Under the pieces are notes generated by a model that searched no databases, had not been told where the DNA came from, and saw only the letters and a program-made list of their open reading frames with translations. From Leptotrichia sp. oral taxon 212 (GTDB lineage: Bacteria > Fusobacteriota > Fusobacteriia > Fusobacteriales > Leptotrichiaceae), in contig NZ_CP012410.1 of the NCBI RefSeq assembly GCF_001274535.1, forward strand, positions 2,143,126 to 2,207,125: a stretch of 64,000 nucleotides of DNA, written 5' to 3'. Shown here one piece after another: positions 1 to 64,000 of this stretch. Position 1 is the first letter of the stretch; every line of letters starts with the position of its first letter. Both the position numbers and the translations under genes were made by a program.

Positions 1-96
1 TTTTTATTTCCTAAGTTCAAACTTTTTTGTATTATTTTAATATAACAGTTCTTTAGTTTTTCACTAAACTATCACTCAGAAATGAAGAAAGCTTTA

Positions 97-1188
97 TCAT
101 ATGTTTATAATATCCCCAGATACTGAAACATCTTTTAACTCTTCAAGCTCCGAATTATATCTTTTAATTAAATCTGCAACATATTCACTGAAATTCTTTC
201 CTGTTTCCTTTAAAGTCCTGTTCTCTCTGCTGTAATGATATACTTTTAAATCATTATCCCTTGTAGTTATAAAAATGTATTCAGACCTATTTTTCAATCC
301 TATCACAAAAAACTTTCCACAAGCAACATCATAAAACTCATCTTCTATTAAATATTCCTCAAGTGTAAAGTTTGTCAATACTACTTCCCTTACACTACAA
401 TCATTATACAATATCAATTCTTCTTCTCCTAACAATCCTCCCAAACTTTTTCCTGCTATACTTAAAAATTCTCTGAAATCTCCCTTCACTTCTATATCAT
501 ATAATTCTTCTATTCCTCTTATCTCATCATCATTGTATCCTGTAAACTTCTTCTTGCTCTTTTCAAGATATCTTTCAAGAAGAATAAAAAGTTCAGAGTG
601 TTCTTTTCTTTCTGAAGATACGTATTCCTTTATTTCCTTTAATCCTGTAATTCTTTTTTCAGATGTATCACACTGTACCAGAAGTTCTCCTATTGATGGA
701 ATTTCCAATATAGGTTTTAATTCAGGATTGTATCTTTCTACTAAATCAACCATGTATTCATTAAAATCCATTCCTATATCCTTTAACGTTTCTTCATTCT
801 CATCAAAACAGTATACCTTTAAATCATCATCTGCTGTCCTTATATAAAAATAATAGGTTTCCATTTCTATTGAAAATATGAATGGCTTTCTTTTCAGTTC
901 ATCATAAAATACTTTTTCTTCAAAATCTTCATCATCTATAAATCCAAAATAATTTTTTCTTAAGAAAGACTGTATACTCCAAAGTTCTCTATAAAGAATT
1001 ATTGTATAATCTTCAAGTAATCCTCCTCCACATCTTCCGGCATATTTTAAGAACTCCCTGAAATCTCCTTTTGCTTCTATATCATACAGCTTTTCAATTT
1101 TAGTTATTTCTTCTTCACTGTATCCTATTGCCTTTCTTTCGTTTTTTTTCAGATATTCTTTTAGTATATCCATGTATCTTTTATCCAT
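97..1188 (-). CDS. Tandem SMI1/KNR4 (SUKH) domain protein, putative immunity protein
   Basis: The protein consists of two related halves (about residues 1-155 and 195-350). Each has a 'GY..DEI..IE.LYDIE.KGDFREFL' start, a GGLL turn and a 'DDLKVY' / 'DNDLKVY' strand near its end, so it is an internal duplication. This pattern fits the SUKH (SMI1/KNR4) superfamily, whose bacterial members are often immunity proteins of polymorphic toxins. No signal peptide or membrane segment is seen, so it is probably cytoplasmic. The start has a good ribosome site (AAAGGAG). It lies 32 bases after hicB on the same strand, so it may be read from the hicAB promoter. The family call is from sequence look only; the partner toxin is not in view. 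Confidence 0.65.
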   Translation of the reverse strand: MDKRYMDILKEYLKKNERKAIGYSEEEITKIEKLYDIEAKGDFREFLKYAGRCGGGLLEDYTIILYRELWSIQSFLRKNYFGFIDDEDFEEKVFYDELKRKPFIFSIEMETYYFYIRTADDDLKVYCFDENEETLKDIGMDFNEYMVDLVERYNPELKPILEIPSIGELLVQCDTSEKRITGLKEIKEYVSSERKEHSELFILLERYLEKSKKKFTGYNDDEIRGIEELYDIEVKGDFREFLSIAGKSLGGLLGEEELILYNDCSVREVVLTNFTLEEYLIEDEFYDVACGKFFVIGLKNRSEYIFITTRDNDLKVYHYSRENRTLKETGKNFSEYVADLIKRYNSELEELKDVSVSGDIINI

Positions 1189-1220
1189 ACCTTCTCCTTT
1201 AGTTTATAGATTTGTAACTG

Positions 1221-1646
1221 TTAATCTATACCTAATTCATGTTTCAATGCTTCCTGAAGTATATTTGAAAAATTTATATTACTTTTTTTAGCCATTTCAT
1301 TCAACCAGCTTGGAATAGATACATTTTTTCTTACTGTCTGATTTTTGCATTCGTTAACATACTTTAGCATATCTAAACCGATTAAAGTTTTAAAACTTTC
1401 TCCTTCCACATAAAATTCCCTCTCATCTTCAGGAATTTCAATTGAAATATCATTTATTTTACTAGAAACTGGCATTTCTCTACTATTTACAAAATCATCA
1501 TATAGCCATGTACCAACATAATCCTCTGCCATTTCTATTGCTTCCTCCAATGTTTTTCCTTCTGTTGCTCCATAATCAAAATCTGGAAACACTACAACAT
1601 ATCCCCCTTCTATTGATTTATGAAATATTGCTGGATATACTACCAT
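1221..1646 (-). CDS. hicB: HicB-family antitoxin
   Basis: A 141-residue protein. The N-terminal half begins 'MVVYPAIFHK' and continues with '..GGYVVVFPDF' and 'EGKTLEEAIEMAEDYV', the partial RNase H-like fold of HicB antitoxins. The C-terminal segment (about 105-141, 'VSIPSWLNEMAKKSN') looks like a ribbon-helix-helix DNA-binding tail, so it should both neutralise HicA and repress its own operon. It follows hicA by 36 bases on the minus strand, the usual toxin-first order for HicAB. An inverted repeat over the promoter upstream of hicA is a good candidate operator. The call is firm from the pair arrangement and motifs. Confidence 0.9.
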   Translation of the reverse strand: MVVYPAIFHKSIEGGYVVVFPDFDYGATEGKTLEEAIEMAEDYVGTWLYDDFVNSREMPVSSKINDISIEIPEDEREFYVEGESFKTLIGLDMLKYVNECKNQTVRKNVSIPSWLNEMAKKSNINFSNILQEALKHELGID

Positions 1647-1682
1647 ATTATTTCCTCCTTTTTTATGAGCTTCAAGCCAGAC

Positions 1683-1874
1683 TTATTTCAGTCCAGCTTG
1701 TTTTAAGATTTTATGCTCCAGGCCTTTTCCCAATTCTTGCTTATGGTCTGGAACAACGGTTGATTTGCCTGTACTCTGATTATAAAATTTCTTATGTGAA
1801 CCTTTACCACCTGCGATCTGTATGAAGCCATTCTTTTTAAGAAATTTAATCATTTCCGTTGAAGTCATAGGCAT
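1683..1874 (-). CDS. hicA: HicA-family mRNA interferase toxin
   Basis: A 63-residue protein with the compact dsRBD-like fold of HicA: 'EMIKFLKKNGF', then 'GKGSHKKFYN' with the catalytic-type histidine, and 'VVPDHKQELGKG', ending 'ILKQAGLK'. HicA toxins cut mRNA during translation and are held inactive by HicB, which is encoded next. The length matches the family. The start is supported by GAGGTGAT a few bases upstream. The gene appears intact, so the pair is probably functional. Confidence 0.92.
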   Translation of the reverse strand: MPMTSTEMIKFLKKNGFIQIAGGKGSHKKFYNQSTGKSTVVPDHKQELGKGLEHKILKQAGLK

Positions 1875-1884
1875 TTTATCACCT

Positions 1885-1920
1885 CAATATTATTATACTT
1901 AATATTGTGTATAAAGTCAA
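1885..1920 (-). promoter_or_regulatory. hicAB promoter with overlapping inverted-repeat operator
   Basis: Reading the minus strand there is TTGACT, exactly 17 bases, then TATAAT, ending about 18 bases before the hicA ATG. A perfect 8-base inverted repeat, CAATATTA and TAATATTG separated by 7 bases (1885-1892 and 1900-1907), lies across the -10 box. That is the expected place for autorepression by the ribbon-helix-helix tail of HicB. The sequence match is direct; binding is inferred. Confidence 0.75.
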
Positions 1921-1924
1921 TAAA

Positions 1925-2255
1925 AAAAGACTATCTTAAAAAATACAAATTAATATAAAGAAACTTCTCAAAATAGAAAAAATATAAATATAATATAACA
2001 AAGGGCTATCTCAAAAAATTTGAAAAACATGAAAACTATATTTATTCATTTACTAAAATTTCTCTTATACAAAACAGTCATTTAAAAAGAAAAAGTCAAA
2101 ATTCACCTGAAAAATCAGGTTGTTGACTTTCTCTAAATTCATTTTCTGTTTTATATTGTGAAATTATAAATAATTTATAAATATAATTTTTGCATTATTT
2201 TAATTTCTCAAGACAGCTTACTACATATCAGATTTTTATTTTCAGATAGTCTTTT
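1925..2255. repeat. Nested inverted-repeat (MITE-like) element
   Basis: The outer ends are a perfect 12-base inverted repeat, AAAAGACTATCT (1925-1936) and AGATAGTCTTTT (2244-2255). Inside lies a second inverted-repeat element, about 2003-2218, with ends GGGCTATCTCAAAA and TCTCAAGACAGCT. Its core is a hairpin built on gaaaaagtcaaaattcacc / ggttgttgactttc. This inner element is the same family as the copy at 9253-9466, in opposite orientation. It carries no ORF. It fills the gap between hicA and the PTS IIB remnant. Confidence 0.75.
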
Positions 2256-2269
2256 AGTTATGAAATTTA

Positions 2270-2461
2270 CTATTTCTCCAGCAATTCCAGTGCCATATTA
2301 AGAACTTTCTCCCCATTCACCATTCCATAGTCCATCATGTCTATGACACCTATTTTATTTCCTGCCTGATCAGTAAGTTTTTTTATTTCAGGCAATGCAA
2401 ACTTAATCTGAGGCCCTAATAAAACAACATCAGTTTTCAGGCACTTCAGAAGATGCAACAT
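2270..2461 (-). pseudogene. Truncated PTS lactose/cellobiose-family IIB (C-terminal remnant)
   Basis: Only 63 residues remain. 'DVVLLGPQIKFALPEIKK' and 'IGVIDMMDYGMVNGEKVLNMAL' match the C-terminal two thirds of cellobiose/lactose PTS IIB proteins, normally about 100 residues. The N-terminal P-loop with the phosphorylated cysteine, which in the intact copy at 56521-56829 reads 'FVCSLGMSS', is absent. An in-frame stop lies just upstream, and a purine-rich AAGAAGGA precedes the remaining ATG. It sits 38 bases after the GH1 phospho-beta-glucosidase gene, the sort of neighbour an intact IIB would have. I judge it non-functional as a PTS protein. A repeat element lies immediately beyond it. Confidence 0.75.
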
Positions 2462-2499
2462 ATATCCTTCTTATCCCCATAGTTTTCACATTACTTGTA

Positions 2500-3912
2500 T
2501 TACATATCCCAGCCTTCTATTTCATTGCTTTCAGAAACTTCCTTTATCCAGTGTCCTGACTTTTTTACTGTCTTTATCTGTGTAGGTAAATCCACTGAAA
2601 TATATCCGTATCTGTTTTTATAGGAATTAGTCCAGGACCAGCAGTCTATCGGTGTCCACGTATGATATCCGAAACAGTTTGCCCCTTCTGCAATTGCCTT
2701 ATGTAAATGAGTCAGGTGTTCCCTGTAGAATTCTATTCTGTAGTCATCTTCTATTACTCCCTCGGCGTTCTTAAATCTTTCTTCACCTTCTACACCCATT
2801 CCATTTTCTGAAATAAACCATTTTATATTTCCATAGTTTTCCTGAATATTCTTTGCTATGTCATAAATAGCCTTAGGATATATTTCCCATCCTCTGTAAA
2901 TATTCATCCTTTTTCCAGGCATATCATAGTTTTCAAAATATTTGTCAGGCAACCATCCTGAAGACATGTCAAATTCTGTTTCCCTTGCCTTTATTCTTCT
3001 TGGCTGATAGTAGTTCACTCCAAGATAGTCCACTGTATTTTTCTTTATTGTATCAAGCTCTTCCTGAGTACTTTCCCATAAAACGCCATCCTTTTCAAGT
3101 ATATCTGTCAGCAGTCTTGGAAATTCCCCTTTAATTGCAGGATCAAGAAAGGAATTGTTAAAAACTGCATCAGAAATTTCCGCTGCCTTTATATCTTCCT
3201 CATTTTCACTTCTCGGATATGAAGGTGTCAGATTCAGTATAATTCCTATTTCTCCGTTATTTCCTGTTCTCTTCTTATACTCTCCGTAAGCTTCTATTGC
3301 TTTCGCTGAAGCAAGTGCAGTATTGTAGAGTACCTGCATGGCCTTTTTCCCGTCCACTATTAGCGGATAATGAAATTTGTACATATACTGTGCTTCTACA
3401 GGAACTATAGGCTCATTGAAGGTCATCCAGTATTTTACCCTGTCGCCAAACAGCTCAAAAGCCTTTTTAGCATATTTCACAAACAGCTCCACGACATGCT
3501 TTGACTCCCATCCTCCGTATTTTTCCTGAAGCTCTATCGGCATATCAAAATGGTAAAGATTTATTACAAGTGTTATCCCCTGTCTTATAAACTCATCAAT
3601 CACTTCATTGTAAAATCTTACTCCATCTTCGTCCACTTCCCCAGTTTCAAAATCTTTAATCAGTCTTGTCCACTGTATCGATGTTCTTAGTGAATTCAGT
3701 CCAATTTTCTTATAAAGTGCTATATCCTCTTTAAAACTGTTGTAAAAATTTGACGCAACATCAGGTCCCACTTCATTAAAAAATACCTTTTTATCTATGT
3801 CATACCAGTAGTCAAATATATTTCTATTTTTCTTTTTAAATCTTCCTTCACTCTGAGGTCCTGAAGTTGCCGACCCCCACCAGAAGTTTTCAGGAAATTT
3901 TAACTTTGCCAT
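2500..3912 (-). CDS. 6-phospho-beta-glucosidase, glycoside hydrolase family 1
   Basis: A 470-residue GH1 enzyme that would hydrolyse phosphorylated beta-glucosides (for example cellobiose-6-phosphate) brought in by a PTS. Seen in the sequence: the N-terminal 'FPENFWWGSATSGPQSEG', the acid/base glutamate in 'TFNEP' (about residue 167), the nucleophile in 'ISENGMG' (about residue 368), and a C-terminal 'SYKNRYGYISVD' loop typical of 6-phospho-specific members. It is full length for the family and has a strong GGAGGTAA ribosome site. The downstream IIB gene is only a remnant, so import must rely on another PTS, such as the one at 55-57.6 kb. The exact sugar cannot be read from the sequence. Confidence 0.92.
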   Translation of the reverse strand: MAKLKFPENFWWGSATSGPQSEGRFKKKNRNIFDYWYDIDKKVFFNEVGPDVASNFYNSFKEDIALYKKIGLNSLRTSIQWTRLIKDFETGEVDEDGVRFYNEVIDEFIRQGITLVINLYHFDMPIELQEKYGGWESKHVVELFVKYAKKAFELFGDRVKYWMTFNEPIVPVEAQYMYKFHYPLIVDGKKAMQVLYNTALASAKAIEAYGEYKKRTGNNGEIGIILNLTPSYPRSENEEDIKAAEISDAVFNNSFLDPAIKGEFPRLLTDILEKDGVLWESTQEELDTIKKNTVDYLGVNYYQPRRIKARETEFDMSSGWLPDKYFENYDMPGKRMNIYRGWEIYPKAIYDIAKNIQENYGNIKWFISENGMGVEGEERFKNAEGVIEDDYRIEFYREHLTHLHKAIAEGANCFGYHTWTPIDCWSWTNSYKNRYGYISVDLPTQIKTVKKSGHWIKEVSESNEIEGWDM

Positions 3913-4080
3913 ACTGTTACCTCCTCACTGTTTTTATAATAAGATTTCTATTTTAATATCTGTATTTTACATAATTTTTTTACTATTTACAACATTTTTT
4001 GAGTCCATTTCATATATTCATTTTTTTCTTCTTTCATAATATATGATATAATAACTATAAAAAGAAAGGAGCTGAGATTG

Positions 4081-4265
4081 TATTAAAATTTTAAAAATAG
4101 TATTTATGAAATTATTCAATAATTTTACAATTTAAAACAGGAAGTGTATTATGGAAAAAATCATTGTCTGAACTTTGCGAGTTTATGATTTTTTCTTAAT
4201 GAATACCTGTTTTAAATAAGTAAAATTTTGATAAATGAATAAATATATTTTTAAATACTCTAATA
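4081..4265. repeat. Degenerate long-form inverted-repeat element
   Basis: This fills most of the 368-base gap between the GH1 gene and the PAP2 gene. Arms containing TTTAAAACAGG (near 4130) and CCTGTTTTAAA (near 4210), plus flanks such as tatttatgaaattatt and gataaatgaataaatata, align with the element at 9253-9466. The core hairpin is different (gaaaaaatcat ... atgattttttc), and the outer CTGTCTC ends are worn away. Upstream of it (about 4045-4080) is a TATAAT-like box and an AAAGGAG site not followed by an open frame. Confidence 0.55.
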
Positions 4266-4280
4266 TAATTTCACAAAAAC

Positions 4281-4832
4281 ATGTTTAATTTTATACAGAA
4301 TATTGACATATTAGTTGTAGAAAAAATTTATAGATTCCAGCATAATTTAAATTCTGAGCTGTTTAACAGAATTATGATATTTTTTACAAATTTGGGAGAT
4401 CACGGAACGGTATGGATTGCTATTGCACTGATACTTCTCCTAAATAAAAAATACAGAAAAACAGGAATTCTGGCTGTCGTTTCGCTGGCTATCTGTTCAT
4501 TGGTTGTAAATATAATTTTAAAGCCTTTAATCCACAGACCAAGACCTTTTACTGAAATAGCCGACATTATACTGTTAATCAAAACGCCTAAAGACTATTC
4601 ATTCCCATCAGGACATACAGCCGCTTCCTTTGTAATGATATTTGTCTTTTTCAGGCATATAAAAAAGTATTTTATACCTGTATTTGTTACAGGAATACTC
4701 ATTGCTTTTTCGAGAATGTACCTAAGTGTACACTATCCAAGCGATATTCTTGCAGGTCTTATAATTGGAATATTTTCAGGGCTTACAGGAGAAAAAGCTG
4801 TAAACAGGTTTTACACAAAAAAGATTGACTGA
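4281..4832 (+). CDS. PAP2-family membrane phosphatase (undecaprenyl-diphosphatase-like)
   Basis: A 183-residue integral membrane protein with the three PAP2 motifs in order: 'KPLIHRPRPF' (K-x6-RP type), 'YSFPSGHTAASF' (PSGH) and 'SRMYLSVHYPSDILAG' (SR-x5-H-x3-D). Such enzymes remove phosphate from undecaprenyl diphosphate, phosphatidylglycerol phosphate or similar lipids at the outer face of the inner membrane. About five hydrophobic segments are visible. The length fits the YbjG/BcrC-like group better than PgpB, but the substrate cannot be told. It stands alone upstream of manA. Confidence 0.85.
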   Translation: MFNFIQNIDILVVEKIYRFQHNLNSELFNRIMIFFTNLGDHGTVWIAIALILLLNKKYRKTGILAVVSLAICSLVVNIILKPLIHRPRPFTEIADIILLIKTPKDYSFPSGHTAASFVMIFVFFRHIKKYFIPVFVTGILIAFSRMYLSVHYPSDILAGLIIGIFSGLTGEKAVNRFYTKKID

Positions 4833-4921
4833 TGAAAAAATAAGTATATAATATAATTAAGATTGATTTATTATGAAAATATTTAATTTATAGAAATTTT
4901 AAAAATGAAAGGAGAAATTTT

Positions 4922-5878
4922 ATGCTATATCCTATGAAATTTAAAAAGGTTTTTATTGAAAAAGTGTGGGGTGGAAGGGAATTCGAAACAAAGCTGAACA
5001 TGACTTTGCCTGAAAATAAAAATATTGGTGAGTCATGGGAAGTTTCTGCACATCCTAATGGAATGAGTATTGTTGAAAATGGAGTCCTTGCAGGAAAAAC
5101 ACTGCAGGAAGTTTATGATGAATATAAGGGGAAACTTGTAGGTGAGAAAGTTTATAATGAATACGGAAAAAGATTTCCTCTACTCATTAAATACCTTGAT
5201 GTAAATGACAGACTTTCCATACAGGTTCACCCTGATGACGAGGTTGCCAATAAAAAACATAATGAGCTTGGAAAAAGCGAATCATGGTATATCATGGAAG
5301 CAAGTGATGATGCCGTTCTTATAATGGGTATGAAACCTGGAATTTCAAAGGAAGTATTTTTAGAAAAGGCTAAAAACAATGATTTTTCCGGAATGTTTGA
5401 AGAAATATCTGTAAAAAAGGGAGATCTTGTAGACATAACTCCCGGAATGGTACACGCCTCACTTACGGGAAGTGTTCTTTTTGCAGAAATACAGGAAAAT
5501 TCTGATGTAACATACAGAATATATGATTTTGACCGTATCGAAAATGGTAAGAAAAGGGAACTTCACATTGATGATGCGGCTGAAGTGATAGACTTTGGGA
5601 AAAAGGCAGATATAAGAAAAACTGAATTTGAAAATGGCGAAACGAGAAAGAATATAATAAAGAAAAAATATTACAGCATTGATAAGGTAAAAGTTGAAGG
5701 AAATTTTGAGGACATTAATGAAGAAAGCATGATTATCTACTCCATTCTTGAAGGAAAGGGAAGCATTGAAAGCAGTAATTCTACACTCGATATTCAAAAG
5801 GGAGAGTCCGTTCTGGTACCTCCTCATATGAAGGTCACTTTAAAAGGAGATTTTGAAATACTGAGAACAACTATATAA
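4922..5878 (+). CDS. manA: Mannose-6-phosphate isomerase, class I
   Basis: A 318-residue cupin-type phosphomannose isomerase interconverting mannose-6-phosphate and fructose-6-phosphate. Seen: 'VWGGREF' near the start, 'ESWEVSAHPNG', the zinc-site segment 'SIQVHPDD' and 'GMVHASLTGSVLFAEIQ'. The size matches the short bacterial form. A strong ribosome site (AAAGGAG) precedes the ATG, and a TATAAT-like box lies about 60 bases upstream. It may form a transcript with the lyase gene 20 bases downstream. Confidence 0.93.
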   Translation: MLYPMKFKKVFIEKVWGGREFETKLNMTLPENKNIGESWEVSAHPNGMSIVENGVLAGKTLQEVYDEYKGKLVGEKVYNEYGKRFPLLIKYLDVNDRLSIQVHPDDEVANKKHNELGKSESWYIMEASDDAVLIMGMKPGISKEVFLEKAKNNDFSGMFEEISVKKGDLVDITPGMVHASLTGSVLFAEIQENSDVTYRIYDFDRIENGKKRELHIDDAAEVIDFGKKADIRKTEFENGETRKNIIKKKYYSIDKVKVEGNFEDINEESMIIYSILEGKGSIESSNSTLDIQKGESVLVPPHMKVTLKGDFEILRTTI

Positions 5879-5898
5879 AAAGCGAAAGGATAATTCCA

Positions 5899-7089
5899 AT
5901 GAAATATAATTTTGATGAAATAATAGACAGAAAAAATAACCATGCTACAAAATACAACGAATTAATAAAAAAATTCGGAGTGGATGATGTCATTCCCCTA
6001 TGGATTGCAGATATGGATTTCAGGACTGCCGAACCTGTTGTCAATGCCGTAAGGAAGAAAGCTGAACATGGTATTTTTGGATACGTGTACCGTCCTGATG
6101 AATATTTTGAGTCTTTCATAAACTGGCAGAAAAAAAGATTTGGCTGGAAACCAAAAAAAGAACTCCTAAGCTTCAGCATCGGTATCGTCCCGGCTTTAGG
6201 AGCATTAGTAAGACAATTTTCTGAAAAAGGGGATAAGATACTTATTCAGACACCTGTCTATTCTGAATTTTATGACATCAATCTTGATAATGAAAGAGTT
6301 GTTATCGAAAACAGGTTCATTGAAAAAGACGGTGTTTACTCCCTTGATTTAAAGGATCTTGAGGAAAAACTGAAGGAACATCCAAAACTTCTTATTTTCT
6401 GTAATCCCCAAAATCCGATCGGTCACGTATGGACTTATGAGGAACTTAAATCAATTGGAGATTTATGCGTAAAATACAATGTTCCTGTTATTTCAGATGA
6501 AATCCATGCTGACCTTACTTTGTGGGATAACAAGCATATTCCTATGGCAAGTGTATCAGAAGAAATCAGACAGAACACCATTACATGTACTTCTACCGGA
6601 AAAGCCTTCAATGTGGCAGGACTTCAATGTGCCACTATTGTATTTAATAATCCCGCAGAAAAGGCAAAATTTGATAAATTCTGGAAAGATCTGGAAGTAC
6701 ATAGAAACAATCCTTTCAATCTTGTCGCAACAATTGCCGCATACAACGAAGGGGATGAATATCTTGTTCAGCTGAAAAAATATCTTGAAGATAATATTAT
6801 GTTTGTCTACAATTACTGTAAGGACAACATTCCACAGATTAAACCGAACATTCCACAGGCAACATATCTTGTCTGGCTTGACTGCAGACAGCTATGTAAG
6901 GATTTTGGATTCAGCCAGGCTGATCTGGAAGAATTTATCCTAAAAAAGGCAAAGCTTGGACTTAATCCGGGAAGATCCTTCCAGAAAGATCTTGAAGGAT
7001 TCATGAGAATAAACACTGCCTGTCCACGTTCAGTACTTGAAAAAGCTTTAAAACAGCTGGAAAATGCAGTAAAAGACCTTTCAAAATAA
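5899..7089 (+). CDS. MalY/PatB-family PLP-dependent aminotransferase / C-S lyase
   Basis: A 396-residue fold-type I PLP enzyme. 'VIPLWIADMDFRTAEPVV' near the N-terminus, 'FCNPQNPIGHVWT', 'VISDEIHADLTL' and the PLP lysine in 'TSTGKAFNVAGLQ' are the pattern of the MalY/PatB group. These enzymes usually act as cystathionine beta-lyases or cysteine desulfhydrases, making pyruvate, ammonia and a thiol or sulfide; this is known of the family, not shown here. Oral anaerobes use such enzymes to release hydrogen sulfide. It lies 20 bases after manA, with a weak ribosome site (GAAAGGATAATTCC). Confidence 0.9.
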   Translation: MKYNFDEIIDRKNNHATKYNELIKKFGVDDVIPLWIADMDFRTAEPVVNAVRKKAEHGIFGYVYRPDEYFESFINWQKKRFGWKPKKELLSFSIGIVPALGALVRQFSEKGDKILIQTPVYSEFYDINLDNERVVIENRFIEKDGVYSLDLKDLEEKLKEHPKLLIFCNPQNPIGHVWTYEELKSIGDLCVKYNVPVISDEIHADLTLWDNKHIPMASVSEEIRQNTITCTSTGKAFNVAGLQCATIVFNNPAEKAKFDKFWKDLEVHRNNPFNLVATIAAYNEGDEYLVQLKKYLEDNIMFVYNYCKDNIPQIKPNIPQATYLVWLDCRQLCKDFGFSQADLEEFILKKAKLGLNPGRSFQKDLEGFMRINTACPRSVLEKALKQLENAVKDLSK

Positions 7090-7116
7090 AATTTGAAATT
7101 ATATTTTTATATACTG

Positions 7117-7145
7117 TTGACAATCCTTTTTAAAAGTAGTATTAT
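7117..7145 (+). promoter_or_regulatory. Sigma-70-type promoter for the flavin oxidoreductase-msrAB pair
   Basis: TTGACA (7117-7122), 17 bases, then TATTAT (7140-7145). It lies in the space after the lyase stop and ends about 35 bases before the ATG at 7180, so this pair of genes has its own promoter. Confidence 0.6.
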
Positions 7146-7179
7146 ATTTTTATATACAAATATAATAAGGAGGAGGAAT

Positions 7180-8184
7180 ATGACTGAAAATAAAAATGTA
7201 AAACTCTCTGTGCTGAATCTGGTTCCAAAATTCCAGAATGATACTGATATTGATGCAATAAACAGAGCCACAGAGCTTATTAAAATAGTGGAAAAACTAG
7301 GGTATCACCGTTACTGGGTTGCTGAACATCATAATTTCAGAGGAGTACTAAGTTCCGCTACAGCCCTTATCATACAACATTTACTTGCAAACTCAGAAAA
7401 AATAAGGGTAGGAGCAGGAGGAGTAATGCTTCCAAACCATACTTCCCTGCAGGTAGCAGAAACATATGGAACTCTAGAAACTCTTTATCCAGGAAGAGTT
7501 GACCTTGGTATAGGACGTGCTCCCGGAACTGATTCTGATACTGCAGCTCTTATCTACAGAACTCAATACGTGAGAACAAGTAAATTTGTAGAGGCTATCA
7601 AAGATATACAGAGATTTATGGGAAGCGAAGAGGAACAGGGCATTGTTTCAGCTTATCCAGGAATAAATACAAATGTACCTATTTTCATGCTTGGAAGCTC
7701 CATACACTCTGCTTCTGTTTCGGGAGAACTTGGATTGCCTTATTCCTTTGCAGGACATTTTTCTCCGGATGCCGCAGAAGAAGCAATAAAAATTTACAGG
7801 GAAAGCTTTGTCCCTTCAAAATATCTGGAAAAACCTTATGTCATTCTCGGAGTTCTCGCTCATGGTGCAGACTCTGATAAAGAAGCTGAAAGACTCTACA
7901 CTGCCACTCAGCAGGCAATGCTTAATCTGAGCAGGGGAGAAAAAGGTCTTTATCCGTTGCCTGATGAAAACTTTTCAGATAAACTGACTTCGGCAGAAAA
8001 AATATTCCTGCAGTCAAAAATAGGAATAAATCTGATGGGAACAAAAGAAACGATAAAAAGAAAATGGGATGAAGTAAAGAGTAAATACCAGCCTGATGAA
8101 ATAATGGCTGTAAGTTACATGTCAGAAATAAATCAGCTTGAAACTTCTTACAGAATACTGGCTGAAGCTTTAAAATCTCAATAA
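7180..8184 (+). CDS. LLM-class (luciferase-like) flavin-dependent oxidoreductase
   Basis: A 334-residue protein of the bacterial luciferase-like TIM-barrel family: 'YHRYWVAEHHN' near residue 50, 'IRVGAGGVMLPNH', 'LYPGRVDLGIGRAPGTD' and 'PYSFAGHF'. These enzymes use reduced flavin; the substrate of this one is unknown. I chose the ATG at 7180 because AAGGAGGAGG sits directly before it. The 29-residue upstream extension overlaps the promoter and has no ribosome site. It lies 30 bases before a cytoplasmic msrAB, so the two are probably co-transcribed and may both handle oxidised sulfur compounds, which is inference. Confidence 0.88.
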   Translation: MTENKNVKLSVLNLVPKFQNDTDIDAINRATELIKIVEKLGYHRYWVAEHHNFRGVLSSATALIIQHLLANSEKIRVGAGGVMLPNHTSLQVAETYGTLETLYPGRVDLGIGRAPGTDSDTAALIYRTQYVRTSKFVEAIKDIQRFMGSEEEQGIVSAYPGINTNVPIFMLGSSIHSASVSGELGLPYSFAGHFSPDAAEEAIKIYRESFVPSKYLEKPYVILGVLAHGADSDKEAERLYTATQQAMLNLSRGEKGLYPLPDENFSDKLTSAEKIFLQSKIGINLMGTKETIKRKWDEVKSKYQPDEIMAVSYMSEINQLETSYRILAEALKSQ

Positions 8185-8214
8185 TCTGAAAAAAGAAACA
8201 GAAAGGAAAATAAA

Positions 8215-9210
8215 ATGGAAGATTCAAATACAAAAATATATGATACAAAAAATATAAAGGAAATATATCTTGCAGGGGGATGTTTCTGGGGAATTGAAGC
8301 ATATGCAAAAAAAATTTACGGTGTCATTGAAACAACTGCAGGATATGCAAACGGAAAAACAGAAAATACAAGTTACAGGGAACTTCACAGTACAGATCAT
8401 GCAGAAACTGTACATATAAAATATGATGCTAAAAAGCTTTCACTAAAAAAATTACTCAAATTCTATTTTCAGGTAATAGATCCTACAAGCATAAATAAAC
8501 AGGGAAATGACAAAGGAAGGCAATATCGTACAGGAATTTACTATACAGATTCTAAAGACCTGGAAACCATTCTTCAGGAAATTACAGAGGAGCAGAAAAA
8601 GTACGAAAATAAAATTCAGGTGGAAGTGGAACATCTAAAAAAGTTTATTCCTGCAGAAGAATATCATCAGGACTATCTGGATAAAAATCCCGGAGGATAC
8701 TGCCACATAAACCTTAATGCTGTCAATACTTTTCTTATTGATCCTGATGAATATGTAAAACCTAGTGACAGTGAGCTGAAAAGTCGACTATCCAGTCTTC
8801 AGTATAATGTAACTCAAAACAAATACACTGAACATCCTTTTGAAAACGAATACTGGGACAATGAAGAGAAGGGAATATACGTGGATATTACAACAGGAGA
8901 GCCACTGTTTCTTTCCATAAATAAATACGATTCAGGATGCGGTTGGCCAAGCTTTACAAAACCTATCCAGAAAGATGTTGTAAACTATGCGGAAGATACA
9001 AGTCTCAGCAGGATCAGGACTGAAGTCCTAAGCAGAAGCGGAAACGCCCACCTTGGCCATGTTTTTCCTGACGGACCTATTGACAAAGGTGGCCTCAGAT
9101 ACTGTATAAATAGCGCCGCATTAAGATTTATTCCTTTAAAGGATATGGAAAAGGAAAATTATGGATATCTGATTCCATTACTTGAAAAGGAACTGAGAAA
9201 AAAACTCTAA
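8215..9210 (+). CDS. msrAB: Fused methionine sulfoxide reductase MsrA-MsrB, cytoplasmic copy
   Basis: A 331-residue fusion. The MsrA domain (about 14-170) has the catalytic cysteine in '[11 protein letters not shown]' (Cys23) and '[20 protein letters not shown]'. The MsrB domain (about 185-325) has '[10 protein letters not shown]', '[17 protein letters not shown]' and the catalytic '[10 protein letters not shown]'. The two domains repair the S and R forms of oxidised methionine respectively. There is no signal peptide, so it should act in the cytoplasm, unlike the second copy at 9634. It follows the flavin oxidoreductase gene closely. No thioredoxin is encoded beside it. Confidence 0.95.
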
Positions 9211-9252
9211 CACTTTAAATAAATAATCCTTACAATATTGAATAGAAATGAT

Positions 9253-9466
9253 GCTGTCTCAAAAAATTGAAAAATAATGTAAACCTATATTTATGAATTA
9301 TTTGGAATTTTACAATACAAAACAGGAAATGAATTTAGAAAAAGTCAACAACCTGATTTTTTTCAGGTGAATTTTGACTTTTTCTTTATGAATGACTGTT
9401 TTGTATAAGTGAAATTCTAGTAAATGAATAAATATAGTTTTATATTTTTTAAATTTTGAAACAGCC
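9253..9466. repeat. Long-form inverted-repeat (MITE-like) element
   Basis: About 214 bp with ends GCTGTCTCAAAAAATT and AAATTTTGAAACAGC. Nested inside are ACAAAACAG...CTGTTTTGT arms and a central hairpin (gaaaaagtcaacaacctga / tcaggtgaattttgac...). It ends in a T-rich run that could terminate the upstream msrAB transcript. It contains no ORF. It accounts for most of the 423-base gap before the second msrAB; the rest (9467-9633) is AT-rich leader with TATAAT-like boxes near 9545 and 9580 but no convincing -35. Confidence 0.7.
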
Positions 9467-9633
9467 TTTTTTATTCAAAAATTCTAACTTCGAGCTTTTC
9501 TGTAAATTCTTTTTTCTTTTTCTTATAAAATTATAGAAAAATGTTATAATATTTTATTTCTTTTTATATTATTTCGAGATATAATAACTTTGTAAGTACA
9601 AAAACCTTTAATATAAATTCAGGAGGCGATATT

Positions 9634-10722
9634 ATGAAATACAAAGGTTTATTAATATTCCTGATATCATTTTTAATGTTATTTTCTGTTATACTGCTCA
9701 GTAAAAATGGAAATACTGTAAAAAAAGGGAAATCTGAAAACAAAACAGGAAAAGAAACTAAGATACAATCAGGGATGAAGGAAAATATTAAGGAAATATA
9801 TCTTGCAGGAGGATGTTTCTGGGGAATTGAGGCATATATGGAAAGGATATCAGGTGTCAAGGATGCCACTTCTGGTTATGCAAACGGTAAAACTGATAAA
9901 ACCAGCTATAATATTATTGCTTCAACTGACCATGCAGAAACTGTCCATGTAAAATATGATTCAAATAAAATTTCACTTAGCAGACTGCTTAAATACTACT
10001 TTCAGGTAGTAGACCCCACAAGTGTAAACCAGCAGGGAAACGACAGGGGAAGACAGTACCGTACAGGTATTTACTACACAAATCCTAAGGACAGGGAAAT
10101 TATCCTGCAGGAAATTTCAGAACAGCAGAAAAAATACACAGATAAAATTCAGGTGGAAGTTGAACCCCTTAAAAACTATATCCTTGCAGAAGAATATCAT
10201 CAGGACTATCTTAAAAAGAATCCAAACGGATACTGCCATATAAATCTCGACAAGGCTGATGAAATTATCATCGATCCTAAAGACTATCCGAAACCAAGTG
10301 ACGAAGAACTGAAAAAACGTCTTACTCCATTACAGTACAGCGTTACACAGAAAAAAGATACTGAACATTCCTTTACTAATGAATACTGGGATAATCATGA
10401 ACCAGGAATATATGTGGATATTACAACAGGAGAACCTTTATTTTCTTCAAAAGATAAATATGATTCAGGTTGTGGATGGCCAAGCTTTACAAAACCCATT
10501 GCAAAAGATGTTGTCACTTACGAAAATGATACAAGTTTCAATATGATAAGAACTGAAGTCCTTAGCCGAAGCGGAAAAGCACATCTTGGTCATGTTTTCG
10601 ATGACGGACCTAAAGACAGGGGAGGACTTAGATACTGTATAAACAGTGCCTCAATCAAATTTATTCCTTTAAGAGACATGGAAAAAGAAAATTATGGATA
10701 TTTAATAAATTTAGTTAAATAA
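9634..10722 (+). CDS. msrAB: Fused MsrA-MsrB, membrane-anchored or exported copy
   Basis: A 362-residue fusion like the copy at 8215, but with an N-terminal hydrophobic segment (residues 6-23) and a lysine-rich linker to about residue 50. It is therefore probably anchored in, or exported across, the inner membrane. MsrA cysteine Cys61 lies in '[11 protein letters not shown]'; MsrB has 'SGCGWPSF', '[17 protein letters not shown]' and '[10 protein letters not shown]'. It heads an operon with ccdA and a thioredoxin-like gene that would supply electrons outside the cytoplasm, as described for extracytoplasmic MsrAB of pneumococcus and fusobacteria. Strong ribosome site AGGAGG. Confidence 0.95.
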
Positions 10723-10740
10723 AAGAATAGGAGAAAAATA

Positions 10741-11379
10741 ATGATTAATCAACATCTTTTAATAGGAAGTGTCTTTCTTGGAGGAGTGGCAAGTTTTCTC
10801 TCTCCCTGCATACTTCCAATCGTCCCTGTATATCTAGGAATTCTGAGTAAAGGAAAAAAAACTATACTCAATACATTTCTTTTTATCTTAGGACTTTCAC
10901 TTACTTTTGTCAGTATAGGTTTTAGCTTCAGCATACTTACAGGGTTATTTTTCAATGACACTATAAAAATTATAGCAGGTATTATTGTAATAATACTTGG
11001 TTTTCATCAGACAGGTATATTAAAATTTGATTTTCTGGAAAAGAATAAAGCCTTAAAATTTAATCTTATAGGAAAAAATTCTTCCTTGCAGGCTTTTCTC
11101 CTAGGGCTGACATTCAGTCTGGGATGGACACCATGCATAGGCCCTATTCTTGCCTCAGTACTGGCTTTAGCCGGAAATGAAGGCTCTGCAATATATGGTG
11201 GTTTAATGATGTTTGTCTATGTTTTAGGACTTTCAACTCCGTTTGTGCTTTTTTCCTTTTTCTCTCAGGAATTACTGAAAAAAGTACGTGTACTAAATAA
11301 ATATACAGGATATTTTAAAATCTTTGGCGGATTTCTTATTATTTTCATGGGAATTCTGCTCATTCTTGGAAAATTTTAA
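10741..11379 (+). CDS. ccdA: CcdA-type thiol-disulfide transporter (DsbD transmembrane family)
   Basis: A 212-residue polytopic membrane protein with about six hydrophobic segments. Two conserved cysteine sites are seen: 'SFLSPCILPIVPVYLG' (about residue 23) and 'LGWTPCIGPILASVLA' (about residue 134). This family passes electrons from cytoplasmic thioredoxin to thioredoxin-like proteins outside the membrane. It lies 18 bases after msrAB and 62 bases before the thioredoxin-like gene, which fits a reductant relay for the anchored MsrAB. Confidence 0.94.
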   Translation: MINQHLLIGSVFLGGVASFLSPCILPIVPVYLGILSKGKKTILNTFLFILGLSLTFVSIGFSFSILTGLFFNDTIKIIAGIIVIILGFHQTGILKFDFLEKNKALKFNLIGKNSSLQAFLLGLTFSLGWTPCIGPILASVLALAGNEGSAIYGGLMMFVYVLGLSTPFVLFSFFSQELLKKVRVLNKYTGYFKIFGGFLIIFMGILLILGKF

Positions 11380-11441
11380 CTGCTTCTATCAGATAGATTA
11401 TGGAAGCAATAAATAACTTATCAAAGAAAGGATGTATTTTT

Positions 11442-11915
11442 ATGAAAAAATTAATCGCTATACTTACAATTATGTTAGGATTCAGTATGACTTCTTTTGG
11501 AAGTGGTACACTTCAGGGAGTTCAGTTAAAAGATATAAATAATAAAACTGTTTCCCTTGACAAATATAAGGGAAAAAAAGTATATATTAAGATGTGGGCC
11601 TCATGGTGTCCATTATGTCTTTCGAGCTTAAATGAAATAAATTCTTTAAGTGCAGATAAAAACAAAAATTTCGCAGTTATAACTATTGTTTCTCCTGGCC
11701 TTAAGGGTGAAAAACCAACTGATAAATTTATTCAGTGGTATAAAGGACTTAACTACAGAAATATTACAGTTCTTCTGGATGAAAAAGGGATTGTCATAAA
11801 AAAAGCAAGAATTCAGGGATATCCTGCAAATATTATTCTTGACAGTAATCTGAATATTATCAGTACCTCCCAGGGGCATATGAATATAGAACAGATTAAA
11901 GGAGCCGTTAAATAG
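11442..11915 (+). CDS. Exported thioredoxin-like (TlpA/Etrx) protein
   Basis: A 157-residue protein with a signal peptide (about residues 1-21, 'LIAILTIMLGFSMTSFG') and a thioredoxin fold with the active site 'WASWCPLCLSSL' (a CPLC variant of CxxC). It should carry electrons from CcdA to the MsrAB upstream. I use the ATG at 11442, preceded by GAAAGGATG and directly followed by the signal peptide; the extra 14 residues upstream have no ribosome site. The cis-proline region reads 'RIQGYPANIILD'. The next gene begins immediately after its stop. Confidence 0.9.
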   Translation: MKKLIAILTIMLGFSMTSFGSGTLQGVQLKDINNKTVSLDKYKGKKVYIKMWASWCPLCLSSLNEINSLSADKNKNFAVITIVSPGLKGEKPTDKFIQWYKGLNYRNITVLLDEKGIVIKKARIQGYPANIILDSNLNIISTSQGHMNIEQIKGAVK

Positions 11916-12698
11916 ATGTACAGCATTCTAATAGTTGATGATGAACCTATAATAAGAAGAGGAATAAAAACCTTCATTGATTTTGAAAAATATAAAATAA
12001 ATGACATATATGAGGCAGAAGATGGTAATTCTGCCTTTAAGACTTTTTCCGATGTGCTGCCTGATCTAGTCTTACTTGATATAAATATTCCTTTTAAAGA
12101 TGGACTTACTCTGGCTCAGGAAATGAAAGAAATAAAACACGATGTAAAAATAGCCATCATATCAGGATATGATTATTTTGAATATGCTCAGAAAGCCTTA
12201 AAAATAGGTGTCGAAGATTACATCTTAAAACCTGTTTCTAAATCTGATATAAACGAAATAATTTCAAAGCTGATTTACAGTCTTGAAGAAGATAAAAAAT
12301 ACAATGAAGCCAGAAAAATTATTGATAAGATTAATCATTCAGAAGATTCTGATAAAGATGTTTCAAATAAGAAATATAAAGATATGATAATTAAAAAAAT
12401 GGAAGAAAAATATAGTGAAGTCTCCTTCAGCTTAAGTTCACTTGCTGATGAAATGGACTTATCTTCAGGATATTTAAGTTCCCTGTTTAAAAATTTGTTT
12501 GGTATTCCTTTTCAGGACTATCTGAACAACATACGAATGGAAAAGGCAAAACTTCTTCTTTTGACAACTGGTTTGAAAAACTATGAAATTGCAGAACTTG
12601 TCGGAATTGAAAATTTTAACTACTTTAATTCAAAATTCAAGAAAACTTTTGGAATGACACCTAAAGAATTCAAAAAAAGTGTATTGGAGAAATTATGA
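11916..12698 (+). CDS. Response regulator, receiver plus AraC-type DNA-binding domain
   Basis: A 260-residue YesN-type regulator. The receiver domain (1-120) has 'LIVDDEP', the phospho-acceptor Asp55 in 'LVLLDINIPFKDG' and the lysine in 'DYILKPVS'. The C-terminal 100 residues form an AraC helix-turn-helix pair ('LSSLADEMDLSSGYLSSLFK' and 'EIAELVGIENFNYFNSKFKK'). Its ATG abuts the stop of the thioredoxin-like gene, and its end overlaps the kinase gene by 4 bases, so the repair genes and their sensor system are translated from one message. From memory this corresponds to ModR of Fusobacterium nucleatum, which controls msrAB; that equivalence is inferred. Confidence 0.92.
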   Translation: MYSILIVDDEPIIRRGIKTFIDFEKYKINDIYEAEDGNSAFKTFSDVLPDLVLLDINIPFKDGLTLAQEMKEIKHDVKIAIISGYDYFEYAQKALKIGVEDYILKPVSKSDINEIISKLIYSLEEDKKYNEARKIIDKINHSEDSDKDVSNKKYKDMIIKKMEEKYSEVSFSLSSLADEMDLSSGYLSSLFKNLFGIPFQDYLNNIRMEKAKLLLLTTGLKNYEIAELVGIENFNYFNSKFKKTFGMTPKEFKKSVLEKL

Positions 12699-14350
12699 AA
12701 TTCAAAAAATCAATGAAAAATTCAATGCTGCTGCAAATAATTTTTTATTATCTGATTGGAAATTTTCTGTTTGTCCTTTTTCTGAGCAGTATTTTTTACT
12801 ATACTTCAAAATATATTATAATGAATAAGGAAATAGAATATACTAATGAAAATGTAATTACTACAACCCGTTATATTGCATTGTACGTAGATAAACTAAA
12901 AAATATAATTAATCTCCTATCAGTAGACACTGATATTAAAAGTTTTCTTACAACAGGAAATGAAAATTCCCGACAAAGTGTTGAAAAAATGGTTTCTTTT
13001 ATTTTAGATAATAATAAAGGAATTAAAAATATTACCGTTATAGGAAAAAACGGCAACATTGTGTCCAGTGATAAAACAAATAATATGAACATATCTACTG
13101 ATATGATGAAGGAACCATGGTATATTGATGCTATAAATAATTCTGACATACCTGTATTTAACCCTATAAGAAAGAATCCTGCAACTATGAATTCAGCTCT
13201 CTGGTTTTTATCAATAAGTCGGGATATTAAAAATAGAAATGGAGAAAATCTTGGAGTTATAGTTTTTGACATAAAATATGAAATACTGGAAAAATACCTG
13301 AATTCTCTTGCTTTTGGAAAACAGAGTGACAGCATTATAGTTGATGAAAGAGACAATATTATATATTATAGGGATGTTAACTGTTTTATAAACAAAAAAT
13401 GTCTTGAAAAGTTTTCAGAAAAAAATATAAAATCAAAGGATACATATTTATATAAAATAAATATAGAAAACACAAACTGGAGTTTGAAAAGCCTGGCTAA
13501 TATGAATGATCTGATTACTTTAAAAAGAAATTTTTCTCATATTGTCCTTGCCATTTTTTTAGTTTCTCTGATTTTTTCCTCAGTTATTACATTCATGGCA
13601 ATAACAAAATTTTTAAGACCATTAATAAAGCTGGAAAAACATATGCAGGAATTTGAAAATACTTTAAGTGAATTTCATCTTAAGGAGGATACAGGCTATG
13701 AAATAAATAATCTGATTGAGCACTTTAATACAATGATTAAAAAAATCAAATATTTAAGGGAATACGAAATAAAAGCCCTTCATAGCCAGATTAATCCACA
13801 TTTTTTATACAATACACTTGATACTATTATCTGGATGGCAGAATTTGAAGATAAGAAAAAAGTCATTGCCATTACAAAAGCGCTGGCAAACTTCTTCAGG
13901 ATTTCCCTTAGCAATGGAAATGAAATGATTTTTTTAAAAGATGAAATAAAGCATGTTCAGGAATATTTATTCATACAAAAACAGAGATATGAAAATAAAC
14001 TTTCATATTTTTTCAATGTAGATGAAACGCTTCTTTCAGTTGAAGTTCCTAAAATTATTATTCAGCCTATTGTGGAAAATTCCATCTATCATGGGATAAA
14101 AAATATTTCAGAAAATGGAATTATTAAAATCAATGTGTATAAAAAAGATAACTCAATCAATATTTCAATTAAAGATAACGGAATAGGATTTAAAAAATCT
14201 AAAAACTTCAAAAAAAGTAAGACAGGCGGTGTCGGTATTAAAAATGTTGCTAAAAGAATTAAATTTTATTATGGAAAAGAATACGGAATATTTATTCCTT
14301 CTACTGATAAAGGTTCAGAAGTAGTTATAAAAATTCCATTAAATAAATAG
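12695..14350 (+). CDS. Sensor histidine kinase, YesM type
   Basis: A 551-residue kinase with two membrane spans (about 12-37 and 280-302) flanking an extracytoplasmic sensing domain of about 240 residues. A HAMP-like linker follows, then a His_kinase domain with the phospho-acceptor in 'SQINPHFLYNTLDTI' (His369) and an ATP-binding domain with 'QPIVENSIYHGIKN' and 'DNGIGF'. It pairs with the regulator before it (4-base overlap). In this operon it probably senses oxidant damage in the envelope, which is inference. The extracytoplasmic domain has two cysteines close together ('VNCFINKKCLEKF', about 230-240) that could be redox-active. Confidence 0.92.
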   Translation: MKFKKSMKNSMLLQIIFYYLIGNFLFVLFLSSIFYYTSKYIIMNKEIEYTNENVITTTRYIALYVDKLKNIINLLSVDTDIKSFLTTGNENSRQSVEKMVSFILDNNKGIKNITVIGKNGNIVSSDKTNNMNISTDMMKEPWYIDAINNSDIPVFNPIRKNPATMNSALWFLSISRDIKNRNGENLGVIVFDIKYEILEKYLNSLAFGKQSDSIIVDERDNIIYYRDVNCFINKKCLEKFSEKNIKSKDTYLYKINIENTNWSLKSLANMNDLITLKRNFSHIVLAIFLVSLIFSSVITFMAITKFLRPLIKLEKHMQEFENTLSEFHLKEDTGYEINNLIEHFNTMIKKIKYLREYEIKALHSQINPHFLYNTLDTIIWMAEFEDKKKVIAITKALANFFRISLSNGNEMIFLKDEIKHVQEYLFIQKQRYENKLSYFFNVDETLLSVEVPKIIIQPIVENSIYHGIKNISENGIIKINVYKKDNSINISIKDNGIGFKKSKNFKKSKTGGVGIKNVAKRIKFYYGKEYGIFIPSTDKGSEVVIKIPLNK

Positions 14351-14361
14351 ATATTATATAT

Positions 14362-14393
14362 AAACAGGACATCTTTATTAGACGCCCTGTTTA
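14362..14393. terminator. Stem-loop between convergent genes
   Basis: AAACAGG ... CCTGTTT with further imperfect pairing inside. It follows the kinase stop by about 11 bases. There is no clear T run, so termination is only suggested. The remaining 130 bases to upp are AT-rich with nothing recognised. Confidence 0.45.
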
Positions 14394-14526
14394 TGAATAA
14401 TAAATGAGAAATATTATCTACAATCAATAAATTATAGATAATTTAGAAATACTGTTATTATTATACTATATTTTTTTGTATTTATCTACCCATTATATTA
14501 AAAATATCCCTTTTTTTAGAATTTTA

Positions 14527-15150
14527 TTATTTTGTTCCAAAGATTCTATCCCCTGCATCTCCCAGACCTGGATAAATATAGGCATTTTCATTAAGGCCTT
14601 CATCAATTGCCGAAATATAAAGGTCTACGTCAGGATGTTTATCAAGAACTTTTTTTATCCCTTCAGGTGCACCTATTATACATAACATCGTAATATTTTT
14701 TACACCTCTTTCTTTTAAATAATTAAGGGTATAAATCATTGAACCACCTGTTGCGAGCATAGGATCAACTACAAATACCTGGCTTTCAGCAACATTTGCA
14801 GGCATTTTTGCATAATAATAGACAGGTTCTAAAGTTTCTTCATTTCTGTACACTCCTAGATGACCTACCTTTGCATTTGGAAGAAGCTGCAGTATACCGT
14901 CTATCATTCCCAATCCTGCCCTAAGTATAGGAACAAGTGTTATAGGTTCATCCAGAACCTTTGTTCTCGTTTTTTTTATAGGAGTTTCTGTTTCAATTTC
15001 CTTTAATGGTAAATGTTTTGTTGCTTCATACACCATTAAACCTGCTATTTCATTTAAACTTTCCCTAAAAAGTTTAGTATCTGTGTTCTTATTTCTCAAG
15101 TTTGTAAGTTTATGCTCGATTAAGGGATGCTTTAATTCAAAAACTGCCAT
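14527..15150 (-). CDS. upp: Uracil phosphoribosyltransferase
   Basis: A 207-residue salvage enzyme making UMP from uracil and PRPP. Seen: '[20 protein letters not shown]' at the N-terminus, '[12 protein letters not shown]', the PRPP loop '[13 protein letters not shown]' and the uracil-binding C-terminus '[16 protein letters not shown]'. I chose the ATG at 15150, nine bases from GGAG, over a TTG two codons upstream. It is a single gene convergent with the two-component operon. Confidence 0.96.
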
Positions 15151-15304
15151 TGACAATCACTCCGTTCATTATTAATTTATATATTATTTAATTTTTAGCC
15201 ATTTTATATCATATTCCAATTTATTGTTTATTTAATCTTTAACTTTCTTTATCCTGCAAAACATACAGTAAACTGTATTAGAGCTTCACCGGAAACTTTT
15301 CCCT

Positions 15305-15351
15305 AAAAAAACAGAGATTACTATTATTGAAAATAGCAGCTCTGTTTTTAT
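15305..15351 (-). terminator. Rho-independent terminator of rpmE
   Basis: On the minus strand a stem AAAACAGAG / CTCTGTTTT encloses a smaller CTATT / AATAG hairpin and is followed by a run of Ts. It begins a few bases after the L31 stop codon. Confidence 0.85.
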
Positions 15352-15356
15352 TAATA

Positions 15357-15596
15357 TTATAAGTTATATTTTTTCTTAAATTTATCAACTCTTCCTGTTT
15401 CATCAACAAATTTAGATTTACCTGTATAGAACGGGTGTGATGTTGAACTTGTTGCAACTTTGATTACAGGATATTCCTGACCTTCAAAAGTTGTTGTTTC
15501 TTTAGAATATTTTGTAGATTTTCCTAAAAACTTTTCACCATTACTTGTATCTTCAAATACTACAAACTTATACTCAGGATGTATATTTTTTTTCAT
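15357..15596 (-). CDS. rpmE2: 50S ribosomal protein L31, type B
   Basis: A 79-residue protein matching L31 type B: '[20 protein letters not shown]', '[19 protein letters not shown]' and '[13 protein letters not shown]'. It has no cysteines, so this is the zinc-independent form that many bacteria keep for zinc shortage. I start at 15596, where GAAAGGAG lies 7 bases upstream; the longer reading frame extends into promoter-like DNA without a ribosome site. It has its own strong terminator. Confidence 0.95.
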
Positions 15597-15750
15597 TACG
15601 GACTCCTTTCTATCTATCAATTTTACCGATATAATTTTTGTCGTTTTAAATAATGATATCATATTTTTGTAGTATTTTCAAGTAATATGTTAAAGTTTTT
15701 TAGTTCAATTTATTTTTTCCGTATTTTACAGTCTTATTTGCTTATTTATA

Positions 15751-16947
15751 CTACTTTATAAGTCTGTAAGTGTCTCTTGCAATTACAAGCTCTTCGTTAG
15801 TTTCAACTTTATATACTTTTACTTTTGAATCAGGTTTTGACAGTTCAACTGTTCCTGAAACTCTTTCTTTATTCTTTTCAGAATCAAATTTCAATCCAAG
15901 ATATCCCAGTCCTTCACATATAGTTTCCCTAGGATTGTTACCGTTTTCTCCTATTCCTCCTGTAAAGGCTATGGCATCTACTCCGTCCATTGCTGCAGCA
16001 TAGGCACCTATATACAGTTTAACTCTATAGCAGAACATATCATAGGCAAGTTTGGCTCTTTCATTTCCTGCTTTGATTGCAGTTTCTAAATCTCTGAAAT
16101 CTGAACTTTCTCCAAATATTCCTAAGATTCCTGATTTTTTATTCATTCTTGTATCTATTTCCTTTAAGGAAAGACCTCTTTTTTCCATTACATAAAGTGC
16201 AGCGGCAGGATCAGCATCTCCTGTTCTAGTTCCCATCATGACTCCGGCAAGAGGTGTAAGTCCCATTGAAGTATCTACAACCTTTCCATTTTTCACTGCT
16301 GATATACTTGCTCCGTTTCCTAAATGACAAACAATTATTTTACTGTCTTCTTTTCCTAAAACTTCTCTTACTACTCCACTTACATATTTGTGAGAAGTTC
16401 CATGAAATCCATATTTTCTTACTTTCAGATCTGTATAATCTTCATATGGAAATGCGTACATATACGTTTCTGGAAGCATAGACTGATGAAATGCAGTATC
16501 AAATACTACTACATTTTTTTTATCAGGAAGAAGTTCCTTCATAACTTTTATTCCCATTATATTTGCAGGATTATGCAAAGGGGCGAGTGCTGAAACTTCT
16601 TCAAGATTTTTTATAACTTCATCATTTACAACTACAGAATCGTCATAATATTCTCCACCATGAACAACTCTATGTCCGATGGAATCTATTTCAGAAACAC
16701 TTGATATTACTCCGTTTTCTTTATCCTGCAATGTTTTAAGAACCAGGTCTATTGCAATAGAATGATTTTCCATAGGAGCTTCCTGCTTGTCAATTTTTGT
16801 TCCCTTTACTAAATTCTTATATGTAAAAATAGGATTAGCTATACCTACTCTTTCACAAATTCCTTTAGCAAGTGTTTTTTCATTTGTCATGTCAATCAAT
16901 TCAAATTTTAGAGATGAACTCCCGCTGTTAATTACCAGTATTTTCAT
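15751..16947 (-). CDS. ackA: Acetate kinase
   Basis: A 398-residue enzyme making ATP and acetate from acetyl phosphate. Seen: 'LVINSGSSSLKFEL' at the N-terminus, 'HRVVHGGEYY', 'FDTAFHQSMLP', 'YGFHGTSHKYVS', 'CHLGNGASISA', 'MGLTPLAGVMMGTRTGD' and 'FTGGIGENG'. It lies 32 bases after pta on the same strand, forming the usual fermentative pta-ackA operon. It is full length with nothing unusual. Confidence 0.98.
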   Translation of the reverse strand: MKILVINSGSSSLKFELIDMTNEKTLAKGICERVGIANPIFTYKNLVKGTKIDKQEAPMENHSIAIDLVLKTLQDKENGVISSVSEIDSIGHRVVHGGEYYDDSVVVNDEVIKNLEEVSALAPLHNPANIMGIKVMKELLPDKKNVVVFDTAFHQSMLPETYMYAFPYEDYTDLKVRKYGFHGTSHKYVSGVVREVLGKEDSKIIVCHLGNGASISAVKNGKVVDTSMGLTPLAGVMMGTRTGDADPAAALYVMEKRGLSLKEIDTRMNKKSGILGIFGESSDFRDLETAIKAGNERAKLAYDMFCYRVKLYIGAYAAAMDGVDAIAFTGGIGENGNNPRETICEGLGYLGLKFDSEKNKERVSGTVELSKPDSKVKVYKVETNEELVIARDTYRLIK

Positions 16948-16979
16948 TTTTCCTCCTTATTTGTATGTTTTATTTTAAC

Positions 16980-17987
16980 TTATTTTTGCTCTGATTCTAC
17001 AGCTGTTATAGCAACAACTTCAACTATATCTTCAACACTGCATCCTCTGGAAAGATCATGAACAGGACTTGCCAGTCCCTGAATTAATGGCCCTAACGCC
17101 TTTGCTCCTGCCAGTCTCTGAGTCAGCTTATATCCTATATTTCCTGAATTTAAATCAGGGAATATAAGAACATTTGCATATCCGGCTACCTTAGATCCAG
17201 GTGCTTTAGATTTTGCGACTTCAGGAACAATTGCCGCATCCAGCTGAAATTCTCCGTCAAATTCAAAATCTACATTTCTTTCCTTTAAAATTTCTATAGC
17301 TTCTCTAACTTTTGTTACAGATTCTCCATCTGCACTTCCTTTTGTAGAAAATGAAAGGAAAGCTACTTTTGGTTCTTTCATTCCAACTGTTTTTCTTGCC
17401 TTTTCAGCACTTGAAATGGCAATATCTGCAAGCTGCATAGCAGTAGGATTAGGTATAACTCCTCCATCTGCATATATAAATGTTCCATTGTCTCCAAATT
17501 CAGGAGTTTTTGTTACCATTATAAATGAGCTTGATACTGTTTTCAATCCAGGTTTAGGCCCGATAGTCAATATCGCAGATCTTAATACATGTGCTGTAGG
17601 CGAATTTGATCCTGCAACCATTCCGTCAACTCTTCCCTGATAAACGAGCATAGCTCCAAAAAATCTTGAATCTGAAAGCAATGTTGCCTTTGCAGTTTCA
17701 AATGTCATTCCTTTTTTTTCCCTTTTCTGTCTTAAAATTTCTGCCATTTCATCTATTGTAGCACAGTTTTCAGGATCATATATAATTGCTCCTTCCAGGG
17801 AAATTCCAAGTTTCTCAGCATCTTCCTTTATTTTTTTTTCACTTCCTACAAGTGCCACTTTTGCAATTCCTTCAGCTAAAACTTTTTCAGCCGCCCTGAG
17901 AACCCTTTCATCTTCCGTTTCAGGCAAGATTATTGTCTTTCCTAACTTTTTTGCTCTTTCTTTCAAAACTTCCACTAAGTTTGCCAC
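16980..17987 (-). CDS. pta: Phosphate acetyltransferase
   Basis: A 335-residue short-form Pta converting acetyl-CoA and phosphate to acetyl phosphate. It has the compact clostridial/Gram-positive size and no N-terminal regulatory domain. Motifs: 'ILPETEDERVLRAAE', 'GSNSPTAHVLRSAILTIGPK', 'LSFSTKGSADGES' and 'GLASPVHDLSRGCSVEDIV'. It is first in the pta-ackA operon. A weak ribosome site (CGGAGTGAATTTT) precedes the ATG. Confidence 0.97.
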   Translation of the reverse strand: MANLVEVLKERAKKLGKTIILPETEDERVLRAAEKVLAEGIAKVALVGSEKKIKEDAEKLGISLEGAIIYDPENCATIDEMAEILRQKREKKGMTFETAKATLLSDSRFFGAMLVYQGRVDGMVAGSNSPTAHVLRSAILTIGPKPGLKTVSSSFIMVTKTPEFGDNGTFIYADGGVIPNPTAMQLADIAISSAEKARKTVGMKEPKVAFLSFSTKGSADGESVTKVREAIEILKERNVDFEFDGEFQLDAAIVPEVAKSKAPGSKVAGYANVLIFPDLNSGNIGYKLTQRLAGAKALGPLIQGLASPVHDLSRGCSVEDIVEVVAITAVESEQK

Positions 17988-18093
17988 TAAAATTCACTCC
18001 GTTTCTAAATATTTAAATTTTTACTTTTTATAAACAAATATACTGTAAGATTTCTTCCCCACTGTATAAAACAAATGCTTCAGTTTCCTTATT

Positions 18094-19005
18094 CTAATCA
18101 AACATCGCTTCTACAAATTCTTTTACATTAAATTCCTTCAAATCTTCTATTCCTTCACCGACACCTATAAACTTAATAGGTTTTTTCAGCTCTTCAGATA
18201 TCGGGAATATGATTCCTCCCTTTGCAGTACCGTCGAATTTTGTAAGAATAATCCCTGTCAGCTCCACAATTTCGTTAAATACCCTTGCCTGCTCAAGTCC
18301 ATTCTGTCCAGTCGTACTGTCAATAACAAGCAGTGTTTCAAATTTTTCCTGACCTGACTGCTGTCTTATTATTTTATTTATTTTTTCAAGTTCCTTCATC
18401 AGATCTTTTTTATTGTGCAGTCTTCCTGCCGTATCAAGTATTACAACATCAAAATTCCTATTTTTAGCTGTACTGACAGCATCGAATATTACTGCGGCAG
18501 GGTCACTTCCCTGAGCCTGTTTTACCACTTCAATTCCTGTTCTTTTCCCCCATTCTTCAATCTGCTCTATCGCAGCTGCCCTGAATGTATCTCCTGCTCC
18601 GATTATAACTTTTTTCCCTTTATTTTTAAGCTGATTGGCTATCTTTCCTATGGAAGTTGTCTTTCCAACTCCATTCACTCCAACAACAAGAATAATATTC
18701 AGTTCGCCATCCTTTATCTTGACTCCTGAGCTTTCATCAGAGGAATTATTGCTTATAAGCTTTTCTCTCAGCAGTTCCTTAAGCTGATCATACACTGCTT
18801 CAGATGTCTTCAGTTTATTCCTGCTTACCTGTTTTTCCAGCTCTTCTACAAGCTGCATGGTCATTTTCATTCCTATATCAGACTGGATTAAAAGTTCCTC
18901 CAGTTCCTCATACAGTTCATCATCAATTGCCTTACCCAAAAGCATTTCCTTAAGTTTACCGAAAAATCCTTTTTTAGGTGTCGCAAGTCTATCTTTTAAA
19001 GCCAT
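18094..19005 (-). CDS. ftsY: Signal recognition particle receptor FtsY
   Basis: A 303-residue SRP GTPase consisting only of N and G domains. Seen: 'VVGVNGVGKTTSIGKIANQ' (P-loop), 'GAGDTFRAAAIEQIEEW', 'VILDTAGRLHNKKDLM', 'LTKFDGTAKGGI' and 'FIGVGEGIEDLKEF'. The acidic A domain of enterobacterial FtsY is absent, as in many bacteria. Its ATG shares one base with the tsaB stop, so the two are translationally coupled. Confidence 0.97.
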   Translation of the reverse strand: MALKDRLATPKKGFFGKLKEMLLGKAIDDELYEELEELLIQSDIGMKMTMQLVEELEKQVSRNKLKTSEAVYDQLKELLREKLISNNSSDESSGVKIKDGELNIILVVGVNGVGKTTSIGKIANQLKNKGKKVIIGAGDTFRAAAIEQIEEWGKRTGIEVVKQAQGSDPAAVIFDAVSTAKNRNFDVVILDTAGRLHNKKDLMKELEKINKIIRQQSGQEKFETLLVIDSTTGQNGLEQARVFNEIVELTGIILTKFDGTAKGGIIFPISEELKKPIKFIGVGEGIEDLKEFNVKEFVEAMFD

Positions 19006-19748
19006 TACTTTTTATCCCTTTCCGCCTGAGACTTTTCCAAGTAGTCAGGCTTTAACTGAAAAATATCACTTTTTTCCAGTATATTATTTAAAAACATCTG
19101 CGTAAATGTTGCTGTTGATATTCTCATTCTGTCATCTGTCAGAAATAGCATTTTATTCTTTACAGTTTTCATAATTTTTTCCCTATAATTAATTCCTGCA
19201 TCTCCTACAAGTACTATTTTGCCATCTTCATCATTCAACTTTTCCACCAGTTTTTCAAGCTTAATCACTTCATAATTTTCGGTCTGTTTCAGTTTTTTTT
19301 CTTCTCTTACTGTTTCCGGTTCATAGGCTGCATAATAGATTTTTTCTTTTCCTGAATCTATCATGGAATATATTTTTAATTTATCCTTTTCATTATCCTC
19401 ATCATGTTGTAATAAGAAGCTGTTGTCTAAACTGTAAAACACCTGATAGGCTAAAGCATCCAGCTCATTCACCTGATAAAAGTTTACATTTTTCCCATAA
19501 AACATTCCTTTTACCACTGATATCGCTATCCTGACTCCTGTAAAGGAACCAGGACCTATTGATACAAGTACATTTTCCACATTTTCCAGTTTTTCTCCTG
19601 TCCATGTAAAAAGACTGTCAATCTGGTCAAGTATAGTTGTAGAATGCGTCTTAGAAACTTCTATCCTTATTTCTCCCAGCATCCTGTTATTTCTATGGAG
19701 GGAAATTCCCGCCAGTTTAGTTGTCGTTGTCATTGCAAAAGTCAACAT
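19005..19748 (-). CDS. tsaB: tRNA threonylcarbamoyladenosine protein TsaB
   Basis: A 247-residue ASKHA-fold protein of the t6A37 tRNA-modification complex with TsaD and TsaE. Seen: 'LVSIGPGSFTGVRIAISVVKG' and 'VNELDALAYQ'. The usual N-terminal 'AIDTST' reads 'AMTTTT' here, losing the aspartate; TsaB is a non-catalytic partner, so this may be tolerated. The start (ATG at 19748, ribosome site GGAGAAAAAG) lies inside the end of tsaE, a 32-base overlap. The C-terminal part is more divergent than the N-terminal part. Confidence 0.92.
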   Translation of the reverse strand: MLTFAMTTTTKLAGISLHRNNRMLGEIRIEVSKTHSTTILDQIDSLFTWTGEKLENVENVLVSIGPGSFTGVRIAISVVKGMFYGKNVNFYQVNELDALAYQVFYSLDNSFLLQHDEDNEKDKLKIYSMIDSGKEKIYYAAYEPETVREEKKLKQTENYEVIKLEKLVEKLNDEDGKIVLVGDAGINYREKIMKTVKNKMLFLTDDRMRISTATFTQMFLNNILEKSDIFQLKPDYLEKSQAERDKK

Positions 19749-20184
19749 ATTCTTTTTCTCCGTTTTTTAATTTATACATGGATATTTTTCTGCTTGTTTC
19801 ATCATTATAGGCTATTTCGATATACACTGTCTGTTCAGGCATTTCATCCATAATATTATCTGCCCATTCCACTATTACGACAGTATTTTCTTCACCTATA
19901 TAGTCTTCAAATCCTATTTCATATATTTCTTCAGAATTTATTATTCTATACGCATCAAAATGATACACAGGCACATCTCCTGAAGTATATTCAATAACAT
20001 ATGTAAATGTAGGGCTCTTTATATTTTCGTGAATATTATATTCCTTACATATTCTCTTTGTAAATGTTGTTTTTCCAGTCCCCAGATTACCTATTAATCC
20101 CAGACATCCTCCATTTTTCATTTTTTCAGCTGTTTTAACAGCTAAGCTATCTATTTCTCCAAATGTTAATATTTTTTCCTTCAT
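19717..20184 (-). CDS. tsaE: tRNA threonylcarbamoyladenosine protein TsaE
   Basis: A 155-residue P-loop ATPase needed for t6A tRNA modification. Seen: the Walker A 'LIGNLGTGKTTFTKRIC', 'KSPTFTYVIEY', 'VYHFDAYRI' and 'VVIVEWADNI'. It overlaps tsaB by 32 bases and is followed by ftsY, giving a tsaE-tsaB-ftsY unit. Its length is typical of the family. Confidence 0.95.
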   Translation of the reverse strand: MKEKILTFGEIDSLAVKTAEKMKNGGCLGLIGNLGTGKTTFTKRICKEYNIHENIKSPTFTYVIEYTSGDVPVYHFDAYRIINSEEIYEIGFEDYIGEENTVVIVEWADNIMDEMPEQTVYIEIAYNDETSRKISMYKLKNGEKEYVDFCNDNDN

Positions 20185-20221
20185 TTATTTCCCATTTCCC
20201 GTTTTTTATAATTTTTGTTAT

Positions 20222-20728
20222 TTATTTTTCTGAATACACATCTATTATTTTATTTATAATTTCTGTTGTAGATATATTATCAACGAAAGAAAGTATCTTT
20301 ACCTCTCCACCATTTTTTTCAACAATTTCTGTTTCAGGAAGATCTTCCTTTTTATAATCTCCACCCTTTACGTGAATATCCGGTTTCAATAAACCGAGAA
20401 GATTTTCCGGTGTTTTTTCATCAAATATTACAGTAAAATCGACAAACTTCAATCCAAGGAGCATTTCAGCCCTATTTTTTTCAGGATTTATAGGTCTTTT
20501 ATCCCCTTTATTTGTCTTTACCGATCTGTCACTGTTTACTCCAACTATAAGAACATCACCTAATTCCCGTGCTTCTTCAAGATAAGTAAGGTGTCCAACA
20601 TGAAGTATGTCAAATACTCCATTAGTGAAAACTACTTTTTTCCCGTTTTCCTGTAATTGCTTTACTTTTTTTTGTATATCCCTTTGAGAAAGCAGATTAC
20701 ACTTAAAATTTCCGGTATTTTTTGTCAT
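20222..20728 (-). CDS. rfaE2: Heptose-1-phosphate adenylyltransferase (RfaE2 / HldE C-domain type)
   Basis: A 168-residue nucleotidyltransferase with 'VVFTNGVFDILHVGHLTYLE' (HxGH motif), 'VGVNSDRSVKTNKGDKRP', 'KPDIHVKGGDY' and the end 'SFVDNISTTEIINKI'. It would activate D-glycero-beta-D-manno-heptose-1-phosphate for lipopolysaccharide core. The kinase half is not fused here, so it must be encoded elsewhere. Supports a Gram-negative envelope. A related cytidylyltransferase role cannot be excluded, but the ST-rich C-terminus fits RfaE2. Confidence 0.9.
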   Translation of the reverse strand: MTKNTGNFKCNLLSQRDIQKKVKQLQENGKKVVFTNGVFDILHVGHLTYLEEARELGDVLIVGVNSDRSVKTNKGDKRPINPEKNRAEMLLGLKFVDFTVIFDEKTPENLLGLLKPDIHVKGGDYKKEDLPETEIVEKNGGEVKILSFVDNISTTEIINKIIDVYSEK

Positions 20729-20857
20729 TCCGTATCTCCAATTTTATTTTCAAAATTTTTTCATTATTATAAATTATAACACATTTTTTTGATTATGCGA
20801 TATTTTTTTACTAATTATTTTGAATATATTTACAATTATTTTCTTTTTTCTAAAATA

Positions 20858-20890
20858 GGAGCCACTCAAATAAACATTTGAGACAGCTCC
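20858..20890. terminator. Stem-loop, short relative of the interspersed repeat, after the metal ATPase
   Basis: GGAGCCACTCAAAT / ATTTGAGACAGCTCC pairs closely (one internal mismatch region) with a 4-base loop. It lies about 57 bases after the P-type ATPase stop. The CTCAAA/TTTGAG and GAGACAGC words link it to the repeat family, but most of the family arm is missing. Confidence 0.6.
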
Positions 20891-20947
20891 CCTATTAAAG
20901 TTTTAATTATTTTATATATAGAAATTCCAAATACCTGTCTAAGTTAT

Positions 20948-23125
20948 TTAAAACTTTCCTTTCATTACTCTCATGGCATTTAAAATTGCAAGCAGGGCAA
21001 CACCTACATCAGCAAAGACTGCTTCCCACATTGTTGCATGTCCGCCAATGCCAAGTGCAAGTACTATAAACTTAACACCTAAAGCTATTATTATGTTCTG
21101 CCATACTATTGTCCGTGTTCTTTTCGCTATTTTGATTGCAGTTACTATTTTAGAAGGTTCATCATTCATTATTACAACATCAGCAGCCTCTATTGCTGCA
21201 TCACTTCCGACTCCTCCCATTGCAACTCCTATATCAGCCCTTGCCAGAACAGGTGCATCATTTATTCCATCACCTACAAATACAATTTTTTCATTATCCG
21301 ATCTTTTCATAAAAAGTTCTTCAAGCCTTTGTACCTTCTGATCAGGAAGAAGTTCTGCAAAGACTTTGTCTATATGCAGTTTCTCAGCTATGTTTTTTCC
21401 AATTTTTTCCGTATCCCCTGTTAGCATTACAATTTCTTTTACACCATTTTTTTTCATTTCATCTACTGCCTTCATGGAATCTTCCTTTATTTCGTCGGCA
21501 ATAAGTATATTTCCAATATATTTCCCATCAGCTGCGATATAAATAACTGTACCTGCTTCTTCACTTTCTGTAAAACTGATATTTTCAGATTTCATCAGTT
21601 TTGCATTTCCAGCTGCTATTTTTTTTCCATCGACATTAACTTTTATTCCATATCCTGAAATTTCCTCAAAATCTGAAATTAAAGATTTATTTATTTTTTC
21701 ATGCGTATTTTCATATTCTTCAACTATTGAACATGCAATAGGATGATTTGAAAAACTTTCTGCATAAGCCGTGTATTTCAAAAGTTTATCTTTTGACCAT
21801 CCAGTGTCAGATATGTTAATTTCTGTAACTTTAAACACTCCTTTAGTCAATGTTCCTGTTTTATCCATAACTACTGTATGTACTTTATTTAGTGCCTCCA
21901 GATAATTTCCACCTTTAATAAGTATCCCGTGTCTTGAAGCTCCCCCTATTCCACCAAAGAAACCTAACGGTATGGAAATTACAAGGGCACAAGGGCATGA
22001 TAAGACTAAAAATACCAGACCTTTATATATCCATTCAGAATAGTCGGCAAAAACCGCACCTCTTATAAATAAAGGCGGAACGAAAGAAATTAAGGCAGCG
22101 ATAATAACAACTGTCGGAGTATAATAACCAGCAAATTTTGTTATAAAATTTTCAGTTTTAGATTTTTTACTGCTTGCATTCTGAACCAGATCCAGTATTT
22201 TAGAAACTGTTGATTCAGAAAACATTTTAGTCACTTTTATATTAATAAGACCTGTTTTATTAATATATCCGCTTAAAATCTGACTCCCTTCTCCCATTTC
22301 ACGTGGAAGGGATTCACCTGTCAGAGCCGATGTATCAAAAGCCGAATATCCACTTATAATCTCTCCATCCAGCGGAACTTTTTCCCCTGGTTTTACAATT
22401 ATAATATCTCCAGGTTTCACATCCTCAGGCGAGACTTTTTCTATTTTATCACCTATTTTCAAGTTTGCAAAATCAGGTCTTATATCCATCAGTTCAGAAA
22501 TTGATTTTCTTGATCTGTTTACTGCTATTCCCTGAAACATTTCTCCCAGCTGATAAAAAAGCATTACTGCTACGGCTTCAGGATATTCCCCTACAGCAAA
22601 TGCTCCTATTGTAGCAATGCTCATTAAAAAATTCTCATCAAAGATTCTTCCTCTTTTTATGTTGTTAAAAGCCTTTAAAAGTACATCTCCTCCAATTATT
22701 ATATAGCTCAGGAGATATAGCCTCATTCTTGCACCTCTGTATTTAAAAGGCAAAGGCAGCATAAGAGCCAGACAGAAAAATATTCCTCCAACTATAAGAA
22801 GCTTTATTATTCTTCCAACTTCTCTTCCATGATTATGAGGATGTTCATGTACATCTTTATATCCATGATCAGTTTTATCATTTACCTTCCTTATTGAGGA
22901 AATAGTTACACCATCTTCAATACTATCTGCTATTTTCTGAATTGCGTCTATTAATTTCATTTCATTTGTTTCACTTGTTTTAAGAAGTATTTTTTCACCG
23001 ATAAAGTCAAGATTTGCCTCTTCTATTTCATTAATATCATTTATTTTTTTTTCTATTTTAGCTGCACAATTTGCACAACGAAGCCCTTTTATAGATAAAA
23101 TCATCTGGTTATTTCCATTTTTCAT
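20948..23125 (-). CDS. cadA: Heavy-metal-exporting P1B-type ATPase (Zn/Cd/Pb class)
   Basis: A 725-residue pump for removing zinc, cadmium or lead. An N-terminal HMA domain has the metal site 'GLRCANCAAKIEKKI', followed by a histidine-rich stretch (about 85-102, 'DVHEHPHNHGRE'). Then come membrane helices with the 'LSCPCALVIS' metal channel motif, the 'DKTGTLTKG' phosphorylation site, the 'HPIACSI' HP motif and 'GDGINDAPVLARADIGVAMG'. I prefer the ATG at 23125, 6 bases after AAAGGGG, over a start 14 codons upstream. It lies after an ArsR-type repressor. The CPC motif and CadC-like regulator point to zinc/cadmium rather than copper. Confidence 0.93.
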   Translation of the reverse strand: MKNGNNQMILSIKGLRCANCAAKIEKKINDINEIEEANLDFIGEKILLKTSETNEMKLIDAIQKIADSIEDGVTISSIRKVNDKTDHGYKDVHEHPHNHGREVGRIIKLLIVGGIFFCLALMLPLPFKYRGARMRLYLLSYIIIGGDVLLKAFNNIKRGRIFDENFLMSIATIGAFAVGEYPEAVAVMLFYQLGEMFQGIAVNRSRKSISELMDIRPDFANLKIGDKIEKVSPEDVKPGDIIIVKPGEKVPLDGEIISGYSAFDTSALTGESLPREMGEGSQILSGYINKTGLINIKVTKMFSESTVSKILDLVQNASSKKSKTENFITKFAGYYTPTVVIIAALISFVPPLFIRGAVFADYSEWIYKGLVFLVLSCPCALVISIPLGFFGGIGGASRHGILIKGGNYLEALNKVHTVVMDKTGTLTKGVFKVTEINISDTGWSKDKLLKYTAYAESFSNHPIACSIVEEYENTHEKINKSLISDFEEISGYGIKVNVDGKKIAAGNAKLMKSENISFTESEEAGTVIYIAADGKYIGNILIADEIKEDSMKAVDEMKKNGVKEIVMLTGDTEKIGKNIAEKLHIDKVFAELLPDQKVQRLEELFMKRSDNEKIVFVGDGINDAPVLARADIGVAMGGVGSDAAIEAADVVIMNDEPSKIVTAIKIAKRTRTIVWQNIIIALGVKFIVLALGIGGHATMWEAVFADVGVALLAILNAMRVMKGKF

Positions 23126-23229
23126 TTTTATCCCCTTTGACATAAATACATAATTCCCTAAATACATAATAATTCTAAGTCATGATATAAGACATATAAA
23201 TTCTATTTTAAATTCTGCCAATTAACTGA

Positions 23230-23586
23230 TTATCTTTTTTCAGATATATGAGTCAATCCCTGGTCAACAATGTGCTTAATATGGTCGTCATCTAATGAAT
23301 AATAAACAACTTTCCCATCTTTTCTATGTTTTACAAGTCTTCCCTGTTTAAGAACTCTCAACTGATGCGAAATAGCCGATTGTGTCATTCCCAGTAAAGC
23401 CGCAATATCACATACGCACATCTCAGACTGAAATAAAGCGCTCAATATCTTGATTCTTGTACTATCACCTAATATTTTGAAAAAATCACCTAAATCATAT
23501 AAAACTTCTTCCTCAGGTAACTTTATTTTATCGATTACTTCCTGATGTATTACAGGACATTCACAAACTAGTGTTTCTTTTTTCAT
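23230..23586 (-). CDS. ArsR/SmtB-family metal-sensing repressor (CadC-like)
   Basis: A 118-residue winged-helix repressor. Seen: N-terminal cysteines in 'ETLVCECPVIH', the alpha-3 cysteine pair in 'SEMCVCDIAALLGMTQSAIS', and a C-terminal 'DDDHIKHIVDQGLTH' matching the alpha-5 zinc site of SmtB/CadC. It should release DNA on binding zinc, cadmium or lead, turning on the ATPase gene 104 bases downstream. The palindrome over its own promoter is the likely operator. Ribosome site GAGAGGTGAGAA. Confidence 0.92.
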   Translation of the reverse strand: MKKETLVCECPVIHQEVIDKIKLPEEEVLYDLGDFFKILGDSTRIKILSALFQSEMCVCDIAALLGMTQSAISHQLRVLKQGRLVKHRKDGKVVYYSLDDDHIKHIVDQGLTHISEKR

Positions 23587-23622
23587 TTCTCACCTCTCTA
23601 AGTATATTATAGTTTTTTCCTA

Positions 23623-23679
23623 TAACATATGAGTCATAATTCATATGTTAATTATATAGAATTATGTATTTTTTGTCAA
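23623..23679 (-). promoter_or_regulatory. Promoter and ArsR-type operator of the metal-efflux operon
   Basis: On the minus strand TTGACA, 17 bases, TATAAT (consensus boxes and spacing) is followed at once by a perfect 10-base inverted repeat, TAACATATGA / TCATATGTTA with an 8-base spacer (23623-23650). ATATGA...TCATAT is the core expected for SmtB/CadC-type repressors. A repressor bound here would block the start of transcription. Confidence 0.85.
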
Positions 23680-23688
23680 CCGGTTTTA

Positions 23689-24345
23689 TTAATTATCAAA
23701 CAAATTAATATTTTTTTTATTGTCTGTTATTACTAACAATATGTTTCCCTTTTCTATTACAGTATCCGAATGTGGACTTATATTCAAATTGTCTTTCCCT
23801 TGTTTTATTCCTATAATATTCATTTCATACCTGTTACGTAAATCCAGTTCTTTTAAATTTTTTCCTATAAAATCTGCAGGAGCTTCAAATTCAAAGATGT
23901 TATATTCTTCAGAAAATCTGAAATAATCTGTCAGTTTAGGATTCATAACTTTTTTTGCCAAAGCCTCTCCCATTTCCTTTTCTGGATAGACAACTATATC
24001 TGCCCCTATCTTTTCTAAAACTTTTCCTTGCTTTTCGGTTCTGGCTTTACATATAATTTTTTTTATACCCAGTTCTTTTAAGGTAACCGTTATTAAAATA
24101 CTGGACTGTATATCTGTTCCAATACATACAAAGGCAGTATCAAAATCATTATTAATAACTTTTTTCAGAGCATTTTCATCAGTTGCATTTAAAACTACAG
24201 CATCACCCACAAGCTGGTTATCAATAATTTGCTGTATAACTTCTTCATTCTCATCAATAGCTAAAACTGTTTTATTATTTTCATATAGTGTCCTTGCAAC
24301 ACTTTTTCCAAAACGTCCTATACCGATAACAAGATATCCTTCCAT
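23689..24345 (-). CDS. ktrA: Potassium uptake regulatory subunit (KtrA/TrkA, RCK domain)
   Basis: A 218-residue cytoplasmic protein: RCK_N domain with the nucleotide-binding 'YLVIGIGRFGKSVARTL', 'VLAIDENEE' and 'NATDENALKKV', then an RCK_C domain (about 135-218). Such subunits form a ring that gates KtrB in response to ATP/ADP, and in some species c-di-AMP. It lies 21 bases after ktrB on the same strand. The size fits KtrA rather than the double-length TrkA. Confidence 0.93.
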   Translation of the reverse strand: MEGYLVIGIGRFGKSVARTLYENNKTVLAIDENEEVIQQIIDNQLVGDAVVLNATDENALKKVINNDFDTAFVCIGTDIQSSILITVTLKELGIKKIICKARTEKQGKVLEKIGADIVVYPEKEMGEALAKKVMNPKLTDYFRFSEEYNIFEFEAPADFIGKNLKELDLRNRYEMNIIGIKQGKDNLNISPHSDTVIEKGNILLVITDNKKNINLFDN

Positions 24346-24366
24346 TTTTTATATTTCCTTTCTAAA

Positions 24367-25707
24367 TCATCCTATTAATATATTTTCCTCAGGATATTTA
24401 TGTTTTCCTGATTTTATTTTTTTTAATGACAATGCTGATACTATTGTAAGAGGACCTACTCTACCAATGAACATAGTAACTATTAATAAAATTTTAGACA
24501 TATTTCCAAGGTAGGGAGTCAGATTTCTTGTCACTCCTGCAGTCCCAAATGCTGAAACTAATTCAAACAGAAGATTTATTACATTTACATCTGGTTCCAA
24601 TAATATAAGTAAAAATAAAATAGTAACTATATAGCAAACTGATATAAAAACTATTGAAATTGCCCTATTAAAATTTGTCCAGCTTATTTTTCTGCCATTA
24701 TATTCTATATATTCTTTATTTTTAATTATTGTTATTACTCCTAAAACAATCAGTCCAAATGTTGTTGTTTTTATTCCTCCTCCTGTTGATCCAGGAGAAG
24801 CTCCGATAAACATGAAAAAAATAAATAAAAGTACTGTGATTTCTTTCATTCCGGCAAGCGGCATAGTGTTAAAACCTGCTGTCCTAGTCGTTACACTTTG
24901 AAAAAATGCTGCTCCGATTTTTTCTATAAATGTATAATTTCCTATTGTTTTAACATTAGCATGTTCAAAAATAAATATAAAAAATGCTCCAAAAACGACA
25001 AATCCTAAAGTTACCTTTAATGTTATTTTTGAAGTAGTGGTAATTCTCTTATCTTCTTTTCTTAAATATTTATAAACATTAATTATAGTAGAAAAACCTA
25101 GACCTCCTACCATTATAAGTATAGGAATTACTGTATTTATTATCATACTTCCTTTGAAGGATTCCAAATTATCTGAAAACAATGAAAAGCCCGCATTACA
25201 AAATGCTGAAACTGAATGAAATACTGAATAATAGATTGCTTTCAAAAATTTAAATTTTTTGATAAACTCAAAAAATAATACAGCCGCTCCTATTAATTCT
25301 ATCAGTAAAACTGTAACAATTACTTTTTTTATATATTTCTGTATATTAAATACTGTTTCAGCATTTATATCTTCCTGCACCACTTTTTTAGTATAATAGC
25401 TTATTTCTTTTGAAATCAGCAATATTAACAGAGAAGAAAATGTAATAAGACCTATCCCTCCTAATTGGATTAAAACCAGTATTATTGTTTTACCAATTAA
25501 ATTATAAGTAGTGCTTACATCATTTACTGTCAGCCCTGTTACGCAAACTGCTGAAGTTGCTGTAAATATTCCCTCTATTAAATCTGTCCCTTTTCCATTT
25601 AACGTAACAAAAGGCAAAGAAAGAATTCCACCTCCTATTAATATTGCTATAAAAAAGGACATTAAAATAGTTATATAAGGTGAAAAATACACTTTCTTTT
25701 TCAACAT
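24367..25707 (-). CDS. ktrB: Potassium/sodium symporter subunit KtrB (TrkH family)
   Basis: A 446-residue membrane protein with the fourfold helix-pore-helix plan of Trk/Ktr. Pore-loop signatures: 'TATSAVCVTGLTVND', 'FHSVSAFCNAGFSLF', 'QSVTTRTAGFNTMPL' and 'ELVSAFGTAGVTRN'. 'GASPGSTGGGIKTTTFG' is the family's intramembrane loop. It forms the potassium uptake system with KtrA downstream. It is the first gene of the pair, and the marR gene lies 21 bases upstream, so all three may be co-transcribed. Confidence 0.95.
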   Translation of the reverse strand: MLKKKVYFSPYITILMSFFIAILIGGGILSLPFVTLNGKGTDLIEGIFTATSAVCVTGLTVNDVSTTYNLIGKTIILVLIQLGGIGLITFSSLLILLISKEISYYTKKVVQEDINAETVFNIQKYIKKVIVTVLLIELIGAAVLFFEFIKKFKFLKAIYYSVFHSVSAFCNAGFSLFSDNLESFKGSMIINTVIPILIMVGGLGFSTIINVYKYLRKEDKRITTTSKITLKVTLGFVVFGAFFIFIFEHANVKTIGNYTFIEKIGAAFFQSVTTRTAGFNTMPLAGMKEITVLLFIFFMFIGASPGSTGGGIKTTTFGLIVLGVITIIKNKEYIEYNGRKISWTNFNRAISIVFISVCYIVTILFLLILLEPDVNVINLLFELVSAFGTAGVTRNLTPYLGNMSKILLIVTMFIGRVGPLTIVSALSLKKIKSGKHKYPEENILIG

Positions 25708-25728
25708 CTGTCTCTTCTTTCTAAAAAA

Positions 25729-26187
25729 CTATAAATTCTTTTGATTTTCTTCCATTAATTCTGCAAAATTTGTAATGACTTTTGAAACTCCATCCAGATA
25801 TTCCTTATCTCCTGCCATTGATTCAACCTTCTTAAAAATTTCCCCCCAGCAGGCGTATACTTCAGGCATGACATTCTTTCCCTCTTTTGTCATTCTGGTA
25901 AATGACTGTTTTCCAGTCTTTATCCTCTCCACATATCCCTTTGATACAAGCTTGTCTACGAATCTTGTAACAGTAGAAGGAGCTATTGTAAGTGTTTCAG
26001 ATATCTTATTAACTGACAGCCCTTCTTCATCTTCCTGTAACAGAACCATCAGGAACCCATGTGTTGGACATATATCCATTTTATTAAAAGCTTCTTCAGC
26101 AACCTTGTTCACTATCCTGAATAACTTTGATATTGTAAAATATAAACATCCTTTTACTTCAGCTTCACCCTTATTACAATTGTTCAT
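25729..26187 (-). CDS. MarR-family transcriptional regulator
   Basis: A 152-residue protein with a winged helix-turn-helix: 'LSVNKISETLTIAPSTVTRFVDKLVSKGYVER', then the wing 'GKQSFTRMTKEGK'. It has cysteines near the N-terminus ('NNCNKGEAEVKGC') and at 'DICPTHGFL', so redox sensing is possible but unproven. It sits directly before ktrB, so it may control potassium uptake or simply be co-transcribed. Confidence 0.88.
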   Translation of the reverse strand: MNNCNKGEAEVKGCLYFTISKLFRIVNKVAEEAFNKMDICPTHGFLMVLLQEDEEGLSVNKISETLTIAPSTVTRFVDKLVSKGYVERIKTGKQSFTRMTKEGKNVMPEVYACWGEIFKKVESMAGDKEYLDGVSKVITNFAELMEENQKNL

Positions 26188-26348
26188 AACCTCTCCTCTC
26201 CAAAATAATTATCCAAATATCTTTATTTTTTAACTTTCAAAATGAAATATTTGTACAGCGTTATGTTCTTTTTTTATTTATACCACATTTTATTAAGATT
26301 TTCAATATTTGCAATTTTTTTATAATTTAAACTCAATTTTTATTTTCC

Positions 26349-27461
26349 TCATTTTAATTGCTTCAGTTTTGAAAAATATTTATCTTCACAAAATACCCAC
26401 ACAGATTTTACAATTATATATAAAGGAATTGCAATAAAAGCTCCTCCGATTCCAAACAATGCTCCTCCTACAAGAACTACAAGCAGTGTCGTAATTGGAT
26501 GTATTTTAAGGGAAGCCCTTGTAAGCCATGGTTTTATTATATTTGCTTCTATAGTCTGAAGTATAGTTATACATACGACTATCATTATTACAAGCCTGAA
26601 AGACTTTGTCATTGCATACATTATTACAGGAATCAGACCTATGAACGGTCCTATAAAAGGAATAACGTTCCCTATTCCTATTATAAGGGCAAACAATGAG
26701 CTATATTCCATTCTCAGGAAGAAAAATATTACATACGAACAGATACCCACAATCATACTATCCTTCATTGTTACTATTATATAATCACCTATTGACTTAT
26801 CTATGTCCTTTATTAGTCCTGTCCAGTCTTCAAGTCCGTATTCAGTGAGCTTTTCTTCAACCTTATTTTCAATGCTGTCATAACTGAATATAAGCATTAT
26901 CGTAAAAATAGGTGTCATAAAAAGCAGGCTGAACATGCTGTTCAATATTGAAACACTTGAATTTAAAAATTTTAATGTATTGTTTAATATCACTTCCCTG
27001 GAATTTATTATAGCATCCTTTAGATCAATATTATTTGATTCCAGAAAAGCAAACATATCCTTCTGCATTTTGTCCTGATTTTTCAGAAAAAATTCAATCA
27101 GACTTGACAACTGTTTTGCAACTATTGGAATAAATGCAAGAACGATATATATAAAAATTGAAAAGAATATCACCAGAACTATTAAAATAGCAAGATTTCT
27201 ATTCATTTTTTTACTTTTTTTCTGACTGTCCGTTATTTTAGGAACTTTCGGTTTTTCACTTAGCATGTCTATAAAAGGCATAAGCGAATAAACTATAACA
27301 AATGACAATATAAATGGAAAAATTGTACTTATTACTAGCTTTAAAGGTTTCACAAAATAACTGTATGCCTGAAAAAATAAAAGTATCGAAACTAGGAGCA
27401 AAACATTTACAATTAATATATTTCTTATTTTTTTTACATTTTCTTCATTATAAATCTTCAT
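26349..27461 (-). CDS. AI-2E family (YtvI/PerM-type) membrane transporter
   Basis: A 370-residue protein with about seven or eight membrane helices. The C-terminal pattern 'GIGNVIPFIGPFIGLIPVIM' and 'IIKPWLTRASLKIHPITTLLVVLVGGALFGIGGAFIAIP' is characteristic of the AI-2E/PerM family. Members have been linked to autoinducer-2 export or sodium/proton exchange; the substrate here is not known. It lies 15 bases after der, on the same strand. Confidence 0.9.
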   Translation of the reverse strand: MKIYNEENVKKIRNILIVNVLLLVSILLFFQAYSYFVKPLKLVISTIFPFILSFVIVYSLMPFIDMLSEKPKVPKITDSQKKSKKMNRNLAILIVLVIFFSIFIYIVLAFIPIVAKQLSSLIEFFLKNQDKMQKDMFAFLESNNIDLKDAIINSREVILNNTLKFLNSSVSILNSMFSLLFMTPIFTIMLIFSYDSIENKVEEKLTEYGLEDWTGLIKDIDKSIGDYIIVTMKDSMIVGICSYVIFFFLRMEYSSLFALIIGIGNVIPFIGPFIGLIPVIMYAMTKSFRLVIMIVVCITILQTIEANIIKPWLTRASLKIHPITTLLVVLVGGALFGIGGAFIAIPLYIIVKSVWVFCEDKYFSKLKQLK

Positions 27462-27476
27462 AACCAGCTCCCAAAA

Positions 27477-28796
27477 TTAATAACTTTCATTTTTCTTATT
27501 AAATACAATATCTATTGGACACCCTTCAAATCCAAAATATTCCCTAAGTTTATTTTCAATATATCTCTGATATGAAAAATGTACCAGTTCCGGATTATTT
27601 GAGAAAAATACAAATTTTGGCGGAGCTTCGCTTACCTGTGTTGCATAATTTATTTTTACAGCTCTCCCTTTTCTTGTAGGAACAGGATTCTGAGCTATCA
27701 TCTCTGACAAGATCTGATTCAGCAGCCCTGTAGTAATCTTTTTATGATATTCTTCATTTATGAACTTCGCCTGTTCCAGTATATTTATTGTTCTCTTCCC
27801 TGTCAATGCTGAGATAGTTACTATCGGAGCGTAACTCAGGAATGGAAGATCTGCCTTTACAAGCTCAGTAAATTTCTTTACACTGCTGTTATCTTTTTCT
27901 ATAAGATCCCATTTATTTATAGCAATTATAATAGGTTTTCTTTCTTCGTATATCAATCCTGCAACTCTTTTGTCCTGTTCTGTCAGAAGCTCTGTTGCAT
28001 CAAGCATAAGTACACATACATCTGCTCTCTTTATTGATTTCACCGCTCTTAATACACTGTAATACTCTATTGAATCTTCTATTTTTGACTTTTTTCTTAT
28101 TCCTGCAGTATCTATTAGAGTGTAAGTTTCTCCATTATACTTAAGTGAAGAATCTATGGAATCCCTTGTTGTTCCTGCGATATCACTTACAATGGATCTT
28201 TCTTCATTTAAAAGCTTATTTACAAGTGAAGATTTCCCTGCATTTGGCCTTCCAAGTACAGCTATTTTAAGTCCTTCTTCCCTGTTTTTTTCCTTTCTCG
28301 TATCAAACTTTGAAATTACTGCATCAAGTAAATCTCCCAAATTTGTTTTATGTTCTCCTGAAATTCCTATTACGTCTTCAAATCCCAGAGCATAAAATTC
28401 GAGTATATTTTCCTGATCTCTCATATAATTATCAATTTTATTTACTGCTACAACTACTTTTTTATCCTTTTTTCTAAGTACATTCGCTACATCTTCATCA
28501 AGTCCTGTTATCCCTGATTTCCCATCTACCAGAAATATGACAACATCTGCTTCATCTATTGCTACCTGCGCCTGTTCCTTTATTTTATTCATCATAAAAT
28601 CATCCGTCTTGGGCTCAAGTCCCCCTGTATCAACTAACAGAAATTCTTTTCCTGACCATTCGATTTCATGATAAAGTCTGTCCCTTGTAACTCCGGGCTC
28701 ATTTTTCACTATGGAAATCCTGTCACCTATCAATTTATTAAACAGTGTTGATTTTCCGACATTAGGTCTTCCAACAATTGCCACTACCTGTTTCAT
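27477..28796 (-). CDS. der: Ribosome-assembly GTPase Der (EngA)
   Basis: A 439-residue protein with two GTPase domains in tandem and a C-terminal KH-like domain. Domain 1: 'IVGRPNVGKSTLFNKL', 'DTGGLE', 'NKID'. Domain 2: 'VLGRPNAGKSSLVNKLLNE', 'DTAGIRKKSKI', 'NKWDLIEKD'. The C-terminus ('GCPIDIVFNKK') is typical. Der is needed for 50S subunit maturation. It is normal in length. Confidence 0.98.
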   Translation of the reverse strand: MKQVVAIVGRPNVGKSTLFNKLIGDRISIVKNEPGVTRDRLYHEIEWSGKEFLLVDTGGLEPKTDDFMMNKIKEQAQVAIDEADVVIFLVDGKSGITGLDEDVANVLRKKDKKVVVAVNKIDNYMRDQENILEFYALGFEDVIGISGEHKTNLGDLLDAVISKFDTRKEKNREEGLKIAVLGRPNAGKSSLVNKLLNEERSIVSDIAGTTRDSIDSSLKYNGETYTLIDTAGIRKKSKIEDSIEYYSVLRAVKSIKRADVCVLMLDATELLTEQDKRVAGLIYEERKPIIIAINKWDLIEKDNSSVKKFTELVKADLPFLSYAPIVTISALTGKRTINILEQAKFINEEYHKKITTGLLNQILSEMIAQNPVPTRKGRAVKINYATQVSEAPPKFVFFSNNPELVHFSYQRYIENKLREYFGFEGCPIDIVFNKKNESY

Positions 28797-28838
28797 TTTT
28801 CCTCCTTATTTTTCATAATTCAATTTTTTCCTGTACTT

Positions 28839-29429
28839 CTATAATTTTATTACAATCAGTCTGTTCATTTCATTTAATTTTTCTTCAATTTCACTGTCCG
28901 CCTTTATTTTCATTGTTACCCTGTTAGCGTAATTTTTTTCAGTAATTTCAATTTCATATTCCTTTTTATGTGCATTCAGAAAACTTTCCATTTCTCCAGT
29001 ATATTCATAATCATAATCAATTATAAATAGGGACTTTTCCTTATAATCTGTTATTCCAGCTTCATTCACTGCAATTTTTGCCGTTTTTGCATAATTTCTT
29101 ATAAGTCCACCTGCTCCCAGTTTAATACCACCAAAATATCTGGTAGCAACTATTGCCACATTATATACATCAAGAATATTAAGTATTTCTGCCATTGGCT
29201 TTCCTGCTGTATTTGCAGGTTCGCCGTCATCATTATATTTAAAGTATTCCTGTCCATTTTCTACAACTCTGTAAAGAGGAACATTATGTGTTGCATTTGG
29301 ATGCATCTCTTTTATTGAACCTATAAATTTTTCAGCTTCTTCCACAGTGAAAACAGGTTTTATATATCCTATAAATTTTGATTTTTTTTCTTCAAATTCA
29401 ATGACAGTTTCTTTTTCTACTGTTTTCAA
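28839..29429 (-). CDS. IMPACT / YigZ family protein
   Basis: A 196-residue protein with the UPF0029 N-terminal domain ('KKSKFIGYIKPV', 'HPNATHNVPLYRV', 'YNDDGEPANTAGKPM', 'ATRYFGGIKLGAGGLIRNY') and a C-terminal ferredoxin-like domain. The role of bacterial members is not settled; eukaryotic IMPACT inhibits Gcn2. Its ATG overlaps the stop of the exported protein upstream by 4 bases, so they are translated together. Confidence 0.93.
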   Translation of the reverse strand: MKTVEKETVIEFEEKKSKFIGYIKPVFTVEEAEKFIGSIKEMHPNATHNVPLYRVVENGQEYFKYNDDGEPANTAGKPMAEILNILDVYNVAIVATRYFGGIKLGAGGLIRNYAKTAKIAVNEAGITDYKEKSLFIIDYDYEYTGEMESFLNAHKKEYEIEITEKNYANRVTMKIKADSEIEEKLNEMNRLIVIKL

Positions 29430-30580
29430 TATTTATTTACTCCTTTTTTTCTTAGAATCCTTTTTATTTTTCCATTTAAGGTGTTTTCCGGTGCTTTTTT
29501 ACTTTCCTCTTTTCCATAATATTTTTGTAATATTTTCATATTTCTTGTTTTTTCAAGCTGTTTAGAATATTTATCTATTTTTCTTTCGTCCCCTGTCATG
29601 GAAATCAGATACATTGTTGAAAAATATAATGCCGCTTCATTTTCCCTGTTAAAACGTATTGCATCTTCACTCGCTGCATTGCTAACTACATTTTCCAGAT
29701 AATATTGAATTGCCTTTTCAGATCCTTCATTTATTCCTATAATTGACATTTCCTGTGAACGGAATTCCAGTTCCAGCCCTCTGATTATATCATCACTTAT
29801 ATTGAATTCCCTCTGTTTGCCATCATTACTAAAATAAGAAACTATACCTTTTATTTTTTCAATCTGCTCTTTCTGTTTTTTCATTTTTTCAATTGATATT
29901 TTAGTTAATTCCTTTATTATTTTTTTATAACCTTCATAATCTTCCTTTCCATCAGAAAGATCTTTTTCAGGAGCCTTGGAAATATTATCCAGAGGATGAT
30001 CACTTATTACAGGATTTTCAACAGGATTGTCCAGATAAAAGTTATTTTCAAGAAGATTTTCATCCCGTATTGAAACACCGTCGTCGTCAGTCATAGCTTC
30101 TAAAAAAATATCCGCCAGATCTATGACAGGTCTATCCTTATATTCCTTTCTAAGTTTAGTATAAAATTTTTCAGCTGTTTTTTTATTTCCTATTTTTTTA
30201 TTATACAGTATATTATTAAAATATGAACTGAACTTATCATTGTACTTGTCAGTTTTTTCAAGATACTGTTTCGCCTTTTCATAATCCTTCTTTTTAGTTA
30301 AAATATATATTGTAAAAAGCTCGTCATTAAGAATCAAATTCCGGTCATCCTTTTCCAGAACTTCTTCCACCTTTTTTATTCTGGAATCTAATTCATCCTC
30401 TTCCATAAGAAAAATTGAATTTTCAATAAATTGTTCCTCAAGTCTTATTGTTTCATCAATTATTTCCTGCTTTATACCTATTTTTGAAAGTTCTTCCTGT
30501 GTGAGTTCTTTCCTTGTAACAGCTGCTGCTCCTACACTTATTACCAAAAACAGAATTACAGACAGTACTTTTTTTCCCAT
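29426..30580 (-). CDS. Exported helical protein, TPR-like, function unknown
   Basis: A 384-residue protein with an N-terminal signal sequence (residues 1-20, 'VLSVILFLVISVGAAA'), then charged helical repeats. The stretch 'KKKDYEKAKQYLEKTDKYND ' followed by 'GNKKTAEKFYTKLRKEY' (about 95-145) looks like TPR units. A D/E-rich variable linker lies near 160-215 and a coiled-coil-like 'IEKMKKQKEQIEKIKGI' at about 228-245. I do not recognise a named family. It lies between a site-2 protease and the IMPACT gene. Confidence 0.7.
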   Translation of the reverse strand: MGKKVLSVILFLVISVGAAAVTRKELTQEELSKIGIKQEIIDETIRLEEQFIENSIFLMEEDELDSRIKKVEEVLEKDDRNLILNDELFTIYILTKKKDYEKAKQYLEKTDKYNDKFSSYFNNILYNKKIGNKKTAEKFYTKLRKEYKDRPVIDLADIFLEAMTDDDGVSIRDENLLENNFYLDNPVENPVISDHPLDNISKAPEKDLSDGKEDYEGYKKIIKELTKISIEKMKKQKEQIEKIKGIVSYFSNDGKQREFNISDDIIRGLELEFRSQEMSIIGINEGSEKAIQYYLENVVSNAASEDAIRFNRENEAALYFSTMYLISMTGDERKIDKYSKQLEKTRNMKILQKYYGKEESKKAPENTLNGKIKRILRKKGVNKY

Positions 30581-30613
30581 TTCACTCCACTCCTAATTTT
30601 TATTCTTATATTT

Positions 30614-31372
30614 CTATAATCCAATTACTATATTCATTCCCGTCAGACTTAAAAAAAATGAAAGCACTGCCGAAAGATATTCTGATACAAAGCCTATATA
30701 TACAAGGAATAGAATTATCAAAATCCCATATTTCTCAACCTGATTATAGAAATCCCTTACCTTTTTTCCGGCTATTGAATAAATAATTCTTCCTCCGTCA
30801 AGAGGTGTTACAGGAATAAGGTTAAAAAGTCCTAACGCAAGATTTATAATATATATGTTTAGCAGTGTTGTCATTATTATTCCATTAATGTCTAAATTTC
30901 TTCCAAATAACCGCATAATTACAAGTGCTATAGATGCAAAAATGAAATTTACAGTAATTCCTGCTATTGCAACACAGAATAATCCTGGCCTTTCAGGCTT
31001 TAATCTTGAAAAATTCACAGGTACAGGTTTTGCCCAGCCCACGATAAATCCTGATCCGCTCAGTAATAACAGAATAGGCAGTATTATTCCTGTCAAATCC
31101 AGATGCTTTAAAGGATTTAAAGTTATTCTTCCTTCCCTTTTTGCAGTATCATCTCCAAATTTATACGCAACATAGGCATGCGCCACTTCATGACATGTCA
31201 TTGAAAATATAAATACAGCTAATAAAATAGGAAGTTCCCAGGAAAATTCAAATCCATTTATTCCCCTGAATAAAAAAAATCCTATCATCAAAATAATTAT
31301 CAGTAACTTCATCTCTGTATTTTTGGGATTTAAATTTCTAAATCTTTCATAATACTTTCTTATTATATTCAT
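30614..31372 (-). CDS. Site-2 protease family membrane metallopeptidase (M50)
   Basis: A 252-residue protein with five or six hydrophobic segments. The zinc site is 'MTCHEVAHAYVAYKFGDD' (HExxH, about residue 60) and the third ligand motif is 'NLIPVTPLDGGRIIYS'. 'ITLNPLKHLDLTG' and 'GWAKPVPVNFSRLK' place it in the short, PDZ-less YwhC-like group. It is upstream of the exported TPR-like gene. The substrate is unknown. Confidence 0.93.
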   Translation of the reverse strand: MNIIRKYYERFRNLNPKNTEMKLLIIILMIGFFLFRGINGFEFSWELPILLAVFIFSMTCHEVAHAYVAYKFGDDTAKREGRITLNPLKHLDLTGIILPILLLLSGSGFIVGWAKPVPVNFSRLKPERPGLFCVAIAGITVNFIFASIALVIMRLFGRNLDINGIIMTTLLNIYIINLALGLFNLIPVTPLDGGRIIYSIAGKKVRDFYNQVEKYGILIILFLVYIGFVSEYLSAVLSFFLSLTGMNIVIGL

Positions 31373-31483
31373 TTTGTTCCTTTCCTTTATTTATCACCAA
31401 CTTCATACTATTATATCACATTAATGGAAAATTTATGTTTATTTTTTATTTGATATACTAAAAAAATATTAAATAAATATTTC

Positions 31484-31536
31484 AAAAAAATTCCCTTTTA
31501 AATCACAACTCTTCCAAGTTGCTCTTCTCAAGGGAA
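31484..31536 (-). terminator. Terminator after the S1 gene
   Basis: On the minus strand TTCCCTT and AAGGGAA close a stem that encloses a smaller CAACT / AGTTG hairpin and is followed directly by seven Ts. It lies just after the S1-domain gene. Confidence 0.65.
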
Positions 31537-31565
31537 CCAATGTATTTCAAAATTTAAAGACTGGC

Positions 31566-33377
31566 TTATACTCCATATTTTTTCATTAATTCTTCCATTT
31601 CTTTACTTTCTTCTATTTCCTTTATTCTTTTAACTGAAAGAAGTATTGATTTTTTCTTTTCATTTAACTCTGTTACTATAGCTTCCACTTCATCTCCTAC
31701 AGAAAATTTCTCAGAAATTTCCTTCAAAAATTCTTCTGTAAGTTCTTTTTTTGGAATCATCCCATCAAATCTGTCAGTCAATTTTACAAGAACAAAATTT
31801 TCCTGAATACTTGTAATAGGAACTGTTACTTTATTTCCTTTTTTATATTGCTCAGCCGCTTCTTTCCAAGGAGAAACTGTTAACTGTTTTATACTTCCTC
31901 CGATTTTCTTTTCGGATTTATCAATATTTATTATCTTAAATTCTACTTCATCACCTGTTCTGTATTCCTTATTTTCATTTTTATCCCATGAAAATTCATT
32001 CTTATGTATAAATACTTCTATCCCTTCCTGAATTTCAATAAAGATTCCATAATCCTGAACATTTATGACTTTACCTTTTACTATATCTCCAACATTATAT
32101 TTTTCATCAATTTTTTCCCATACATCATCCAATAATGCTTTTGCACTCAAAGACAATCTGTTCTTTTCGTTATTGAAATTTATAATCTTAAACTTAATAT
32201 TTTCTCCAACATTATATTTTGAAGGTAAATTTGAAACTCTTCTGTAAGCAAGGTCAGAAACATGAAGTAATCCTTCTATACCTTTTTCAAGCTCCACCAG
32301 CAATCCAAACTCAAAAACTTCAGCAATTGGTCTTTCAAGCACATCTCCTATGCTGTATTTTTCTTTTACTGAATCCCAAGGATTTTCAAGCAACTGCTTT
32401 ACACTTAATTTAATGTTTTTCTTCTCATCATCAATACTTATAATCTTAGCTTCAATAATATCGCCTTCTTTATACTGCTTTAATACTTTAGCCGCATTAT
32501 TCCATGCCAGTTCTGAAATATGAACAAATCCCTTATTTCTTGAAATTTCAACTACAAGCCCGAAATCCAGTACTTCCTTCACTGTACCTTTCACTGTATC
32601 TCCAACAGTATGTGTATTTTTAAATTCAATCCATGGATCTACTTCAAGCTGCTTTAAACTTAGTTTTATTTTTCTCTTTTCATCATCTTTTTCTATAATT
32701 TTAGCCTTGACAATATCATTTATTCCAAATTTTTCAATTAAATCAGAAACCTGATCCCATGAAACTTCAGAAATATGAATAAATCCTGTTGTAGGTCCTA
32801 ATTCAAGTATTACACCAAAATCAAGAACTTCTTTAACCTTTCCGTCTACAACATCTCCAACATTTATGGAATTAAAATAATCCAATTCTTCTTTTTTTAC
32901 TAAATCAGTTCTAGAAAGTGTCAGATTGTTTCTTCCTTTTTCTTTAATTAAAAACTTAAACTTTTCTTCTGTATAGTCCTTATCCCTTTCCAGACTCGCA
33001 AGAGAAAATGGCAAAAAGGCTTCATTCTTTCCAACTCTTACTGAATATCCTCCCTTTATTTTCTTCAATATTGTACCAGTCACAATTTCATCAACTTCAT
33101 AAGATAGAAATTCTCTAGCTTTATCAAGTAAAAATTTAGATACAATTACATATTCCTCGTCATTTCTCAATACTTTAACTTCTATAGTATCACCCACATT
33201 AAAATCTTCCACTTCACGAATAAGAATTCTACCTTCCTGTTTTCCTGATAAGTCTAAATATGCAAAATCCATATCTTTCCTAGTAATTATTCCCGTAATT
33301 ACATCACCGGACTTTTTCTCCTCAGGTAGATAATCATTCAGCATTTCCTCAAATAAATCATTGTTCAAATCACTCAT
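31566..33377 (-). CDS. Multi-domain S1 RNA-binding protein (ribosomal protein S1-like), seven OB repeats
   Basis: A 603-residue protein with seven S1-type repeats at about residues 23-83, 93-158, 171-245, 256-330, 341-416, 427-498 and 509-583. Repeats three to six are the clearest, for example 'GDVVDGKVKEVLDFGVILEL..TTGFIHISEVSW'. Ribosomal protein S1 of E. coli has six repeats in 557 residues, so this form has one more. It probably binds mRNA at the 30S subunit. I chose the second ATG (33377), 8 bases from GGAG, rather than the one two codons earlier that sits almost on the ribosome site. Confidence 0.85.
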   Translation of the reverse strand: MSDLNNDLFEEMLNDYLPEEKKSGDVITGIITRKDMDFAYLDLSGKQEGRILIREVEDFNVGDTIEVKVLRNDEEYVIVSKFLLDKAREFLSYEVDEIVTGTILKKIKGGYSVRVGKNEAFLPFSLASLERDKDYTEEKFKFLIKEKGRNNLTLSRTDLVKKEELDYFNSINVGDVVDGKVKEVLDFGVILELGPTTGFIHISEVSWDQVSDLIEKFGINDIVKAKIIEKDDEKRKIKLSLKQLEVDPWIEFKNTHTVGDTVKGTVKEVLDFGLVVEISRNKGFVHISELAWNNAAKVLKQYKEGDIIEAKIISIDDEKKNIKLSVKQLLENPWDSVKEKYSIGDVLERPIAEVFEFGLLVELEKGIEGLLHVSDLAYRRVSNLPSKYNVGENIKFKIINFNNEKNRLSLSAKALLDDVWEKIDEKYNVGDIVKGKVINVQDYGIFIEIQEGIEVFIHKNEFSWDKNENKEYRTGDEVEFKIINIDKSEKKIGGSIKQLTVSPWKEAAEQYKKGNKVTVPITSIQENFVLVKLTDRFDGMIPKKELTEEFLKEISEKFSVGDEVEAIVTELNEKKKSILLSVKRIKEIEESKEMEELMKKYGV

Positions 33378-33509
33378 AGCCATATCTCCTCACTCACATT
33401 ATAGTATACATTAAATTCTTATAAAATATATCCTTATATAAATTTATAACTAGACTAAATAAATTACCTTAAACTTAATTTCATATAAATTCATTCTATT
33501 TAAATCATT

Positions 33510-33788
33510 TTACTCTTCTCCAAATTTTTCTTCCTCAATGAGTCTCCTCAAATTATCCAGCAGTATAACTTCATCTTTACCTTCAACAACTAAAAACAAT
33601 TTAGTCCCTAATCCCGCAGATAAACTTAACAAATCAAATAAACTTTCAACTTCCACCATTTCTTCCCTGTTATCAGTTTCTCCAATCCATAACTTGGAAG
33701 TATGACTTTTTAAAGTTTTAAATATTAAAGTTGCTGGTCTTAAATGAATACCCTGTTTATTTTTTATTTCAATAAGAAGTTTCTCCAC
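33510..33788 (-). CDS. HPr-family phosphocarrier protein
   Basis: A 92-residue protein with the HPr phosphorylation site 'NKQGIHLRPATLIF' (the histidine phosphorylated by EI) and a 'LLSLSAGLGTKL' segment matching the regulatory serine region. The frame has no ATG near the natural start: I use GTG at 33788, 11 bases after CGGAGG, which puts the protein at normal HPr length. Whether it is the main PTS carrier or a paralogue is unclear, since no ptsI gene is near and some residues are unusual for HPr. Confidence 0.8.
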   Translation of the reverse strand: MEKLLIEIKNKQGIHLRPATLIFKTLKSHTSKLWIGETDNREEMVEVESLFDLLSLSAGLGTKLFLVVEGKDEVILLDNLRRLIEEEKFGEE

Positions 33789-34011
33789 AAAGAAACTCAC
33801 CTCCGTTAATATATCACAATAAACATACATATTTAAACTATATGCAAAAAACAACTATAGATAATTTTCGATAATATATATTATACCAAATAAGGGAAAA
33901 AAAATGAAGAGGCAAATTTGAAATGAGATGAAGGTACATTTTAATGCTCCTGAGGTCTCTGTTCTGCGGATATCTGTGCCTGCCTAAATCCGTCATCCGG
34001 ATAAAAAAAAA

Positions 34012-34088
34012 TGGCGTCCCCGGTTGGACTCGAACCAACGACCCTCTGGTTAACAGCCAGATGCTCTAACCGGCTGAGCTACGGAGAC
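34012..34088 (-). tRNA. tRNA-Asn (GUU)
   Basis: A cloverleaf on the minus strand: acceptor GTCTCCG / CGGGGAC, D-arm from AGCTCAGC, anticodon arm CTGGCTGTTAACCAG with anticodon GTT, T-arm GTTGGTTCGAGTCCAAC, discriminator G and an encoded CCA. It lies just downstream of 5S rRNA, so it is probably part of the rRNA transcript. Between it and the HPr gene (33789-34011) I see only AT-rich DNA and a short ATCCG/CGGAT hairpin. Confidence 0.96.
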
Positions 34089-34100
34089 GCAATTTTAAAA

Positions 34101-34215
34101 GTTTGGCGACGACCTATTTTCCCTGAACTAAGTCCAAGTATCTTGGGCGCTGGCAGACTTAACTTCCGGGTTCGGAATGTAACCGGGTGTATCCCTGCCG
34201 CCATAATCACCAAAC
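34101..34215 (-). rRNA. 5S ribosomal RNA
   Basis: On the minus strand GTTTGGTGATTATGGCGGC ... through the conserved CCGAACCCGGAAGTTAAG to GTCGTCGCCAAAC. The ends pair (GTTTGG / CCAAAC). About 115 bases; the ends are approximate. Confidence 0.94.
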
Positions 34216-34278
34216 ATATATATTGCCATTTAATATAAGAGGGCAATGAGAAATAAATAGTATAAGTAAAAGAGCATT

Positions 34279-37190
<2,912 letters not shown>

Positions 37191-37312
37191 TTCTCTAAAC
37201 TTAAGTTTCCTTCAGTTGTTACTCTTTTACCTACTATTCATTTCCCATTGTCCTCCGGACTCTTTTAAGACATTACAGAGGAAGTATAAGACAAGCATCA
37301 TTCTTCTCCCTA

Positions 37313-38824
<1,512 letters not shown>

Positions 38825-38951
38825 CTATTTCTCTTCACCTTAGTTTATTATCTTTATATCCTATCCGATGCTTCTTCCCGTCTTATTTTTTTTCTTCCTC
38901 TTATTTGTCTCCCATTGTCCTCTCCAACCACTCCCGCAGTTGACAAAAATT

Positions 38952-38981
38952 ATTCTATCAAATATTATACTCCTTTGTCAA
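38952..38981 (-). promoter_or_regulatory. rRNA operon promoter
   Basis: On the minus strand TTGACA (38976-38981), 18 bases, then TAGAAT (38952-38957), about 130 bases before the 16S start. The rest of the 424-base gene-free stretch (38825-39248) is extremely AT-rich. It holds two abutting DnaA-box-like words, ATATCCACA (39109-39117) and TGTGAATAA (39118-39126), and no reading frame I believe. Confidence 0.65.
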
Positions 38982-39248
38982 TACCTTTTTTTCTTTATTT
39001 TTTCGAAATATTTTTTTCTTTTTATTTTCAACTACTTTTTCAACATTCAAAAAATTCAAAGAACGCTGTATTTATGAGATTTAAACACATTCACAGATAA
39101 TTTTCAACATATCCACATGTGAATAACTTTTTTTCAAATTAATTTTAATTCTGAATAATTATCACTTCTTTCTTCATACATATTATTCTATTTATATTAA
39201 AAAACTTAATCGTTTATATATTTTCAATTCATAATCTAATCAAAGAAA

Positions 39249-39641
39249 CTATAAGTATTTTTTCATTATTTTTTTTATGTCAGGTGGAAAATAATTTGGT
39301 CCTTTTATTACCTTTCCATCTTCTCTATATATGGGCTTACCGTTTTCATCCAGTTTACTTAAATTACTTCTGTGTATTTCATCAAATACTTCTTCAATTA
39401 TATGTTGCATCCCATGTTCTATTATCGTTCCACAGAGAATATACATCATATCTCCCAAAGCATCTGCAACTTCTACTATATCGCCATTTTTTGCCGCTTC
39501 AAGATATTCGTCATTTTCTTCCTTCATTAATTCAAATCTTAAATTCTCTTTCTGATTTTCAAGCTTTCCTATCGGTTTTTCTGAATTTCCTAATTTGTAT
39601 ATTCTATGAAATTCTTCAACACATTTAATCTGTTTATTCAT
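39249..39641 (-). CDS. All-alpha NTP pyrophosphatase (MazG/HisE-like)
   Basis: A 130-residue protein with the magnesium-binding signature of all-alpha NTP pyrophosphatases: 'RFELMKEENDEYLEAAKNGD' then 'EVADALGDMMYILCGT' (ExxE ... ExxD). The C-terminal part 'RSNLSKLDENGKPIYREDGKVIKGPNY' is typical of the phosphoribosyl-ATP-pyrophosphohydrolase-like subgroup. It probably removes unwanted nucleotides; the substrate is unknown. Strong ribosome site AAGGAGG. Confidence 0.88.
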   Translation of the reverse strand: MNKQIKCVEEFHRIYKLGNSEKPIGKLENQKENLRFELMKEENDEYLEAAKNGDIVEVADALGDMMYILCGTIIEHGMQHIIEEVFDEIHRSNLSKLDENGKPIYREDGKVIKGPNYFPPDIKKIMKKYL

Positions 39642-39709
39642 TTTTCCTCCTTACTGTATTATTAATTTCCTAATATAATATCTGTAAAAATTTACTCATA
39701 AGAAAGCAA

Positions 39710-39767
39710 GCTGTCTCAAAAAATGAGAAATAATGTAAAAACCATATTTACTAATTTTTGAGACAGC
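39710..39767. repeat. Short-form interspersed inverted repeat
   Basis: 58 bp bounded by GCTGTCTCAAAAAATGAG and CTAATTTTTGAGACAGC, with the family centre aatgtaaaaaccatattta. It sits between the Bax-inhibitor-like gene (upstream) and the NTP pyrophosphatase gene on the minus strand. Confidence 0.8.
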
Positions 39768-39788
39768 CCCGTTTTCTTAATCAATTTA

Positions 39789-40523
39789 TTATTTTCTTCT
39801 TCCAAGTATTCTTAATATATATATAAATAAATTTACAAAATCTAAATATAGTGACAATGCCCCATGTATTTCAATTTTGTCGAGTATACCTGCATCTTCT
39901 TCAAGTGCATATGCTATTACATTATTTTTTATTCTGTTCACATCATATGCAGTAAAGACTATAAATACTACAACTCCTAACATTGAAGTTATCCACATCA
40001 AACCATCGCTCTGAAGAAAAATATTAATCACTCCCATTATGAGCAATGATATTAAACCAACTATTAGTATAGAACGATATTTACTTAAGTCTTCCTTTGT
40101 GACATATCCGTATATTGCAAGTACAGTAAATAGAACGACCGTTCCTGCAAATGCGGAAATAATTACATATGGATCATATAGAACTCCTATTACTGAAAGA
40201 GTGATTCCTGTAAGTACTGAATATAGAATAAATATCATTCTTAATACACTTGCACTGACTTTGTATGTTAGAGCTGTAAATGCTATTACAGCAACAAATT
40301 CAAGTACAACGGCAACAGGTATTACAATAACAGGTATTATCCCTTTGGCAAATCCCATTAAAGTGAAATACCCCGTTATTCCTGATATTAAAAGTCCAAA
40401 AACCATCCATAATATGCTTCCCTTAACTTTGGAAGCAGCAATCTTTTCAATATCTTCATAAGTCAGATATCTTTCTCCAGATTGTTCATAGTTACTTAAT
40501 TCATCAAAATCATTGTAATTCAT
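39789..40523 (-). CDS. Bax inhibitor-1 / YccA-YetJ family membrane protein
   Basis: A 244-residue protein with about seven membrane helices and a charged N-terminal tail. The C-terminal 'VVFIVFTAYDVNRIKNNVI' and 'IHGALSLYLDFVNLFIYILRILG' are the BI-1 family signatures with conserved acidic residues. Bacterial YetJ is a pH-sensitive calcium leak channel; E. coli YccA modulates FtsH. I start at 40523, where GAGGTG lies 8 bases upstream. It lies 57 bases after thrS. Confidence 0.92.
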   Translation of the reverse strand: MNYNDFDELSNYEQSGERYLTYEDIEKIAASKVKGSILWMVFGLLISGITGYFTLMGFAKGIIPVIVIPVAVVLEFVAVIAFTALTYKVSASVLRMIFILYSVLTGITLSVIGVLYDPYVIISAFAGTVVLFTVLAIYGYVTKEDLSKYRSILIVGLISLLIMGVINIFLQSDGLMWITSMLGVVVFIVFTAYDVNRIKNNVIAYALEEDAGILDKIEIHGALSLYLDFVNLFIYILRILGRRK

Positions 40524-40580
40524 AAAAAAACACCTCATTTTTTATTTATAAATTTCTAAATTTTAGAAATATCAGTTATT

Positions 40581-42491
40581 TTAATTCTTAAAAGGAACTT
40601 TTGACTCTTCAATTAAAGTTTTTACTATTTCATCAACAGTCATATTTAAACTTTCCTGAGAACCAAATCTTCTTACATTTACTTCATTGTTTTTAACTTC
40701 ATTTTTCCCTATAATAAGCTGTACAGGTATTTTCTGATCTCCATTTGCTTCCCTTATCTTATATCCTATTTTTTCATCTCTTGTATCTATTTCTGCCCTT
40801 ATTCCTTCATTCTGAAGTTTTTCATAAAGTTTTTCCGCAGAAGGAACCTGTTCTTTGGAAATTGTAAGAATTCTAACCTGTACAGGCGCAAGCCATGTAG
40901 GGAAAGCTCCTGCGTAATGTTCTATAAGTATTCCTATAAATCTCTCCAAACTTCCATACATTGCCCTGTGAATCATAACAGGCTCATGTTTTTCTCCATC
41001 TGCACCGATATAGCTCATTTCAAATCTTGTAGGAAGATTAAAGTCCAGCTGAATAGTTCCACATTGCCATATTCTTCCGATTGAATCCTTCATCTTGAAA
41101 TCAATTTTAGGTCCGTAGAATGCTCCATCACCAGGATTCAGCTTATACTCAATTCCTTTATGTTCCAGAGCTGACTTAAGATTAGATTCCGCCATTTCCC
41201 ATATTTCATCTGAACCTATTGCCTTATCAGGTTTTGTAGACAATTCAATATGATATTCAAATCCGAATAAAGTATAGAATTTATCATATAAATTAATAAT
41301 TTCAATAATCTGTTCCTCTATCTGTTCCTTTGTACAGAAAACATGAGCATCATCCTGAGTAAATGCTCTAACCCTCATAAGTCCGTGTAACGCTCCACTA
41401 AATTCATGTCTGTGAACAAGTCCCATTTCACCATATTTTAACGGTAAATCTTTATATGAATGAAGATTATTTTTATAGGCAATTATTGATCCAGGACAGT
41501 TCATAGGCTTTATTGCATATTCCTTTTCATCAATAGTCGAAGTATACATATTTTCACGGTAGTTGAACCAGTGCCCTGAAATTTCCCATAATTCCTTGTC
41601 CAGCATTATTGGAGTTCTTATTTCCTGATATTTTCTTTTTTTATGTTCAACTCTCCAAATTTCCTGTAGCTTATTAAACAATTCCACTCCTTTTGGCATG
41701 AAGAAGGGAAATCCAGGTCCATGCTCATCAACAAAGAACAGATCAAGCTGTTTTCCTAGTTTTCTGTGATTTCTTTTTTCAGCTTCTTCCATCATTTTCA
41801 AATAATCTTCAAGCTCCTTTTTAGTTGCAAAAGCCACTCCGTAAATTCTTTGAAGCATTTTATTATTTGAATCTCCACGCCAATATGCTCCTGCTGTAGA
41901 CATAAGTTTAAAAGCTTTCAGATATCCTGTAGACGGTATATGAGTTCCCCTGCACAGATCTATAAACTCTCCCTGCTGATATATACTTACTTTGTCTACT
42001 CCCAAGTCATCTATTATCTCAATTTTGTAGTCTTCTCCCATTTCTGCAAACATTTTTTTTGCATCTTCTGCCGTCATTTCACTCCTTTTAAATTCATAAT
42101 TCTCTTTTACAATCTTTTCCATTTCCTTTTCAATTTTAGCTAAATCTTCTTCAGTAAAAGGTTTTTCCGGATCAAAATCATAGAAGAATCCATTTTCAAT
42201 TACAGGCCCTATTGTAACCTTTGTTCCCGGAAAAAGTCTCTGCACAGCCTGAGCCATAATATGCGCGGCACTGTGTCTTGTTATCTCTATACCTTTTTCA
42301 CTTGTTGCTGTTATTATTTCAATGTTTCCTGACTTCTCAATCAGATATGATGGGTCAACCTGTATCCCGTCTATCACTGCACCGACAGTAGCTTTTCCCA
42401 GACTTGAACCTATCGTTTTTGCAAATTCCACAACTGTCATTGATTTTTCAAGTTTTCTGACACTTCCGTCAGGTAATATCATTTCTATCAT
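40581..42491 (-). CDS. thrS: Threonyl-tRNA synthetase
   Basis: A 636-residue class II synthetase with the TGS domain (1-62), the editing domain ('HSAAHIMAQAVQRLFPG' and 'CRGTHIPSTG'), the catalytic core ('MNCPGSIIAYK', 'MRVRAFTQDDAHVF', 'MIHRAMYGSLERFIGILIE') and the anticodon domain ('VQVRILTIS'). It is complete. It lies 33 bases after the LptD-like gene with ribosome site AAGGAG, so it appears to be in that transcript. I found no T-box leader in front of it. Confidence 0.98.
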   Translation of the reverse strand: MIEMILPDGSVRKLEKSMTVVEFAKTIGSSLGKATVGAVIDGIQVDPSYLIEKSGNIEIITATSEKGIEITRHSAAHIMAQAVQRLFPGTKVTIGPVIENGFFYDFDPEKPFTEEDLAKIEKEMEKIVKENYEFKRSEMTAEDAKKMFAEMGEDYKIEIIDDLGVDKVSIYQQGEFIDLCRGTHIPSTGYLKAFKLMSTAGAYWRGDSNNKMLQRIYGVAFATKKELEDYLKMMEEAEKRNHRKLGKQLDLFFVDEHGPGFPFFMPKGVELFNKLQEIWRVEHKKRKYQEIRTPIMLDKELWEISGHWFNYRENMYTSTIDEKEYAIKPMNCPGSIIAYKNNLHSYKDLPLKYGEMGLVHRHEFSGALHGLMRVRAFTQDDAHVFCTKEQIEEQIIEIINLYDKFYTLFGFEYHIELSTKPDKAIGSDEIWEMAESNLKSALEHKGIEYKLNPGDGAFYGPKIDFKMKDSIGRIWQCGTIQLDFNLPTRFEMSYIGADGEKHEPVMIHRAMYGSLERFIGILIEHYAGAFPTWLAPVQVRILTISKEQVPSAEKLYEKLQNEGIRAEIDTRDEKIGYKIREANGDQKIPVQLIIGKNEVKNNEVNVRRFGSQESLNMTVDEIVKTLIEESKVPFKN

Positions 42492-42524
42492 CTTTCTAAC
42501 TCCTTAAATTAATTTATTATTTTA

Positions 42525-45500
42525 TTATAATCCTGCTCCAAATGATGGTCTTCCTCCGCTATAATTAAACTGAACATTTTTTTCAGGGAAAGGTGTTATA
42601 CCAAATTTAAGTGTAATAACAGGATAATATCCCAGTTTCTTATTGTCAGGCTTATCCCATTTTACTCCTGCTCCTATTTCCCATTCAACATTTTCAAATC
42701 TATGGCTTAATGTAGCTAGTCCAAGCGTAAGTTTATTTACTCTTGTTGCAGCAGAAGAACTTTCAAATATTTCAGGATTTGAAGAGTTTGGCGCACCATC
42801 TTTTACATACTGCAATTTTGCACCAACCCACCAAGGTTTATCAGGATCTTCTCCAAACATATACTTTGTTTCAAATTCGTGTTTTCTAAAATTGTACTCA
42901 CTTTTACGTCCCGGCAGTCTTCTGTAAATTCTGTCAGGTCTTTCCATTACATATCTATAGGCTACAAAAAATTTCTCAAGATATCCGGCTTCCATTTTAA
43001 AAGTAAGATCATTTAATCTGTCCATTCCCTTTAATTCTGTTGAATATAATGAATTTGAACCGTCAATTTCCAAATCCAGTCCAACCTGAAAATATTTTTT
43101 ACCTTTTCTAAGTTCCTGAAGTTTTGAATTAAAATCATTCAGATTAAATTTATTCTGTCTATAATTTTCCTCTTCAACATAACTTTTATACGCCTGTTCC
43201 TCTTCATTGCTCAGAAACAATCTATCATCACTGTTTATCTCTATGTTATCCAGTACATTTCTATTTGAATTAGAAATAGAGAATCCCTGAGTATTTGAAT
43301 CTCTTATTATGTCCTGACCTCTTGAAGTAACAACAGTTTCAGAGCTTCCATTTTCCTTTTTTAAATCTTTCTCATATTTAGGTTTAGCATTATTCTCATA
43401 TCTGTACAAAAGGCTTATTGTTGTATAGTCACTTCCATGAGAATATCTGTCATCAGAATCTACTAAAGGAGTATTATTCAAATCTCTATATGTTTTTTTC
43501 CCAAATCCGTAATTTATTCTAAAATAATGGTCTGATTCAAATTTCTTATTTCTCATTTTTTTAGTATCATAAACAAAACCTATTTTATGTGTTTCTGTTT
43601 TTAATTTTAAATCAGGCACTCCAAATGTAGCACTTGTTCCAAAAATATCATTTCTTTTGGTTCTTAAATTTATATACTCTATTCCCCATTCATTAAAATT
43701 CATAGAAAAAGTTCTTTCTCTTTCCAATTCCTTGTATGTCTTCTGATCCCATCCCATTGTTATGTCAAAAGGATAAATTTCCTTATTCCTGTCACTATAT
43801 CTGTAGAGGAAATTATCTTCATTATTTGATGTATAACCATACTGAACTTCCCTGTTGAGATTTTTTGAAGTTTTAAAATTCTTAAATTCATACTCTTCAT
43901 TGCTTTCAAAATCAAAACTTACAAATCTTCTGTTGGCAATATCTGCTTTAAAGTAATTTCTCACATATCTGTTCTTCAGCCAGTTATCACTAAAATGTCT
44001 GTCATCCTTTCCTGTAAAAATATAATTGAAATTTACGTTTCCTATATGAACATTAAAATCATTTTTCAGTCCAAATGCATTTGAAGGTATCTCAATAATA
44101 TCAATTCCATTATACATCGCTCCATTTGCATCAGTTTTCTGCAATGAAAGGTTCACTTCATTAGTAACTTTCACATCATATTTATTATCCGTCCGTGCTG
44201 TATTGTCAAAAATTGTTGTAAATAGTTTTGTATCCAATGTAGCTATATTCATAGACGGTTTCTGTTTAATCTCTCCGCCTGCGGCATCTTTTGCTATTTT
44301 GTAACCTGTTCTGGAAGAGGTATCTTCTATTTTTCTTCCTCGATAAAATTCAGGTACATAAGCGTCTGAATAGTCCCTGTTTTCAAATCCAAAGTTAAAA
44401 GCTACATAAGAATTTCTAAGAGGCAGTTCAATCTTATCATTCCCTATATTTATCTTCTGAGATCTATATTTTTCATAAACTATTCTCTTTGCCCTTCTTA
44501 TAATCTCTGCATCTTCATAGACTTTATAAATTCTACTGTTATCATCAGTTGTAGAATTTAAGAACATGCTGTTAAAATTAGGATTATCTCTGGTAAAATC
44601 ATATTCGTATTCCTTTTTTCTAATATCAATCTGTTTTGTAACAACACCAAAATAAAAATTATTTGTCAAATTTTGCGCCAGTGTCTTAGGTTCATATCCA
44701 AAAAAATCACTACGTCTGAAAGGATAATAGTTACCAAAGGTTAAACCCCATTCTTTTCTCTTATCATAGGCAAGTTTCTGTACCCATCTGTTTGAATCTT
44801 CCAATGAATGAAAGTCAGCATCATCCCTTTCCCGAAGATTTAATATCTCTCCATATTCATCCTTATTTGAATCAACATAATCAAATTTTATCTTCGGACC
44901 TCTAAAATCTATTGAATAACTTTCCTTTTTCCTGTAGGAATTCAAATCTCCCACATAGCCCGGATTGATATCTATAAATTCTTCATTATCAACTTTTATT
45001 GCAACATCACTGTTTCCATTTGTATATTTTAGACTCTTATACAGATCAACATCGGTTCTTCTAGGGTCAATTTCATCCCTGTCGACAATATAATCATTTA
45101 TTTTTGTAAGCTCCCTCAGAGCTTCCTTGTTCTGTGTCCAGTAGTAATCAAGATTAAATTCTCCATTTTTACCAAGTTCCTGATTGATTGTAAAATCGTA
45201 GAAACCTATTTTTTTATATAAATTCACATAACTGGTGTAATCATCTTTCAAAAGTACTCCATCTGTTGCCCTCATTAAGTTTGTCGTCATGTTTTTATAA
45301 GTAAGGTTCCAGATACCGTATCCTAAATTATAAAAACTTCTTTCACTTTTTTCTTTCTTAGGAGTATTTACAACATTATGAGTCCATTTAAAATCCCACT
45401 CTCTGGTTCTATTTCCAAGCGGCACAACTACCCTGTTCACAAAAATATTACCACTGTTATGCGAACCAAATCTGTAATCATTCGAAAATTTTAGCGCAAG

Positions 45501-46211
45501 TTTTTTCTTTGCACTTATTTCAAAATCAACAAATCCCTGTGCCAACGGACCTCTGTCATAGTCAAATCCCCATATACCAAAAAGACCCCTGTCACTGTCT
45601 GAACCAATATAAGGAAACAGAGTAGCTCTTTGACTTTCAGGTTTCAGAGATACTACATAGTATGGAAATTTAAACCATGTTTTTCCTCCGGCAACTACGC
45701 TAATGTCCTTAGCAACCACTTTTCTGTTTGGATAAATCTGCAGTTCCCTTGTATTTATTTTATAATTTGGATTTTCGTAAGGACTCGTTGTGAACCATCC
45801 ATTTTTTATTGTTATTTTGCTAGGATATTCACTAAGAGTTTCTTCCCCGCCATAACGCAGTTTCAAATTGCTGTCATAGCTCTCTGAACCTAGTATTTTT
45901 GCCTTTCTTGTATCCATATCAAAAATAACTTCATTTGCTTTTATTGTCTGTGTACCTTGGTTAAAAAGAACATTTCCGTAAGCAAAAAGAATATTTTTTT
46001 TTGCAAGTTTTTTCAGATTATCTGATTTTATTGAAATATCTCCGTATTTCAAAAGTACTCCATCAGTTGCAGAAATAGATTCATTTTCTATGTCTATTAC
46101 TGATTTTTCAGTTTCAAGATCTATAACTGTTTCAGCTTTAGATTCCCTTATCTTTGAAAAAAACAGCACACAAAACAAAAAACTGAATAATATTTTATAT
46201 TTTATTTTCAT
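42525..46211 (-). CDS. lptD: LptD/OstA-like outer-membrane LPS assembly protein, very large
   Basis: A 1228-residue exported protein. It has a signal peptide (about 1-26, 'ILFSFLFCVLFFSKIRESKA'), then an OstA/LptA-like beta-jellyroll (about 35-150, 'DGVLLKYGDISIKSDNLKKL', 'ANEVIFDMDTRKAKI'). A long beta-barrel region follows, with alternating aromatic strands ending 'PEKNVQFNYSGGRPSFGAGL'. LptD places lipopolysaccharide in the outer leaflet. E. coli LptD has 784 residues, so this is about 440 longer, the extra being spread through the barrel and loops. I saw no obvious cysteine pairs of the E. coli type. It heads a unit with thrS. Confidence 0.82.
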   Translation of the reverse strand: MKIKYKILFSFLFCVLFFSKIRESKAETVIDLETEKSVIDIENESISATDGVLLKYGDISIKSDNLKKLAKKNILFAYGNVLFNQGTQTIKANEVIFDMDTRKAKILGSESYDSNLKLRYGGEETLSEYPSKITIKNGWFTTSPYENPNYKINTRELQIYPNRKVVAKDISVVAGGKTWFKFPYYVVSLKPESQRATLFPYIGSDSDRGLFGIWGFDYDRGPLAQGFVDFEISAKKKLALKFSNDYRFGSHNSGNIFVNRVVVPLGNRTREWDFKWTHNVVNTPKKEKSERSFYNLGYGIWNLTYKNMTTNLMRATDGVLLKDDYTSYVNLYKKIGFYDFTINQELGKNGEFNLDYYWTQNKEALRELTKINDYIVDRDEIDPRRTDVDLYKSLKYTNGNSDVAIKVDNEEFIDINPGYVGDLNSYRKKESYSIDFRGPKIKFDYVDSNKDEYGEILNLRERDDADFHSLEDSNRWVQKLAYDKRKEWGLTFGNYYPFRRSDFFGYEPKTLAQNLTNNFYFGVVTKQIDIRKKEYEYDFTRDNPNFNSMFLNSTTDDNSRIYKVYEDAEIIRRAKRIVYEKYRSQKINIGNDKIELPLRNSYVAFNFGFENRDYSDAYVPEFYRGRKIEDTSSRTGYKIAKDAAGGEIKQKPSMNIATLDTKLFTTIFDNTARTDNKYDVKVTNEVNLSLQKTDANGAMYNGIDIIEIPSNAFGLKNDFNVHIGNVNFNYIFTGKDDRHFSDNWLKNRYVRNYFKADIANRRFVSFDFESNEEYEFKNFKTSKNLNREVQYGYTSNNEDNFLYRYSDRNKEIYPFDITMGWDQKTYKELERERTFSMNFNEWGIEYINLRTKRNDIFGTSATFGVPDLKLKTETHKIGFVYDTKKMRNKKFESDHYFRINYGFGKKTYRDLNNTPLVDSDDRYSHGSDYTTISLLYRYENNAKPKYEKDLKKENGSSETVVTSRGQDIIRDSNTQGFSISNSNRNVLDNIEINSDDRLFLSNEEEQAYKSYVEEENYRQNKFNLNDFNSKLQELRKGKKYFQVGLDLEIDGSNSLYSTELKGMDRLNDLTFKMEAGYLEKFFVAYRYVMERPDRIYRRLPGRKSEYNFRKHEFETKYMFGEDPDKPWWVGAKLQYVKDGAPNSSNPEIFESSSAATRVNKLTLGLATLSHRFENVEWEIGAGVKWDKPDNKKLGYYPVITLKFGITPFPEKNVQFNYSGGRPSFGAGL

Positions 46212-46449
46212 GTTTTCAACCCTTATTTAAAGTTTTATACGTAAAATTATAGCATAATTTTATTGCTATGACAATGTGAAAAGACTTTTTTATTTATTAA
46301 TCCCTTTATTATATCTTTACTAAAGTAAAAAATGAAATCAAATAATACTTTAAGATAATTTTTCATATTTTTAATTATATATAATATTATAAATATACTG
46401 AAAAAGCTATTGCCTAAAATATTACTTTCTAGTATAATTTAATCAGAAG

Positions 46450-46501
46450 TTGACATCCTAATTATATATAGAATAATCAGAAAATATTTTCAGGATGTCA
46501 A
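46450..46501 (+). promoter_or_regulatory. Promoter region with long-arm inverted repeat before the amidase gene
   Basis: TTGACATCCT (46450-46459) and AGGATGTCAA (46492-46501) form a perfect 10-base inverted repeat with 32 bases between. The left arm contains a -35-like TTGACA; the right arm contains the first ATG of the amidase frame. The -10 is weak (AATAAT at 16 bases). It could be a regulator site or an mRNA hairpin hiding the start. Confidence 0.5.
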
Positions 46502-47295
46502 AATTTCAAATCAAAAACGAAAGGAGATATAGTTACTATATTTTAGCAAACTATGTAAAAAAAATTATGTTAAATTTATTTTTTAAAAGAGCAATAATAG
46601 TTGCCCTTTCAGTAATTGTATTAAATGTACCTTCAAAACTTCATGCCGAAGCTTTAAATCCCGGAAATAACAAAGTGTGTATAGATCCCGGACATCAGGC
46701 TAAAGGAAATAAAGGACTGGAAGAAGTTGCTCCCGGTTCTTCAACAAAAAAAATAAAGGTCGCGGATGGAACAGCAGGAGTGGTTACAAAAAAACCTGAA
46801 TACCAGCTTACTCTGGAAGTAGGACTTAAATTAAGAGACAGATTGAAAAGCAAAGGATATCCTGTTTTTATGATAAGGGAAACAAACAATGTAAATATAA
46901 GCAATAAGGAAAGAGCTATCATGACAAACAAGGAAGGATGTGCAGTATACATAAGATTACATGCGGACGGTTCTTCAAATAGAAGCCTTAACGGAGTATC
47001 TGTCCTGACTTCATCCCCTAAAAATCCTCATACTAAAAATGTCCAAAAATCAAGTGACAAATTTTCAAAAGATGTATTGTCTGAATTTGTAAAGGCAACA
47101 GGTGCAAAAAATAGAGGAGTTTCATACCGTGATGACCTGACTGGAACAAACTGGTCCACTGTTACCAATACTTTAATTGAAATGGGATTCATGTCAAATC
47201 CTGAAGAAGACAGAAAAATGGCTTCAGATGAATATCAGAATAAAATGGTCACAGGAATTGTAAACGGAATTGAAAAATATTTCAGAGAAAAATAA
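46495..47295 (+). CDS. Exported N-acetylmuramoyl-L-alanine amidase (Amidase_3)
   Basis: A zinc amidase that cuts the bond between MurNAc and the stem peptide. Motifs: 'VCIDPGHQ', the glutamate in 'YQLTLEVGLKLRDRLKSKGY', 'YIRLHADGSSN' and 'NTLIEMGFMSNPEED'. A signal peptide follows Met25 ('LFFKRAIIVALSVIVLNVPSKLHAEA'). The start is uncertain: the first ATG (46495) has no ribosome site and lies in an inverted repeat, the ATG at 46567 gives a normal signal peptide but has no good site, and an AAAGGAG near 46520 has no in-frame ATG/GTG/TTG at proper spacing. It is a possible supplier for the MurNAc locus downstream. Confidence 0.88.
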   Translation: MSKFQIKNERRYSYYILANYVKKIMLNLFFKRAIIVALSVIVLNVPSKLHAEALNPGNNKVCIDPGHQAKGNKGLEEVAPGSSTKKIKVADGTAGVVTKKPEYQLTLEVGLKLRDRLKSKGYPVFMIRETNNVNISNKERAIMTNKEGCAVYIRLHADGSSNRSLNGVSVLTSSPKNPHTKNVQKSSDKFSKDVLSEFVKATGAKNRGVSYRDDLTGTNWSTVTNTLIEMGFMSNPEEDRKMASDEYQNKMVTGIVNGIEKYFREK

Positions 47296-47321
47296 TATTT
47301 TATATACATTTTAAAAAGAAT

Positions 47322-47376
47322 CTGTCTCAAAAAAATTAAAAATTAATGTAAAAACTGATTTTTTATTTTGAGACAG
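47322..47376. repeat. Short-form inverted repeat, likely bidirectional terminator
   Basis: CTGTCTCAAAAAAATTAAAA ... TTTTATTTTGAGACAG, with a run of seven Ts after the right arm. It lies between the convergent amidase and EVE genes, so it may end both transcripts. Confidence 0.8.
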
Positions 47377-47397
47377 TTTTTTTGTTGTTTAATAATT

Positions 47398-47799
47398 TTA
47401 TTTCATTAAATCATAAATAAATCTAAAAAAATCTTCTGATATTTCAAAATGACCATATCTTAGCTGCTTTGCGTATTTTATCCATTCAGGGTGGTTCCTC
47501 AATTCATTTATTGTACATTTTCCATTTAATTTTAAATAATCGACATCCCTTCTGTAAGGAATAAAATTTTCTGTCATTTGAAATTGATACACATTTTCAT
47601 CTTTTATTTTCCCTATAGCTGTTATTTCCTGAAATTTCACATCAGAATTTAAGCTTATTTTTGGACTATAATAAATTAATATATCGCCTTTTTTCATCCT
47701 TTTTAAAGGTGTACTTTTACCATGACATAGTTGACAAAAATTACCTTCTACTCCTATCATGACATGTTCCTTTGAAACTGTTCCCATCCAATATTTCAT
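47398..47799 (-). CDS. EVE-domain protein
   Basis: A 133-residue protein of the EVE (PUA-like) family: 'MKYWMGTVSKEHV', 'GDILIYYSPKISL', 'EITAIGKIKDENVYQF' and 'NFIPYRRDVDYLKL'. EVE domains are thought to bind modified bases in DNA or RNA and are often linked with restriction or toxin systems. No such partner is adjacent here. It is a single gene on the minus strand. Confidence 0.85.
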   Translation of the reverse strand: MKYWMGTVSKEHVMIGVEGNFCQLCHGKSTPLKRMKKGDILIYYSPKISLNSDVKFQEITAIGKIKDENVYQFQMTENFIPYRRDVDYLKLNGKCTINELRNHPEWIKYAKQLRYGHFEISEDFFRFIYDLMK

Positions 47800-47931
47800 A
47801 AATAATTTCCTTTCAAAATTTTATTTTAATATATTAACTAAGTATATTTGTAATATACAGAAAAGTCAAATATTGTTTTTTAAGCATTATGGGGTATAAT
47901 ACTAATGAAAATAAATTTAGGAGGTTTTACA

Positions 47932-48591
47932 ATGAAATTTAAAAAGATTTTTTTCTCAGTTTTTTTGATATTCTGTTTCAACATTTTTTCAAATGTAAAT
48001 TATAATGTATTTGTAATTATGGATAACAGTGCAAAGGAAAATGTTGAAAGTATTTCAAAGGGACTCAAGGAAGTCGGTATTGACAGCCTTTATTCGAAAG
48101 GATATGCAATCCACATGACTCTTTACCTCACAGAATACAAACCTGAGGCATTAAAAACAATAAAGGAAACTGTCACTAGAATTGCAAAAAATACTAAGCC
48201 TTTTGAAGTAAATTTCTACAGATTAAGAAAAACTGGAGGAAACTGGTTTATGCTTGATGCTGAAAACAATGCGATTATACAGGGACTGGCAGATGAAATG
48301 ACTGTTAGTCTTAATAAATACCGTGCAACTGATGCCAAAGTTCCTGACTGGGCAAAATCTATTCCTGAAAAGGTAAAATCATTTAATCTGTACGGTTCTC
48401 CAAATGTATTTATGAACTTTGATCCGCATATAACATTACTTACTCCTGAAGATTCTGCTAAAATAGATGCATTTACTGCAAAATATGATTTTAAGCCTTT
48501 CAAGTCAAAAGTTATCGGAATTGGGATTGCACAGGTTGATGATTTAGGTCAGGCAAAAGATATAATTTATTCTGTTAAATTTAAAAACTAA
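47932..48591 (+). CDS. Exported 2H-phosphoesterase-like protein
   Basis: A 219-residue protein with a signal peptide (about 1-20, 'IFFSVFLIFCFNIFS') and the paired HxT motifs of the 2H (2'-5' RNA ligase/cyclic phosphodiesterase) superfamily: 'AIHMTLYL' (His61, Thr63) and 'DPHITLLT' (His166, Thr168). Members open 2',3'-cyclic phosphates or seal 2'-5' links; most act in the cytoplasm, so the export signal is unusual. I start at 47932, with AGGAGG 7 bases upstream. It stands alone between two repeat elements. Confidence 0.75.
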   Translation: MKFKKIFFSVFLIFCFNIFSNVNYNVFVIMDNSAKENVESISKGLKEVGIDSLYSKGYAIHMTLYLTEYKPEALKTIKETVTRIAKNTKPFEVNFYRLRKTGGNWFMLDAENNAIIQGLADEMTVSLNKYRATDAKVPDWAKSIPEKVKSFNLYGSPNVFMNFDPHITLLTPEDSAKIDAFTAKYDFKPFKSKVIGIGIAQVDDLGQAKDIIYSVKFKN

Positions 48592-48611
48592 TATTTTCAA
48601 AATAAAAAGAA

Positions 48612-48664
48612 CTGTCTCAAAATTTAGAAAATATAAAAACCATATTTATTCATTTTTGAGACAG
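48612..48664. repeat. Short-form inverted repeat, likely bidirectional terminator
   Basis: CTGTCTCAAAATTTAG ... TTCATTTTTGAGACAG followed by five Ts. It lies between the convergent 2H-phosphoesterase and MupG-like genes. Confidence 0.8.
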
Positions 48665-48681
48665 TTTTTATTTTCAATTTT

Positions 48682-49761
48682 TTAATCAGAATTATTATTA
48701 CTTACAAATTCAAACTGTTTTACTATACTGATATAATCCAATAATTCCATATCTTTTTCAATAATCTTAGAGACAACAGATCTTTTTTCGTCTGTACCAA
48801 GATTTTTCAGTGCTATTTCCAGTTCTCCCTCATATCTTAAATATTTACTGTTACTTATAAGGATATCACCTTTTTTTATAGGAATATCTGATGATATTTT
48901 TTCTATGTCAATACTGTATCCCGCAAGTTCTTCCTTTATATATTCACAGAAATCCTTTCTGGTTTCTCCTATATTTCCACCTGCAGTGGCTCTTACGACA
49001 TGTTCAGAAGAATCTATCCTGTCCTGAAAAACCTTATCTGTAAGTATATCATGTTCATTTCTTAAAGGAATTGCTCCTTTACTGAAATAACCAAATTCCT
49101 TCCAGTTTTCATCTGATAAATTTATATCTCCTACCAGAATTACATCTGTACTTAGGGATAGCAGGTCAAGACACGATGTAAGAAACCTCATATTCCGATG
49201 TTCCTCCACTGTGGGAAGTCCTTCATATATAGGTCCTCTAAGTTCGTCTCCCTTTACAAAAGCCATTGTTCTTATCCCATATTTTTTATATTTCAAATTC
49301 TGTTCCAGCAAATATTTTTTTGAAATACCTGTAAACCTTTTCGGATAAAAATTATGCAGGCTTAACATATTGGAAAATTTAGCATGTTTCAGTTTCATAT
49401 ACTCCAGTTCTTCCTCTATCAATGTACTTGCATTAAGAACTATTTTATTTTTTTCTGAAAGATTTAAAATTTCATCAACAGTAAATCCGTCGTCAATACG
49501 AAGATATACATTTTCTGAATTTAAATTTGCAATATCTTTAGTTGTGCTGTTTATATCGACTATAAGATTTAAATTATGTTCAGTACAGAGCCTGATTATT
49601 TTTTCAAGCTCCGACTGTTTATCAACTTTTTCTTCAGATATATTAAGGGATGTAAAAACATACTTTGCCCCTGATTTTACAGCCTTTTCTATAATTTTTT
49701 CATTTTTTTCTTTTCCTGTGCTTAAATAAACTGAAAATCCTGTTTCAAATTTTTTTTTCAT
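48682..49761 (-). CDS. MupG-like 6-phospho-N-acetylmuramidase (DUF871), distal copy
   Basis: A 359-residue protein of the DUF871/MupG family: a TIM barrel (about 1-235) with 'GFSVYLSTGKEKNEKIIEKA', 'LHNFYPKRFTGISKKYL' and 'GLPTVEEHR', plus a C-terminal cyclophilin-like domain ('KKGDILISNSKYLRYEGELEI'). MupG of Staphylococcus aureus splits MurNAc-6-phosphate-GlcNAc. It is the last gene of the MurP-esterase-hydrolase-MupG block. It is clearly divergent from the copy at 53978-55069, so the two may prefer different sugars. Confidence 0.82.
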   Translation of the reverse strand: MKKKFETGFSVYLSTGKEKNEKIIEKAVKSGAKYVFTSLNISEEKVDKQSELEKIIRLCTEHNLNLIVDINSTTKDIANLNSENVYLRIDDGFTVDEILNLSEKNKIVLNASTLIEEELEYMKLKHAKFSNMLSLHNFYPKRFTGISKKYLLEQNLKYKKYGIRTMAFVKGDELRGPIYEGLPTVEEHRNMRFLTSCLDLLSLSTDVILVGDINLSDENWKEFGYFSKGAIPLRNEHDILTDKVFQDRIDSSEHVVRATAGGNIGETRKDFCEYIKEELAGYSIDIEKISSDIPIKKGDILISNSKYLRYEGELEIALKNLGTDEKRSVVSKIIEKDMELLDYISIVKQFEFVSNNNSD

Positions 49762-49830
49762 ATTTTCTTTCCTATCCTGTCTATATTGATGCCTTCAATC
49801 TGATTTATATGTATCCTTCAATTTACAATT

Positions 49831-51636
49831 TTATTTTCCTGAACTCATTTTTTCCAGTTCTTCCTTCATCTGAACATACTCAGAAGGCAATTTTCCTGTT
49901 CTTTTGTTTAAAAGATTTATAAGTTCAACTGTATCCCTTATGTCTGCAGAATTTTTATAATTAGAATCTGTTTTTATAAGATTGAATTTTCCTTTTATCA
50001 TATCTTCAAGAATACTGTTCATTCTTAAATTAGTATCTTTTTTACTGTTCATATTAGAAAAAGCATCTATTATTATGGAGCTTATTACACCGTAATTAGT
50101 AGTATAATAGTGATTTCCATAAAAATCATTAGGTTTTTTTGATGGATCTATAACCCTTGAATTTTTTGCGTTTGTCAGGAGAACAATGACCAGATTCTGT
50201 GAAGGTTCTATTACAGTAAGTGTTCCTGTCCATCCTGTATGCCCTACCGTTTCTCTCGAAGCCAGCCCTGAAAATGCCCATTTGTAAATGAAATCTCCCT
50301 GTCTTCTCCATCCTAAACCGTAACTGGCATTTATATCCTTAGGTTTTATAAAATTGTCCAGTGTTGTTTTATCAAAAAATTTAATATCATCATAGCCACC
50401 TTCATTTATAATCACCTGTGCAAGTTTTGCCACTTCGTAGGCATTTGAAAACAGACCTGCATGACCTGACACTCCCTGCATGGAATAATAGGCCTTCTCA
50501 TCATGCACTTCTCCCTGAATAGTATATTTTCTAGCATTTATAAAATCTATTGTATTATCCCTTGTATTACCATTTAATTCAGTTGCTGCCGTCTCATTTT
50601 TACTGACACCATTCTTTAAAGGATTAAACATAGTTCTTTTTAAATTCAGTTTATTATAGAAGTTTTCCTTCATATAAGTATCTAAGTCCTGTGAAGTAAC
50701 CTTTTCTATTATTAGTCCTAAAAGCATATAATCCACATCTGAGTATTTCGTAGAAGTTTTAGGCTCATATGCCAGAGGAGTTTTCATAATGGCATCCTTT
50801 ACTTTTTCCTTACCTATTGCATATAAATCATTTTTCCCGTTAGGAATTCCGTCATCCTTATCATATTTATCGTTAAAATATTGCGGATCAGGTGGAAATC
50901 CTGCCTGATGCTTTAAAAGATCGCTTACTTGAACTTTTTCCTTCCCGTTTCCTTTAAATTCCGGATAAAACTTATGTACATAGTCATCCAGATTCAGTTT
51001 CTTTTCTGATACAAGTTTCATTATTGCATAATTTACAGAATACATTTTCGTATTGCTGGCCAGATCGTATACAGTATTATCAGTGACTTTAACTTTATCC
51101 TTTATTTCAGTACCGTCCTGATTGTAGTTGTTTACATATCCATAGCTTGAAAGCAATTCAAGGTTTCCGTCCTTTATTACCGCTATCTGGGCTGAAGGAA
51201 GCCCTGCCTTAACTTCGGCCTTTATAAATTCATCAAGAAATTTTACTGTTTCCTCATTATAACTTTTCTGTTTCTTATTTTCAGTAACTACAGGATAAGG
51301 AATCTTTACATTCAGTTTTCCCTCCAGACTGCTGACCTGAAAAATATTCTTATCATTTTTTGTTACTTTTGAAATATCTATTTTTTTCGTTCCTTTTCCC
51401 TTCAGGTCATCAGTTTTCAGTCTGATTCCATTTATATAAATATCCGCATTCTTAAATTCATCATATTCCAGAACTATATATCCCTGATTTTTGAAAGCCT
51501 TGAATTCAAACATTTCATTTGTAAGTATGGAATCATCAAAATCTTCCTTGCTTACAGGAAAAGTTTTTTCTATCTGATAGGAATACATATTCAGAAATAT
51601 AAGCATATTAAACAGAATAAGCAATATTTTTTTCAT
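49831..51636 (-). CDS. Exported serine hydrolase of the beta-lactamase fold (AmiE/YbbE-like)
   Basis: A 601-residue protein with a signal peptide (about 1-20). A beta-sandwich-like N-terminal module follows (about 20-120), then a class C beta-lactamase-type domain with 'YDLASNTKMYSVNYAI' (SxxK), 'YSDVDYMLLG' (YxD variant of YxN) and 'ETVGHTGWTGTLTVIE' (HTG). Bacillus keeps a related protein (AmiE/YbbE) in its MurNAc recovery operon, where it removes peptides from muropeptides. I start at the ATG at 51636, 8 bases from GGAGG, not the GTG inside the ribosome site. It lies 24 bases after the esterase. Confidence 0.85.
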   Translation of the reverse strand: MKKILLILFNMLIFLNMYSYQIEKTFPVSKEDFDDSILTNEMFEFKAFKNQGYIVLEYDEFKNADIYINGIRLKTDDLKGKGTKKIDISKVTKNDKNIFQVSSLEGKLNVKIPYPVVTENKKQKSYNEETVKFLDEFIKAEVKAGLPSAQIAVIKDGNLELLSSYGYVNNYNQDGTEIKDKVKVTDNTVYDLASNTKMYSVNYAIMKLVSEKKLNLDDYVHKFYPEFKGNGKEKVQVSDLLKHQAGFPPDPQYFNDKYDKDDGIPNGKNDLYAIGKEKVKDAIMKTPLAYEPKTSTKYSDVDYMLLGLIIEKVTSQDLDTYMKENFYNKLNLKRTMFNPLKNGVSKNETAATELNGNTRDNTIDFINARKYTIQGEVHDEKAYYSMQGVSGHAGLFSNAYEVAKLAQVIINEGGYDDIKFFDKTTLDNFIKPKDINASYGLGWRRQGDFIYKWAFSGLASRETVGHTGWTGTLTVIEPSQNLVIVLLTNAKNSRVIDPSKKPNDFYGNHYYTTNYGVISSIIIDAFSNMNSKKDTNLRMNSILEDMIKGKFNLIKTDSNYKNSADIRDTVELINLLNKRTGKLPSEYVQMKEELEKMSSGK

Positions 51637-51660
51637 AAGATGCACCTCCTCATTTATAAA

Positions 51661-52449
51661 CTATTTCTGATTAAACATCTGATTGAAAAAATAAGTCTGG
51701 CTTTTTATGGAATTATCCCAGTATTCCCATGTATGAGCTCCCGGTCTTTCAGTGTATTCATGTCCTATATTCAGCTCAAGAAGTTTCTTATGCAGTTCCC
51801 TGTTAGGTTCTATAAAGAAATCATCTACACCGCAGTCTATTATTATGTGGGACTTTGTTCCTATCAGCTTATGGGCTATATCTTTTATGTTATATTCATT
51901 CCAGCTGGAATTAAGAACTTTTTCTATCCCCCAGTTTCCCTTATACTGTTCAGGATTCATTCCACCGCTCATACTTCCAATATTTCCAAACACATCCTGA
52001 TTTTTAACGCCTATATAGAAAGCTCCAAAACCTCCCATGCTTAAACCTGTTATTGCCCTGTGTTCCTTAGCTTTATAAGTAGAAAAATTTGAATCAATAT
52101 AATCAACTAATTCCTTTGATACAAAAGTATAATATTTTGAATCCTTCTTTACAGGACTGTCAACATACCAGCTGTCATAATTTCCATCCGGAGAAACATA
52201 AATGACATTATACTGGTCTGCCAGTTCCTTTATCGAAGTCTTGTCAGGATAGTTTTTATTACTTCCTGACCAGCCATGTAAAACATAGATTGTATTGTAC
52301 TTTTTATTTGCAGAATATCCGTCAGGCAGGATTACTGTCACTGGAATATCCTTTTTCATTGATTTACTGTGAACTTTTATATCCTTTTCAGCAAAAGAAA
52401 ATCCTAAAAATGAACATATAAACAATAAAATTGCTAATATTTTTTTCAT
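51661..52449 (-). CDS. Exported esterase, alpha/beta-hydrolase (esterase D/EstA type)
   Basis: A 262-residue protein with a signal peptide ending near residue 20 ('FICSFLGFSFA'). It has the esterase-D-type catalytic set: 'YVLHGWSGSNKNY' (oxyanion), 'ITGLSMGGFGAFY' (Ser), 'IIIDCGVDDFFIEPN' (Asp) and 'ERPGAHTWEYWD' (His). It lies 5 bases after murP, so it is tightly coupled to MurNAc uptake. A role in removing O-acetyl groups from MurNAc is attractive but is inference only. Confidence 0.88.
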   Translation of the reverse strand: MKKILAILLFICSFLGFSFAEKDIKVHSKSMKKDIPVTVILPDGYSANKKYNTIYVLHGWSGSNKNYPDKTSIKELADQYNVIYVSPDGNYDSWYVDSPVKKDSKYYTFVSKELVDYIDSNFSTYKAKEHRAITGLSMGGFGAFYIGVKNQDVFGNIGSMSGGMNPEQYKGNWGIEKVLNSSWNEYNIKDIAHKLIGTKSHIIIDCGVDDFFIEPNRELHKKLLELNIGHEYTERPGAHTWEYWDNSIKSQTYFFNQMFNQK

Positions 52450-52454
52450 TTATA

Positions 52455-53873
52455 TCACTCTCCGTATATGTCTTCTATTCTATCATCGTCCACTCCAAAG
52501 AAATAAGTTAAAACAAATCCTCCAACATATGCTCCTAGCATTGCCATTATATAATAAGGCCATGCTCCAAAATCTTTCAATATTAATAATCCAAGTAATC
52601 CAGAAGCTCCTTGAGATACAGTTCCTATATGAAACAAGACTGTCAAAATTCCTCCGAATCCTGCTCCTAAACATGCCGTAATAAATGGTTTTCCTAAAGG
52701 TAGTGTTACAGCATACATCAGTGGTTCTCCTATTCCCAATATCCCTACAGTAATAGAATCCCTTACCATTGTTTTAAGTTTCTGGCTTTTAGTTTTCACA
52801 TAAATTGCAATTCCGGCACCTACCTGTCCTCCACCTGCCATCATAAGTATAGGAAGCAGATAGTTAATCCCTTGAGTAGGTCCTGTAGGTTCATTAAGTA
52901 AAGTATGTATAGGAGTTAATGCCTGATGAAGTCCTACTGAAACTAAAGGAAGGAATCCAGCCGCCAGAATGTATCCTCCTAATATTCCTAATTTATTATA
53001 TGCAAAATCAAGAATATTAAATATTCCGGCTGTTATAACAGTTCCTAAAGGCTGAATTATTATCAGAGCTATAAACACACCTATTATTAAAGTTAAAAGC
53101 GGAGTAAAAAATGTATCAAGCATTACCGGAACTATCTTTCTTACCTTTTTTTCCAGATATGCCACTATTATACCCATAAATAATGAAGCAAGTAATCCTC
53201 CCATTCCAGGTGCAAAAGGTTTACCTGTGAAAGGAAGTATAACCGCGCTTTTATCTTCAACTTTAAGAAGAAGAGGGAGTGCAGGATTTGCAACAAAAAT
53301 TGATCCCATAATTCCACCTAGTACTGCAGTTCCACCAAATTCCTTTGCAGCATTCATTCCTACGTATATTGCAAGATATCCAAACATAGCAAATCCAATA
53401 CTTCTTATGGCCGCAAACCACCATACTGTACTGTAAGCACTTTTAGTTGAAACATTTATAGCATTTGTCAATCCCATTACAAGACCTGCCGCTATTATTC
53501 CAGGCAGCAGAGGAACAAATATATTTGCTATTTTCTGAAGGAATCTCTGAACAGGACCGTTATGTTTCTGCTTATTGGCTTTTTTATTTTCCTTTGCCAC
53601 ATCTTCTACATTATTGTCTGAAAATCCTAAAGGCATTCCTGTAAGCTTTGAAAATTCATCACCTACTGAATTTACCTTTCCAGGTCCCAAAACAATCTGA
53701 AGCGTTTCAGCTTCCACAACATTAAGCACTCCGTCAACCTTTTTCAGTTTTTCCACATCTGCATCTTCTCTGACTTTAACTCTAAGTCTTGTCATGCACA
53801 CTGCATTTGAAATGATATTCTCTTTTCCACCTAGAATATCATAGATTTCTTTCGCTGTTCTTTTTGCATCCAT
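52455..53873 (-). CDS. murP: PTS IIBC transporter, MurNAc-specific type (MurP-like)
   Basis: A 472-residue glucose/sucrose-superfamily PTS protein. The IIB domain (1-80) has the phosphorylated cysteine in 'ISNAVCMTRLRVKV'. The IIC domain (about 105-465) has about ten helices with 'GLHQALTPIHTLLNEPTG' and 'GILGIGEPLMYAVTLPLGKP'. There is no IIA domain, as in E. coli MurP, which borrows a glucose-type IIA; none is in this window. Neighbouring mupG, murQ and murR support MurNAc, while a sucrose or trehalose type is the alternative from sequence alone. Ribosome site AAGGAG. Confidence 0.82.
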   Translation of the reverse strand: MDAKRTAKEIYDILGGKENIISNAVCMTRLRVKVREDADVEKLKKVDGVLNVVEAETLQIVLGPGKVNSVGDEFSKLTGMPLGFSDNNVEDVAKENKKANKQKHNGPVQRFLQKIANIFVPLLPGIIAAGLVMGLTNAINVSTKSAYSTVWWFAAIRSIGFAMFGYLAIYVGMNAAKEFGGTAVLGGIMGSIFVANPALPLLLKVEDKSAVILPFTGKPFAPGMGGLLASLFMGIIVAYLEKKVRKIVPVMLDTFFTPLLTLIIGVFIALIIIQPLGTVITAGIFNILDFAYNKLGILGGYILAAGFLPLVSVGLHQALTPIHTLLNEPTGPTQGINYLLPILMMAGGGQVGAGIAIYVKTKSQKLKTMVRDSITVGILGIGEPLMYAVTLPLGKPFITACLGAGFGGILTVLFHIGTVSQGASGLLGLLILKDFGAWPYYIMAMLGAYVGGFVLTYFFGVDDDRIEDIYGE

Positions 53874-53927
53874 AATTCTTCTTCTCCTTTTCTATATATT
53901 TTATTTTTATATTCATTTATAAGCTGA

Positions 53928-53972
53928 AAAGGGTGATTAAATCCTGACCAAAATCACAATCCATCACCCTTT
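53928..53972 (-). terminator. Stem-loop between the proximal mupG and murP
   Basis: AAAGGGTGAT (minus strand, from 53972) and ATCACCCTTT (to 53928) form a perfect 10-base stem. It starts just after the mupG stop and is followed by only a few Ts. It may end or dampen the upstream transcript so that murP and later genes are expressed at a different level. Confidence 0.65.
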
Positions 53973-53977
53973 ATTTC

Positions 53978-55069
53978 TTATTTTTCTACAAAAGAAAATT
54001 TTTGCCAAGGTTTAATATAATCTATTAAAAATATTTCTTCTTCGGATATTCTTCCTACAACATTTGATTTCCCTGTATTTCTCATTTCCTTTTTAGCTAT
54101 CATCAGTTCACCGGCATAATGACCGAAATCACTGCTTTCTATAATTATGTCACCCTTTCTTATTACTTCAGGTGCATTGAAAAGTTTAAATTCATGACCT
54201 TTATACTTTACCCTGCTGTTTGATGAACGTATAAGGTTTTCAGGGGCGTCTCCCCTGCTATAATGAAATTCCTCCAGAACAATTTTTTTCTCTATTTCCG
54301 GAATATTTTCTTCAAGACTGGCAGAAAAGCTTACCATGTCCTTACGGACTTTTTTAAACTCTTCAAGTTCTTCGTCAGTTGGATAGCAGTTGGAAATAAT
54401 AATGTCATCTATCATTTCCAAAGCGACAAAATGCTTAAACTGTACTATCATCGGTAAATCCCTGTGCATTTCCAGTGTCGGCAATCCCTGTGTTACCGGC
54501 CATGGTCCAAAAGTATTTTTAGCCTGAGAAGTTATAAAAGCCGCTGTTCTTAATCCATATTTTGCAAAGTTTTCAGTACACTTTTTAAAAAAATCCAGTC
54601 CCAGTCCCGTATAAATATGCGGATAAAAATTATGGCATCCTATCAGATTATCCCTGTTAGGACGATAATCCATAATTGTATCAATATAATGAGTAATATT
54701 GCTCATATTTATTTCTATTTTCAGATTTTCCTTGTTAAATGTCATTATACTTTCCTGCAGACCTGTAAATCCAATATCCAGTCTGACTCCGTCAGCATTC
54801 ATTTCCTTGAAAAATGACAAGTTGTCATAACTGATGCCTAAGTCATTAAAAACCCTAGGATTCACATCAAGAATAATTTCAAATCCTTTTTCTTTTGCAT
54901 GCCGATTTATCCTTCTGAACTTTTCCAGAATAACTTCCCTGCTTTCATTTGCAGACAGCAGACAGCTGAATATACGGCTAAATCCTGCCTCTCCTGCTTT
55001 ATCGATATAGTCCAGTACTTCCTTTTCAGCTGTTTTTTCAGGATAAATTGAAATTCCTAATTTTCCCAT
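53978..55069 (-). CDS. MupG-like 6-phospho-N-acetylmuramidase (DUF871), proximal copy
   Basis: A 363-residue DUF871/MupG protein: 'LGISIYPEKTAEKEVLDYID', 'DGVRLDIGFTGLQ', 'IGCHNFYPHIYTGLGLDFF', 'QGLPTLEMHRD', and a C-terminal domain with 'RKGDIIIESSDFGHYAGELM'. Its start follows the IIC stop by one base, so it is translated with the cellobiose-class PTS. Its product should therefore act on what that PTS imports. The same PTS-IIC/DUF871 pairing is common in firmicutes. Confidence 0.85.
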   Translation of the reverse strand: MGKLGISIYPEKTAEKEVLDYIDKAGEAGFSRIFSCLLSANESREVILEKFRRINRHAKEKGFEIILDVNPRVFNDLGISYDNLSFFKEMNADGVRLDIGFTGLQESIMTFNKENLKIEINMSNITHYIDTIMDYRPNRDNLIGCHNFYPHIYTGLGLDFFKKCTENFAKYGLRTAAFITSQAKNTFGPWPVTQGLPTLEMHRDLPMIVQFKHFVALEMIDDIIISNCYPTDEELEEFKKVRKDMVSFSASLEENIPEIEKKIVLEEFHYSRGDAPENLIRSSNSRVKYKGHEFKLFNAPEVIRKGDIIIESSDFGHYAGELMIAKKEMRNTGKSNVVGRISEEEIFLIDYIKPWQKFSFVEK

Positions 55070-55070
55070 A

Positions 55071-56426
55071 TTACGCTACTTTCCCAGCTTCAGCTTCTGC
55101 ATGTTCTTCTGCTAGTAACTTTTTCTCATATACATTAAAGAATGGATAATAAATTATAATAGAAATCACAATTAATATAACATTCAAAATCAATGCTCTG
55201 AAATCTCCATTTGTCGCTAAAAATGCTCCTATCGGTCCAGGTAACGTCCAAGGTGGCGTTGATGTAACACGATTTACTAGTCCTGCAGCCATTGCAAAAT
55301 AGGCAATAGTTGCATTAACTACAGGCACTATAATAAATGGAGGTAACAAAGTAGGATTTAGTACAATAGGCGCTCCAAATATAATTGGCTCGTTTATATT
55401 AAATATTGATGGTAGAATAGCTGCTTTTCCTAATGTCTTACCATAAGCTGATTTTGATTTAAAAAGCAATAATAAAGCAAAACCTATTGTTGTTCCAGAA
55501 CCACCAATCCATACAAACCATTGGTATAGAGGCTCAGCTGCGATATGTGGAACAGGTTGTCCATTGGCAAGAGCTGTTGCATTCTGTTCCAGCAACATAA
55601 GCCATAAAGGTCTTACCACTGATCCAACTATGGAATCTCCATGAATTCCAAAGGACCAGAAAAATGTAATCATAAAAACAATAAGAATTACTGAGAACCA
55701 CGAATCACTAAACTTTAAAATTGGTTTTATGACTGAACCAATTATGTCATGCAAATCAATTTTCAACCAATAAGTTAGTATTGTCAATGTAAATATAATT
55801 ATTGCAGCAGGGGTCAATGCTTCAAAAGAACGTGCAACTGACTCTGGCACTGCTTCAGGCATTCTTATTTTAAATCCTGTTGTTGTTGTAAGACGATAAA
55901 CCTCAACGGCAAATATTGCAACTATTATTCCAACGAATAACCCTGCTGATCCAAGCTTTGACATCTGCATTACATACCCAAGATCTTCCTGAAGAAGCTG
56001 TGAGCCTTTTGTTCCTTCTTCCACAATTATCTGCACTGCCTGTCCATTAATAGTCTGATTTATAACTTCCACTGGATTAATCATTTTTGGCATAATTGTT
56101 AACAGGAATGCACAAACTGAAAGTATTGCTCCTGTAATTCCATCAAGTTTATAAGATTTTGCAAGACTATAACCTATTCCCATAACTGCATAAAGTCCCA
56201 TAATGAACATAGTCATACGATAAGGCAACAACATTTGCACTGCATATTTTTTAGCTAGTACTGATATTCCCCATTCTTTTGGGAATGGCGGAAATGCTAA
56301 AATCAAAAAAACTGAACCTACTATAATCAAAGGTAATGTTGATACGATTCCATCACGTATTGCCCTTAAATGTCTTTGTTCAGATATTTTTGCCATTTTC
56401 ATTGAAAGTTGTTCTAAAACTGCCAT
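55071..56426 (-). CDS. PTS lactose/cellobiose-family IIC permease
   Basis: A 451-residue permease with about ten helices. Family signatures: 'LFVGIIVAIFAVEVYRLTT', 'WIGGSGTTIGFALLLLF', 'PSIFNINEPIIFGAPIVLNP' and 'PWTLPGPIGAFLATNGD'. It uses the separate IIA and IIB encoded just upstream and overlaps functionally with the mupG that follows by one base. Substrate: beta-linked disaccharide by family; a peptidoglycan disaccharide is suggested by the location. Confidence 0.93.
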   Translation of the reverse strand: MAVLEQLSMKMAKISEQRHLRAIRDGIVSTLPLIIVGSVFLILAFPPFPKEWGISVLAKKYAVQMLLPYRMTMFIMGLYAVMGIGYSLAKSYKLDGITGAILSVCAFLLTIMPKMINPVEVINQTINGQAVQIIVEEGTKGSQLLQEDLGYVMQMSKLGSAGLFVGIIVAIFAVEVYRLTTTTGFKIRMPEAVPESVARSFEALTPAAIIIFTLTILTYWLKIDLHDIIGSVIKPILKFSDSWFSVILIVFMITFFWSFGIHGDSIVGSVVRPLWLMLLEQNATALANGQPVPHIAAEPLYQWFVWIGGSGTTIGFALLLLFKSKSAYGKTLGKAAILPSIFNINEPIIFGAPIVLNPTLLPPFIIVPVVNATIAYFAMAAGLVNRVTSTPPWTLPGPIGAFLATNGDFRALILNVILIVISIIIYYPFFNVYEKKLLAEEHAEAEAGKVA

Positions 56427-56520
56427 AATTTACTTCCTTTCTTATCCTAATTTTATTTTTTATAAACCTATTTTGTCATACTTATTTAAAACTAAAAACT
56501 ATTATAGAATTTCTAAAATT

Positions 56521-56829
56521 TTACTGTCCTAGCAATTCCTGAATCTGTTTTAACAGTTTCGGTCCTCCTAATGGACTGTATCCCTGAGGTGCAATCATAA
56601 CGCAGGGAACTCCGGCTTCCTTTGCATGAACACTTAATGTATCAAATCTGTGTCTTATCTGAGGAGCAACCATGGCTATGTCATATCCTCCCTTTATTTC
56701 ATCTTCAAACTGCTGAGTACTCACAGCTTTTACCTCGATTTCTATTCCTTTTGAAACAGCTTCCTTTTCCAGCGCCTTTATCGCAACTGCACTGGACATT
56801 CCCAATGAGCATACAAATAATACTTTCAT
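56521..56829 (-). CDS. PTS lactose/cellobiose-family IIB
   Basis: A 102-residue IIB with the phosphorylated cysteine in 'KVLFVCSLGMSSAVAIKALE' (Cys7) and the C-terminal 'YDIAMVAPQIRHRFD'. It is intact, unlike the remnant at 2270-2461. Together with the IIA at 57269 and the IIC at 55071 it forms a complete transporter. It has a strong ribosome site (AGGAGGTAAAA), and 94 bases separate it from IIC, with no hairpin I recognise. Confidence 0.94.
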   Translation of the reverse strand: MKVLFVCSLGMSSAVAIKALEKEAVSKGIEIEVKAVSTQQFEDEIKGGYDIAMVAPQIRHRFDTLSVHAKEAGVPCVMIAPQGYSPLGGPKLLKQIQELLGQ

Positions 56830-56874
56830 TTTTACCTCCTGATTTCTATTTTATTTAACTTTTTCTATCTGAAA

Positions 56875-57240
56875 TTATATCGTTTTTTTCCTGAACATCC
56901 AGAAATATGTTATCAGTCCAAATGCTATACCCCAGATTATATACTGCTGCCAGAACTTTTTACAGAATCCCCTTTTGGAATCAATAAAGAATCTTGTCCA
57001 GACAAATCCAAAACTTGTAATAAATGTATTTCCTAAAAGTATGGAAAAATTCATATTTACTCCAAAGAACAGTAACAAAACAGGAAATACTATTGTTCCG
57101 ACTAATGAGCTTGCCAGTATTACCAAAGCTGATTTTATACTGAAGGAATTTACTTTCTCTTCCCTGCCCTCTTTTTCCGTTTCCTTTTTTTCCTCTTTTT
57201 TTATTTCTTCAATATGTTGCGGTTTTATTTTTCTTACCAT
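56875..57240 (-). CDS. Small membrane protein of unknown function within the PTS operon
   Basis: A 121-residue protein. The N-terminal 35 residues are extremely charged ('HIEEIKKEEKKETEKEGREE'). Two hydrophobic segments follow (about 38-63 and 92-114). I recognise no family. It lies between IIA and IIB, where PTS operons normally carry no such gene, and its reading frame and ribosome site (AAGGGG, 6 bases before the ATG at 57240) look real. An upstream ATG adds 16 residues, but the site favours this one. Confidence 0.65.
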   Translation of the reverse strand: MVRKIKPQHIEEIKKEEKKETEKEGREEKVNSFSIKSALVILASSLVGTIVFPVLLLFFGVNMNFSILLGNTFITSFGFVWTRFFIDSKRGFCKKFWQQYIIWGIAFGLITYFWMFRKKTI

Positions 57241-57268
57241 GCATTTCCCCTTCTGTAAATTTCTATAT

Positions 57269-57598
57269 CTATTTTTTTTCCAGTTCATCTATTCTTCTGT
57301 ACATTCTTATCATTCCTTCAATTAAAGTTTTCGCTTCAATTGCTGTCATAAGATGATCCTGAGAATGAACAAACAGTACGGAAGGTGTTATTGCTTCTCC
57401 GCTTACCTCAGCCTGAATTATTTCAGTCTGAACATTGTGTGCTGACAGCAGTGCTTCATCTGCTTCCTTCAGCAACTTTTCAGCTTCTTCAAAATTTCCG
57501 TTTTCAGCTTCCCTTAAGGCTTCATAAGCCAGTCCTTTTGCAGTTCCTGCGCTATTTACAATTTCAAATACAACCAGTTCCATTTTTTCCTTATCCAT
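57269..57598 (-). CDS. PTS lactose/cellobiose-family IIA
   Basis: A 109-residue helical IIA with the phosphorylated histidine in 'VLFVHSQDHLMTAIEAK' and 'IVNSAGTAKGLAYEALREA' at the N-terminus. It receives phosphate from HPr and passes it to the IIB at 56521. It lies 38 bases after the GH4 gene on the same strand. Confidence 0.94.
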   Translation of the reverse strand: MDKEKMELVVFEIVNSAGTAKGLAYEALREAENGNFEEAEKLLKEADEALLSAHNVQTEIIQAEVSGEAITPSVLFVHSQDHLMTAIEAKTLIEGMIRMYRRIDELEKK

Positions 57599-57636
57599 AT
57601 TTTGCTTTTACCTCTTTCCATTTATCTGCTTTTTTA

Positions 57637-58989
57637 TTATTTTTTGTATTTTTCCCTGTTTTCATAGTAATCTTTAAACTGCGACAAATATTTCTCATGT
57701 GCGTCAAGCAGTTCATTTAAAACCTTTCTTCCGACACCTGTTCCAGGAACTAAAGGATTTGTAGCAAATGCCTGCAATGCAGTATAATAATTTCCCGTAA
57801 CTGCGGCTTCCACCGTCAGTTCTTCCATTGCCTTCATAATCTGTATATAACCTCTCTGTCCGGCATTTGGAAACTTTCCGAATGTTATCGGTTTAGGCCC
57901 GTCGGCTGTAATGTATGAAGAAATTTCAACTGCAGAATTATATGGTAAATCTGCAATCGCACCTTTATTTCTTGTATTAACTGCCATTATTATCCCCTTA
58001 TCATTGTAAATTGCACTGATAAGTTCACAGGCCGCATCTGAATAATAGGCTCCTCCCCTCTGTTCCAGCTGTTTCGGTTTTTCCTTCAGATTTTCATCCT
58101 TATATAGCTCAAACAGTTCCTCCTCAACTTTTTTAACAATTTCTCCCCTTGTTCCTTTTTCCCTGTATGACTTCAGTCCTTCCGCAAGCATCTCATCCTG
58201 TAAATAATAATATCTGTGATAGTCGCAAGGTAACATTCCCAAGTTTTTTATCTGGTCATAGTCATAGTTTATACTTACAATATTTTTTACCCCGAGATTT
58301 TCCTTATCCTGTCTTTTATCCCATAAATCTGCGGTAAGTTCATTTCCTTTTCTATCCCATACCCTGTACCATACAAAATGGTTCAATCCTGCAAACTGGA
58401 ACTTGAACTCGCTCATATCCTTTTCATAAAGGCTTGCACAGTCCATCTGTGTATGAACAGGAATATTACATAAACCTACAACCTTATCAAAATTTCCGTA
58501 ATTCAGAACAGCTTCTGTGACTATTCCTGCTGGATTTGTAAAGTTTATGAGCCATGCATCTGGAGCCAGTTCCTTTATATCCTTTACTATATCAAGTATT
58601 ACAGGGATTGTACGAAATGCCTTGAACATACCTCCTGCACCATTTGTTTCCTGTCCAAGAAGGCCATTTTCAAAGGGAATTCTTTCATCCTTTATTCTTG
58701 CATCAAGCTGTCCAACCCGAAACTGTGTCGTTACAAAATCTGCATTTTTAATAGCTTCCCTTCTGTCCAGTGTCAAATAAACTTTACAGTCTATTCCTGC
58801 CTTTTCCACCATTCTTTTAGCAAGATTTCCAACTATTTCCAGCTTCTCTCTTCCTTCTTCAATGTCTACAAGCCATATTTCTCTTACAGGAAGTTCCTTT
58901 ATCCTTTTAATAAAACCTTCTATAAGTTCAGGAGTATAGCTGGATCCGCCCCCAATTGTTACAATTTTAATTCCTTCTTTCTTTCCCAT
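57637..58989 (-). CDS. 6-phospho-glycosidase, glycoside hydrolase family 4 (LicH/CelF-like)
   Basis: A 450-residue NAD- and metal-dependent GH4 enzyme: N-terminal 'IVTIGGGSSYTPELIEGFI' (Rossmann), 'VDIEEGREKLEI', 'ETNGAGGMFKAFRTIPVILD', 'VGLCNIPVHTQ' (cysteine and histidine of the metal site) and 'FAGLNHFVWYRVWDRKG'. The CN.P.H form indicates the 6-phospho-beta-glucosidase branch. Being set between murR and the PTS IIA, it probably cleaves the phosphorylated disaccharide delivered by this PTS. A GlcNAc- or MurNAc-6-phosphate glycoside is the speculative alternative to cellobiose-phosphate. Confidence 0.92.
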   Translation of the reverse strand: MGKKEGIKIVTIGGGSSYTPELIEGFIKRIKELPVREIWLVDIEEGREKLEIVGNLAKRMVEKAGIDCKVYLTLDRREAIKNADFVTTQFRVGQLDARIKDERIPFENGLLGQETNGAGGMFKAFRTIPVILDIVKDIKELAPDAWLINFTNPAGIVTEAVLNYGNFDKVVGLCNIPVHTQMDCASLYEKDMSEFKFQFAGLNHFVWYRVWDRKGNELTADLWDKRQDKENLGVKNIVSINYDYDQIKNLGMLPCDYHRYYYLQDEMLAEGLKSYREKGTRGEIVKKVEEELFELYKDENLKEKPKQLEQRGGAYYSDAACELISAIYNDKGIIMAVNTRNKGAIADLPYNSAVEISSYITADGPKPITFGKFPNAGQRGYIQIMKAMEELTVEAAVTGNYYTALQAFATNPLVPGTGVGRKVLNELLDAHEKYLSQFKDYYENREKYKK

Positions 58990-59080
58990 TTTTCTTCCTT
59001 TCCCGTCATTATATTATGCCTTTTTCCAATACTTAAATTTATCTTCTGAAAATGTGGCTACAAACTTTTCAAAATTACTT

Positions 59081-59923
59081 TTAAAGCTGTACTTTATTTA
59101 TTTTCGTCTTTTTTATCTTATCAGAAACATAGTCATAATTTTTATTATAATATGTAAAATATATTACATCTATCAAGTTCAGCATAGATATTCTCGAATA
59201 AATCGCCGCACTTCTTACAAGTGCCTCCCTGGAAGTTACGTAGAGATTATATTTACATTTCTTTACAAGCTTATTATTTCCGTATCCTGTTATTGAAACT
59301 GTATTGATTTCCTTATCCTGAAGTATTTCAGCAATATCTATTATTTCCTTTGTCAGTCCCGAATAAGACACCAGTATCGCCAAATGCTTCCTGTCACTGC
59401 TTATCGCCTGTACACGCTGCAGATCAGGACCTTCAAAAGTATTTACAACTTTTCCTGCTCTCATGAACTTGTACTGGGCATCAAGACAGACAATGTGCGA
59501 AGCTCCTATTCCATAAAAATCTATCACTTCGCTTTCAGTTATTAAATCTGCTACAATATTTATCATTTCAGTTTCCTGCAGGAGTTTTGTCTCCTTTAGC
59601 GAACTTATGCTCAGCTTTGTCAGCTTTTCGATGACAGTTTTTGTATCATCCCTTTTATCAATATCTCCAGTATCAAAATTGATTTCTTCCTTTTCCATAT
59701 TGATAACTTCTTCCAGCATTTTCATTTTAAATTCCTGAAATCCGCTAAATCCTATTTTCTGGCACATTCTTGTAACGCCTGCATTACTTGTGTACGTTTC
59801 TGAAGAAATGATATTTGTATCAAGTTCACGTATATTTCTGAAATTTTTTATTATATACTTGGCAATGTATTCTTCATTTTCAGTAAAATCCTTATTTTCC
59901 CTAAGTTTTATCAGAATACTCAT
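59081..59923 (-). CDS. murR: MurR/RpiR-family transcriptional regulator
   Basis: A 280-residue regulator with an N-terminal RpiR helix-turn-helix ('SSETYTSNAGVTRMCQKIGFSGFQEFKMKM') and a C-terminal SIS sugar-phosphate domain (about 120-250, 'VIDFYGIGASHIVCLDAQ', 'LAILVSYSGLTKEIIDIAE'). The likely signal is MurNAc-6-phosphate, the substrate of MurQ, whose gene overlaps it by 23 bases. It probably binds the palindromic site before murQ. A role as repressor is inferred from the family. Confidence 0.9.
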   Translation of the reverse strand: MSILIKLRENKDFTENEEYIAKYIIKNFRNIRELDTNIISSETYTSNAGVTRMCQKIGFSGFQEFKMKMLEEVINMEKEEINFDTGDIDKRDDTKTVIEKLTKLSISSLKETKLLQETEMINIVADLITESEVIDFYGIGASHIVCLDAQYKFMRAGKVVNTFEGPDLQRVQAISSDRKHLAILVSYSGLTKEIIDIAEILQDKEINTVSITGYGNNKLVKKCKYNLYVTSREALVRSAAIYSRISMLNLIDVIYFTYYNKNYDYVSDKIKKTKINKVQL

Positions 59924-60812
59924 GTATTAACCTCGCCACGTTATTATCGTATTTTTCAAGCTTTTCTGTTGCAGTTTTCTTGTCAATATTTAACAGTATC
60001 ATTGCTATTGCGGACTTTACATCATTTGAAGCCTCTTCCAGAACTTTTGCCGTCTTCTCGTAATCACTGTCTGTAGTTTTCATTATGATTCTTTTTGCTC
60101 TTTCAACTAATTTCTGATTTGAAGTTTTAACATCTACCATATATCCTGAAAATACTTTTCCTATTTTTATCATAATTGCAGTTGAAATCATATTAAGTAT
60201 CATTTTCTGTGCTGTCCCGGCCTTCATTCTTGTGGATCCTGTAACAATTTCAGGTCCTACGATAACTTCGACAGGATACTGACTTATTCCTGATAAATCA
60301 GAATTTTTAGAACATGTTATGCTTCCTGTAACTGCCCCTATACTGTTAGCATATTCTATAGCCCCCATAACATAAGGAGTTCTTCCTGATGCGGCCAGTC
60401 CTATGACTGCATCATTTTTAGTAAGGTTTATATTTATAAGGTCTTCTTTTCCCAGTTCCCTGCTATCTTCGGCATTTTCCTTTGCCCTAAATATTGCCTC
60501 ATTTCCTCCGGCTATTATTCCCTGCACCTTTTCATGGGAAACACCATATGTCGGAGGACACTCTGAAGCGTCCAGTATTCCAAGCCTTCCTGATGTACCG
60601 GCTCCTATATATATTATTCTTGTATCCTTTGTGTAATTTGATAATATGGCATCTATCAGTCTGGAAATACTTTTCAGTTCCTTTTCTACACAGAATGCAA
60701 CTTTCTTATCTTCCTCGTTTATCCTTCTTATAATTTCAAAACTGTCCTGCAGCTCAATATCTTTGCTGTTTGGATTATTTTCTTCCGTAGAAAGTTTGTT
60801 GAGATCAATCAT
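59901..60812 (-). CDS. murQ: N-acetylmuramic acid 6-phosphate etherase
   Basis: A 303-residue SIS-domain enzyme that splits MurNAc-6-phosphate into GlcNAc-6-phosphate and D-lactate. Seen: 'IIYIGAGTSGRLGILDASECPPTYG', 'GIIAGGNEAIFRAKENAED', 'VIGLAASGRTPYVMGAIEYA' and 'IVGPEIVTGSTRMKAGTAQKMILNMIST'. It is first in the locus and overlaps murR by 23 bases. Its presence is the strongest evidence that the whole locus works on peptidoglycan sugars. Confidence 0.97.
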   Translation of the reverse strand: MIDLNKLSTEENNPNSKDIELQDSFEIIRRINEEDKKVAFCVEKELKSISRLIDAILSNYTKDTRIIYIGAGTSGRLGILDASECPPTYGVSHEKVQGIIAGGNEAIFRAKENAEDSRELGKEDLININLTKNDAVIGLAASGRTPYVMGAIEYANSIGAVTGSITCSKNSDLSGISQYPVEVIVGPEIVTGSTRMKAGTAQKMILNMISTAIMIKIGKVFSGYMVDVKTSNQKLVERAKRIIMKTTDSDYEKTAKVLEEASNDVKSAIAMILLNIDKKTATEKLEKYDNNVARLIHEYSDKT

Positions 60813-60871
60813 TACTTATCACTCCTCTCTGTATAATTATAACCTGCTTTTCGCTAAAAGGGAATATTAAT

Positions 60872-60904
60872 GAAAACTATTTTCAGAAACTGAAAAATAT
60901 TTTC
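60872..60904 (-). promoter_or_regulatory. RpiR-type palindromic operator upstream of murQ
   Basis: GAAAACTATTTTC and GAAAAATATTTTC flank a central TTTTCAG / CTGAAAA palindrome. The minus strand reads as two GAAAAT-type half-site pairs about 60-90 bases before the murQ ATG. A TATAAT box lies between it and the gene (near 60835), with no clear -35. Binding by MurR is inferred. Confidence 0.6.
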
Positions 60905-60910
60905 CAAATA

Positions 60911-60957
60911 AAAAACACACTTGATTTGGGATATACATTCCCGTCAGGTGTGTGTTT
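60911..60957 (-). terminator. Terminator separating the right-end genes from murQ
   Basis: On the minus strand AAACACACACCTGA and TCAAGTGTGTTTTTT form a stem with an inner CGGGAA / ATCCC hairpin and a run of Ts. It would end the transcript arriving from the 61-64 kb genes. Confidence 0.85.
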
Positions 60958-61022
60958 GTGATGCAATAACTATATTTTCAGCCTGTTTATAATCATTGTA
61001 TTAAATATTAATTTTCCAGTTA

Positions 61023-61409
61023 CTAATAAATTTTACTGTCAATAAATATCAGAATATTGTAAAATATTATCCACAATATATCTGTAATCAACAATAAATT
61101 TATTTCTTTTTTTACTTTTGTCAAATTTATTATTCTTTTTATAATTAGATAAAATTTATATATTCCTAAAAGACTTACTATTAAACATATTAACAGAATC
61201 AATAATTTGAAAATACTAAAATCGTTTTCAAATTTCAAAATAAAAACTGATAATGGAAATAATAGAAATTTGTAAAATGTCACGATAATATCAACCACAT
61301 ATACACAAGCTAATATTTTTCTATTTTCTACTTTATAATATAAACAACCTTTCAAAAAAATATTAAAAGATAAATTATTGTAAACAATACATATTCCATA
61401 AATTATCAC
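61023..61409 (-). CDS. Hypothetical membrane protein
   Basis: A frame of 128 residues with three or four hydrophobic stretches (about 33-58, 67-90 and 100-122) and no family I recognise. The start is unsure: the GTG at 61409 lies inside its own ribosome-site-like GAGGTG, and the nearest ATG is in another frame. It is the last gene before the terminator at 60911 and follows the next gene by 8 bases, so the two are probably co-translated. Very AT-rich codon use. Confidence 0.5.
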   Translation of the reverse strand: MIIYGICIVYNNLSFNIFLKGCLYYKVENRKILACVYVVDIIVTFYKFLLFPLSVFILKFENDFSIFKLLILLICLIVSLLGIYKFYLIIKRIINLTKVKKEINLLLITDILWIIFYNILIFIDSKIY

Positions 61410-61417
61410 CTCAAACT

Positions 61418-61825
61418 TTAAGCTATAATCAACTCCATAAGACTGGTATTTTTAAAAAGGTACCAATAACCAAAAATTATTATGTATATTGGAAATATAA
61501 AAAACTTAATAGTATTCAAATTAGGATAAATAATACTTGACAACATCAACGAAGCAAGCAATAAAAAAACTGATAAAACTCCTATACAATATAAAATAAA
61601 ATATTTATTATAATTTAAACTTAAATATACTTCTTCGTTATCTGAAAATTCTAAAAAAATTTTTTTGCTTTTTGAAAAAAATAATGAATATTCCACAGAA
61701 AATTTATTACTGAAAACTTCAATAGAAATTTCTGATTCCGGTTTTAAATGATATTCTTCTTCATCAATCCATAAAGTAATGTAATCATATCTCGCCCAAA
61801 TATTATTTTTTACTATTATTTCCAT
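61418..61825 (-). CDS. Hypothetical protein with C-terminal membrane hairpin
   Basis: A 135-residue protein: a soluble beta-rich N-terminal part (1-72, 'YITLWIDEEEYHLKPES') and two hydrophobic segments (about 76-98 and 104-124). No family recognised. Its AGGTGG ribosome site and ATG lie inside the last codons of the upstream frame (10-base overlap), indicating translational coupling. It could be part of an immunity-type gene set, which is inference. Confidence 0.6.
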   Translation of the reverse strand: MEIIVKNNIWARYDYITLWIDEEEYHLKPESEISIEVFSNKFSVEYSLFFSKSKKIFLEFSDNEEVYLSLNYNKYFILYCIGVLSVFLLLASLMLSSIIYPNLNTIKFFIFPIYIIIFGYWYLFKNTSLMELIIA

Positions 61826-62067
61826 AATCCACCTCTTTTTACAAAGTTATTTTTCTTTTCTCTAAGTTTTTTTATGATTTCTTTCTCATGATTCCTTATA
61901 TATTTTTCTACTGCTAATGTAATGTGTCCAAGACCACTTTTAGAATTTAATATAACTCTGACTCCATCATCTACATTTCCAAATATATCATAATATTCAC
62001 CTGTCACTTCTTCAAGATAATGTATCTTACCACTTTCGTTTTCAGAAAATAAAGGCAATGAAAACAC
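61816..62067 (-). CDS. Short hypothetical protein, possibly a remnant
   Basis: An 83-residue frame starting at GTG with no ribosome site: 'YYDIFGNVDDGVRVILNSKSGLGHI' then a basic helix 'EKEIIKKLREKKNNFVKRGG'. It reads back to the stop of the lipoprotein-like gene upstream. It may be a separate small protein or the tail of a larger broken gene. The overlap with the next gene suggests the C-terminal end is real. Confidence 0.45.
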   Translation of the reverse strand: MFSLPLFSENESGKIHYLEEVTGEYYDIFGNVDDGVRVILNSKSGLGHITLAVEKYIRNHEKEIIKKLREKKNNFVKRGGLWK

Positions 62068-62088
62068 TAAAAAACTACCAGTATTAAT

Positions 62089-62337
62089 TTATATTTTCTC
62101 ATTTTCTTTTTTTACTCTTTCCTCTATTTTTTTAATTTCTTCCATTTTTTTCCTATGTTCCCTCTCTTTTACCTTTTCTTCACGTTTGTCCATTTTTTCA
62201 TTTTCTCTTCTACGAACACCATAGCAAAAATCACTTACACTATCTGATAAAGCACAATACAATCCAAAACAAGAATTAGTCAATAATACTATTGACAATA
62301 ATAATACTATTATCTTTCCTTTAATTAGATATTTCAT
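62089..62337 (-). CDS. Small predicted lipoprotein with charged coiled-coil
   Basis: An 82-residue protein with a signal sequence and lipobox-like 'LLTNSC' (Cys23), then a highly charged helical tail ('EKMDKREEKVKEREHRKKME'). Ribosome site GAGGTGG. It is probably exported and lipid-anchored; function unknown. Confidence 0.6.
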   Translation of the reverse strand: MKYLIKGKIIVLLLSIVLLTNSCFGLYCALSDSVSDFCYGVRRRENEKMDKREEKVKEREHRKKMEEIKKIEERVKKENEKI

Positions 62338-62446
62338 TTCTCAACCACCTCAAATAAGTATTTATTTTTGGAACTGAAACATTTACTCTTTCAATATGTT
62401 CTAAATTCATATTTCCCATATTACTTATACTATTCAGGCCTTATAA

Positions 62447-62785
62447 CTACCATATTCCATACAGATCATTAGCTTCTCTATTATAACCTGTCAAAACTAT
62501 TATAACTTCTTCCTTATTATAATATTTTTTTATTTTATCTCTTATTTTTTCCAAATCTCGTTTTTCTGAATTTTCAAAATTAAAAATTATCACAGGACGA
62601 AGCTGATTATGTTTTTTAAATTCATACCAGTTAATTTTTTCAAATTGTACTTTTTTATCAAAATATTTTATAAAATGCTCTGTATAAAAATTAAAATAAC
62701 CTTCTTTTTCATTTGCTTTTTTATAAACTAAAAAACCACTGAAATCATTGTCATATTTCATATCTTTTTCTTTTCCATAAAACAT
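62447..62785 (-). CDS. Hypothetical small soluble protein
   Basis: A 112-residue protein, cytoplasmic by appearance, with 'RPVIIFNFENSEKRDLEKIRDKI' and 'EVIIVLTGYNREANDLYGIW'. No family recognised. It begins 2 bases after the stop of the preceding gene, so it is coupled to it; Met9 is an alternative start. The 109 bases after it hold nothing I can name. Confidence 0.55.
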   Translation of the reverse strand: MFYGKEKDMKYDNDFSGFLVYKKANEKEGYFNFYTEHFIKYFDKKVQFEKINWYEFKKHNQLRPVIIFNFENSEKRDLEKIRDKIKKYYNKEEVIIVLTGYNREANDLYGIW

Positions 62786-62787
62786 CT

Positions 62788-63387
62788 TTAATTCTCTTGC
62801 ATATTGATTATTCTGATTATACCATCCAACTTCTCTGTATATTTTACCTTTTTATATTCATCAAAAATTTTTTCAATTTTGGAAAAATTATTTCCTTTTG
62901 ACTCATCATATAAAAGATTATTTAGCACATATTCTCTAAATCCCAATCTGTCTAGTATTGCAAGAAATAATGAAAATCTATTTTCCTTATAATAATCTTT
63001 TTCATCACTTGTCAAAAAACTTGCATTATTTTCAGTTATAAGAACTTTTTCCATTTCTGGATTATTTGAATACAGATAATTAGATTTATATGCTATAAAT
63101 CCTCTATTTTTCCCCATAACATAAGTCTGTGGCACATAGAAATTATTTCCTTGCATTGGAACATATTCAACCTTATACAAATTTCTGTCTATTACCACAT
63201 TAAAATCTCTTTCCAGCATATCAGAAACCTGCTCTAAATATTCTTCTGCCTTTTTTTCCCTTATTTCTCCTGAATTTGCTTCCTTATGTTCATATATTGC
63301 ACCGAATATTGCTAAAAAAATCATCGGAGACAACAAAATTAAGTTAAAACCTATAAAAAGTAATAAAATAAAACCTATTTTTTTCAT
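62788..63387 (-). CDS. Hypothetical membrane-anchored protein
   Basis: A 199-residue protein with one N-terminal hydrophobic segment (about 5-31) and a soluble domain likely outside the cytoplasm: 'EYLEQVSDMLERDFNVVIDR' and 'VEYVPMQGNNFYVPQTYVMG'. Ribosome site AGGAGC. No family recognised. It is 88 bases after the preceding gene. Confidence 0.6.
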   Translation of the reverse strand: MKKIGFILLLFIGFNLILLSPMIFLAIFGAIYEHKEANSGEIREKKAEEYLEQVSDMLERDFNVVIDRNLYKVEYVPMQGNNFYVPQTYVMGKNRGFIAYKSNYLYSNNPEMEKVLITENNASFLTSDEKDYYKENRFSLFLAILDRLGFREYVLNNLLYDESKGNNFSKIEKIFDEYKKVKYTEKLDGIIRIINMQEN

Positions 63388-63475
63388 TTTATTTCACAGC
63401 TCCTTTTCGTATCACAAATAAATTCATTTCATTATTTTTACATTTTAATTTATCATAACTTGATTCATAATTAAT

Positions 63476-63874
63476 TTATACTTTTTCAAACTTATTATCA
63501 TCTTCATAATATCTGCTTGCACTTTTTCTTTTATCATTTTCAACATTAAGAAGATAATAAATTCTTTTATCCTTATTATGCCAACAAATCTTACTTACAT
63601 TAGCTTCAAGTTCTGGATATTTAAACAATCTGATTCTATCTCCAATATTGAATTTAGGTTTATCTTTTATTTCATACACTTCTCGTTTTAGTCGAAATTT
63701 TGCCTTTCCTCCTAATGATTGTACTACTATATATTCTTTTTTTTCTTCTATACATTTCAATATCGTTACTCCAAGATTTTCATTTGATTTTTCCAAATCT
63801 TCAAGATAAATGTAATTTAATTTATTTGATATATCTTTTAATACTCCATAAGTTCCTAAATAATTTTTTTTCAT
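63476..63874 (-). CDS. Hypothetical protein, SH3/KOW-like beta domain
   Basis: A 132-residue soluble protein. The segment 'FNIGDRIRLFKYPELEANVSKI' followed by 'IYYLLNVEND' (about 75-113) looks like a small beta-barrel (SH3/KOW-like), but I cannot name the family. Its AAGGAG ribosome site is formed by the last codons of the upstream partial gene, whose stop is 5 bases before the ATG. An immunity-protein role is possible from this tight coupling, not shown. Confidence 0.55.
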   Translation of the reverse strand: MKKNYLGTYGVLKDISNKLNYIYLEDLEKSNENLGVTILKCIEEKKEYIVVQSLGGKAKFRLKREVYEIKDKPKFNIGDRIRLFKYPELEANVSKICWHNKDKRIYYLLNVENDKRKSASRYYEDDNKFEKV

Positions 63875-63879
63875 TTATT

Positions 63880-64000
63880 TTACTCCTTTTTATAGGGAAC
63901 AAATCCCTCAAATTTTCTATCATAATATTTATCTGGGACTTTATTTAAAAATAATTTTTCAACTTTACCTAACGAACTTGAATCAGGTCTAAAATGTACA
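63880..64000 (-). CDS. C-terminal end of a gene running off the window
   Basis: The last 39 codons are open on the minus strand to the window edge: 'HFRPDSSSLGKVEKLFLNK', then 'VPDKYYDRKFEGFVPYKKE' and TAA at 63880-63882. No start is in view. It resembles the C-terminal tail of a large secreted or toxin-type protein followed directly by a small gene, but the fragment is too short for a call. Confidence 0.5.
   Translation of the reverse strand, partial: VHFRPDSSSLGKVEKLFLNKVPDKYYDRKFEGFVPYKKE

Follow-up and report, generated by a model that had tools for sequence, protein, structure and literature searches.

A Leptotrichia muro-sugar locus whose two unrelated PTS importers appear to converge on MurQ

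MurP is the established phosphotransferase system (PTS) transporter for MurNAc import. Why, then, does a locus of Leptotrichia sp. oral taxon 212 place a complete second PTS and two GH170 (DUF871/MupG) proteins beside murQ and a MurP-like transporter? We analyzed this locus within a window of 64,000 nucleotides, the whole stretch of DNA examined, together with homologous loci in other genomes. Judging from sequence comparisons, both importers appear to feed MurNAc recycling via MurQ. The second importer is an under-described type; in many gut bacteria, among them Clostridioides difficile, it is accompanied by the same partner genes.

Two joined modules in a twelve-gene locus

An ORF check of the window confirmed the coordinates of 12 genes, all on the minus strand, in keeping with a first-pass annotation. 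The intergenic gaps are short, ranging from a slight overlap to 104 bp. The locus consists of two joined modules. Module A (murQ-murR-murP-esterase-PBP4B-mupG2) is the classic MurNAc operon, and module B (GH4-IIA-TMx-IIB-IIC-mupG1) is inserted between its murR and murP genes. This layout matches the earlier observation that one MupG accompanies the cellobiose-class IIC and the other closes the MurP block.

MurQ (59901..60812, 303 aa), the MurNAc-6-phosphate etherase, had been recognized at first reading, in agreement with model TIGR00274 (372 bits; cut-off, 302). The RpiR-family regulator encoded by murR (59081..59923, 280 aa) scores at most 119 bits with the NCBIfam RpiR-family models, missing every equivalog cut-off, and shares 59–83% identity with the murR next to murQ in other Leptotrichiaceae. 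Between murP and mupG2 lie an exported esterase with an apparent signal peptide (51661..52449, 262 aa; PF00756, 130 bits) and an exported PBP4B/YfeW-type protein (49831..51645, 604 aa). The latter had been called an exported AmiE-like hydrolase; it is indeed an exported β-lactamase-fold protein, but it passes the PBP4B (YfeW) model NF002968 (463 bits; cut-off, 385), its AmiE likeness having been examined at the PF00144 superfamily level only.

The twelfth gene, previously left undescribed, encodes a small protein with three transmembrane segments (TMx; 56875..57240, 121 aa) between IIA and IIB. Its ORF opens at 57288, and translation probably starts at 57240 instead. No Pfam or NCBIfam model matches TMx above cut-off. 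Its homologues lie in the same operon in 21/26 Firmicutes loci. A low-confidence single-sequence structure model (pLDDT 65, pTM 0.34) places helices at residues 51–74, 79–103 and 109–136.

A candidate MurR operator, TTTTCAGTTTCTGAAAA (60880..60896, minus strand), precedes a promoter-like sequence that lies ahead of murQ. The motif TTTTCA-N(3-6)-TGAAAA occurs a single time in the 64-kb window, upstream of murQ, and four related genomes have it 74–85 bp away from murQ; generic promoter and terminator scans returned counts at chance level. A strong hairpin (53874..53985, minus strand; −25.2 kcal/mol, z −5.1) occupies the 104-bp gap between mupG1 and murP and makes a single transcript across the locus uncertain. 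It is a possible partial terminator or processing site and may uncouple the modules.

Importers and hydrolases of unrelated families

The two importers belong to unrelated PTS superfamilies, glucose and lactose/chitobiose. The murP-like product (52455..53873, 472 aa) carries IIB and IIC domains only (PF02378/PF00367), with no IIA domain in the Pfam scan; the genome holds one glucose-type IIA, a candidate partner for it. Its earlier designation as a MurP-type IIBC stands for architecture and murQ adjacency, but not for the MurP model itself, since it scores 292 bits with NF007152 (cut-off, 516) and 304 bits with the sucrose IIBC model (cut-off, 559). The label "MurP" thus rests on its position: orthologues adjoin murQ modules across the Leptotrichiaceae.

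The lactose/cellobiose-class PTS of module B is complete, comprising IIA (57269..57598, 109 aa; PF02255, 118 bits), IIB (56521..56829, 102 aa; PF02302, 44.5 bits) and IIC (55071..56426, 451 aa). IIC exceeds the lac/cel family cut-off of TIGR00410 (382 bits vs 236) but misses that of the cellobiose equivalog TIGR00359 (382 vs 434); "cellobiose-class" is a superfamily label only.

Both GH170 proteins noted at the outset pass PF19200 and PF05913, MupG1 (53978..55069, 363 aa) with 305 and 127 bits and MupG2 (48682..49761, 359 aa) with 196 and 77 bits. They retain residues that are invariant or nearly so in three GH170 groups, for example R96, D98, H146, N147, E200, H202, R203, R272 and D274 (MupG1 numbering). 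In a tree that lacks MupG of S. aureus and ChbE of L. paracasei, MupG1 falls into a 49-row clade (SH-aLRT 100) in which 36 rows are murQ- and IIC-linked, and its sequence is closer to murQ-less GH170s than to MupG2. MupG2 clusters with the mupG2 products of murQ-murR-murP-est operons. A GLPT/GLCT motif at MupG1 residue 197 was considered as a marker of MurNAc specificity. P is common to MupG2 and the main murQ-linked clade; the marker was rejected because C occurs in the murQ-linked outliers L120, L121 and L128 and P in several murQ-less Tissierella-type loci. To our knowledge, the functions assigned to GH170 enzymes so far are limited to MurNAc-6P-GlcNAc (by biochemistry) and chitobiose-P (by genetics).

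The GH4 protein (57637..58989, 450 aa; PF02056/PF11975) bears CNIP and GLNH motifs and has 5c3m and 1s6y as its nearest solved structures (~560 bits), with α-type 6-phospho-glucosidases at 150–190 bits; it therefore resembles the β-type, the 6-phospho-β-glucosidases. GH4 enzymes abstract a hydride at C3 and require a free 3-OH, which MurNAc does not possess. Given this general mechanism, we rejected an action of GH4 on MurNAc-6P glycosides, and its suggested role as an alternative to MupG in cleaving a muro-disaccharide is excluded for MurNAc-6P-GlcNAc.

Elsewhere in the genome are two nagA genes and four ROK kinases; neither AnmK nor GH3 was found there. The BadF family (PF01869) yields a single match above cut-off, an activator of the 2-hydroxyacyl-CoA dehydratase type, encoded next to a 2-hydroxyacyl-CoA dehydratase-type gene. 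An anhydroMurNAc route in this organism was rejected on these grounds; MurNAc or anhydroMurNAc, once released, could go no further in it unless a ROK kinase accepts them.

Linkage of module B to murQ across genomes

Gene order was compared across the fusobacteria, as the first-pass annotation had proposed. Module B adjoins murQ in 11/16 Leptotrichiaceae loci, but in the related genus g8 modules A and B occupy separate sites, module B lying away from murQ without a MurR-like palindrome. Within Leptotrichia (13 genomes), murQ and mupG1 occur together in nine and are both absent from four; the GH4 orthologue in the murQ loci is 90–95% identical.

Over the whole clade, the lac/chb-class PTS and MupG1 are murQ-linked in 32/42 non-redundant loci, and the linkage is conserved in Fusobacteriota, Clostridia, Erysipelotrichia, Aerococcaceae and Collinsella. 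Among Firmicutes/Actinobacteria, module B occurs with murQ in 21 of 26 loci, 17 of these 21 having no murP within the fetched flanks. Besides murR and TMx, such MurP-less Firmicutes operons often carry anmK and a sugar kinase gene, as in the clostridial order murQ-IIA-anmK-TMx-IIB-IIC-mupG1-BadF-murR (e.g., C. difficile locus L107), of which we found no description in the open literature searched. AnmK accompanies murQ, the PTS and mupG1 in 14 loci (three of the proteins were checked: NF007142, 537–623 bits; cut-off, 435), and a NagK-like BadF kinase is present in 20/26 Firmicutes loci. A GH1 or a GH4 6-phospho-β-glycosidase is found interchangeably in 18 loci and the two co-occur in none; GH4 itself appears in 1/26 Firmicutes loci.

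We searched 22 genomes bearing a murQ/PTS/mupG1 locus for a MurP-type IIBC. None was detected in isolate genome G118, where the module B PTS is thus the evident supplier of MurQ; the match in G108 is a 52-residue fragment only. Twelve others contain only distant IIBCs (28–34% identity; murQ-adjacent clostridial MurPs reach 41–43%). Known systems had been described at first as having one PTS and at most one MupG. The present locus has parallels: in Clostridium tertium locus L100 two adjacent PTSs are joined by two GH170s, which shows that the combination also occurs elsewhere, and Leptotrichia also has loci with two PTSs and one MupG.

Proposed pathway and alternative readings

From murQ linkage, the Firmicutes operons without MurP and the two genomes without a full-length MurP-type IIBC, we conclude that the lac/chb-class PTS and MupG1 very probably deliver a MurNAc-containing saccharide to MurQ, with MurNAc-GlcNAc, GlcNAc-(anhydro)MurNAc and chitobiose as candidate substrates. 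The original proposal that two import routes converge on MurQ gains from these comparisons (32/42 loci linked, in Firmicutes usually without MurP), but the substrate of module B stays inferred, because a GH170 enzyme and a cellobiose-type PTS handle N,N'-diacetylchitobiose in L. paracasei (PMC12791066). We consider it reasonably probable that the locus is a MurR-controlled cluster for muro-sugar scavenging and recycling with two importers of unrelated superfamilies. This model builds on the observed gene content, linkage, phylogeny, candidate promoter–operator and nagA, ROK and glucose-type IIA genes, and assigns putative substrates, co-regulation and roles for TMx, the esterase and PBP4B. The esterase and PBP4B would trim fragments before import. 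MurP would take up MurNAc and MurNAc-terminated saccharides, and MupG2 would cut MurNAc-6P-GlcNAc, as in S. aureus. IIA-IIB-IIC, with TMx, would import a second pool, the β-1,4 amino-sugar disaccharides from peptidoglycan, phosphorylating the non-reducing sugar. The resulting 6-phospho-disaccharide would be cut by MupG1, or by GH4 if the phosphorylated sugar is GlcN(Ac) or Glc. MurQ would convert MurNAc-6P to GlcNAc-6P and D-lactate, and GlcNAc-6P would pass to NagA. Against this model stand the closeness of MupG1 to murQ-less GH170s, the use of chitobiose in L. paracasei (PMC12791066), the unlinked module B of g8 and the hairpin.

Module B could instead import chitobiose or GlcNAc-oligosaccharides through a ChbE-like GH170 and GH4, its place beside murQ being explained solely by GlcNAc-6P as the shared end product of the two pathways. 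The L. paracasei chb cellobiose-type PTS and GH170 ChbE are needed for growth on N,N'-diacetylchitobiose (PMC12791066), and many GH170–PTS loci lack murQ, as do the module B sites of g8. Yet we regard this as unlikely: 32/42 clade loci are murQ-linked, 14 carry anmK, whose product has no use in chitobiose breakdown, and in G118 the murQ-linked PTS is left as the evident MurQ supplier. An ordinary cellobiose/β-glucoside PTS, in the mur locus by chance, would fit the lac/cel family of IIA, IIB and IIC, the 6-phospho-β-glucosidase-like GH4 and the tie of B. coagulans CELO2 (PTS and DUF871) to cellobiose uptake (PMC6271610); the broad conservation of murQ linkage and the IIC score below the cellobiose equivalog cut-off make it highly improbable.

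A further reading concerns GlcNAc-MurNAc and/or GlcNAc-1,6-anhydroMurNAc. The PTS would phosphorylate GlcNAc, MupG1, GH4 or GH1 would free (anhydro)MurNAc, and AnmK (for the anhydro form) or the BadF kinase would phosphorylate this product to give the substrate of MurQ, a PTS substitute for AmpG-NagZ. Consistent with this are anmK and the BadF kinase inside Firmicutes operons, the complete absence of GH3 (NagZ) from 6/16 anmK-bearing genomes, and the alternation of GH1 and GH4. But the window's genome has no AnmK and only the activator-type BadF match, and anmK could serve anhydroMurNAc entering by another route; we therefore judge this reading improbable, to about the same degree as the chitobiose one. 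A broader version, slightly less doubtful but still tentative, would make module B the first PTS to take up muro-disaccharides of reverse polarity or anhydro form (GlcNAc-MurNAc, GlcNAc-anhydroMurNAc), with MupG1, GH4 or GH1 (plus AnmK in Firmicutes) replacing AmpG-NagZ, while MurP and MupG2 take MurNAc-GlcNAc. If true, both disaccharide polarities would be salvaged at such a locus.

Module A with mupG2 has its counterpart in the S. aureus MurP/MupG pathway, encoded by mupG-murQ-murP-murR (PMC6262408). The two share MurQ, a MurP-type IIBC, MurR and GH170, but the S. aureus cluster has one PTS and one GH170 and lacks GH4, a lac/cel PTS, TMx, the esterase and PBP4B. In E. coli, yfeW closes the murQP operon, which likewise combines murQ, murP and a PBP4B protein under MurR control (PMC5061867); however, murR is divergent, gene order differs, and GH170 and a second PTS are missing. 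Module B resembles L. paracasei chbRCDE/chbBA in pairing a cellobiose-type PTS with a GH170 enzyme, although that cluster, for N,N'-diacetylchitobiose, includes the DUF3284 protein ChbD and is described without MurQ or MurR (PMC12791066). DUF3284 had no match in a Pfam scan of ten locus proteins, MurQ and MurR being scanned with NCBIfam only. In B. coagulans CELO2, a cellobiose-type PTS is co-transcribed with a DUF871 (GH170) gene, but the five-gene operon, with no murQ reported, was read as serving cellobiose uptake (PMC6271610). The C. difficile L107-type clostridial loci have an orthologous, murQ-linked module B with MupG1 ~70% identical; unlike the present locus, they usually lack MurP, and many have anmK and a kinase.

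If the lac/chb-class PTS and GH170 are a second, unrelated MurNAc importer, they would define a wall-recycling route for MurQ-positive bacteria without a recognizable MurP (C. difficile, other clostridia, Erysipelotrichia), and the role of operon-borne anmK in Gram-positives would become testable. Scavenging of wall fragments is also relevant to how members of oral and gut communities feed one another. Within module B, GH4 and IIC are 92–95% identical to most Leptotrichia orthologues and the other proteins ~80–89%, a contrast that may hint at a recent transfer of IIC and GH4.

Modular structure of the locus

All twelve genes that the first-pass annotation had reported are present on the minus strand (48682–60812), in the transcription order murQ, murR, GH4, IIA, TMx, IIB, IIC, mupG1, murP-like IIBC, exported esterase, PBP4B/YfeW-type gene and mupG2. 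That annotation had left TMx undescribed; its product, of ~120 residues, has three membrane helices in a low-confidence prediction and matches nothing over cut-off in Pfam or NCBIfam. Both GH170 genes of the genome (a single contig of 2.44 Mb; family shared with Leptotrichia) lie in this locus. Its neighbors are an exported N-acetylmuramoyl-L-alanine amidase-like gene (46495–47295, plus strand) and a gene (42525–46211, minus strand) whose 1228-aa product gives a weak LptA-type match.

Comparison with other Leptotrichiaceae indicates that the locus is two modules joined. Two genomes of the related genus g8 carry murQ-murR-murP-esterase-PBP4B-mupG2 at one site versus IIA-TMx-IIB-IIC-mupG1 at another, and genus g11 genomes carry murQ-murR-murP-esterase-mupG2, with PBP4B recognized in at least one. 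The window has the IIA-TMx-IIB-IIC-mupG1 block, together with GH4, exactly between murR and murP. Moreover, an orphan second TMx gene (G000:C1:635320-635730; L163:9321-9731), in the same genome but outside the window, immediately follows obgE-miaA-PTS IIA-like, the site that is home to the block in g8 genomes, which suggests the left-over of a cassette moved or lost there.

Other arrangements occur. Genus g6, which includes Leptotrichia hongkongensis, mostly has murQ-GH4-IIA-IIB-IIC-mupG1-murP, with murR, esterase, PBP4B and mupG2 absent nearby; MurQ over cut-off and GH170 occur together in nine g6 genomes, and neither occurs in four. Genome G065 has murQ-murR-IIA-anmK-TMx-IIB-IIC-GH1-mupG1-murP-esterase. 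In L. hongkongensis (L058, L091), the IIC gene is split between two ORFs; unless this is a sequence error, that strain may lack a working second PTS.

A palindrome, TTTTCA-N5-TGAAAA (60880–60896), is a candidate MurR operator. It occurs only once in the 64 kb, upstream of a promoter-like sequence preceding murQ and thus of all twelve genes. The motif also lies 74–85 bp from murQ in four other Leptotrichiaceae loci (L082, L084, L085, L086), with only a handful of occurrences elsewhere in 2 Mb of fetched loci, and was not found ahead of the separate IIA-TMx-IIB-IIC-mupG1 block in g8. A strong hairpin in the mupG1–murP gap (53874–53985; −25 kcal/mol, z −5.1; weak T tail), at the junction of the modules, may be a partial terminator or processing site, so one transcript for all twelve genes is uncertain. 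Inspection by eye revealed no comparable hairpin in the corresponding Leptotrichia gaps.

Linkage of the second PTS to murQ

A homologue scan with MupG1 as sole query, and hence no selection for murQ, yielded 51 loci. In a quick tree, made without bootstrap, the MupG1 clade (SH-aLRT 100) comprised 49 rows, and 42 non-redundant loci of the clade were scored. murQ adjoins a lac/cel PTS in 11 of the 16 Leptotrichiaceae loci and, far outside the fusobacteria, in 21 of the 26 from Firmicutes/Actinobacteria, supporting the earlier proposal of two import routes converging on MurQ, with putative substrates. The 26 loci also contain anmK (13), a NagK-like BadF kinase (20) and TMx (21); three AnmKs were confirmed by NF007142 (537–623 bits; cut-off 435). 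No murP was found within the fetched flanks of 17 of the 21 murQ-linked loci.

Among 22 genomes with a murQ/PTS/mupG1 locus, part of them MAGs, MurP presence was assessed by identity. No MurP-type IIBC was found in Anaeromonas frigoriresistens, the match in a Holdemania MAG is only a 52-residue fragment, and the best matches in twelve more reach only 28–34% identity; clostridial MurPs adjoining murQ show 41–43%. In genomes without a close MurP-type IIBC, the lac/cel-class PTS would be the evident supplier of MurQ. The A. frigoriresistens run murQ-IIB-IIC-IIA-mupG1-kinase-anmK-(TMx-like)-GntR-like-nagA-like (L141, 7062–15345) is apparently a complete muro-sugar operon.

The Clostridioides difficile order is anmK-TMx-IIB-IIC-mupG1-murQ-kinase-murR (L107), and a transcriptome study of this species counts the genes for MurQ and AnmK, which carry nearby locus tags (J5O10_15565 and 15590), among those significantly changed (PMC11633334). 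The open literature searched, which leaves out most subscription journals, yielded no account of a lac/chb-class PTS partnering MurQ or AnmK. The initial view was that known systems have one PTS and at most one MupG. The double PTS/GH170 system is not unique to the window: Clostridium tertium (L100) carries a tandem duplicate IIA-TMx-IIB-IIC with mupG1 and a kinase near murQ-murP-esterase-like-mupG2-murR, and L102 is similarly arranged.

Candidate substrates and enzymes

Cleavage by either GH4 or MupG, as originally suggested, has to be narrowed. GH4 enzymes oxidize C3 of the −1 sugar, and C3 of MurNAc bears the lactyl ether, which excludes GH4 from MurNAc-6P glycosides; its substrates must end in Glc-, GlcN- or GlcNAc-6P. 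GH1 (8 loci) and GH4 (10 loci) are mutually exclusive within this locus type, and this replacement without co-occurrence points to one shared job. GH3/NagZ was not found in 6 of 16 anmK-bearing genomes, leaving MupG1 or GH1/GH4 as candidates for freeing anhydroMurNAc.

Our search of the window's genome found no AnmK, GH3 or BadF sugar kinase, so MurNAc-6P is most likely a direct PTS product, which favors MurNAc-GlcNAc as a shared substrate. The genome has one glucose-type IIA for MurP, two nagA genes and four ROK kinases, which could accept freed GlcNAc.

In several Leptotrichiaceae, the exported esterase is conserved alongside murP. C6 of wall MurNAc, whose hydroxyl a PTS has to phosphorylate, is frequently O-acetylated, and an O-acetyl-esterase role, although speculative, would make sense. 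PBP4B could trim peptides, given the position of its gene in the Escherichia coli murQP-yfeW operon.

Staphylococcus aureus MupG cleaves MurNAc-6P-GlcNAc, and Kluj et al. pointed out that a genome can carry as many as six GH170 paralogues, among which they expected other functions (PMC6262408). Lacticaseibacillus paracasei requires the GH170 enzyme ChbE, which accompanies a cellobiose-type PTS, for growth on N,N'-diacetylchitobiose (PMC12791066); this combination alone therefore does not imply MurNAc.
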